This document shows, piece by piece, positions 1-33,537 of a stretch of 33,537 nt of DNA. The stretch spans positions 1 to 33,537 of IMG/VR virus record IMGVR_UViG_3300031576_000218; one strand, written 5' to 3'. A program made the position numbers and the translations under genes. This stretch comes from a virus. The stretch's first letter is position 1, and each line of letters starts with the position of its first letter. The notes below the pieces were generated by a model that saw only the letters and a program-made list of their open reading frames with translations, was not told the DNA's origin and ran no database searches.

Positions 1-1
1 C

Positions 2-1099
2 CCGGAAGGGCTTTCGTGGTTGGTAGATAACAGAACCCTTCTTCATAAGAGCGTGACGACGCTGGTTGTTGACGAATCAACACAATTCAAAAATACGACC
101 ACTGTTCGGTTCAAAGCCCTTAAATCCATTCTGAAAAAGTTCGACACTCGGTGGATTCTTACAGGGACTCCTGTAGCAGAAACATTGTTGGACATCTACG
201 GCCAAATATACCTACTTGACTACGGGGAGGCGTTAGGGAAGAACATAACAACCTTCCGCCGAACATATTTTTATCAAACTGGCTATGGAGGATATCAATA
301 CACTCTCCAGCCCGACGCTGCTGAAAAGATATATGAGAAGATTGGTCCGTTGACGTTGCGGCTAGGGATTGATGAATTATCCGACCTTCCAGAACTTGTA
401 GAAAACGTCGTAAGTGTAGTTCTTCCAGCCGAAGCCCGTAGGGTATATGACGAATTAGAAACTTCACTAACTACACTCCTAGACAATGGCGAAACATTGT
501 CGGCGGTAAGTATTGCAACCGCGCTTGGTAAGTGCCGCCAATTGGCGGGGGGCAGTGTATACTATGCTCCCGCACAACTAGGCGCACCGGTACGCCTTTA
601 TTACACGCTACACACGGAAAAAATAGCGGCTGTGCGCAGGATAGTGGAGGAATGTTCAGGGAAACCAGTGCTGATTTCGTACGTCTACAGACACGAATTG
701 CAAAGGTTGTTGGAAGAGTTTGGCGAAACCACTCCCTACATAGGAGGAGGAACCACTCCGGAAAGTAGGGCCTCTATAGCAAATAGGTGGAACAGCGGAG
801 AGATCCCAATTCTGCTAGGTCATCCACAGGCTATGGGACTTGGCCTCAATCTACAGCATAGATGCGGCCATGTGATCTTCTTTACCCTCCCACAAAGTTA
901 TCAGCAATTCGTTCAGACGATATTCAGGCTGTATAGATCGGGAAATACAAGTGAGAAGGTGATTGTTCACAAGATAATTGCGAAAGATACCGTGGATGTT
1001 GTTGTAGGCCGTAGTCTATCCAAGAAGGGTGTAGCGCAGGAGGATTTCTTTGAGGCGATAAGGAAGTACAGAACTATTGGGGAGTTCTATGGATCATAA
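2..1099 (+). CDS. SNF2-type DEAD/DEAH helicase, 5' truncated by window edge
   Basis: C-terminal 365 residues of a phage superfamily 2 helicase of the SNF2 type; the frame is open to the left edge, so the N-terminus with Walker A is missing. Visible motifs are the Walker B box DEST (about residues 24-27, in the context LVVDESTQFKN), motif III LTGTP (53-57), and motif VI-like QTIFRLYRSGN (305-315), which fits the QxxxRxxRxG pattern. The preceding segment MGLGLNLQ corresponds to motif V. Such proteins are ATP-driven DNA translocases found in phage replication clusters, probably acting in replication or recombination restart. It overlaps the primase-helicase gene by 11 bp, so the two are translationally coupled. 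The TTG at 20 is not the real start. Confidence 0.9.
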   Translation, partial: PEGLSWLVDNRTLLHKSVTTLVVDESTQFKNTTTVRFKALKSILKKFDTRWILTGTPVAETLLDIYGQIYLLDYGEALGKNITTFRRTYFYQTGYGGYQYTLQPDAAEKIYEKIGPLTLRLGIDELSDLPELVENVVSVVLPAEARRVYDELETSLTTLLDNGETLSAVSIATALGKCRQLAGGSVYYAPAQLGAPVRLYYTLHTEKIAAVRRIVEECSGKPVLISYVYRHELQRLLEEFGETTPYIGGGTTPESRASIANRWNSGEIPILLGHPQAMGLGLNLQHRCGHVIFFTLPQSYQQFVQTIFRLYRSGNTSEKVIVHKIIAKDTVDVVVGRSLSKKGVAQEDFFEAIRKYRTIGEFYGS

Positions 1100-3089
1100 A
1101 GAAACCTATTCTGCGATGTTAAAAAAACTTAACGACTCTGGTCTTGCACTGGCTTTAGATACCCTAGCGTATACAGCGTATTCAAGCGACGAAGCCTATT
1201 CTCTTCCTCTAGTCGTACAAAAAGCAGGGTTCAAGATTCCCTACTTCGACATATACGGTAAGATAACGGAGGTGTGGAACTATAGAATACTAGAGAAAGA
1301 TAAGACAACATTGAAGAATGTGTTGGGGAGGAAGGATATAAAGTATGTCAAACCAGCGGGCTCGAGAAATGAATTATACTTCCCTCCACTAGTCAATTGG
1401 GGGAAAATAGCGGCGGACACTCACAAAGATATTTACATAACGGAAGGAGAACTAAAGGCGGCGTGCGCATCTTTGAACGGATGGGCTACAATAGGATTGA
1501 GCGGCGTGTGGGGATTTAGATGTGCAAGAAGTATGGAAGTTCCCCTACTCGCAACATTTGGTAAAATACAATGGAAGGATAGAAACGTCTACGTCATTTT
1601 CGACAGCGACGCCGGACACAATCCGAATATAGCCGATGCCGAGAATGTCTTGTGCAAAGAATTAACGATTCTGGGAGCTATCGTCCATATCATTCGTCTT
1701 GCTAATATAGAAGGCTTGTTAAAAACTGGTTTTGACGATTTAATAGTTAGAAAAGGAGTTGCGGAAACAAGACTTATACTGGAAGAATCAAGTAGTCTAT
1801 ACGCTTCAGTAGAATCCCTGCATCAACTAAACAGCGAAGTTCTGTATGTAAAGGATCCAGGAATAGTCATGGAATTGCATACTAGGCAGAAGATGCACCC
1901 ACGAGCGTTTGTAGATCACGCATACGCCAACCGCCGATGGATAGAGTACATACACGGTAAGAAAGGATCAGTGAAGGCCGTTGAGCGTGCCGCCGCCTCC
2001 GAATGGTTGAAGTGGGCGCATAGAACGGAGGTCTCATCCTTTGTCTACGAACCCGGACTTGGAGAGTTTGTTGACGGGAATAACTACAATCTTTGGGAAG
2101 GTTGGGGAGTAGCCCCTACTCCCGGATCTATAGAACCGTGGTCGAACTTGCTGAAATTCATATTCAAGGCCGAAGAAGAGGCTATGAAATGGTTTGAAAT
2201 GTGGGCCGCATATCCGTTACAATTCCCGGGAACTAAATTATTCACGACTGTCGTTGTGTGGGGAGTGGCTCATGGTACAGGTAAGTCATTAATTGGCGAG
2301 ACTCTCATGCGTATTTATGGAAAGAATTCCACGGAGATTGGTAATAGAGAGTTACACGGCATATTCAATGATTGGATCTCGAACAAGCAATTCGTAGTGG
2401 GAGATGAAATTGTTGGCGGAGATAAGCGACACATGTCTGACAGACTGAAGTCGATGATTACGCAGAAAGAGGTGCGTATAAACGCCAAGTTCTTACCCTC
2501 TTACGTCACTAGAGATACTGTGAACTACTATTTCACCAGTCAACACTCGGACGCATTCTTCATTGAGGATACCGACAGACGATACTTCATTCATGAAGTA
2601 CTAGGAAAGCCTGCCGAACACTCATTCTACCTAGAGTATATTACATGGTTGAATGGAAAAGGTGCTGCCCACCTTTTCCATCATCTCTTGAATATCGACA
2701 TTAGTACGTTCAAGCCCACGGCTCCGGCCATAATGACCGCATCAAAGAGTTCGATGGTAGAGAGAGGGCGAAGCGAACTTTCGACTTGGGTGCATATATT
2801 GTCCGAGACTCCGTCTGACGTTCTTAGAATTGGCACAGTGGAGCTCGACTACGATCTATGGACGTCAGAAGAACTTCGAGCAATATACGATCCATCACAC
2901 CGTACTAAGGTCACGTCTAACGGCATGGGAAGGGCATTAAAGAATGAAGGGTTTCGACAGGCGACTGATAACCCCTTGCGTACAAAAGTGGGTCATAAGA
3001 GGCTGTGGGTGATTAAGAATGCCGAAGCGTACCGCGCCAGCGTATCATCTGAGATTGCGATGAGGTATGAATCTGAAAGAAACCTCTAG
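1089..3089 (+). CDS. Replicative primase-helicase (Toprim + D5/DUF5906-like ATPase)
   Basis: 666-residue two-domain replication protein. The N-terminal part has a Toprim-like primase core (DUF3854 type): ITEGELKA with catalytic Glu119, then VIFDSDAG with Asp172/Asp174. The C-terminal part is a D5/DUF5906-like helicase: Walker A GVAHGTGKS (392-400), Walker B VVGDEI (436-441), and an arginine-rich segment DTDRRYF near 494-500. The expected role is primer synthesis and fork unwinding. The start is the ATG at 1089, preceded by GGGGAG four bases upstream and overlapping the helicase stop; the in-frame TTG at 1077 is less likely. The 3' end overlaps the J-domain gene by 23 bp. There is no zinc-binding domain at the N-terminus. 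Confidence 0.85.
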   Translation: MDHKETYSAMLKKLNDSGLALALDTLAYTAYSSDEAYSLPLVVQKAGFKIPYFDIYGKITEVWNYRILEKDKTTLKNVLGRKDIKYVKPAGSRNELYFPPLVNWGKIAADTHKDIYITEGELKAACASLNGWATIGLSGVWGFRCARSMEVPLLATFGKIQWKDRNVYVIFDSDAGHNPNIADAENVLCKELTILGAIVHIIRLANIEGLLKTGFDDLIVRKGVAETRLILEESSSLYASVESLHQLNSEVLYVKDPGIVMELHTRQKMHPRAFVDHAYANRRWIEYIHGKKGSVKAVERAAASEWLKWAHRTEVSSFVYEPGLGEFVDGNNYNLWEGWGVAPTPGSIEPWSNLLKFIFKAEEEAMKWFEMWAAYPLQFPGTKLFTTVVVWGVAHGTGKSLIGETLMRIYGKNSTEIGNRELHGIFNDWISNKQFVVGDEIVGGDKRHMSDRLKSMITQKEVRINAKFLPSYVTRDTVNYYFTSQHSDAFFIEDTDRRYFIHEVLGKPAEHSFYLEYITWLNGKGAAHLFHHLLNIDISTFKPTAPAIMTASKSSMVERGRSELSTWVHILSETPSDVLRIGTVELDYDLWTSEELRAIYDPSHRTKVTSNGMGRALKNEGFRQATDNPLRTKVGHKRLWVIKNAEAYRASVSSEIAMRYESERNL

Positions 3090-3333
3090 AGAGGCATACA
3101 AAATACTTGGGGTCTCTCCAGAATGTACTACGAAAGAACTTCGGACTGCTTTTGTAGCGTTGGCGAAGGTTCATCACCCAGACGCCGGAGGGTCCGCAGA
3201 AGCTTTCAGAACAATCAATGACGCCTACTTACGCGTCATTGCTATCAGGAAGGAGGGCTCTCACCCTCCTAGAGGGGAGGGAAGAGTGGTGTCCTATGGT
3301 CTAGGGAAAGTACGCCTACGAACGTCTAACTAG
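3067..3333 (+). CDS. Small J-domain (DnaJ-like) protein
   Basis: 88-residue protein that is almost entirely a J domain: helix I REAYKILGVSP, helix II TKELRTAFVALAKVHHPD with the diagnostic HPD tripeptide, then a loop DAGGSAEAFR and helix III INDAYLRV. J domains stimulate the ATPase of host DnaK. In phages, single-domain J proteins sit beside helicase or primase genes and may recruit host chaperone to remodel the replisome. That role is inferred here from position directly downstream of the primase-helicase, with which it overlaps. There is no Gly/Phe region, zinc domain or C-terminal substrate domain. It is the last plus-strand gene and overlaps the convergent late gene by 8 bp. Confidence 0.88.
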   Translation: MNLKETSREAYKILGVSPECTTKELRTAFVALAKVHHPDAGGSAEAFRTINDAYLRVIAIRKEGSHPPRGEGRVVSYGLGKVRLRTSN

Positions 3334-3661
3334 CCGCAATCCAACACGACACATCCCCAGTTCCAGTAATAATCGTTATGTCTGCTTGTACCATTAAGAC
3401 CGGTACAACTGTGAATGCTCTCAGCGCATATCTATCGACAAGTTCGGTGGCGTCGAATGTGATAGTCGCGAATATCCCTACTATGCTTGGATCAATACGG
3501 TTAATTCCTCGACGTACCACTACAGTGAGGGCTGTGAGGGGAACCGCGCTGGCGTAAGACACCTCTATTAGCCCATTAAAGGCCACTCTCTGTAGCCTTA
3601 TATAATGAGAAGGTGTGATTGCGGTCACGTCAAATTTGCTGGAAAAGAGATTATGTACCAT
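3326..3661 (-). CDS. Unrecognised last gene of the late operon, possibly tail-fibre associated
   Basis: 111 residues, not recognised. The start ATG at 3661 has a strong GGGAGG site five bases upstream, formed around the stop codon of the preceding fibre-anchor gene (GGAGGC-TAG-A-ATG), so the two are coupled. The sequence is rich in beta-branched residues, without membrane segment or signal peptide, which fits a small beta-sandwich virion component. Its place at the end of the virion operon, where P22-like phages carry tailspike genes, suggests a tail or host-contact protein, but no motif proves it. Confidence 0.7.
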   Translation of the reverse strand: MVHNLFSSKFDVTAITPSHYIRLQRVAFNGLIEVSYASAVPLTALTVVVRRGINRIDPSIVGIFATITFDATELVDRYALRAFTVVPVLMVQADITIITGTGDVSCWIAAS

Positions 3662-3662
3662 T

Positions 3663-3938
3663 CTAGCCTCCCATGTTATCTACGGTATACTGAACTACAC
3701 TGTTTACATCTTCTAGTACGACTTTGTACAAAGTCGCCTCGGCTAGCCACACGTCAGCCTCGCCGTTGGCATCAAGCACAACGGGGTTGGTATTCTGAGT
3801 GGTCTGTGTAGAGTCAATATATGTCGCGAGCGGCGTAGTCGTACCCGCCGCGAAAGAGAACAATCTGCCTCCTGCTAACGGGGCTCCATCACTATCAAAT
3901 GCTCTAAATCTCGGTTGGGGCATTAATACGGCGGCCAT
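3663..3938 (-). CDS. Short tail-fibre/tailspike N-terminal-type anchor protein
   Basis: 91 residues starting at the ATG at 3938, with GGAG six bases upstream; the longer in-frame extension to 4043 lies inside the upstream gene and lacks support. The sequence matches the N-terminal module seen at the start of many phage tail fibres and tailspikes: PQPRFRAFDSDGAPLAGG, FAAGTTTPLATY, then NPVVLDANGEADVWL and a terminal VDN. In those proteins the module leads into a long receptor-binding or lyase domain. Here the frame stops at once after it. It could be a free-standing anchor or adaptor, or the remnant of a lost tailspike. Confidence 0.75.
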   Translation of the reverse strand: MAAVLMPQPRFRAFDSDGAPLAGGRLFSFAAGTTTPLATYIDSTQTTQNTNPVVLDANGEADVWLAEATLYKVVLEDVNSVVQYTVDNMGG

Positions 3939-3939
3939 A

Positions 3940-6174
3940 TCATTCTCCAGATAATTCCGATCCAGTAACTTTCCCAGAAAGTTCTGGCGTGCTGTCGAGG
4001 AACTTAGCGAGCTCTTTAGCGAACCGTGGAGAGTCCTTGCCAAGAGTTGATGAAGTCAGTAGAAAGCGCATACCGGCCTTCGTAGTGAACAGAGTCTTCG
4101 CAAACGCTCCTAGGGCTATCCCAGACGCGGCTACAGTCGGATTGATGTAAGCCACTGCTCCACCAGAAATCATCCAAGGAAGTATTCGCTGACTACCGCC
4201 TTGAGTATGAAAGGCTCCCGCTCGCTCCACCCTGCTCATAAGTTTGGTAAAACCATCTAACTCCCATCTTTCCTTCCCTTGGAAAAACACGTTTTTTGCT
4301 TCACTGATCTTGTTGATCTCGTCTACAAACTTCTTTGGAGAGAAGACGCCAGAAGTTTTTTCGGTTGCCTCATTAATGGCAGTGGAGACCATACCATACC
4401 GAACAGCAGAACGCCCTTTTGGGTCGAGTGCTTTATAGAACTTCGCAGCACGATCGCCTTTCCCAGGCTGAATCCACTTCCCATATATCTCGTCAGGCAA
4501 ATCCGAATTCAGTGAAGAGTTGAGAAGGGGGTCTTTGTAAGGAACGACGTTGGTCTGGTAAAAAGCGTTCGCCTTACGCCACGCCTTCGCTATACTCGCT
4601 GGAGATGGTGTATCACGAGGGGAATAGCGTGGGGAAGGTGTCAAGGATTCTAAAGTGGCGAAATAACCGTCTATGTCCTTCTCTACTGCCTCCTTGATCA
4701 TGCTATAGTGTCTCCGTTCCTTACTACCAGAAGGAGCCTCTCTGACCAGATCACCAAGCTCGGACCGGAACTCCCTAAACTTCTTAAAAGTGAATCCACC
4801 AGCCTCTTTGGAGCTCTTAGGACTTTCTAGCTCCCCTAGTGCTTGCTCTATACTGCGCAACCTCCTAAAAAGACGGGGATTAGATATGACCTGTTCCGAT
4901 ACATCTTTAAATGCAGCGGAGGCCGCCATATACGATCGGTGAACCGGAAATCGTGGCAAATCGGCCTCTTCGACCATATCACCGACTTTGTCATAAAGTC
5001 GAGAAGCAAGGTCTTTTTTCTTCCACTTACTTAATTGACCAGACGCTTGAATCAACTTAGGCCAATCACCGCTAGACTCTTCAACGGCTTTCAGCAACCT
5101 CTTAGCGTACTTATCTACTCCCTCTGCGGAGGACAACCGGACGAACGGAGGGGCCTCCATCTTTTTCAGAAGCGGCGGCAGAAGCCTTGCGGCAGATACT
5201 TTCGCAGCCTCTTGTTGCGAGTGGCGAAGGGCTTGCATCCCTACAGGAAGTTGCTCCGAGGCTACTTCAGCACGTTTTACAACAGGATTCCCAGAGATAT
5301 CTCCATAAGTAAGAGGGACCCCATGCCTCTCTCCTAGAGCAATTATTTCCGCAGTTCTAAGATCTATGCTTTTCGGAGATGGCTTAACTGTGCGAACAAT
5401 CTTGGTTGCAAGAGGCAAAGCTCCCTTCACAAGCGCAGGGGCAAGAGTTCCTCCAACCACGGCTCCCGCGCCAGTTTGAACAGACTTATTTGAGAAAAAG
5501 TCTCCCTCGTTTGTGTAGACAGGCATGGACGCTCCACCGACGGCTCCGCCGATAACTCCTCGCCGAGCTGCCTGAACGAGAGTCTTTGCACCAGATAACT
5601 TACCTCCAGGTAGGGGAACCAACATACTCCCTCCTACTTCAGCAACGGTCTGCCCTACTGTGGCTTCCTTGCCTTGTAGCCAATTTTGCTCATAGTCGGC
5701 CTTCGCCACTTTGTTGCGAAGATCAATAAGATCTACATCGTCGGCGGTCTGCAAACCAATCTTCTCTCCAACATGTACTGCGGCCTGTGCCAGACCAGCA
5801 ATAGGATCTCTAATCCCTTTTAGAACAGGTCCTACTGGCGACTGGCCAATTCGTTCGCCAACCGAATCTGGCTTCGTAATGGAGTTTTTCAACATACCGT
5901 CCTGGTATCCGGAAGACTTCTTTATCTTTTCTGGCGAATAGCCGAAGGCGGATATAATTTCGTCATCCGTAGTAAGGGAACGCAAGAGCGGTACAGAAGG
6001 CTCCATTACTTCTGTGGAGACAGCCCCTTCTGGGGACATAGAGAGTGCTTCAAATATATCCTTTGGACGAGCCACACCGTTCGGAGCACGGGCAGGAGCC
6101 ACACCGTTCGGAGCACGGGCAGGAGCCGACCGTGCTTCGTCAATGACGGAGAATATGTCGACAGGATTCCCCAT
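3940..6174 (-). CDS. Large ejection (internal virion) protein, P22 gp16 position
   Basis: 744 residues. Long helical, Ala/Lys/Glu-rich protein with a glycine-rich hydrophobic stretch near residues 235-250 (GAVVGGTLAPALVKG) and another near 670-690 (GGAVAYINPTVAASG), compatible with membrane insertion. The N-terminal 40 residues hold a direct duplication of ARAPNGVA (DNA about 6080-6125). It is third in a run of three alanine-rich genes placed like P22 genes 7, 20 and 16, whose products are packaged in the head and ejected to form a conduit for DNA. No transglycosylase motif is evident, so the assignment is by position, size and composition. The start overlaps the previous stop (TAATG) and has AGGAGG upstream. 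Confidence 0.65.
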   Translation of the reverse strand: MGNPVDIFSVIDEARSAPARAPNGVAPARAPNGVARPKDIFEALSMSPEGAVSTEVMEPSVPLLRSLTTDDEIISAFGYSPEKIKKSSGYQDGMLKNSITKPDSVGERIGQSPVGPVLKGIRDPIAGLAQAAVHVGEKIGLQTADDVDLIDLRNKVAKADYEQNWLQGKEATVGQTVAEVGGSMLVPLPGGKLSGAKTLVQAARRGVIGGAVGGASMPVYTNEGDFFSNKSVQTGAGAVVGGTLAPALVKGALPLATKIVRTVKPSPKSIDLRTAEIIALGERHGVPLTYGDISGNPVVKRAEVASEQLPVGMQALRHSQQEAAKVSAARLLPPLLKKMEAPPFVRLSSAEGVDKYAKRLLKAVEESSGDWPKLIQASGQLSKWKKKDLASRLYDKVGDMVEEADLPRFPVHRSYMAASAAFKDVSEQVISNPRLFRRLRSIEQALGELESPKSSKEAGGFTFKKFREFRSELGDLVREAPSGSKERRHYSMIKEAVEKDIDGYFATLESLTPSPRYSPRDTPSPASIAKAWRKANAFYQTNVVPYKDPLLNSSLNSDLPDEIYGKWIQPGKGDRAAKFYKALDPKGRSAVRYGMVSTAINEATEKTSGVFSPKKFVDEINKISEAKNVFFQGKERWELDGFTKLMSRVERAGAFHTQGGSQRILPWMISGGAVAYINPTVAASGIALGAFAKTLFTTKAGMRFLLTSSTLGKDSPRFAKELAKFLDSTPELSGKVTGSELSGE

Positions 6175-7373
6175 TACCTGACTCCTCCTCCTGCTTCACG
6201 GATCCTTTTTATGACCTCCGCCACAGGTATTCCATGGAGTTCCGCAGTATGTACCACGTCTAAGGGGGTAAACGTCTGTCCACCCTTCTTTGCCACTAGT
6301 AAGGACGTCCCCACTCCTGGCCCAATCGCCTCCGGCCGAACCTCGGGATATAGGAGGGCACGTTTTTGAAGATCAGCCATCAGCACCACGGCGTCCGCCT
6401 CCGCGTTCGCATAAAGTAGTTCTGCAGTGCCGACTAGTTCCGCGCGTGCCTCGGGAGATAGCACATCGCCCTGTTGCCAGTTCTGCAAACGAACCGCGAT
6501 TCTCTCTGGAACACCCTTAGCCATCATAATATTCTCGATATCTGAAGGACGAACAACGCCACCAGGATCGATCATACGCATAAACCCGTTGATCAAGGCT
6601 ACGTCGCTGATACCCTTGCCTCCAGTAAGGAGCGAAGTGTGTGCCGCCTTGACCCGACCATAAGCACTGCGAACTTCAGAGAATGATTTAGTACCGTCAG
6701 TATAGTCTTTCGAAAACTTCTCTTCTAACCCATATGCAGTATCACGAGCGTCTCTGGTCGCAGCTCGTTCATGCTCGCTTACGGTTTCTTTAAATACCTT
6801 CTCTTGCTGCGTTCTGGCAGCGTCTTGGGAGGCTTCCTGCCTCAACTGCCGCTGTTCGTCAAAAGATAAAGCCGCCACTTTACGCGACTCTACAAAGGCT
6901 GGATCATACGTTTCAGGTATCTTATCTGCTCCAGGAAGTCCCAGTCGTATGCCTTGCTCTCTTGCATACTGATAACTCGGCTCATCATGAATGCTATCCA
7001 GAAGTTTCTTCCCTATCCCTAACTGCTTTTCAGTCAAACCCATTGCAGAAGTGCTCTTACTCTGGCTCTCGGCCTCCATTTTCTGGGCTGCAAGAGGGTC
7101 AATGGTGTACAGCTCTTGTAAGAATCCTTTCTCGTTGAACCCAGACGTGCCATCTACAGTCTTTGTAGTGTACTTTTGATAGAGTCCTCGTATAGTCTCC
7201 TCGCTCATTTCCTGAGCGTGAGCACTCCTCTCTGCCCGCTTGGACTTCGCCAATGTCAGCAAATTATCCCTTCTAACAACATCCTCGTCATGCAGCTCCT
7301 TCTCAGTTTTGAAGGTAACTGGAGGCCGAGTTCCACGAAAATCTTTGCTGTATATAGACGTATCAAACGGCAT
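6174..7373 (-). CDS. Ejection (internal virion) protein, P22 gp20 position
   Basis: 399 residues, strongly charged and predicted helical, with coiled-coil-like stretches (for example QLRQEASQDAARTQQEKVF near 180-200). No enzyme motif and no signal peptide. The start ATG at 7373 has AGGAG about six bases upstream, and the stop overlaps the next gene. It lies between the two other alanine-rich virion genes, so a DNA-ejection or internal scaffold role is inferred from synteny with P22-like phages; the family itself is not recognised. Confidence 0.6.
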   Translation of the reverse strand: MPFDTSIYSKDFRGTRPPVTFKTEKELHDEDVVRRDNLLTLAKSKRAERSAHAQEMSEETIRGLYQKYTTKTVDGTSGFNEKGFLQELYTIDPLAAQKMEAESQSKSTSAMGLTEKQLGIGKKLLDSIHDEPSYQYAREQGIRLGLPGADKIPETYDPAFVESRKVAALSFDEQRQLRQEASQDAARTQQEKVFKETVSEHERAATRDARDTAYGLEEKFSKDYTDGTKSFSEVRSAYGRVKAAHTSLLTGGKGISDVALINGFMRMIDPGGVVRPSDIENIMMAKGVPERIAVRLQNWQQGDVLSPEARAELVGTAELLYANAEADAVVLMADLQKRALLYPEVRPEAIGPGVGTSLLVAKKGGQTFTPLDVVHTAELHGIPVAEVIKRIREAGGGVR

Positions 7374-7381
7374 ATAGTCTC

Positions 7382-8281
7382 CTATCGAGCAGTCTTATTA
7401 AATCCCCCTTGCCCCGCCTTCACCCCAGTCTGTGCAAGAGAACTAATGGTATCGTTAATTATGCCTCCTTGCGCAACTGTCGCTGCGGCGGCGGCGTTGC
7501 CTTGTCCTATGCGCACATTTCCTATATTATTTAGACCGGAGGCATTGGCTCCTGCGTAACCCGCCCGTAGAATAGCCAAGTCCTGAATAGCCTGTTGTCT
7601 CTGGCCAGAAATGGTAGAAATCGCCGACGACCTATCTCGTTCAGCCCCAGTGTAATCTATACCGGCCCCGATTTTAAGTTGAGCTCCTTGAAGACCTCTA
7701 TCTGCTAAATCCGACAAGGTAAGTCGTCTAGACTCACGGTTCTTAGAATATCTGTCGAAAGCCGCCGCATATTCGTCAGACGCAGTTCCTTGTGCAAATC
7801 GCTCCAGCTCCTTAAACTGTCTGCCAGACAACAACATGCCACGAGAAGCAGCTCCGCGCTCTAAAGCCTTTTGCCCCTCGGCCATACGAAACTGGTAGCC
7901 TTCGTCATCCATAAACTGCTGACGATTCCAAGGATTATCTGCATCCAGCGAAGCAAGTCCGGAGGTAGCCGTCTGACCAGCCTGTATGATAGGATCGATC
8001 CCAGATATTTGATCAGCATACTGAGCTTCTCTATCCGACAACGCTGTTGCGAATCTACCACCTGTCGCCAATTGCTCAGCGGCCAACCTCCTTTGCTCTC
8101 TAGCATAGGCTTTATCCGTACGCCCTAACTGCCGTCTATTGAATTCTAACGCAGCACGCTGGTCTTGAACGGCTCTTTCGCCCGCCGCGTATTGTTTATC
8201 TTCAGCACGTTCAGCGGAGACATAGTCTATAGTCCCTCCAACAATGGCCGAACCCACAATCGCAGTAACAACCCAAGCCAT
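7382..8281 (-). CDS. DNA transfer/ejection protein, P22 gp7 position
   Basis: 299 residues. The N-terminus MAWVVTAIVGSAIVGGTIDY is a short hydrophobic glycine-rich segment, followed by a long helical Gln/Arg/Ala-rich body and a glycine-rich tail. The segment EGYQFRMAEGQKALERGAAS followed by RGMLLSGRQFKELERFAQG is a pattern I recognise from proteins widely annotated as phage DNA-transfer or injection proteins in podoviruses. The likely role is assembly in the envelope after ejection to help DNA entry. The start ATG at 8281 follows GGAGGG and overlaps the cupin-like gene's stop region, so translation is coupled. Confidence 0.7.
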   Translation of the reverse strand: MAWVVTAIVGSAIVGGTIDYVSAERAEDKQYAAGERAVQDQRAALEFNRRQLGRTDKAYAREQRRLAAEQLATGGRFATALSDREAQYADQISGIDPIIQAGQTATSGLASLDADNPWNRQQFMDDEGYQFRMAEGQKALERGAASRGMLLSGRQFKELERFAQGTASDEYAAAFDRYSKNRESRRLTLSDLADRGLQGAQLKIGAGIDYTGAERDRSSAISTISGQRQQAIQDLAILRAGYAGANASGLNNIGNVRIGQGNAAAAATVAQGGIINDTISSLAQTGVKAGQGGFNKTAR

Positions 8282-8282
8282 A

Positions 8283-8729
8283 TCACCCTCCTACTAAATC
8301 CCCTTCAATAAATCCCGTCAAGTCGGACGTCAATACACACTGGTCAAAGATGGGGAACGTGTCGGCAATAAGCTCTTCCCTAATCTTTATAAGATCAGTC
8401 TCCCGCGTCGGACTTATCGTAACCCACGTTGTATCTTCAAGAACGTAGGCTGCTCTCTTTGCTCCCGGATATCCGATGAAAGTAGTCCCTCCACACACCT
8501 TACGAACGCCTTCTTCAGTGAGTATGTACAGAAGTCCTTTAGAAATGACATTTATCTGTCCCTTCTTATGGATTTCCCCAATCGCCAGAGTATCCTTCAA
8601 CAATGTTATTTCTCTCGCATACAATCCGTCAACCATGTAATGCGTAGGAACGATCTCTACCTGCGGCATCTGCACCAACTTATTCTGCCATCGCATGATC
8701 TTAGCACGATAATCAGATGAAATTAGCAC
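8283..8729 (-). CDS. Cupin-fold-like virion-region protein
   Basis: 148 residues; GTG start at 8729 coupled to the previous stop (TAGTG) with GAGGTG upstream. The central part, YAREITLLKDTLAIGEIHKK to GGTTFIGYPGAKRAAYVLED and TTWVTISPT, has the beta-strand and glycine-turn spacing of a cupin barrel and resembles a small protein family recurring in phage structural modules. Only one histidine of the usual metal set is evident (GEIHKK), so enzymatic activity is doubtful. It may be a structural or decoration protein. Confidence 0.6.
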   Translation of the reverse strand: MLISSDYRAKIMRWQNKLVQMPQVEIVPTHYMVDGLYAREITLLKDTLAIGEIHKKGQINVISKGLLYILTEEGVRKVCGGTTFIGYPGAKRAAYVLEDTTWVTISPTRETDLIKIREELIADTFPIFDQCVLTSDLTGFIEGDLVGG

Positions 8730-9067
8730 TAAAACACCTCTATCCCAGTACCTTGTATATTGACAAGAGCTCCAACGTCGGCAAAGGCTTGTAACGAGCC
8801 TCCAGCCTCTAATACATGACCTTCACACTCAAAAGCCTCCCACGTCTCTAAAGGTGCCAAAGCATGGGCGGAAGTCACCCTATTGGCAACGGTAGGACTA
8901 CCCGCCAGAACTACTAAATGAATAGTCACTGTATGGGCGGTTGTGTCTGTATTAGTGCATGTCAACTTTGCTACTCGACACTTAGTATTCGGCGGTGCAA
9001 CATAATACGACGCCACCACATTTGTCAACAACGATCCGTGAATAATTTTACGAACGATAGTAGCCAT
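8729..9067 (-). CDS. Small beta-rich virion protein, function unknown
   Basis: 112 residues from the ATG at 9067, which has a strong GGAGGGG site five bases upstream; an in-frame extension to 9130 has no comparable site. The sequence is beta-strand rich (SYYVAPPNTKCRVAKLTCTN, then HTVTIHLVVLAG), ending with GGSLQAFADVGALVNIQGTG. Small proteins of this appearance occur next to tail and head-completion genes in many phages, perhaps as decoration or adhesin components. The start overlaps the stop of the upstream gene (TAATG), so expression is coupled. Confidence 0.65.
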   Translation of the reverse strand: MATIVRKIIHGSLLTNVVASYYVAPPNTKCRVAKLTCTNTDTTAHTVTIHLVVLAGSPTVANRVTSAHALAPLETWEAFECEGHVLEAGGSLQAFADVGALVNIQGTGIEVF

Positions 9068-9720
9068 TACAACCCCTCCTGTATTCTTGATACTCCAGAA
9101 ATGGTGATGACAGCCCCTGTTACAGCCCATGACGGCATGTTCAAAGTCCGGGAAGCATTCTGAACCACCGCACTACCAAATCCGCCGCCGACTATGGCTG
9201 AGACGTTCATCACTCCATAACCGAACGCCTTGTATGGAAGATTATTTACAGTGGTCACACCGTTAGTCGAAGAAGTCGTGCTACCGAACGTAGGTGTGAT
9301 GAGAAGTTCCAAGTATTGCCATCCCTTTATCCGCAAGAAGTGTCCTGAGATAGCGACTGTTCCCGCTACAGTTAATCCGACAAACACAGGAGTCCATACT
9401 CCAGCCGACACTCGACAGTGTGCAGAAACCCCTTCTAGCAACTCTATCCGATCCTGAAGCCACGATACAAGTGGTTGGCTTGGAGCAGAACCCCCCTCTA
9501 GCGCCTCTATCCGATCCTGAAGCCTTTGTAGTTCTCCACGCACACCAGAAGCATTTTCTGCCAAATCTAGGGCAGAGAAATCATCAGAACTTGCTAAAGC
9601 CGCTCCGCCGGAACCGCTCCCCACACTTCCAAACACACGTTGAAGCCATAACGCCCAAATTGGACTCATCAATCCATGTTTGTCAAGGACGGGAGTTTGT
9701 ATTGGAGGGCGACTAAGCAT
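9067..9720 (-). CDS. Probable tail protein with short coiled coil
   Basis: 217 residues from the ATG at 9720, coupled to the upstream stop codon (TAATG). The N-terminus LSRPPIQTPVLDKHGLMSP then IWALWLQRVF is a pattern common at the start of small phage tail proteins. Residues about 60-105 contain a duplicated heptad block (LQDRIEALEG and LQDRIELLEG; the DNA repeat unit CTCTATCCGATCCTGAAGC appears twice near 9443 and 9506), suggesting a trimeric coiled coil. The C-terminal half is a beta-rich domain ending in MPSWAVTGAVITISG. It follows gp10 like the P22 tail needle gene, and could fill a tail-tip role, but I see no sequence match to the needle. Confidence 0.6.
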   Translation of the reverse strand: MLSRPPIQTPVLDKHGLMSPIWALWLQRVFGSVGSGSGGAALASSDDFSALDLAENASGVRGELQRLQDRIEALEGGSAPSQPLVSWLQDRIELLEGVSAHCRVSAGVWTPVFVGLTVAGTVAISGHFLRIKGWQYLELLITPTFGSTTSSTNGVTTVNNLPYKAFGYGVMNVSAIVGGGFGSAVVQNASRTLNMPSWAVTGAVITISGVSRIQEGL

Positions 9721-10064
9721 TAGCCACTCACCGACACTTTCATTTCCGCTCCTAACAAAACTACCTTCACAGGGGCAGTTATTATGAACCGAAATACTCG
9801 GTCTCTGGCCATTCCTAGCCTTCGCCAAATAAGTCTCGTGGAGTGGCGACCAGCATCACCAATACTACCCCATTCCTCTTTTGACCACGAATGGCCTCCG
9901 TCACTGCTATATTGAAGAACAGCCTGCGGATACCTTGAATAAGCCAAAGACTGTAGTCCAACGCCTGTCTCCATATCAAGTTGTATACTGTGATAAATTA
10001 TGCGATCCAACCCATTACTGATATGGGGAGTACTCCGCAATCTCAGTATGGGCGAACACGCCAT
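9720..10064 (-). CDS. Detached C-terminal segment of gp10-like packaged-DNA stabilisation protein
   Basis: 114 residues. The sequence RLRSTPHISNGLDRIIYHSI, LDMETGVGLQ, YSSDGGHSWSKEEWGSIG, IWRRLGMARDRVFRF and PVKVVLLGAEM is the C-terminal part of the P22 gp10-like packaged-DNA stabilisation family, normally continuous with the rest of a protein of about 470 residues. Here it has its own ATG (10064) and an AAAGGATAG site that contains the stop codon of the preceding holin gene. The N-terminal part is encoded upstream in the large fusion gene. The piece presumably joins that protein in the head-tail connector as a separate subunit. Confidence 0.82.
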   Translation of the reverse strand: MACSPILRLRSTPHISNGLDRIIYHSIQLDMETGVGLQSLAYSRYPQAVLQYSSDGGHSWSKEEWGSIGDAGRHSTRLIWRRLGMARDRVFRFIITAPVKVVLLGAEMKVSVSG

Positions 10065-10067
10065 CTT

Positions 10068-10376
10068 CTATCCTTTCTTTCCAAGTCGCGTAATCAATAT
10101 CTGCTCCATAAGAAACACAGTTCTTGTGCCAAAATGTCCTGATATACCGACACAGACCGCCGACCAAAGAGGAGGAACCCCCGTAGCCTCACAAGCCCAA
10201 AAGGTAAGAATACCAGCGAACGCGCTGGTAGTAAGCTCCCCGACTAATTCGGTTACGTTAATCACTCTTGCATGTCCCTCTCGCATCTTTCTCATGAAAG
10301 ATACTATCCCTCCCCACAAAGACAGTCCAACAATCCAGATATACGTAGTAGCCGAGTAATCTTCAGGGTTAGTCAA
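10068..10376 (-). CDS. LydA-type holin (phage holin superfamily III)
   Basis: 102 residues from the TTG at 10376, which has GGAG six bases upstream; an upstream TTG at 10400 is possible but has no clear site. Three hydrophobic segments can be read: YIWIVGLSLWGGIVSF (about 10-27), TTSAFAGILTFWACEATGV (about 44-62), and LWSAVCVGISGHFGT (about 66-80). The pattern of a tryptophan-glycine first helix, a middle FAG-ilTF helix and a terminal isGHfGTR motif is that of LydA-like holins. Holins make membrane holes that start lysis. No endolysin is visible in this window. The gene is inserted between the two halves of the gp10-like gene. Confidence 0.8.
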   Translation of the reverse strand: MTNPEDYSATTYIWIVGLSLWGGIVSFMRKMREGHARVINVTELVGELTTSAFAGILTFWACEATGVPPLWSAVCVGISGHFGTRTVFLMEQILITRLGKKG

Positions 10377-10408
10377 GGTATTCTCCAACTTTACGTTCAA
10401 TGTAGTAA

Positions 10409-13400
10409 CTAGGCGATGCGCACTCTATGGGCGCGGCCAATTGAGTCAAAGCATATTGCCATCAAAAGATTGTCGTCGATCTGTATATTAGTAAAATCGT
10501 CGAAGGTGTCGGACACACCCGGGATAAAGAGTCCGTCTATGTACGCCAACGTACCAGCGTCGAACCGCGCAAGAGTATTCGTATTGTAGTCCCAAGCAAA
10601 CAATTTATTCAGTGTCTGTGAGTAACTCATCCGGGTTGATGAAGTCGGAGGCGTAACAACCTGAACGACCAGGAGGGTCTGTTGGCTGATCTTATAAATG
10701 TCCCCGCCGTTGACGGCGTAGATAAACCCACCACCGATGCAAGCCCACTGAAGTGTGACGGGCAGACTAGTATTCATTACCCCTGTTGTTGCGAACGGCG
10801 AACGCGTCAACTTTTCGACGCTAATCCCATCGCGACACATAAAGACATGCTGCCCATCTTCGCTAAAAAGCATGATAGACCCGCTGAACGGTGTGGCGTT
10901 ATTCGGAAGCAAAGACGGAATCATTGCCCCGACCTGCAATATATTCGTCAAGTCCATTTGAGCGTAAAACCGATTGAGAGTGCCGGTCTCTGTAACGTCC
11001 AGCACTCCGAAGTTCCCGCTCGTCTTCATCCTGACATGTATCGGAACACCTCCGAACGGTGGCGTAAACGGTACCGTTCCCATTAGTAGATAGGAAGGTG
11101 GCGCGTAATACCCAATCGCCGTCAATGAACTTCCTGCAGAGGTATACGCATAGAAGTCGGCGTCGATGGTCATTGAATTTTCGTCCAAAAACCCGTCAAA
11201 AACACTGCCCGTGCTGGCTATCAACGATAATCCGCTCGCATAGTTAAGTATTCGAACATCTCCGTTGTCTGAAAAGTATGTCGCGTAGACATTCCTTCCA
11301 ACTGGATCGATATGCGAAAAATTAGGAGTCCCGAAGACTGGCCGTACCACTATCGAGTCGATATAGGAGAATCCGGACGGTATCGCAACAGGCTTCAGCC
11401 GGAACCTTACAACGGTATCTCCAGATGTAGCAATGGCGACACCCAACTCATCGTCTATTGCTATAGTGTCAAAGCCTTCTATGCCCACAAACGGCGTCGA
11501 TCCGGTCTGAATGAGTGTTACAGGATCGAGGCGCACAAGCGCATCGACCGTCCCCTCCTGAGATATGAACAAGGCATTCAGACTTTCCGATACAACCATT
11601 CCCCCCATGCTTCCTAGTCCGGTATTGACTGCTGTCTGAACTAAAGTAGATTGGCTGTAGCGATAAAGATCTTGCGGACTGTCTCCGCTGACGTAGATCG
11701 CCCCCGCGCCAACCGCTAGCGCGTTAAACAAGAAGGATGGAACAATGACTATACTCGCATTGGCCCCCACGGAAAACGGGGAAAGGGTGCACTTTTCAAT
11801 AGATGAATTAAACCGGACAACAAAAAAGGTGTTCTCGTCCTCACTGAAGAGTATATTTCTGAAGGCGTTGGTACCCCCCGCCAAGACGTTCGACTGGATC
11901 ATTGCCCCGACCTGCGCCAGTCCCGCCAAATCCATCTTGGCGTAATGTACTTCAGAGGTATCCTTGTTCATAACAACGAGGATTCCTACGTCCCCCTTAC
12001 CAGCAAAGCCAAGAGTCCGCGCCCCGACTAATGGGGTAGTGGTATCTGGAGGAAATGGGGTCGTATATGGAACGATAGAGTCGAACACGTATGCTGGACG
12101 AAGAAACCTTCGGATGTGGGCATAGAAGAGCGGCGTTGGTTCGTAATCTTCAAGTCCAACCACGAATGCGTCAAACGTAGAATTAAAAGCACTGTTGTGT
12201 ACACCAAATATATCTACGAGAATATTTCCGGCATTAGAATCTACCGAGAGATTCGGCGAATAAGTTACAACAGACACCGTACCATCGTCTAGACTCAGGT
12301 AAGCCTTCTTGTTCACCGAGTCTATACTAATGGAATGGGCGGTCGTTCCCGACTTGACAACCAGAGACTGTTCAATCTGATGAAACTGGAAGGGTAGTAC
12401 AGACACCGTTACCTGATTGCTTACCGTCACTCCCAGTGTTGCTGTGATTATAGCCGCTCCATTCGCGACGCCCGTGGCAAGTCCTGCGGCATTGATTGTA
12501 ACGAACGAAGGAAAAGAAGACACCCATGTCACTAGCGCGGTCAGATCAGCCATACTCGCGTCGGAATATGTGCCGATGGCGAGGAATTGTCTAGTCTCCT
12601 CCTCGTAGACGATGGGATCGACCGGCGTGATGGAGATGCTCATCAGCGAAACAACAGCGTTACCGTGTCCGGCTAAAACACGACCTCCGCCGAATGGGCC
12701 AGTTCCAGGGAGCAGACTCGCGTCCCCGCAACCTTCCCCAAACTCATCTTCATACGTATCTAGGCGCCACTCATACAAAATTGGCTCAGCATAATCCCCT
12801 ACAATATGTTTCCCATAAGCATAGGAGTGAACACCTGCCCTATGACGTTCCAAAACTCCATTATTGAGAAATGCGCGTTCGTGCCAAAATTGAGTAGTTG
12901 TATCATATACCCAAGTCGTATTCAGTCCAGGAACATTAAGGACATAAAACTCATGGCCTTCTTGTTGATATGTAAAGGCTACCGCCCCTGTTAAGTCCGA
13001 TAATGCTTGTAGAGACAATTCCACCGCGTGAGTAGATATTCTCGTTGGGACATAGCCGGAGGCAGAAAATATAACAGCCCCGCCACTGCGATCGCTACCA
13101 AGCCAGAAAACATTACCGCTTAACTTAGCAACCGAGTGAGTAGCCAAACAGCCTTGTTCAATGTACGCCCCTTCTATTCGTTCAAAGGGAAAATCAGGAT
13201 TACCACTATTGAAGTAAACTTCTATGGACGCTTCTCCGAATAACCACAATTCTCGGTGGTCGCTCAGCAAACTTATCAACTTATCAGGAGCGCCCTCCGC
13301 CGTCGCGAAGTCCAACGAGTCTATATTGAATCCATCATACAGAGAAGTTATGTAAAATTGAGCCGTTCCAGGCTTGTTAAGTATGAAAAAACCGTCTTGG

Positions 13401-13837
13401 AAAGTGACTTTATCTGCACCGACAAAATCCGGATCTGTCACATCCTGAAACAGTCCTAGGCCAATCGTGAAAATGTACCCATTCGAACCGTCTACGACAA
13501 AGATCTGCAGACCATTGTCTGCCATGCTAACAATTCCAGACGTTGTCTGGAGTGTTCCAAGAGTATCCAACGTGTTGTTAGAATTAACACGATAAAAAGT
13601 ATCTAGAATGACAACATAAAGTACATTGTTTGAGGCCGTAAATGCTCCCCGCACACTGCCGGTAGAACCCACTGTACCATATAATTTCAATCCAGGAGTG
13701 CCTATGAGACACCCCACGTCGCCTTCTTTACCAGTACCTACTTCGTTCATCTCAGGATATAGATTTACACACCTCTGGGCGTCGGCAGACACAGACTGAT
13801 TAGTGTGACTACCTCCTATGAATCCTGCCAATCGCAC
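10409..13837 (-). CDS. gp10-like stabilisation protein N-terminal part fused to Ig-like and tandem beta-propeller-like domains
   Basis: 1142 residues from the GTG at 13837, which has GGAGGT seven bases upstream and overlaps the gp4-like stop (TAGTG); the TTG at 13852 precedes that site. Residues 1 to about 368 are the P22 gp10-like family: GFIGGSHTNQSVSADAQRCV, NLYPEMN, GTPGLKLYGTVG, RELWLFGEASIEVYFNSG, to DTYEDEFGE. The family's C-terminal section does not follow. Instead comes a Gly/Pro linker, a BIG2-like domain (about 399-479: SISITPVDPIVYEEETRQF, LVTWVSS), then two homologous units of roughly 320 residues with propeller-like strands. Matching landmarks are YAKMDLAGLAQVGAMI and YAQMDLTNILQVGAMI, LFSEDENTFF and LFSEDGQHVF, and IEKCTLSPF and VEKLTRSPF. 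The first part would plug the portal channel; the extension may project from the tail and bind the host. Confidence 0.85.
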   Translation of the reverse strand: MRLAGFIGGSHTNQSVSADAQRCVNLYPEMNEVGTGKEGDVGCLIGTPGLKLYGTVGSTGSVRGAFTASNNVLYVVILDTFYRVNSNNTLDTLGTLQTTSGIVSMADNGLQIFVVDGSNGYIFTIGLGLFQDVTDPDFVGADKVTFQDGFFILNKPGTAQFYITSLYDGFNIDSLDFATAEGAPDKLISLLSDHRELWLFGEASIEVYFNSGNPDFPFERIEGAYIEQGCLATHSVAKLSGNVFWLGSDRSGGAVIFSASGYVPTRISTHAVELSLQALSDLTGAVAFTYQQEGHEFYVLNVPGLNTTWVYDTTTQFWHERAFLNNGVLERHRAGVHSYAYGKHIVGDYAEPILYEWRLDTYEDEFGEGCGDASLLPGTGPFGGGRVLAGHGNAVVSLMSISITPVDPIVYEEETRQFLAIGTYSDASMADLTALVTWVSSFPSFVTINAAGLATGVANGAAIITATLGVTVSNQVTVSVLPFQFHQIEQSLVVKSGTTAHSISIDSVNKKAYLSLDDGTVSVVTYSPNLSVDSNAGNILVDIFGVHNSAFNSTFDAFVVGLEDYEPTPLFYAHIRRFLRPAYVFDSIVPYTTPFPPDTTTPLVGARTLGFAGKGDVGILVVMNKDTSEVHYAKMDLAGLAQVGAMIQSNVLAGGTNAFRNILFSEDENTFFVVRFNSSIEKCTLSPFSVGANASIVIVPSFLFNALAVGAGAIYVSGDSPQDLYRYSQSTLVQTAVNTGLGSMGGMVVSESLNALFISQEGTVDALVRLDPVTLIQTGSTPFVGIEGFDTIAIDDELGVAIATSGDTVVRFRLKPVAIPSGFSYIDSIVVRPVFGTPNFSHIDPVGRNVYATYFSDNGDVRILNYASGLSLIASTGSVFDGFLDENSMTIDADFYAYTSAGSSLTAIGYYAPPSYLLMGTVPFTPPFGGVPIHVRMKTSGNFGVLDVTETGTLNRFYAQMDLTNILQVGAMIPSLLPNNATPFSGSIMLFSEDGQHVFMCRDGISVEKLTRSPFATTGVMNTSLPVTLQWACIGGGFIYAVNGGDIYKISQQTLLVVQVVTPPTSSTRMSYSQTLNKLFAWDYNTNTLARFDAGTLAYIDGLFIPGVSDTFDDFTNIQIDDNLLMAICFDSIGRAHRVRIA

Positions 13838-14547
13838 TATCCCAACCTCCAATTAAATCGCCCGCCGCCAGAACCGCGGAGAAGGGCTGAATCAGTATCA
13901 AGTACTACAGCACGACTATTAACATTCTTGAGGGAAGCCTTCGAGTCCATAGCAACTCTAATAACCACCTCCGATGGCAGGGCGCCGTACATAGACGCCA
14001 TCTCTAGAGCCAGGTTATATGTCAGCGCACGTTTATATCCAGGAGGCAGTACAAGTACTGTGTCAAGAACTGAGTCAACAGCCAACGCATTCCACGAATA
14101 CAGGGCAAGTCGGCTAGGGACACTCGGTACAGGCCATAGATATAGAATACTGTTTGGGACTGCATTCTCTAGATATACAGACGTAGGATACGACGACGTA
14201 ATCGTCTTTACAACGATATCCGCATACTGCGTGACATCTATAACCTTCATAGGCAACTCGTAAGAAGGAGTTACATCAATTATTAGACCAGCCTTTTCAA
14301 GAACGGTAGGTCTGGGCTGTGTGAACAAGGCTCCGACTTCTCCGATGGAGTATGTCGACACTCCTACCGTTAGAGGATGCTCGTTACGAACGGTGGAATA
14401 CGTCAAATTGTGCTCAATATTCCAAGCCTCCATAATGCCACGGAGAAGACTCAGAGCATCCGAGGCTTCAGAACTCGTAGGAGCCTCGTTCTGACCAATG
14501 GCCGCTATAAGAAGCATCGACTGTCTGATAAGTTCTCTAATAGACAT
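13837..14547 (-). CDS. Head completion/tail accessory protein, P22 gp4-like
   Basis: 236 residues from the ATG at 14547, with GGAG seven bases upstream; the GTG at 14553 is the longer alternative. Helical N-terminus (IRELIRQSMLLIAAIGQNEA) followed by EASDALSLLRGIMEAWNIEH, a layout typical of P22 gp4-like adaptors that bind below the portal ring to close the head. Its position between coat and gp10-like genes is exactly that of P22 gene 4. P22 gp4 also has muramidase activity; I see no basis to assign that here. The stop overlaps the start of the gp10 fusion. Confidence 0.78.
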   Translation of the reverse strand: MSIRELIRQSMLLIAAIGQNEAPTSSEASDALSLLRGIMEAWNIEHNLTYSTVRNEHPLTVGVSTYSIGEVGALFTQPRPTVLEKAGLIIDVTPSYELPMKVIDVTQYADIVVKTITSSYPTSVYLENAVPNSILYLWPVPSVPSRLALYSWNALAVDSVLDTVLVLPPGYKRALTYNLALEMASMYGALPSEVVIRVAMDSKASLKNVNSRAVVLDTDSALLRGSGGGRFNWRLG

Positions 14548-14600
14548 ACACACTCTCCGTCTGGAGAGCGGGGCCTAGCCCCGCTCTCCAGAGACATCTA

Positions 14601-15821
14601 CTAGTTTCCGTAGACACGACAAGCCAATTCTGGGTATAAGGTCTTCCACCCATACAGCACGTCCATACGACATACGAAGCGATCGGTCAGAATGTCGTAC
14701 TGCCGCACCATACGAATCGAAATCCCTAACTGCTTGTCGCTTACACGAGCCGCCATATCTACACCCGACGGAAGTGGTAGATCGGCCGTAGCCAATACGA
14801 ACGCGTCTCGGTGATAGCAGAGATTAGCAGCAGATACAACATTCGCAGGCCCAAGAACCGTTATAGCAGCGTTATCTGCCGCAAGAGCCGTCACTGTCTT
14901 AAATGGCCCGACTAATGTCAGCGAGGGAGAGATTGGAATCGTCACATTGCCGACCACATCAGAACTGGCATTGGCCAACACCGTGAACTGTCTCAACTGA
15001 CCAGTAGACTGAAGATTCTGCGGATTTACCGCGAACACTCCTGCGATTGTGAACACGTCCCCTTTCAGCAACCGAGAAGCGACAGCCGCCGTCCACCCAT
15101 CAGTGATCAAATTGGCGCCAGTCTGATTAGCACCATTCACCAATGGCGCACCCCCCAACGGTCCGACGGTGTGATTAACCACGTTTTGGTCAATGCTGAA
15201 CTTCAGACCTGCCGCCAGTCCCATATTACCGCGTTCATACTGCTCAGCAATCTTTTCACTAGACTGAAACAATCCCTTCAGTCCATCCACCATAGTGACT
15301 TGCGTATTTGCATCGATCACTGCCGAGCGCATCTTATCCAGAGGAGCGCCCTCGTTGGTCATCTTAGCCCCCGCCTGTAAGAACGCCAACAAGGACGTAG
15401 TTGACGTCAGCGCAGTGCCCGGAACTCCTACGGAGTTATACACGTCTTGATACAAGAGTAGCCCGTCTCTGTCAATACCATTTGAGATAGACGCCACCGC
15501 AGGCTTGATGACACCGTCAGAAAACTCGTCTAACGACAGAGCCAGTTCCTTGGAACTGAATTGCAAGTCAACCCCGCGTTGCGTGGTGAGAGTCAATGGC
15601 ACAGAGGTCTGAGTGTGGTCCTCGATTACAGCCGTTTGACCGACACGTCCCAGATAGCGCGGGGGTTTGCGAATGTTGAGGGTATCTCCAATCTTAGCAC
15701 CATCCACCCCGTACTTATCATCATACTTTCTAGAAACCCCTTTCGCAAAGGAGAGATTATTCTCCAATACGCGCAGAGATTCCTTGGTGATCATGCTGAT
15801 TGTTAGGATTGTATTTGCCAT
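14601..15821 (-). CDS. Major coat protein, P22 gp5-like
   Basis: 406 residues, close to the 430 of P22 coat. The N-terminus MANTILTISMITKESLRVLE and NNLSFAKGVSRKYDDKYG, then IGDTLNIRKPPRYLGRVGQ, QTSVPLTLTTQRGVDLQFSS and FIKPA-like VIKPAVASISNGIDRDGL, matches the P22 coat family (HK97 fold with an inserted I-domain). It assembles around the scaffold into the procapsid. The start ATG at 15821 has AAGGAG eight bases upstream, the strongest site in the operon, as expected for the most abundant product. A 24-bp gap separates it from the scaffold gene. Confidence 0.92.
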   Translation of the reverse strand: MANTILTISMITKESLRVLENNLSFAKGVSRKYDDKYGVDGAKIGDTLNIRKPPRYLGRVGQTAVIEDHTQTSVPLTLTTQRGVDLQFSSKELALSLDEFSDGVIKPAVASISNGIDRDGLLLYQDVYNSVGVPGTALTSTTSLLAFLQAGAKMTNEGAPLDKMRSAVIDANTQVTMVDGLKGLFQSSEKIAEQYERGNMGLAAGLKFSIDQNVVNHTVGPLGGAPLVNGANQTGANLITDGWTAAVASRLLKGDVFTIAGVFAVNPQNLQSTGQLRQFTVLANASSDVVGNVTIPISPSLTLVGPFKTVTALAADNAAITVLGPANVVSAANLCYHRDAFVLATADLPLPSGVDMAARVSDKQLGISIRMVRQYDILTDRFVCRMDVLYGWKTLYPELACRVYGN

Positions 15822-15845
15822 GTGAGAATCTCCTTAGTTAACGAA

Positions 15846-16754
15846 CTAGACTCGCCCAGCTTCCCGGGCACGTTGAAAATCTCTATATCCCATATCTTCA
15901 ATTCCCACAGTGCCTCCAGCATTCCCAGATACTCGGGAAATAGGAGCTGGAAGAACTGGTTTGCCCACAACGGCCTTTTCTACTACCTTTGCCGTAGATT
16001 GTAATCCTGCTTCTAATCTGCCAATAGCCCGAGCCACCTCAACTACACCCATAGAATTGAGGGACTTCAACAAGTCTGAATCCGTTGCGAGGGCGTATAG
16101 TAACTCTGCGCCATACTCTGACGACACTATCTCGCTACGAAGTCCATTGGAGAGTAAGACTTCCGTATCTGCCTTCTCCATCACTTCGTCAAAATCAGGA
16201 ATGTTTACACGAGCGACGGCCAAGCGTTCGCCGAATTTCTGCTCTTTGATGGCCTCCGCTTTACGATGATCAGAAAGTCTCCTATCCTGCGTTTGCTGCT
16301 CAAGTCTCTCCGAGACAGTCCAATTTACAATGGCTTCAACATACTGATCATGAGTCTCAAAATCATCAGGAACTGGCTTAACAGACGGATCAATCACCTT
16401 CCCGACATCAGGCTGTGCAGAAGAAGCAGACTTTAGTTTATCATGCTCATTTTGCCAATACGAAGTCTGACGGGCTTGCTCATCATTCTTGCGAATGAGA
16501 GAATCTATACGCTTCTGTGCATTACGAGATAAAGCAATAGAGTCTTTCCCATCCTTCTCTACCGTAGGGGTGGGCCCTGCCGTAGGGGTGGGCCCTGCCG
16601 TAGGGGTGGGCCCTGCCGTAGGGGTGGGCCCTGCCGTAGGGGTGGGCCCTGCCGTAGGGGTGGGCCCTGCCGTAGGGGTGGGCCCTGCCGTAGTGGTAGC
16701 CCTTGCCACATCTTCAGCACTATCTGTCGTAGATTCTACCGTGACTATGCTCAT
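15846..16754 (-). CDS. Scaffolding protein with (AGPTPT)7 repeat
   Basis: 302 residues, acidic and helical, placed between portal and coat as in P22. An unusual N-terminal stretch (about residues 23-64) is seven perfect AGPTPT repeats coded by an 18-bp tandem repeat; it should be a stiff, polyproline-like spacer. The middle is a charged coiled-coil-like segment (ALSRNAQKRIDSLIRKNDEQ), and the C-terminal part is helical, ending GGTVGIEDMGYRDFQRAREA. Scaffolding proteins bind the coat inner surface and leave before packaging. The start overlaps the portal stop (ATGA) with AAGGAG upstream. No sequence identity to P22 gp8 is claimed; identification rests on position and composition. Confidence 0.8.
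   Translation of the reverse strand: MSIVTVESTTDSAEDVARATTTAGPTPTAGPTPTAGPTPTAGPTPTAGPTPTAGPTPTAGPTPTVEKDGKDSIALSRNAQKRIDSLIRKNDEQARQTSYWQNEHDKLKSASSAQPDVGKVIDPSVKPVPDDFETHDQYVEAIVNWTVSERLEQQTQDRRLSDHRKAEAIKEQKFGERLAVARVNIPDFDEVMEKADTEVLLSNGLRSEIVSSEYGAELLYALATDSDLLKSLNSMGVVEVARAIGRLEAGLQSTAKVVEKAVVGKPVLPAPISRVSGNAGGTVGIEDMGYRDFQRAREAGRV
16561..16686 (-). repeat. Seven 18-bp tandem repeats inside the scaffold gene
   Basis: Seven copies of an 18-bp unit (plus-strand CCGTAGGGGTGGGCCCTG, phase arbitrary) run without a single interruption apart from the first base, and a decayed eighth copy follows at about 16687-16707. Each unit codes AGPTPT on the minus strand. Near-perfect identity implies recent expansion or active homogenisation. 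Confidence 0.95.
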
Positions 16755-18817
16755 ATCGTCTCCTTGTTTGCCGTATTGACCATACTTACTGCGCGAGCCT
16801 CTTCTCTCGACTTTGCCACTAGCAGTTCTTGTGTAAGCAGCAATTTATCATCCGCTGATTCGTTTGTAACCAACAACGTAACTAGAGCCAGACGAATCTT
16901 CTCGGCTTCGATGCGTTCCCGAGAAGCCAACTCTGCCTCCTTACTATCTACAGCATCGTTTACAGCCGTCAATTCAGCCACCAACTTCTGTATTAACTCC
17001 GCTTGCTCCGCAATCTTCTGAGCAGACTGCTGCGCCACTTGTTCTAACTGCTTCGGATCTCCTGCCTGTCCTTCCTCTTCCAATAACCCAGGAGGCAACA
17101 ACTTACGAAGTCGCTCGGCTATCTCCGTCGCTCCGGGCCAGTCCATACTCTTAACCAGCAAATCCCCAATGACGTCAATCAGTTTAGGCTGATTTTGAGT
17201 GAGCTGCAACATGCTCTGTACAGCCTCTTCTCGTCTAGAAGCGTAACTGGAGCCAATATCCGCCGATACATCGTACCTTCCTACAGTTAAGTCATAAATC
17301 TTTTCAGTCGAAGAAGCCACTTCCTCAGGAGCATTACCATTCGCTAATTTCACTATTCGGGACTTATTGTCGTCGCCAAGAATCCTAACAACGGCACCTC
17401 TATTATACACTTTCGGAATTATATCAATCAAAACCCGTCCAACTTGGCGCAAGGCTCTTGCAAAATTGTCAACGAAGTGGTAGTTACTGACCTGACCTTG
17501 TGATGCGCGAGCCAGGATTGCCTTACCACTTCGTTCATTACTGACATTCCCCATACCGGCATCATAGATGCCAGTTGTAGCCTTTATATCATCTGCCGCA
17601 TGTAGCCGCGCACTCGTTATAGCCGAGATTGGAGGTTCTTGAATATTTCGTTGTGGCGGGCCGACAACCTGACCGTTGGAGGAAACAGTCTTATACTCCA
17701 GATAAGCAAAGTTTCGCATATTGGCCTGTCGCCACAAGTCTTCCAACCCCTCAAACTGCCCCTGCACACCGATCCATGGTGCTTTTGGAGCCAGTGCAAT
17801 TATCTCAGTCTCCGCAGTCGCCCAATAATTGTACATCCGCTGAGAATCTTTGGCGTGTCTAATAGCACTCTCAATATAAAGTTTCCCATCAACGATGTAC
17901 GAATCTCCATACACGGGGATGATGGGAATATGCTGTCCAAGCCACGTGGTTTCTTCCAGAATATTGAAACCATTAGTCTTACACCATTTAATGACAGGCA
18001 CTTGTGCGACACGCTTTGAAACGTATTCTACGTTCTTCTCAGTACAGTACTCCTCACTTACCACCTCGCCAGTACTAAGAAGACACAGGGTTTCCGTCTT
18101 ATATTCAGTATAAAAGTATTCTGCAATCCTACAACCCTCGGCATCTATCCAGCCAGGAGCAGAATTCCCAGCACTACTCCAATCCGACACTTCAGACATG
18201 CTACTCGTTGGGTAGGTACGTTTGAACTCCTCCTTTGACATTTCCGAGATTACGAATGCCCATTCTAAGTCACTACCGTCTGATTCCGATGATCTAGGAT
18301 CGAGGTAGACGCTAAAGGGGTTGTTAACTTTTTTCACAGATACTTTTTGTTCAAAACCTTTGACATCTACATATTCAGTGACTACTCGAATGTATCCAAA
18401 ACTCATAGAAACAGCATATTCAAAGGCTGTGTCGTAAGCCTGATCTGCGCGAGAGTCTCTTTCAATATGACGGATAAGTCCTTGAAATACCTGAGCCGTT
18501 TCAACGTCTCCGTCATCATCTACTGGTATTATACTCAACGCCATACGACTTTGACGGTGAGCGTTGGTGATTTGCTTCACATACTGAGGCAACCGATTGA
18601 TGGTTAGACAAGGCCGTTTATCCAACTCCCTCGCCGACTTTATATCCTCTGGCCACTGCTCACCGGCCCTAAACCGTAAGTCGTCCAGAGCCGCCTTTCG
18701 TACCGGACGAAAATACTCTTCAGAAATCTTAAACCGCTGCATTGCTTCCTGGACTATACGCCGCTCGCGAAGCGTTGCAGGAGTGTCAGTACTAAGGGGG
18801 GTGTCTAGCCCATCCAT
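16751..18817 (-). CDS. Portal protein, P22 gp1-like
   Basis: 688 residues, near the 725 of P22 portal. Recognisable family sequence: RKAALDDLRFRAGEQWPEDI, RPCLTINRLPQYVKQITNAH, RQSRMALSIIPVDDDGD, IRHIERDSRADQAYDTAFEY and ERSGKAILARASQGQVSNYH. The C-terminal 100 residues (from about 590) are a Gln/Glu/Ala-rich helix comparable to the barrel of P22-like portals. It forms the dodecameric ring through which the terminase pumps DNA and onto which the gp4-like and gp10-like proteins dock. AAGGAGGTG lies just upstream of the ATG at 18817, and the first codons overlap the end of terL. Confidence 0.93.
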   Translation of the reverse strand: MDGLDTPLSTDTPATLRERRIVQEAMQRFKISEEYFRPVRKAALDDLRFRAGEQWPEDIKSARELDKRPCLTINRLPQYVKQITNAHRQSRMALSIIPVDDDGDVETAQVFQGLIRHIERDSRADQAYDTAFEYAVSMSFGYIRVVTEYVDVKGFEQKVSVKKVNNPFSVYLDPRSSESDGSDLEWAFVISEMSKEEFKRTYPTSSMSEVSDWSSAGNSAPGWIDAEGCRIAEYFYTEYKTETLCLLSTGEVVSEEYCTEKNVEYVSKRVAQVPVIKWCKTNGFNILEETTWLGQHIPIIPVYGDSYIVDGKLYIESAIRHAKDSQRMYNYWATAETEIIALAPKAPWIGVQGQFEGLEDLWRQANMRNFAYLEYKTVSSNGQVVGPPQRNIQEPPISAITSARLHAADDIKATTGIYDAGMGNVSNERSGKAILARASQGQVSNYHFVDNFARALRQVGRVLIDIIPKVYNRGAVVRILGDDNKSRIVKLANGNAPEEVASSTEKIYDLTVGRYDVSADIGSSYASRREEAVQSMLQLTQNQPKLIDVIGDLLVKSMDWPGATEIAERLRKLLPPGLLEEEGQAGDPKQLEQVAQQSAQKIAEQAELIQKLVAELTAVNDAVDSKEAELASRERIEAEKIRLALVTLLVTNESADDKLLLTQELLVAKSREEARAVSMVNTANKETI

Positions 18818-20235
18818 GCGCCACCTCCTTGTTTTCCAGACACAGCAAATGCTTTTTCTTCAGAAACCCTAACCATAGGGGCCTTGAAGGCTTCTCGTCC
18901 CCGCATAATTAGATAGCGAGTGCTGTCCATAGCATGGTCATTTTTCTTCACAACTTCCCCGTCTTCATCGCGAATATAGGAGCGGAATTCCTCTAACCAA
19001 TTTGAGAGGCTCCCGAACACCTTTAATCTATCCGACACCAGTCTCTGCCATACAGCGTACAGCCCTGCTTCCCGAGCATTTGGCGAAGTGGAAAGGTGTA
19101 AGCCCATCTGTTCATACAGTTCCATCAACTGTAGACCGTCTTTCTGGCTTCGTCCTCTAGACGCAGGGTCAATACTACCCTCAATCCACTCTCCACGCGA
19201 CTTTATCGCCTCTGTATGGATGATCGGCTCCGCTTGTCCTCGATAATGTTCGGAGTAGAGGTATATGACATCATTCTTTTTGTCCCACGCTCCCCAGATA
19301 GCACAAGTCTTATTCCATCCGACATCCATACCGTAACCACGAGGCCATTCTTTCGGAATATCAAAGTCTTTTACTACAAAGTCCGCCTCCGCTATGGGGT
19401 AGATTGCCCCCACGCCTAGTTGTGGAATCCCTTTCCCCCGAGCATCTCTTTGAAATGGGGGTATACTAGCCCACATCTCCGCCTTGACCTCGGCGGAAAG
19501 GTGTGGCACGTCATCCCAGCCAGCCACTACTAGAGTTCTCGACGCCTTGTCTTCGTTTCCGGGCAGAAACTGTTTAACGAGCTCACTTTTACCGCGTAAT
19601 GGAACGAAAGTGGCCATAATAATACCATCGGTGGTCATTGTCCTCAGCAAGCATTCGGTATAGATATCCAGAGGACTCTCTTCATCTAAGAGAATAACAT
19701 GCTGACTCGTTCCTTGGAACGCCGCGCGGCGTTGGTCATAAGACTTGAACAATAGTTCGGACACCCCTCCGCTGGCATGATTTACGAACGTCGCTTCGAC
19801 GATGTCCCCAGGACCGACTCCTTTTCTAACTCTTGCGATAGTCTCTAGTGGAATCAGTCCAGTGCCTACTTGTCCTGGATGGCCTAGTAGTACGAATTGT
19901 AAAATCTCTCTGACTGTTTTGGAGGTATCTCCCACCGCCCACGCCCGGATGGGGTGATTAAATCGTCTCCCAACCCACCACGCAGGATACTTGCCTGTCA
20001 AGTGTAGCGTGAGCTCGTAGCACCCTACTCCCTCTGTCTTGCCTACGCGATTGGCCGCCAGCATCAGTCTCTCTCGAGAATGAGCCCCTGCTGCAAAGAA
20101 TTCTAAACTCTTTGGATAGAGTTCTCTCCGCAACGGTCCGTCATCTTTATAGAAGGAGGTAAGTTTCGTGGCCGCCACCCGTCGATCCCGCTCTGTCAAC
20201 GCTCGCGCCAGTAGCAAAATCTGTCGTCTGTCCAT
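18805..20235 (-). CDS. terL: Terminase large subunit (packaging ATPase and nuclease)
   Basis: 476 residues. ATPase domain: Walker A ANRVGKT (61-67), an adjacent adenine-binding region, and Walker B VILLDEE (180-186) with catalytic Glu185. Nuclease domain of RNase H fold: GYGMDVGW with Asp304, GSIDPASR with Asp356, and KNDHAMDSTRY with Asp433/Asp437 as the metal-binding acids. It cuts concatemeric DNA and drives it through the portal. The start ATG overlaps the terS stop (TAATG) with no strong ribosome site of its own, so it likely depends on terS translation. Its partner is the small subunit immediately upstream. Confidence 0.94.
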   Translation of the reverse strand: MDRRQILLLARALTERDRRVAATKLTSFYKDDGPLRRELYPKSLEFFAAGAHSRERLMLAANRVGKTEGVGCYELTLHLTGKYPAWWVGRRFNHPIRAWAVGDTSKTVREILQFVLLGHPGQVGTGLIPLETIARVRKGVGPGDIVEATFVNHASGGVSELLFKSYDQRRAAFQGTSQHVILLDEESPLDIYTECLLRTMTTDGIIMATFVPLRGKSELVKQFLPGNEDKASRTLVVAGWDDVPHLSAEVKAEMWASIPPFQRDARGKGIPQLGVGAIYPIAEADFVVKDFDIPKEWPRGYGMDVGWNKTCAIWGAWDKKNDVIYLYSEHYRGQAEPIIHTEAIKSRGEWIEGSIDPASRGRSQKDGLQLMELYEQMGLHLSTSPNAREAGLYAVWQRLVSDRLKVFGSLSNWLEEFRSYIRDEDGEVVKKNDHAMDSTRYLIMRGREAFKAPMVRVSEEKAFAVSGKQGGGAWMG

Positions 20236-20651
20236 TATTTTCTACTGGCCAGTTTTTGAGTAATCAATTCTTCTAACGCCTCGTTAGACATCTTACATAA
20301 AGGGTCTTTGGGAGTGTCTGCCCCACCATCGCGATACTTCTCTGGCCGGTTGCCTTTCATCCAGAACATGGCTAGGGCATCACTTACCTCACTACGGGTG
20401 ACTACCCGCTTCCCTCCGACTATATTTACGATTTCTTTCCCTATAAAGCCACGGTCAAATATAAGCTCTTCTGCAGCATCTATCCCTTGGGACTTTGCTC
20501 TTTCAAAATCTTCTAGCTCTTCTTCATGCTTGTCGAGGTGGGAGTATATCTCCCGACTATCCAACCCGACACGAGCAGCGGAGTGCCTCATTCGTGCCGA
20601 GGATGCGAATTCGACGAGAAATTCCTGCCACTTTTTCGCGGAAATTGCCAT
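20235..20651 (-). CDS. terS: Terminase small subunit
   Basis: 138 residues from the ATG at 20651. Helix-turn-helix-like N-terminus (FLVEFASSARMRHSAARVGL then DSREIYSHLDKHEE), a middle region EELIFDRGFIGKEI, and a phage-typical segment VSDALAMFWMKGNRPEKYRD. Small subunits recognise the packaging site and regulate TerL; identification relies on this sequence pattern and on the position before terL. A GTG at 20669 would give six more residues, but it lies upstream of the predicted -10 element, so it is unlikely to be used. Neither start has a good ribosome site; see the promoter entry for a possible leaderless transcript. Confidence 0.85.
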   Translation of the reverse strand: MAISAKKWQEFLVEFASSARMRHSAARVGLDSREIYSHLDKHEEELEDFERAKSQGIDAAEELIFDRGFIGKEIVNIVGGKRVVTRSEVSDALAMFWMKGNRPEKYRDGGADTPKDPLCKMSNEALEELITQKLASRK

Positions 20652-20657
20652 AGCCAG

Positions 20658-20686
20658 TGTATAGCACACTTACGGCTAAAAAGCAA
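20658..20686 (-). promoter_or_regulatory. Predicted sigma70-type promoter for the late operon
   Basis: On the minus strand TTGCTT (20686-20681), a 17-bp spacer and TATACA (20663-20658), with TGC directly before the -10 (extended -10). The ATG of terS begins six bases after the -10, so the transcript would start at or next to the start codon. Pattern match only. Confidence 0.45.
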
Positions 20687-20717
20687 GCCCCCCCACCTTG
20701 TACTTACTAACCCTTCT

Positions 20718-21180
20718 CATTTTCCTCGGTGGTGGCGGTAACCTCCGTCTCATTCTCATTCTCATTCTCATTCTCATTCTCATTCTCATTCTCATTCTCA
20801 CTCTCATTCTCACTCTCATTCTCACTCTCATTCTCACTCTCCCTCTCATTCTCATTTTCCTCGGTGGTGGCGGTAACCTCCGTCTCATTCTCATTCTCAT
20901 TCTCATTCTCATTCTCATTCTCATTCTCATTCTCATTCTCACTCTCATTCTCACTCTCATTCTCACTCTCATTCTCACTCTCCCTCTCATTCTCATTTTC
21001 CTCGGTGGTGGCGGTAACCTCCGTCTCATTCTCATTCTCATTCTCATTCTCATTCTCATTCTCATTCTCATTCTCATTCTCACTCTCATTCTCACTCTCA
21101 TTCTCACTCTCATTCTCACTCTCCCTCTCATTCTCATTCTCACTCTCCCTCTCATTCTCATTTTTCTCGGTGGTGGCGGT
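20718..21180. repeat. Hexamer (CTCATT/CTCACT) satellite in a higher-order array
   Basis: Three long blocks of CTCATT hexamers, each preceded by a conserved non-repeat header (TTTCCTCGGTGGTGGCGGTA, starting at 20721, 20856 and 20997) and closed by a fourth, diverged header at about 21162. Header-to-header distances are 135, 141 and 165 bp, differing only by multiples of six. Within each block a run of pure CTCATT gives way to alternating CTCACT/CTCATT, then CTCCCT. The plus strand is almost all pyrimidine, so the region is a long polypurine/polypyrimidine tract. No stop codon can form inside the hexamers, which explains the long spurious reading frames on both strands. Confidence 0.95.
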
Positions 21181-21250
21181 AAACTGGCGGAATGTAGAGG
21201 CCCTCCCCCAGTTTTTGCCCGTTGCGACTGCGAGGCCCTTGAGGGGGGGG

Positions 21251-21345
21251 ACTTAAAGTAGACCTTTAAGTATTGCGCTAAGAAGATTAATACTTAAAGT
21301 AGAACTTTAAGTATTGCGCTAAGAAGATTAATACTTAAAGTAGAA
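21251..21345. repeat. 41-bp tandem repeats containing an inverted repeat
   Basis: Two full copies and a partial third begin ACTTAAAGTAGA at 21251, 21292 and 21333, giving a period of exactly 41 bp. Each full copy contains ACTTAAAG and CTTTAAGT separated by five bases; around the second copy the arms extend to 11 bp (AATACTTAAAG and CTTTAAGTATT). The near-identical copies suggest binding sites for a dimeric protein. Confidence 0.9.
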
Positions 21346-21410
21346 CAAGTTGCACAAAAAAGTGCACAAGTTGCACAAAAAAAGTGCACAAGTTGCACAA
21401 AAAAAGTGCA
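21346..21410. repeat. Three 21-22-bp iterons (CAAGTTGCACA(A)nGTGCA)
   Basis: Three tandem copies at 21346-21366, 21367-21388 and 21389-21410 that differ only in the length of the A-run (one copy 21 bp, two 22 bp), followed by a partial CAAAAAGTTG. About two helical turns per unit puts each site on the same face of the DNA, as in plasmid and phage iterons. Confidence 0.9.
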
Positions 21411-21527
21411 CAAAAAGTTGTACCAGAATTATTTTGCAGTGGTACAGGCAAAAACACGTGTAAAAGCAAAAACCGTGCCCACATTTGTACCAGAATTGTA
21501 CCACTTGTACCACTGCTGTGGTACGCG

Positions 21528-21577
21528 CCCCCGTGGGCGGGGGAAAATAACTTAAACCCGCGCCCTGCGCGGGGTTT
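21528..21577. other. Two GC-rich hairpins within the control region
   Basis: CCCCCG/CGGGGG around TGGG (21528-21543), then AAACCCGCGC/GCGCGGGGTTT around CCT with one bulged G (21554-21577). The second has flanking A and T runs like a weak bidirectional terminator, but neither has a proper downstream T-tract, so termination is uncertain. Confidence 0.4.
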
Positions 21578-21704
21578 GGGGGTCTTCAGTTGGGCGTTCA
21601 TTAACACCTTTGTACCACTGTACCACATTAATATAGTAGTTAGGGTGGGTAGTAAAAAAGGGGGTTTTGCTTGTAAACTATTGTTTTTATGGTGTTTTTA
21701 AGGA

Positions 21705-21747
21705 TTATAAACATAGTTATAAACATGTTATAAACAGGTTATTAACA
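21705..21747 (+). promoter_or_regulatory. Four DnaA-box-like 9-mers in phase
   Basis: TTATAAACA at 21705, 21717 and 21728 and TTATTAACA at 21739, spaced 12, 11 and 11 bp, one helical turn apart, next to an AT-rich run (about 21755-21773). They differ from the DnaA consensus TTATCCACA at the two central C positions, so they may be binding sites of a different initiator. Confidence 0.45.
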
Positions 21748-21970
21748 GGGTGGTTTTTTTATATATGTATAAAGGGTTGGGCATAATGCGGTACAGTGGT
21801 ACAAAGTAGCAAATGATTGCAAAAAAACCAAGCCGCACAAGGGTTTAACGCTGGCGTAATTTGTACCACATGCTGTGGTACATGTGTTACAATTCGCGCC
21901 CCAATACCGCCGTAAACCGCCACACCCCCCACACACTAGCGGCCCGCCAGTTTTGCCAACGTTGGCGGTG

Positions 21971-22110
21971 TGGCGGTGTGGCGGTTGGTATATCCCCCAC
22001 CCCACAGCGATGGCGGTGTGGCGGTTGGTATATCCCCCCACCACACAGCGCTGGCGGTTGGTATATTCACCCACACCACAGCGATGGCGGTGTGGCGGTG
22101 TGGCGGTTGG
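21971..22110. repeat. GC-rich 33-41-bp direct repeats
   Basis: Units beginning TGGCGG(TGTGGCGG)TTGGTATAT and ending CACAGCG start at 21971, 22011, 22052 and 22085; the third lacks the TGTGGCGG insert and the last has it doubled and loses the TATAT part. A perfect 12-bp palindrome GCCAACGTTGGC (21955-21966) sits immediately before the array, and inverted GCCGCCACAC-like copies lie near 21910. Confidence 0.85.
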
Positions 22111-22160
22111 GTAGCTCGCTGCCTACCAAGTGGCAATTTTTGCCTACCGGTTTTTACCTG

Positions 22161-22210
22161 CCACTACATGTAGTGGTTGGGCGGCAAAAACTCCACTACC
22201 TGTAGGGGAG
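22161..22210. promoter_or_regulatory. Palindrome pair upstream of the first early gene (possible operator)
   Basis: CCACTACATGTAGTGG (22161-22176) is a perfect 16-bp palindrome. CTCCACTACCTGTAGGGGAG (22191-22210) is a related palindrome with one mismatched pair. Their centres are 32 bp apart, three helical turns, as for paired repressor sites. Confidence 0.45.
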
Positions 22211-22294
22211 TGCCTTTGGCATGGGTGTTGCTACTATTACTAGTGTACCCCGTGCGTAGCGGGGCAACGTCACCCCACAATAAAGGAGACTACA

Positions 22295-22609
22295 ATGCAC
22301 ACCACCGACACAATCACACCACCAGAAGAACAAAAGACCATAAAGGCCCCAAAGGCCCCAAAGGCCCCAAAAGAACCAAAGGTCCCAAAGGTCCCAAAAG
22401 AACCAAAGGCTCCAAAGGTCCCGCGGTACCGCTTAGAGGAGTGTTTAACATGGCACGTATCCACCAATCCTAAGCGGGCCGGAAGTGCCGCCGCCGCTAG
22501 GTTCGCCGATTATATGGGGGCGCCAACCGTGGAGGCGTTCTTGGCGGCTGGCGGTAGTACTGGCGACTTGGCGTGGGACGTTGGACGCCGGTTTGTGACG
22601 GCGGGCTAA
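22295..22609 (+). CDS. Lys/Pro-rich small protein with phage-typical C-terminal domain
   Basis: 104 residues; the start ATG at 22295 has AAAGGAG eight bases upstream. Residues about 15-45 are a basic low-complexity tail of three-residue APK/EPK/VPK units encoded by a 9-bp-based repeat, similar in composition to histone H1-like tails and likely to bind nucleic acid. The C-terminal part, LTWHVSTNPKRAGSAAAARF followed by PTVEAFLAAGG and LAWDVGRRF, resembles a small domain I know from other phage proteins (NPKRxGS...ARF...Y), with no known function. It is the first gene of the early operon, so it could be an early takeover or DNA-binding factor. Confidence 0.75.
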   Translation: MHTTDTITPPEEQKTIKAPKAPKAPKEPKVPKVPKEPKAPKVPRYRLEECLTWHVSTNPKRAGSAAAARFADYMGAPTVEAFLAAGGSTGDLAWDVGRRFVTAG

Positions 22610-22616
22610 CTGTGAC

Positions 22617-22647
22617 GGGGGGGTGGCGGCCATGTGGCCGCCCCCCC
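22617..22647. other. GC hairpin between the first two early genes
   Basis: GGGGG-T-GGCGGCC and GGCCGCC-CCCCC enclose ATGT, with one bulged T, directly after the stop of the first early gene. There is no T-tract afterwards, so it is more likely an RNA processing or stability element than a rho-independent terminator. Confidence 0.5.
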
Positions 22648-22677
22648 GATATAAGGAGAATACAAAGGAAAGCGCAA

Positions 22678-23688
22678 ATGTCTCAATGTCTACGATGTGG
22701 CGGGCTAACAACCGAGACTCTTCTCTATGAAGAGGCAGATCGAGACCTGAGACATGTAGTAGAAGGTAGGAGATGCTTTAGTTGCGGAGACATTTCGGAG
22801 GAGCTTATCCTATCCCACAGAGCGTGGTCGGGTCTGCTCTCAAGCGAGGCGAGTGGTGAGGTTAGCATGGAGGTCAAAATGGACCCTAAAATAGATACTA
22901 TTACCGCTCTACAAGTGCAGATAGAGGCGGCCATCCCTATCGTCAGGGAGACCGTAGAGTCCAATGAACAGTATGTGACAGAGGCCGCTCGCGGAGTTAG
23001 TCTCTTACGAATGGAGAAGGAGGTAGACCTGCGCTTTTATGGGGCGGACGACAGCGGACCGCTCCCTTCGGCGAAACGAGCATACGAGTACATTCGTGAC
23101 GCACACAAGCGGATGAAGGGACTGGTAAAGGCCGAACGCGACTATATCAATGCGGGGTGTCTGGCGTGGAAGGATAAGGTACGCCGAGAGGCGGAAGCGG
23201 CTGAACTGCGACTTCAGGCAGAGCGGGACGCGGAGATTGCGAGGTTGAGCGCGGAGCGGGACTCAGAAGTGCGGCGACAGCTCGCAGAGCGTGAGGCGGC
23301 GGAGGTCTTACGCGCCAATGAACGGCGGGCAGAGGAGGAGAAGATTGCGGAGTTGGCAGCGCTGAGGGGCGACCCCGCGCCCGAACCGCTGCCTCCAGAC
23401 GAGCCGCTGCCGCCGCTCCCGTCACTGCCGCCGATTGTCCTGCCGCCGGTCGTGAGGGTGCCAGTGGTTGCCCAGATCAAGATCGATGGCGTGCAGGAAG
23501 TGACGACATGGAAGTTTGAGGTGCTTAACCTTTCGTTGGTGCCGGAAGTGTATCTGCTCCCGCGAGAGATAAACGCGGTGCTGGTCGGGCAGATCGTGCG
23601 GGCCAAAAAAGAGTTAGCAGTGGAAATGCTTGGCGGTGCGAATGCGGTGAGGGTGTACACTGTCACTGGGATCAGGAACAGGAGTTAA
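22678..23688 (+). CDS. Zinc-ribbon plus coiled-coil early protein, function unknown
   Basis: 336 residues from the ATG at 22678 (AAAGGA seven bases upstream). The N-terminus holds CLRCGG and CFSCGD, about 29 residues apart, a zinc ribbon-like four-cysteine set. Residues about 80-235 are a charged coiled coil (RREAEAAELRLQAERDAEIA, SEVRRQLAEREAAEVL), followed by a proline-rich linker (PLPPDEPLPPLPSLPP). The C-terminal domain, TWKFEVLNLSLVPEVYLLPR to VRVYTVTG, resembles the end of large coiled-coil proteins often found in phage recombination clusters. GC content rises sharply over the coiled coil. No enzymatic motif is visible. Confidence 0.75.
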   Translation: MSQCLRCGGLTTETLLYEEADRDLRHVVEGRRCFSCGDISEELILSHRAWSGLLSSEASGEVSMEVKMDPKIDTITALQVQIEAAIPIVRETVESNEQYVTEAARGVSLLRMEKEVDLRFYGADDSGPLPSAKRAYEYIRDAHKRMKGLVKAERDYINAGCLAWKDKVRREAEAAELRLQAERDAEIARLSAERDSEVRRQLAEREAAEVLRANERRAEEEKIAELAALRGDPAPEPLPPDEPLPPLPSLPPIVLPPVVRVPVVAQIKIDGVQEVTTWKFEVLNLSLVPEVYLLPREINAVLVGQIVRAKKELAVEMLGGANAVRVYTVTGIRNRS

Positions 23689-23702
23689 TTAGGAGTGCTA
23701 TA

Positions 23703-23759
23703 ATGACGGAAGAGATAAAGGAGCTCGGGTTGTGGACTTGCAAACTAACAGGAGGATGA
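23703..23759 (+). CDS. 18-residue mini-ORF, possible leader peptide
   Basis: ATG at 23703 has AGGAG seven bases upstream and encodes MTEEIKELGLWTCKLTGG. Its stop codon overlaps the ribosome-binding site of the next gene (AGGAGGATGAGATG), a layout that would couple or attenuate translation of the downstream gene. Too short to assign; support is the good ribosome site and junction geometry. Confidence 0.4.
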   Translation: MTEEIKELGLWTCKLTGG

Positions 23760-23760
23760 G

Positions 23761-24546
23761 ATGATTAAACTATCTGTACAGGGCGGGCAATACCCAGAAG
23801 CGGGATATATGGTCGGATATAAAGATGGGCTCTATCCGATGGCGGGATATGAGACGCTTGTCTATGGAGCGATGGGCATCAAGTTGCTGTCGTTGCGTGT
23901 TGCCTTACTGCGCAACGAGATGGAGAAGGGATGGGATGCTGAACTGGCCACAGCGGATAAGTGTCTGGACGCTGTTGGGCAAGAGGAGAGACATCGGACT
24001 CTCGTGGCATGGCAATCCGCTTCTAGGACTAGGAGCGGGTTTGTTGACGCATATAGAGAAGTCTTGCGCGTGTTCTATACTAGACGGCGGGAGCTTCGTG
24101 CACTCGCAATCAGCGCGTCGCTACGAGGCGCGATGAGAGAACACTTTACGGAAGATGAAAAGTATGTCATGGCTTTGGTGGTCTTTAAGGCCCATGTTCG
24201 TGAGCTTAGTGCGAGAATAGAGACGGCGGAAGAGACGGTGCGTGTTGTTAAGATGCTCGCGCTCTCGGATATAGAAGCCTTTTCTGCCTCTAGTGGTAGG
24301 TACTCTGAGCTGCTGAACTCATTAAGCGAGAAAGAGTTGCAAGCGTCGCGGAATCTCCCGCTCAAAGAGACTGAGATCGGGAGGAGTAGGCTTGAGTTAG
24401 TTGAGAATCGTGCCGCTAGACTTTGGAGTTCAGGTGTTTTTGAGCGCGATATGAGGGCTTTAGAGTATCTGCGCAATGACCTGAAGGACACCAATCTTAG
24501 GATTGAGGAATTACTAAGGGCTAAGACGCCATTAAGTAGCTCATAA
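23761..24546 (+). CDS. Unrecognised early protein, predominantly helical
   Basis: 261 residues; the ATG at 23761 follows AGGAGG by five bases. The N-terminus has a short glycine/tyrosine-rich duplication (GGQYPEAGYMVGYKDGLYPM, AGYETLVYG); the rest is charged and helical with several heptad-like stretches (SARIETAEETVRVVKMLALS, LEYLRNDLKDTNLRIEELL). No catalytic, zinc or membrane motif is seen. The position in the early operon next to a coiled-coil protein suggests a shared complex, but the function is unknown. Confidence 0.7.
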   Translation: MIKLSVQGGQYPEAGYMVGYKDGLYPMAGYETLVYGAMGIKLLSLRVALLRNEMEKGWDAELATADKCLDAVGQEERHRTLVAWQSASRTRSGFVDAYREVLRVFYTRRRELRALAISASLRGAMREHFTEDEKYVMALVVFKAHVRELSARIETAEETVRVVKMLALSDIEAFSASSGRYSELLNSLSEKELQASRNLPLKETEIGRSRLELVENRAARLWSSGVFERDMRALEYLRNDLKDTNLRIEELLRAKTPLSSS

Positions 24547-24576
24547 ATAACCTGGAAACTCGCTAACGGGCGTCAC

Positions 24577-24666
24577 ATGGAAGTTGAAGATTTAGATATG
24601 ATCCCAAGGGAACACATCCTAGAGATGCTAAGGATGCCGTCTGGTACTCTTGCGGCGACGTGTTGA
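24577..24666 (+). pseudogene. Possible frameshifted small ORF before the DUF262 gene
   Basis: A 29-residue frame starts MEVEDLDMIPREHILEMLRM and ends in TGA at 24664. The neighbouring frame continues from 24650 as RRRVDELILANREMLADTHL, which joins naturally to the first peptide (LRMPSGTL then RRRVDELILA). A one-base shift between 24640 and 24652 could have broken one small gene of about 50 residues. Weak ribosome site; low confidence. Confidence 0.35.
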
Positions 24667-24730
24667 TGAACTTATCCTAGCCAACCGAGAGATGTTGGCG
24701 GATACTCACTTACTGACGGGGGGAGTAGAA

Positions 24731-25255
24731 ATGGAAATGGAAATGGAAATGAATAATCCGATCTCCGAAGAGATCGAGGGCGTGAACTGGGGAGATTCCC
24801 CCATTAACACTCTGTTCATTCGCTACAATATGCTCGCCGTCCGCGACGTCGTGAAGCGCATCGATCGAGGTTTCGTCATCACGAACCCCGACTTCAAGCG
24901 GACGTTCCTCTGGGACGACGCCAAGCAGAGCAAGCTCATCGAGTCGGTGCTGATGGGCATCCCCTTGCCTGCGTTCTATCTAGCCGAGAATGCCTCGTGC
25001 CAACTGAGCGTGCTGGATGGTCTGCAACGATTTTTGGCCCTTGCTCGCTACATCAAAAACGATCTCCGCCTGAATCTCCCGAACCAGCAGTATTTTCATA
25101 ATAAGAAGTTCGATGACCTATCCCCGCAGTTCCAGAACCGCATCGAGGACTGCATCCTCGTTCTTTATATTATTGATGCCAATGTCCCCAAACGCTACTA
25201 CCTAGACATTTTCGAGCGTGTTAATAGGTGCCATAATCTGGGCGGAAAGCGATGA
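24731..25255 (+). CDS. DUF262 (GmrSD/ParB-like nuclease N-terminal) protein, truncated
   Basis: 174 residues from the ATG at 24731 (GGGGGAG five bases upstream). Matches the DUF262 core: NPDFKRTFLWDDAKQSKLIE, SVLMGIPLPAFYLAE, LDGLQRFLALARYIKN (canonical DGQQR, here DGLQR at 96-100) and IFERVNR. DUF262 proteins are NTPase/nuclease modules in type IV restriction and anti-phage systems. The frame stops 9 residues after FERVNR, where the family normally continues with a helical region and often a DUF1524 HNH domain, so the nuclease half is missing. Codons strongly favour G/C at the third position, unlike the flanking genes, which points to recent transfer. The ATGGAA triplet of repeats at the 5' end (24731-24748) is itself slippage-prone. 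It may act as a decoy or immunity protein, or be decaying. Confidence 0.75.
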   Translation: MEMEMEMNNPISEEIEGVNWGDSPINTLFIRYNMLAVRDVVKRIDRGFVITNPDFKRTFLWDDAKQSKLIESVLMGIPLPAFYLAENASCQLSVLDGLQRFLALARYIKNDLRLNLPNQQYFHNKKFDDLSPQFQNRIEDCILVLYIIDANVPKRYYLDIFERVNRCHNLGGKR

Positions 25256-25317
25256 ATAGTGAACTAATCGTGGTTATTCTTCTACTCGTTTATGTATGCT
25301 GTGAGGAGGAGTGGTGA
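25252..25317 (+). CDS. 21-residue hydrophobic mini-ORF
   Basis: Encodes MNSELIVVILLLVYVCCEEE then W, one predicted membrane helix with an acidic tail. It overlaps the end of the DUF262 gene by 4 bp (ATGA), so it could be translated by coupling. It is similar to the N-terminus of the following gene. Small and uncertain. Confidence 0.4.
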   Translation: MNSELIVVILLLVYVCCEEEW

Positions 25318-25318
25318 A

Positions 25319-25516
25319 ATGACGAGCGATAACTTCATAGTGGCGCTTATTCTTCTAATCGCTTATTTCTGCTGGCGTGAGTATCGTGAGTTGACCGCTC
25401 TGTGGGACAGTCACATTCTCGAACCGCTCCAGCCATACGAGCTGCTGTTCCGCTCCTCCACCGCCAATTGTTCTGCCGCACAACATAGAATGGGGCAAAA
25501 ATTCGTGCACCAATAG
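25319..25516 (+). CDS. Small membrane protein
   Basis: 65 residues from the ATG at 25319 with GAGGAGGAG about ten bases upstream. The N-terminal segment NFIVALILLIAYFCW is one membrane helix, followed by a basic, polar cytoplasmic tail (REYRELTALWDSHILEPLQP). No family recognised. Its first 23 residues resemble the mini-ORF just upstream, suggesting a local tandem duplication. It could be an early membrane-directed factor such as a superinfection or host-takeover peptide. Confidence 0.55.
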   Translation: MTSDNFIVALILLIAYFCWREYRELTALWDSHILEPLQPYELLFRSSTANCSAAQHRMGQKFVHQ

Positions 25517-25517
25517 G

Positions 25518-25685
25518 TAGGCAATAATTGCCTAGCCTTTGCCTAGCCTTTGCCTAGCCTTTGCCTACCCACCCTACCGGTAGTGTGTGTGGGCAATGTG
25601 GAGGGCCTATATGTAGGGGGTGGCGTGGCGGCCTACGGCGTGCATTACTTGGGGGGTGTGTAGCGGGGCCATTGTGGAGGATATT
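25518..25685. promoter_or_regulatory. Repeat-rich leader before the modification cassette
   Basis: No gene. It holds TAGGCAA/TTGCCTA around TAA (25518-25534), three tandem TTGCCTAGCCT units (25528-25560, period 11) with a diverged fourth, and CTACCGGTAG (25572-25581). Before the ATG comes TGTGTAGCGGGGC, nearly identical to TGCGTAGCGGGGC in the leader at 22253-22265, suggesting common regulation of the two operon starts. Confidence 0.5.
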
Positions 25686-26534
25686 ATGAAGGACTACTTG
25701 CTATATGTACCAAGTCGTGGACGGCCCTACGGGGATACGGTCAAGTGTCTGAGTGCAGGGGGCTTAACTGCCAGAATGCGCCTAGTTATACGGGAGGAAG
25801 AGGTGCCTCTTTATGCAGAACCATCTACGAGAGTAGACGGCGGGTTCTATACTCCTCACGGCGTTAGGATTCTAACCACGTCGGCGCAGACTATCACGCA
25901 GACAAGACAGTGGATTGTTGATCAACACGACACGTCCCTCTACGGAGCATTCATTTGTATGTTAGACGACGATTTGAAGTTTTATCGGCGCAGCGCCGTT
26001 GATCCTTCAAAGTTTCTAGCACTAGACTCAAGTACGGAGCATGCTGAGATGTTCGACGCATTGCATGATGCTTGGAACTTTGACAAATATGCGCACGTCG
26101 GTATCCTTCCTAGGGAAGGGGCGCATATCCTCACAGAAAACGCGGAGTGTATACGCAATATGAGATTGTTGTGTTATGACGTAGAGGTTCTGAGAGAGAA
26201 GGCAATACTGTTCAGAACAAGTGGGCGAGAAGACTTCGATGTTCAGTTGCAATTGATAAAGGCCGGTTATAAAAACTTGGCGTTGTATAGATGGTGTCAC
26301 AATCAAAAAGGGAGTGGGTTGGTTGGAGGAGTTAGCGACTATCTGACATTATCAGATCGTAGTAGTATGTGTCAGGAACTAAAGGATTTCCATCCTGATT
26401 TGGTGGAAATCGTTGAAAAGCATACGAAAACGGCGTGGGGCGGGCAGTCAAGACTAGATGTTAGGATTGCTTGGAAAAAGGCATATACTCTTTATGGGAG
26501 GAGAAATCATGTTTCGCCCGATGTTAGCGGCTAG
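25686..26534 (+). CDS. GT-A glycosyltransferase of the TET/JBP-associated type (TAGT-like)
   Basis: 282 residues from the ATG at 25686 (GGAGG five bases upstream). Opening YVPSRGRP (7-14), then a run of acidic residues VIREEEVPLY, CMLDDDLKFY (DDD at 94-96, the nucleotide-sugar metal site) and GREDFDVQLQLIKAGYKN (RED at 181-183), which follow the order seen in TAGT-type glycosyltransferases predicted to sugar-modify hydroxymethylated bases in DNA. It begins the operon that also contains a hydroxymethylase-type thymidylate synthase homologue and a 5-hmdU-kinase-related protein, so the likely acceptor is 5-hydroxymethyluracil in phage DNA. The sugar donor cannot be told. It overlaps the ligase gene by 26 bp. 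Confidence 0.78.
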   Translation: MKDYLLYVPSRGRPYGDTVKCLSAGGLTARMRLVIREEEVPLYAEPSTRVDGGFYTPHGVRILTTSAQTITQTRQWIVDQHDTSLYGAFICMLDDDLKFYRRSAVDPSKFLALDSSTEHAEMFDALHDAWNFDKYAHVGILPREGAHILTENAECIRNMRLLCYDVEVLREKAILFRTSGREDFDVQLQLIKAGYKNLALYRWCHNQKGSGLVGGVSDYLTLSDRSSMCQELKDFHPDLVEIVEKHTKTAWGGQSRLDVRIAWKKAYTLYGRRNHVSPDVSG

Positions 26535-27402
26535 AACAGAAGGAAAGGGGTTGTACTATCCTCTCCTACTATCTCCAAAGTTGGACGGTATCCGAGCACT
26601 GGTAGTAGACGGTGTCGTTAGGAGCCGTTCTATGAAGCCTATCCCCAATCAATATATCCAAGAAAAATACGGTAAGGCTGAGTTGAATGGGGCAGACGGA
26701 GAGTTGATTCTAGGAGATCCTACCGACCCTTTCTGTTTTAGAAAGACGACATCGGCCGTCATGTCTAATACCTATAACTTATGCTCAGAGGTTTGTTATT
26801 ACATCTTTGACAAAACCGATTCAGACAATCCGTACTACATGAGGCAAAAGGAACTAGAGGCTTATACCCTCCCCGTTAGTCCTTTTATCACTCAGGTCAT
26901 ACAATCGTATGTCGGCAGTGATTCGGAGCTTTTCTCACTAGAAGAATCCCTAGTTTCTGCGGGATACGAAGGGGTGATGCTGCGAGACTCTAATACCTAC
27001 TATAAGAACGGGCGCAGCACTCACAACGAGGCCTGTCTTCTAAAGTTGAAGCGATTTAACGATAGTGAAGCCATTGTGTGCGGTTTTGAGGAGTGTAATC
27101 GTAATTCTAACGCTCCTATCGACAACGAACTCGGCTATGTCTCGCGGACTTCTCACTCAGCGGGCATGGTCGGCAAGAATACTCTTGGAGCACTGCTGGT
27201 TAGAGATTGCGCAACAGGAGTGGAGTTCAGTATTGGTTCTGGGTTCACAGCAGGTGAACGTTATGTAATATGGAATGATCAACCATTTCACTTGGGGAAG
27301 ATCGTAAAGTATAAGTTCTTCCCAAAAGGGTCAAAGGACAAGCCAAGATTCCCAATATTTTTGGGGTTTAGATCCATCATAGACTTAGCACTCACGCCAT
27401 AA
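26509..27402 (+). CDS. ATP-dependent DNA ligase
   Basis: 297 residues, a minimal ligase with nucleotidyltransferase and OB domains only. Motif I SPKLDGIRA with the adenylated Lys24, motif Ia RSRSMKPIPNQ, motif III ADGELIL (62-68), motif IV EGVMLRD (154-160) and motif V LLKLKRF (177-183). The C-terminal part, from about 200, is the OB fold. It seals nicks at Okazaki fragments. The ATG at 26509 has GGGAGGAG five bases upstream; the start at 26458 would be inside the glycosyltransferase gene with no site. Confidence 0.9.
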   Translation: MFRPMLAARTEGKGLYYPLLLSPKLDGIRALVVDGVVRSRSMKPIPNQYIQEKYGKAELNGADGELILGDPTDPFCFRKTTSAVMSNTYNLCSEVCYYIFDKTDSDNPYYMRQKELEAYTLPVSPFITQVIQSYVGSDSELFSLEESLVSAGYEGVMLRDSNTYYKNGRSTHNEACLLKLKRFNDSEAIVCGFEECNRNSNAPIDNELGYVSRTSHSAGMVGKNTLGALLVRDCATGVEFSIGSGFTAGERYVIWNDQPFHLGKIVKYKFFPKGSKDKPRFPIFLGFRSIIDLALTP

Positions 27403-27411
27403 GGAGAGAAT

Positions 27412-28392
27412 ATGCGCGTAATCAATGTTTCCGACTGCAACGCCGCTTTGAAAATAGGGCTGGCCTATTTATTGAATCGCGGCGTAGTTGAGAATTCTAG
27501 GAATGGGGAGGTGTTGGTTGCTCCAGAGCCTGTTACAACGGTCTATTCAAAGCCTAATAGGCGTGTCCTGAACTCGCCTATTAGAAACGCCAATCCATTC
27601 TTCCATGTAATGGAATCCTTGTGGATGCTTGCAGGACGGCAGGATGTTGCATGGCCAGCAAAGTTCGTAAAAAATATGGTGAACTATAGCGATGACGGCG
27701 TCACTCTATCAGGAGCATACGGAAATAGATGGAGGCAACATTTTGGCGTTGATCAACTGGCGTGGGTGGTAGACACTCTTTGCAAAGATCCAACAACGAG
27801 GAGGTGTGTCGTGAGTATGTGGGACGTGTCTAAGGATACAGAGGCCTCTGATAGAGAGGGCAAAGATATTCCCTGTAATACTCACGTCTACTTTTCTGTC
27901 CATGCGAACCTTCTTCGTATGACAGTGTGCTGTAGGTCTAATGACGTACTTTGGGGAGCGTATGGGTCAAACTATGTACACTTCACCTTTCTTATGGAGT
28001 ATATCGCCAATCAATTAGGCATAGGACTGGGGCAATATTCTCAGATCAGTAACAATTATCATGTATATTTGCGACAATATCCGAGAGAAGTCCTTCGTGA
28101 TATAGTGGCTGAACCGTTTGTTCGGTACCCCGATAAGGTGCAATGCCCATTGATATCGTCTTCAGTCACAGACTGGCATCGTGACCTAGAAAACTTTCTC
28201 GACTTTGGAGCTTCTGAACAACAGTACACCGATAGATTCTTCCCTGACGTCGCCAAGCCCATGTATGACGCGTGGACTTTTCAGAACAAAGGCATGCACC
28301 TGGCTAGTCTGTTTCAGTGCGCCGTTATTAAGGACGATGGTTGGCGGAGAGTGTGTACAGAATGGGTTCTGCGTAAAATGAACAAACTTTAA
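27412..28392 (+). CDS. Thymidylate synthase-family enzyme, candidate dUMP hydroxymethylase
   Basis: 326 residues. Catalytic Cys155 in DIPCNTHVYFS, phosphate-binding CCRSNDVLWG (R175 S176), GAYGSN with Asn187 at the base-selective position, and NNYHVYL with the conserved His217/Tyr219. Asparagine here indicates dUMP; deoxycytidylate hydroxymethylases carry aspartate. The spacing in WGAYGSN and the C-terminus, lacking the usual folate-binding tail, differ from ordinary thymidylate synthase and resemble phage members that hydroxymethylate. Context (glycosyltransferase, hmdU-kinase-family protein) supports 5-hydroxymethyl-dUMP formation, but plain thymidylate synthesis is not excluded by sequence alone. 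The start ATG at 27412 has GGAGAG upstream. Confidence 0.85.
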   Translation: MRVINVSDCNAALKIGLAYLLNRGVVENSRNGEVLVAPEPVTTVYSKPNRRVLNSPIRNANPFFHVMESLWMLAGRQDVAWPAKFVKNMVNYSDDGVTLSGAYGNRWRQHFGVDQLAWVVDTLCKDPTTRRCVVSMWDVSKDTEASDREGKDIPCNTHVYFSVHANLLRMTVCCRSNDVLWGAYGSNYVHFTFLMEYIANQLGIGLGQYSQISNNYHVYLRQYPREVLRDIVAEPFVRYPDKVQCPLISSSVTDWHRDLENFLDFGASEQQYTDRFFPDVAKPMYDAWTFQNKGMHLASLFQCAVIKDDGWRRVCTEWVLRKMNKL

Positions 28393-28402
28393 GGAGGTTA
28401 TT

Positions 28403-28552
28403 ATGGACGAAGACGCTATTATAGAAGAGCTCTCTGATCTTGACGAGGGCGACGGGGTTGACGGTAATTGTTCGTGCGGGATACGCGGTTCGCATTCCGA
28501 TAAGACGCATAACAGCATGTTGACAGGGACAGACGATAGTGATTTTCGCTAA
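28403..28552 (+). CDS. 49-residue acidic protein with Cys/His cluster
   Basis: ATG at 28403 has a full AAGGAGG site five bases upstream, so it is very probably expressed. The sequence begins MDEDAIIEELSDLDEGDG (strongly acidic) and then has CSCGIRGSHSDKTH, a C-x-C-x5-H-x4-H set that could bind one metal ion. No family recognised. It lies between thymidylate synthase and HD phosphohydrolase, so a small regulator or DNA mimic of the nucleotide-modification enzymes is possible. Confidence 0.65.
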   Translation: MDEDAIIEELSDLDEGDGVDGNCSCGIRGSHSDKTHNSMLTGTDDSDFR

Positions 28553-28578
28553 CTTACCAAATTGACAAAGGAGTGTTG

Positions 28579-29130
28579 ATGTACACCAAAGACGTCTCAG
28601 ACAGTCTGCCTTCCGTTGAGAGCAGCATGTGGCCGTATCTCCCGTCAGACACTCAACTAGAGATAGTTCGCCGTGGAGCGGCGGTTAAACGATTCCACAC
28701 CATCCCTACCATTCACGAGAATACGGTTGGGCAGCACACCTTTGGATGTCTTGCCTTGTTGCATGTGCTGTATGACGATATAAGTCTGGAGTTAGTTAAA
28801 TATGTCTTGATGCACGATATTTCTGAACAAGTTACGGGAGACATTCCATCTCCTGCTAAAAAGAGAGGGTACGTCACAGTAAATAGCCTCAGTTATCTTT
28901 CCTATCTACTGCCCACAATAGACGAAAGAGACCGTCGCCGAATGAAGCTTGTAGATGTGCTGGACGGGATGCTCTTTTGTATCGAAGAACGGTTACTTGG
29001 AAATCTCAACGTAGTGGAAGTTTTTAATACCTATAAGACCTATGCAGAAGATCTGATTAAAGACGGGTCGTCGTCAGAGAAAGCTGTATGGAAGACTGTA
29101 TTGTGGAAATGGGAGGCTTCTAATGGCTAA
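28579..29130 (+). CDS. HD-domain nucleotide phosphohydrolase (YfbR-like)
   Basis: 183 residues from the ATG at 28579 (AAAGGAG five bases upstream; the GTG at 28573 overlaps that site). HD-domain motifs in order: VGQHT with His53, MHDISEQVTGDIP with His79, Asp80, Glu83 and the TGDIP of the YfbR group, and LVDVLDG with Asp126 or Asp129 completing the metal site. Such enzymes dephosphorylate deoxynucleoside mono- or triphosphates. In a phage replacing thymine they would deplete the normal nucleotide (dTMP or dTTP). Substrate is inferred from context. The gene overlaps the DUF3310 gene by 8 bp. Confidence 0.85.
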   Translation: MYTKDVSDSLPSVESSMWPYLPSDTQLEIVRRGAAVKRFHTIPTIHENTVGQHTFGCLALLHVLYDDISLELVKYVLMHDISEQVTGDIPSPAKKRGYVTVNSLSYLSYLLPTIDERDRRRMKLVDVLDGMLFCIEERLLGNLNVVEVFNTYKTYAEDLIKDGSSSEKAVWKTVLWKWEASNG

Positions 29131-29434
29131 TGCGAATGACCGACAAGTTGGTGGTAATCACTATGGAGCAGAGATACAGCATTGGGACTTTGCACTCTCG
29201 AATAATCTCGGGTATTTTGAGGGACAGATCACTAAATACGTCACACGTTGGAGAAAAAAGGGAGGGATTGCGGATTTGGAAAAGGCTCAGCACTTTCTTC
29301 AGAAACTGATTGAAAGCGAGCGTAGTAGATTAGAGGCTGTAAGAGAGGCTTCTTTGAAGATAGATGAGCAATGCGTCTCTCTAGAAGTAGTAACTCCCCC
29401 TTTTAAAAGAGGTTATTATGACAAGTCCGTATGA
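29123..29434 (+). CDS. DUF3310 protein
   Basis: 103 residues. VGGNHYGAEIQHWDFALSNN, EGQITKYVTRWRKKGGIADL and EKAQHFLQKLIE are the signature of DUF3310, a small protein common near phage nucleotide-metabolism genes and sometimes annotated as nucleotide kinase-like, though no P-loop is present. The function is not established. GGAGG lies six bases before the ATG, inside the end of the HD gene; it overlaps the following gene by 17 bp. Confidence 0.88.
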   Translation: MANANDRQVGGNHYGAEIQHWDFALSNNLGYFEGQITKYVTRWRKKGGIADLEKAQHFLQKLIESERSRLEAVREASLKIDEQCVSLEVVTPPFKRGYYDKSV

Positions 29435-30389
29435 ACGAACCGAAGTTTTTGATGTCTACTGGAGATATGCGGCGGAGAGACAGTCGATCTTCATTAAGCG
29501 CGTAGCAGGAGTACCGTCGCCGTGGACTACAGACCCTATTCTCCAGCAGTATAAGTTCACAAATCCTTACAGGGCTTCTGACAGAACAAGTCAGTATCTA
29601 ATTCGCCACGTCATCTATGGCGAAGGTAGTCAAGCCCCTAGGGAAGTCTTTTTCAGAATCTTATTATTCAAGTTGTTCAACAGTGTGCGAACTTGGGAAA
29701 GGTTTGTAGAGAAGTTCGGAATACCTTCCTGGAGAGAGTACTCCTTCTGTGCCTATGCTGCTGTGTTGCATGGTGTACCCTCTTCCCAGACTATCTACTC
29801 CGGAGCCTATGTTATGCCGGCTCCTAGATTGGGCGAAGGTAGTAAGTATGGAAACCATCTACGATTACTAACGCATATCATGGATGATCGGTGTTGGGAA
29901 AGAGTCGTCCGAGCCAAGACGTTTTCAGACGTCTTTGAAGAATTGTCAAAGTATAAAACATTCGGTCCATTCTTAGCCTACCAGTACGCAATAGACCTGA
30001 ACTACAGCGAGATTATTAACTTTTCTGAAATGGATTTTGTGGTTGCGGGACTTGGAGCGCGTGATGGCATTGCAAAGTGCTTTAAGAATCTTGACAAAAG
30101 AGTGAGTTCTATAGACTTTAGTCAGCATATTAGATACATGGCCTCTGTAGCCGACGAGGAGTTCAGTAGACTAGGCTTAACTTTCGACACATTATGGGGG
30201 CGAAAACTGCACCTTATAGATTATCAGAACATCTTCTGTGAGATTAGTAAGTATTCTCGAGTCTCACATCCTAGTGTGATAGGGCTAAACGGCAATCGCC
30301 ATATCAAGAACCGCTATGGGGTCTCTGCAGAACCGCTTGCGCCGCAGTGGTACCCGCCCAAGTGGGGCATAAATGGCACCCCCACGTAG
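29418..30389 (+). CDS. 5-hmdU DNA kinase helical-domain family protein (alpha-glutamyl/putrescinyl-thymine pyrophosphorylase type)
   Basis: 323 residues. The conserved block at residues 21-67 contains RQSIFIKRVAG, PWTTDPIL (35-42), FTNPYRASDR (47-56) and SQYLIRHVIY, followed later by GSKYGNHLRLL and a GPFLAYQYAIDL segment. I recognise this as the helical domain found in 5-hmdU DNA kinases and in stand-alone predicted alpha-glutamyl/putrescinyl-thymine pyrophosphorylases, enzymes that build thymine hypermodifications through a pyrophosphorylated hmU in DNA. No P-loop kinase domain is fused and none is seen elsewhere in the window, so a partner kinase would have to lie outside. The ATG at 29418 has AGAGG upstream. 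Confidence 0.82.
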   Translation: MTSPYERTEVFDVYWRYAAERQSIFIKRVAGVPSPWTTDPILQQYKFTNPYRASDRTSQYLIRHVIYGEGSQAPREVFFRILLFKLFNSVRTWERFVEKFGIPSWREYSFCAYAAVLHGVPSSQTIYSGAYVMPAPRLGEGSKYGNHLRLLTHIMDDRCWERVVRAKTFSDVFEELSKYKTFGPFLAYQYAIDLNYSEIINFSEMDFVVAGLGARDGIAKCFKNLDKRVSSIDFSQHIRYMASVADEEFSRLGLTFDTLWGRKLHLIDYQNIFCEISKYSRVSHPSVIGLNGNRHIKNRYGVSAEPLAPQWYPPKWGINGTPT

Positions 30390-30484
30390 CAAGGTGGCCG
30401 CCACGCCGCACTATTTGGCGGGGTGTGGTTAGGGTAGCCACCCGTATGCGTAGGGCGTTAAACAGGCAGCACGTTTGTGGAAGA

Positions 30485-30514
30485 TGCCGATAACCCACAA
30501 CGATTATATCGGCA
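30485..30514. promoter_or_regulatory. Inverted repeat just upstream of the replication operon
   Basis: TGCCGATA and TATCGGCA are separated by 14 bases, ending 13 bases before the ATG at 30527, overlapping the 5' leader. It could be an operator or an RNA hairpin that controls access to the ribosome site. No promoter pair was found in the 137-bp gap. Confidence 0.4.
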
Positions 30515-30526
30515 CGAGAGGATAAC

Positions 30527-31240
30527 ATGAATACCAATCAGGAAGTTATAACGTGGGAAGAGGAGTTGGCCAAAGACGCGGTTGAACACGCCGCCAATGC
30601 GAGAACCCCCAATCCGGGAGCCTTCATATCCACTCTTGGGGGGAGGTTTTCATACGACGGCCATAGTCTTCCAGACACCATAGAGGTGGTGGTGGTGGGA
30701 AGTGTTCGAGAGAATAACTGGTACTCCAAGCCCTTTGACTCAGAGAATCCTTCTGGACCAGCGTGCTTTGCATTCGCAGTTCCAGGAACACCTATGCGCC
30801 CTCACGAAACGATAAAAGATCCTCAAGCCCCTGTATGCGGTGAATGTCCTAAAAACGTCTTTGGATCAGCCATTGGCGGGCGAGGCAAGGCGTGTAAGAA
30901 CATCGTCAAGTTGTCCGTCGTTATGGCCGATGACCTAGCCTCTGACGGCCCGCCTCAGAGTGCTCTGCTGCGAATACCTGTGACTTCGGCTAGGAACTGG
31001 GAGGAGTATGTCAGGGAGTTGGCTACCGGCAGTTCGAGACCTCCGTACGCCGTCGTAACCAAGATAACCATCAAACCGAACGCAAAGTCTCAGTTCGCGA
31101 TAACGTTTAAGTTGGGGGGGCTGTTGACTGATCAAGCCTTGACAAGGTCTCTGAAGGAAATGGGGCCAGAGGCTTTGGCCACTTTGACCGAGCCTTATGC
31201 TGCCCTCGCTGCTGACGCCGCCCCCTCTTCGAAGTTCTAA
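30527..31240 (+). CDS. Candidate single-stranded DNA-binding protein
   Basis: 237 residues, starting at the ATG with GAGAGG upstream. Central motif CGECPKNVFGSAIGGRGKAC followed by KNIVKLSVVMADDL is shared with phage proteins that sit immediately before DNA polymerase and are usually predicted as ssDNA-binding OB-fold proteins. The cysteine triplet could bind zinc. The C-terminus is not the acidic tail of SSB proteins. Function is inferred from neighbourhood and motif resemblance. Confidence 0.6.
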   Translation: MNTNQEVITWEEELAKDAVEHAANARTPNPGAFISTLGGRFSYDGHSLPDTIEVVVVGSVRENNWYSKPFDSENPSGPACFAFAVPGTPMRPHETIKDPQAPVCGECPKNVFGSAIGGRGKACKNIVKLSVVMADDLASDGPPQSALLRIPVTSARNWEEYVRELATGSSRPPYAVVTKITIKPNAKSQFAITFKLGGLLTDQALTRSLKEMGPEALATLTEPYAALAADAAPSSKF

Positions 31241-31300
31241 CAAGCCAGACCGCCAGTCGGCGTGATCGATAGTCGGCTGGTGGTCGGAAAGGATACGCAG

Positions 31301-33121
31301 ATGATAGTTCTTGACTTTGAGACCGAAGCCATTACAGATCAGATTAGACCCCCACGCCCCGTGGGACTGGCCGTATACGAAGACAACAAGCCTCCCCTCT
31401 ATATGTCATGCGGACATAGTTCGGGGAACACACATTCATTTCAAGACATTTCTGAGGTACTTTACCGCATTTGGGACACTGATGAAGAGTTACTGTTTCA
31501 CAACGCTAAGTTTGACCTAGCAGTTGCTCGTGAATGGTTTGGGCTGTCTTGTCCGAGATGGCAGCGAATACACGACACGATGTTTTTGATATTTTTAGAC
31601 TCGCCATACGCCTCGTCATTGGCACTGAAGACTTCGGCTGAGAGAATCCTTGGGATAGCTCCTACTGAACAATCCAACGTGAGAAGTTGGTTGATATCAA
31701 AAGGGTTGGTCGGCAGTACAGACGCTGATTGGGGCAAAGACATTTCCAAAGCACCAGTTCATCTTGTTGAACCCTATGCTATAGGGGACGTCATACGTAC
31801 CAAAACCATTTTCGACACTCTTTATCCGCGAATAGAGTCCCATGGCATGTTATCGGCTTATCGCAGAGAATGTCAACTATTGCCGACCCTACTTGACGCA
31901 GAGACTCGTGGTATAAGAATAGACACTGAAGCGTTGGCGCGTGATACTCAAGTCTCTGAGCTCTGGCTGTCGTATGTAGATGATGCTATACGAGAAATGT
32001 TGGGCGCACCGTCGCTCAACCTAGACAGTCCACACGAGTTTGGGGAAGCGTTACAGAAAGCAGGAGCTGTCAAGTCATGGGTACTTACTCCTACCGGTAA
32101 GCGAAGTGTCGCTAAAAAGAATCTTACCACGGATAAGTATGTAGACGAAGAATTCGGGCATCTCGTCACTTATCGAGATCAATTACACACCTGTTTGAGC
32201 ATATTTATGCGTCCATGGAATGAAAAAAGTCAGGTGTCTGGACGGGTACACCCCTCTTGGAATCAAGTGCTGCATAATAGAGGAGGGAAGTCGTCAGGGG
32301 CTAGAACAGGACGATTGTCAAGCAGTCGCCCTAACTTCCAAAACATCCCACGAAGTTTTGAACGCTTTAAGCACCCAACAGCCCTTCCTTACCTGCCAAA
32401 ACTTCCGACTTTGAGACGATATATTCTACCAGAAAAGGGACATGTCTGGCTACATAGGGACTACGATCAGCAAGAATTGCGAATCTTGGCCCATTACGAG
32501 AATGCAGCCCTGCTTGCAGAGTACAAAAAGGACGACAAGTTCGACATCCACACTTTCGTCAAAAGTGCTATATCGGCCATGTTAGGCAAAGATCTGCCTC
32601 GTGAAGCCGTTAAAGTCTTAAACTTTGGGGCCGTCTATGGTATGGGGTTGAAAGCCCTTGCCGAATCCCTGAACGTCTCTTTAGAGGACGCTAAAACAGT
32701 CAGGACTGCTCAAATGACGGCGCTCCCAGGACTAAAAGAACTCTCCTATGCCATAAAGAGACAGTCAAGCGCAGGTCTGCCGATAAAGACATGGGGAGGT
32801 AGAAGGTACTTCGTAGAAGAACCAAAACTTATAGGGGAGCGCATACAGACGTTTGACTACAAACTCCTCAATTATCTTATACAAGGTTCCGCCGCTGACT
32901 GCACTAAGCAAGGGCTGATCAACTATTCAGAGAATAGTCGCAACAGTCTATTTATCAGTACTGTTCATGATGAAATAAATATCAGTTGTCCGGCCACAGA
33001 AGTCGCAGCAGAGATGGAGATTCTGCGAACCTCTATGGAGGGGGTAGGCTTCGATGTTCGTATGCTTAGCAAAGGGAAGATTGGACCTAATTGGGGAGAC
33101 CTCAGTGAATACAGAGATTAA
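31301..33121 (+). CDS. Family A DNA polymerase with 3'-5' exonuclease
   Basis: 606 residues from the ATG at 31301, with GGAAAGGA seven bases upstream; a GTG at 31262 has no site. Exonuclease domain: IVLDFETEA (Asp5, Glu7), FHNAKFDLA (Asp72) and YAIGDVIRT (Tyr159, Asp163). Polymerase domain: TGRLSSSRPNFQNIPR (336-351), motif A HRDYDQQELRILAH (Asp387), motif B REAVKVLNFGAVYGMG (Lys438, Phe442, Tyr446) and motif C VHDE (555-558). All catalytic residues are present. Phe442 sits in the position where tyrosine raises dideoxynucleotide use in T7. The 3' end overlaps the nuclease gene by 17 bp. Confidence 0.95.
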   Translation: MIVLDFETEAITDQIRPPRPVGLAVYEDNKPPLYMSCGHSSGNTHSFQDISEVLYRIWDTDEELLFHNAKFDLAVAREWFGLSCPRWQRIHDTMFLIFLDSPYASSLALKTSAERILGIAPTEQSNVRSWLISKGLVGSTDADWGKDISKAPVHLVEPYAIGDVIRTKTIFDTLYPRIESHGMLSAYRRECQLLPTLLDAETRGIRIDTEALARDTQVSELWLSYVDDAIREMLGAPSLNLDSPHEFGEALQKAGAVKSWVLTPTGKRSVAKKNLTTDKYVDEEFGHLVTYRDQLHTCLSIFMRPWNEKSQVSGRVHPSWNQVLHNRGGKSSGARTGRLSSSRPNFQNIPRSFERFKHPTALPYLPKLPTLRRYILPEKGHVWLHRDYDQQELRILAHYENAALLAEYKKDDKFDIHTFVKSAISAMLGKDLPREAVKVLNFGAVYGMGLKALAESLNVSLEDAKTVRTAQMTALPGLKELSYAIKRQSSAGLPIKTWGGRRYFVEEPKLIGERIQTFDYKLLNYLIQGSAADCTKQGLINYSENSRNSLFISTVHDEINISCPATEVAAEMEILRTSMEGVGFDVRMLSKGKIGPNWGDLSEYRD

Positions 33122-33537
33122 AAAGATTGCTGCATGGTCATATTCGAGATACTCGACATACCTCCAATGCCCATTGAAGGCTAAATTGAAGTTCATATTA
33201 AAGATGGAAGAACCCACGTCCAAGGCTATGTCTCGAGGGACGGATATCCACGAAAAGGCGGAAGAATATCTCTTACATGGAGGGGCCTTACCAGAAGAAT
33301 TGCGAAAGTTCGAGGCTAATTTTGTCGCCCTAAAAGACGGAGGGGTTCAGTGCGAGGTAGAGTGGACCTTTACTTCTGACTGGAAGCCTACTGGATGGTT
33401 CGCTCCAGATGCGTGGGTGCGGGTGAAGGCTGATGCTGTGAGGTATGTAGAACATGAAAAGTCAGTACTAATTATAGATTTCAAAACAGGCAAGACCAAT
33501 GCCGATCATGCCCGCCAGTTGCATCTGTACTCTCTGG
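33105..33537 (+). CDS. RecB/Cas4-like PD-(D/E)XK exonuclease, truncated by window edge
   Basis: 144 residues visible, starting at GTG 33105 inside the end of the polymerase gene with GGGGAG about seven bases upstream; the frame runs off the window. Motifs in order: AWSYSRYSTYLQCPLKAKLK, RGTDIHEKAEEYL, VRVKADAV (Asp), and LIIDFKTGK (D-x-K), with a following QLHLYSL. These are the RecB-family/Cas4-type nuclease core, including the QxxxY-like segment. In phages it processes ends for recombination or degrades host DNA. The C-terminal part, where Cas4-like iron-sulphur cysteines would be, lies outside. Confidence 0.85.
   Translation, partial: MNTEIKKIAAWSYSRYSTYLQCPLKAKLKFILKMEEPTSKAMSRGTDIHEKAEEYLLHGGALPEELRKFEANFVALKDGGVQCEVEWTFTSDWKPTGWFAPDAWVRVKADAVRYVEHEKSVLIIDFKTGKTNADHARQLHLYSL

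Follow-up and report, generated by a model that had tools for sequence, protein, structure and literature searches.

Here we report that the gene for the gp10-like tail nozzle protein is split in two in the environmental phage contig IMGVR_UViG_3300031576_000218, a 33,537-base IMG/VR record that was analysed over its full length (the window). In P22-like heads, gp10 is a ring protein that seals the head and makes up the tail tube, a part of the channel that retains packaged DNA. In the window, its N-terminal part opens a long chain of 1142 residues and its C-terminal domain is encoded separately as a gene of 114 residues; a Big_2 domain, two repeats of ∼330 residues, a stop codon and a holin gene lie between them. 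The best overall explanation, to which we give a probability of about 60%, is that a segment carrying Ig-like and propeller-like domains together with a holin was inserted into gp10 and gave rise to a working two-chain nozzle. As far as can be judged from the sequence, the nozzle is probably made from two chains, both functional, in a family where almost every relative uses one.

The window comes from a short-tailed phage (podovirus) with a P22-like late module. Profile searches placed the small and large terminase, portal, scaffold, P22-type coat, adaptor, gp10 and ejection proteins on the minus strand, while the plus strand holds replication and nucleotide genes. Features bearing on the split are collected in Table 1. 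Elsewhere in the contig, the space separating the coat gene from the adaptor gene holds a perfect inverted repeat of 15 bp (14560-14592), probably a terminator or processing hairpin. A low-complexity minus-strand ORF between the terminase and the plus-strand genes (20676-21161), composed of Arg-Met/Arg-Val dipeptide repeats and a repeated 15-residue unit, may not be a gene but an array of tandem repeats. On the plus strand, a glycosyltransferase-like gene (phrog_842), a ligase, a member of the thymidylate-synthase family and a 5-hmdU DNA kinase (PF18723, E 1e-102) form a probable DNA hypermodification cluster (25620-30389).

Table 1. Features of the window that bear on the divided gp10 gene.
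Feature	Position	Strand	Evidence
Orphan tailspike head-binding-type domain, ~91 aa	3663..3938	-	Comparison with 15 related records
Putative tail needle, 217 aa	9067..9720	-	Sequence reading; match at same position in L007
gp10/Hc3 C-terminal domain as own 114-aa gene (gp10C)	9720..10064	-	PHROG 578 positions 368-471; conserved columns; start context
Holin, LydA / superfamily III (class III) type	10068..10376	-	PF16083 E 1.7e-20; phrog_785 E 5e-24
Two tandem ~330-aa repeats, propeller-like by inspection only	10412..12397	-	Internal duplication
Big_2 bacterial Ig-like domain, residues ~400-478 of long chain, in-frame fusion	12404..12640	-	PF02368 E 7.9e-10
gp10/Hc3 N-terminal part, residues 1-368 of long chain (N-terminal strands and beta-propeller) (gp10N)	12734..13837	-	PHROG 578 positions 8-364; fold matches; start context
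Head-tail adaptor, gp4-like	13837..14547	-	phrog_12985 E 9e-35; phrog_637 head-tail adaptor E 6e-6

Two gp10 pieces and the position of the break

The long gene (10409..13837, minus strand) runs from a GTG at 13837, its best start, to a stop at 10409. Against the 486-position PHROG 578 profile, 'head closure Hc3', its product matches with E 7e-100 and the 114-residue ORF with E 7e-22, so that each part matches the family profile although the two do not share one polypeptide. Both ORFs are as the initial annotation had described them, and their coverage of the profile is complementary, which refutes the possibility that both align to one and the same stretch of gp10. Aligned relatives show ...DTYSDN-GDEITRQRITPH... 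where the N chain of the window ends in ...LDTYEDEFGE, and the C chain starts (MA)CSPILRLRSTPH at the exact spot where relatives have ...DTYSDNGDEITRQRITPH. The C piece resumes where the N piece stops, with only a few linker residues altered; no domain is gone, nothing conserved is missing and the order of the family is kept, which agrees with the earlier proposal that none of the family's continuation had been lost. The label “virion plug protein” under which that proposal was made has to be abandoned, as gp10 is the nozzle or head-closure ring and the plug is the needle.

The one-piece gp10 of the relative L007, modelled with AlphaFold2 (pLDDT 82, pTM 0.83), matches P22 gp10 (8eap) at TM 0.78, and also Sf6 gp8, Pan3 and Pam1. 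On this model the break falls at residues ∼360-366, past the last propeller strand (351-356), ahead of six C-terminal strands (383-473) and adjoining a less confident linker (371-380); it lies between the family's domains, with the propeller on one side and the C-terminal domain on the other. The top PDB fold matches of a model of the 1142-residue chain, used for the gp10 part only and of moderate AlphaFold2 confidence there, were Pan3, P22 gp10, Sf6 gp8 and Pam1. P22 gp10, Sf6 gp8, the Pam1 needle head and PHROG 578 are comparable to the window in the shared family of both pieces, the position after the adaptor and the predicted fold of the one-piece relative; unlike the window, the solved members have their 442-472 residues in a single chain and lack the Ig and propeller-like extension.

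In the nozzles of SU10 and T7 a platform domain is formed from N- and C-terminal parts around the propeller, extra domains are inserted (Ig-like in SU10), and the SU10 chain exits the propeller at blade 1 toward the C-terminal part of the platform (PMC9509320, PMC6702177). These nozzles differ from the window in being single chains and in carrying their extra domains elsewhere in the propeller. By analogy with SU10, the window gene would have been cut at the hand-over from the propeller to the C-terminal platform, and a break that separates one folded unit from another is the type that would most likely be tolerated in trans.

Gene order places the two pieces in the same way. The adaptor gene sits immediately upstream of gp10, as it does in relatives, and is followed by the N piece; the C piece precedes the 217-aa gene, and these same flanks enclose the one-piece gp10 of L007, in which a counterpart of the 217-aa gene lies directly 3′ of the uninterrupted reading frame. 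Family profile searches gave no match for the 217-aa product, which on reading consists of an N-terminal segment, a coiled-coil-like repeat and a C-terminal domain; it is likely to be the tail needle. Two near-identical 40-nt copies inside this gene, 63 nt apart (9422-9524), are consistent with duplication of the coiled-coil repeat.

Expression signals and conservation of both pieces

Ribosome sites are present at all three starts. The GTG of gp10N stands behind TTGGAGG and overlaps the end of the adaptor gene as TAGTG, and the holin starts at a TTG preceded by TTGGAG. For the C piece, a check of start contexts located the independent ATG and ribosome site that had been claimed for it: AAAGGA lies within the last codons of the holin, the ATG follows 3 nt past the holin stop, and at its other end the gene overlaps the start of the needle-like gene as TAATG. 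Only TAG-AAG separates the C piece from the holin, whose reading frame it shares, and the two halves might be rejoined into one chain by way of an intron or a split intein, by readthrough at the stop codon of the holin or by ribosomal bypass. We regard rejoining as very improbable. TAG is the most frequent stop among the genes of the contig, so that stop-codon recoding was ruled out, and readthrough would in any case join the C piece to a membrane holin and not to gp10N. The N chain is open through the insert, just two residues stand ahead of the C piece, and searches with Rfam models, a tRNA search and Pfam found no intron, tRNA or intein.

Conservation was assessed against 230 non-redundant intact homologues. 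At columns conserved in at least 95% of them the window keeps 23/23 residues in the N part and 10/10 in the C part; at columns conserved in at least 90% it keeps 94% and 95%, respectively, and 28-33% of the intact homologues do no better. Divergence is equal in the two parts, with identities to the nearest relatives (N/C) of 55/56% for L196, 54/55% for L199 and 51/54% for L007. Open frames, retained columns and even divergence bear out the earlier view that neither part has decayed.

The main competing account treats the C piece as a leftover: the long chain would suffice, its new domains having replaced the C-terminal domain, and the 114-aa gene would be vestigial or only recently cut off. 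The C piece does lack some near-invariant residues, having lost the TGQG motif and exchanged one D for A, and the relatives known do not permit a time-resolved test of selection on gp10C. However, its frame is open and equipped with a start, a ribosome site and an overlapping stop, the most conserved columns are all kept, it has diverged no further than the N part, and nearly all relatives with a complete gene have the C-terminal domain. We therefore consider a leftover unlikely, if still worth weighing. On its sequence gp10C reads as an expressed gene and not a remnant.

The inserted segment and the survey of relatives

The Ig domain and the repeats extend the gp10N chain by ∼770 residues. 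The repeats share 30% identity over ∼330 aa (E 5e-24), indicating a tandem duplication. The initial annotation had called this a propeller fusion: the fusion stands, and the label rests on the duplication and a blade-like pattern visible by eye, but the repeats match no propeller model in Pfam, PDB or NCBIfam and no PDB homologue by sequence, and AlphaFold2 applied to the full 1142-aa chain models the insert at pLDDT <50. Homologues of the Ig and repeat module were sought in phage records, where only the Ig part matches, and in viral contigs, where none was found.

The holin scores 73.3 bits against PF16083, for a curated cut-off of 28.4. Of 15 related records, 14 gave no match to this family, so the holin and the extension may have arrived together. 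A donor with an adhesin-holin gene order was considered and rejected: the holin relatives in L098-L106 have large upstream genes without an adhesin match, which by eye are closer to ejection proteins. Direct repeats flanking the insert are short and may be due to chance. Codon usage of the insert departs from that of the late genes (z -5.4), as does that of the replication genes to a similar degree, whereas gp10N, gp10C and the holin resemble the late genes.

The departure in codon usage could also mean that a metagenome assembler joined a foreign piece into gp10, particularly as the window is a single metagenomic contig and no second copy of its arrangement was found in the contigs searched. 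Such a chimera would require two false joins that happened to yield an in-frame fusion together with a well-placed ribosome site, an ATG and a complete domain; both gp10 halves are equally far from the same relatives and occupy syntenic places, and the GC profile has no step. An assembly artefact is accordingly improbable, and we continue to favour a genuine insertion into gp10.

Related loci were gathered from viral contigs, bacterial genome contigs and phage records, some contigs being fetched repeatedly, and were examined with an N profile and a C profile derived from relatives. In 308 of the 329 loci, N and C were collinear within a single frame. Contig ends truncate most of the other 21 loci, a few diverge or have a frameshift within the N part, and two are the window itself, leaving L247 (fetched again as L254) as the remaining exception. 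The six relatives on bacterial genome contigs include no second split, one being cut by a contig end, and the literature searched, with partial coverage, holds no report of a split gp10. The arrangement is unusual, as had been proposed, and in relatives the gene is indeed single and uninterrupted. Nothing was found to support the reverse history, in which the nozzle was ancestrally encoded by two genes that became fused in all other lineages; the predominance of one frame, which extends to the distant homologues of P22, Sf6, Pan3 and Pam1, and the intact genes of all the nearest relatives (∼50-55% identity) make it the most remote of the explanations considered.

In L247 (IMGVR_UViG_3300027796_000048, 5923-8212) gp10 occupies two overlapping frames. 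The first stops inside the C domain soon after ...LDMETGKTPANGG; the second has an ATG start and encodes a kelch-like propeller, with weak Pfam kelch matches below the cut-offs, followed by the remainder of the gp10 C domain. In L255-L258, which are 81-82% identical to L247 over the last 72 residues, the same loop is uninterrupted and in one frame. The sequences indicate that a propeller-like domain independently entered the gp10 C domain of L247, whether as one chain or two, since a G5 run at the join means that a frameshift or indel could give a single chain with an inserted propeller. L247 resembles the window in having N and C parts in two frames and a propeller-type insert, but differs in that its break is inside the C-terminal domain, the propeller is on the second chain and no holin lies at the break. 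It is, on present sequences, a probable parallel and independent split of gp10, and a split of the window's type may consequently not be unique. The two-frame gp10 of L250 was set aside, as an indel more likely accounts for its break, which lies within the propeller part at seven consecutive T. In L008 (7462-9330) and many similar loci, in-frame insertions of ∼150-350 aa with repeats of the SGTIAVGQ...GTGTGGxGTYTV kind occur near window residue 131-139, from which it appears that gp10 tolerates insertions at several loops.

A probable two-chain nozzle and a possible role in host binding

On the preferred reading, a segment comprising the Ig-like domain, the double propeller-like module and the holin would have entered gp10 where the propeller meets the C-terminal domain. 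Its upstream junction is in frame, giving the propeller half its long extension, and the downstream half would have persisted as a separate gene by means of a new ATG and a ribosome site within the last holin codons, coupled to the needle-like gene. The nozzle ring would then consist of six long chains and six 114-residue C-terminal domains, if the usual six-fold copy number applies, with the C-terminal domains docking non-covalently, and so assembling in trans, where they are normally covalently linked. Six large arms would be displayed on the tail, possibly with a role in receptor binding. A partial precedent is provided by the T5-like phages DT57C and DT571/2, in which LtfA and LtfB are two proteins for a tail structure that is one in T5 (PMC4728585). 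That structure is a lateral tail fibre and not a channel ring, and LtfA and LtfB are two adhesins, not one domain cut from another.

The tailspike of the window offers a possible context for such arms. In all 15 related records the tailspike head-binding domain belongs to a frame of 185-1128 aa, whereas in the window it stands alone, with a 111-aa gene of unknown kind immediately after it (3326-3938, minus strand). We saw no large tailspike in the late module, although the contig may be incomplete and a spike could lie elsewhere. Its absence may be the reason the insert was kept. That host binding passed to Ig-repeat arms on the nozzle is a tentative suggestion; also tentative is the general proposition that podoviruses have repeatedly made the nozzle ring a platform for host binding through insertion of propeller-type adhesin modules at, or within, the C-terminal domain of gp10, with trans docking leading to a stable two-gene nozzle and, in the window, an orphaned spike.

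On a practical level, searches for a single-gene gp10 will miss or truncate split cases. A natural split of gp10 probes the independence of the propeller and the C-terminal platform domain as modules, and bears on whether a part of the virion channel can be built in trans and whether receptor binding can shift from the tailspike to the nozzle.
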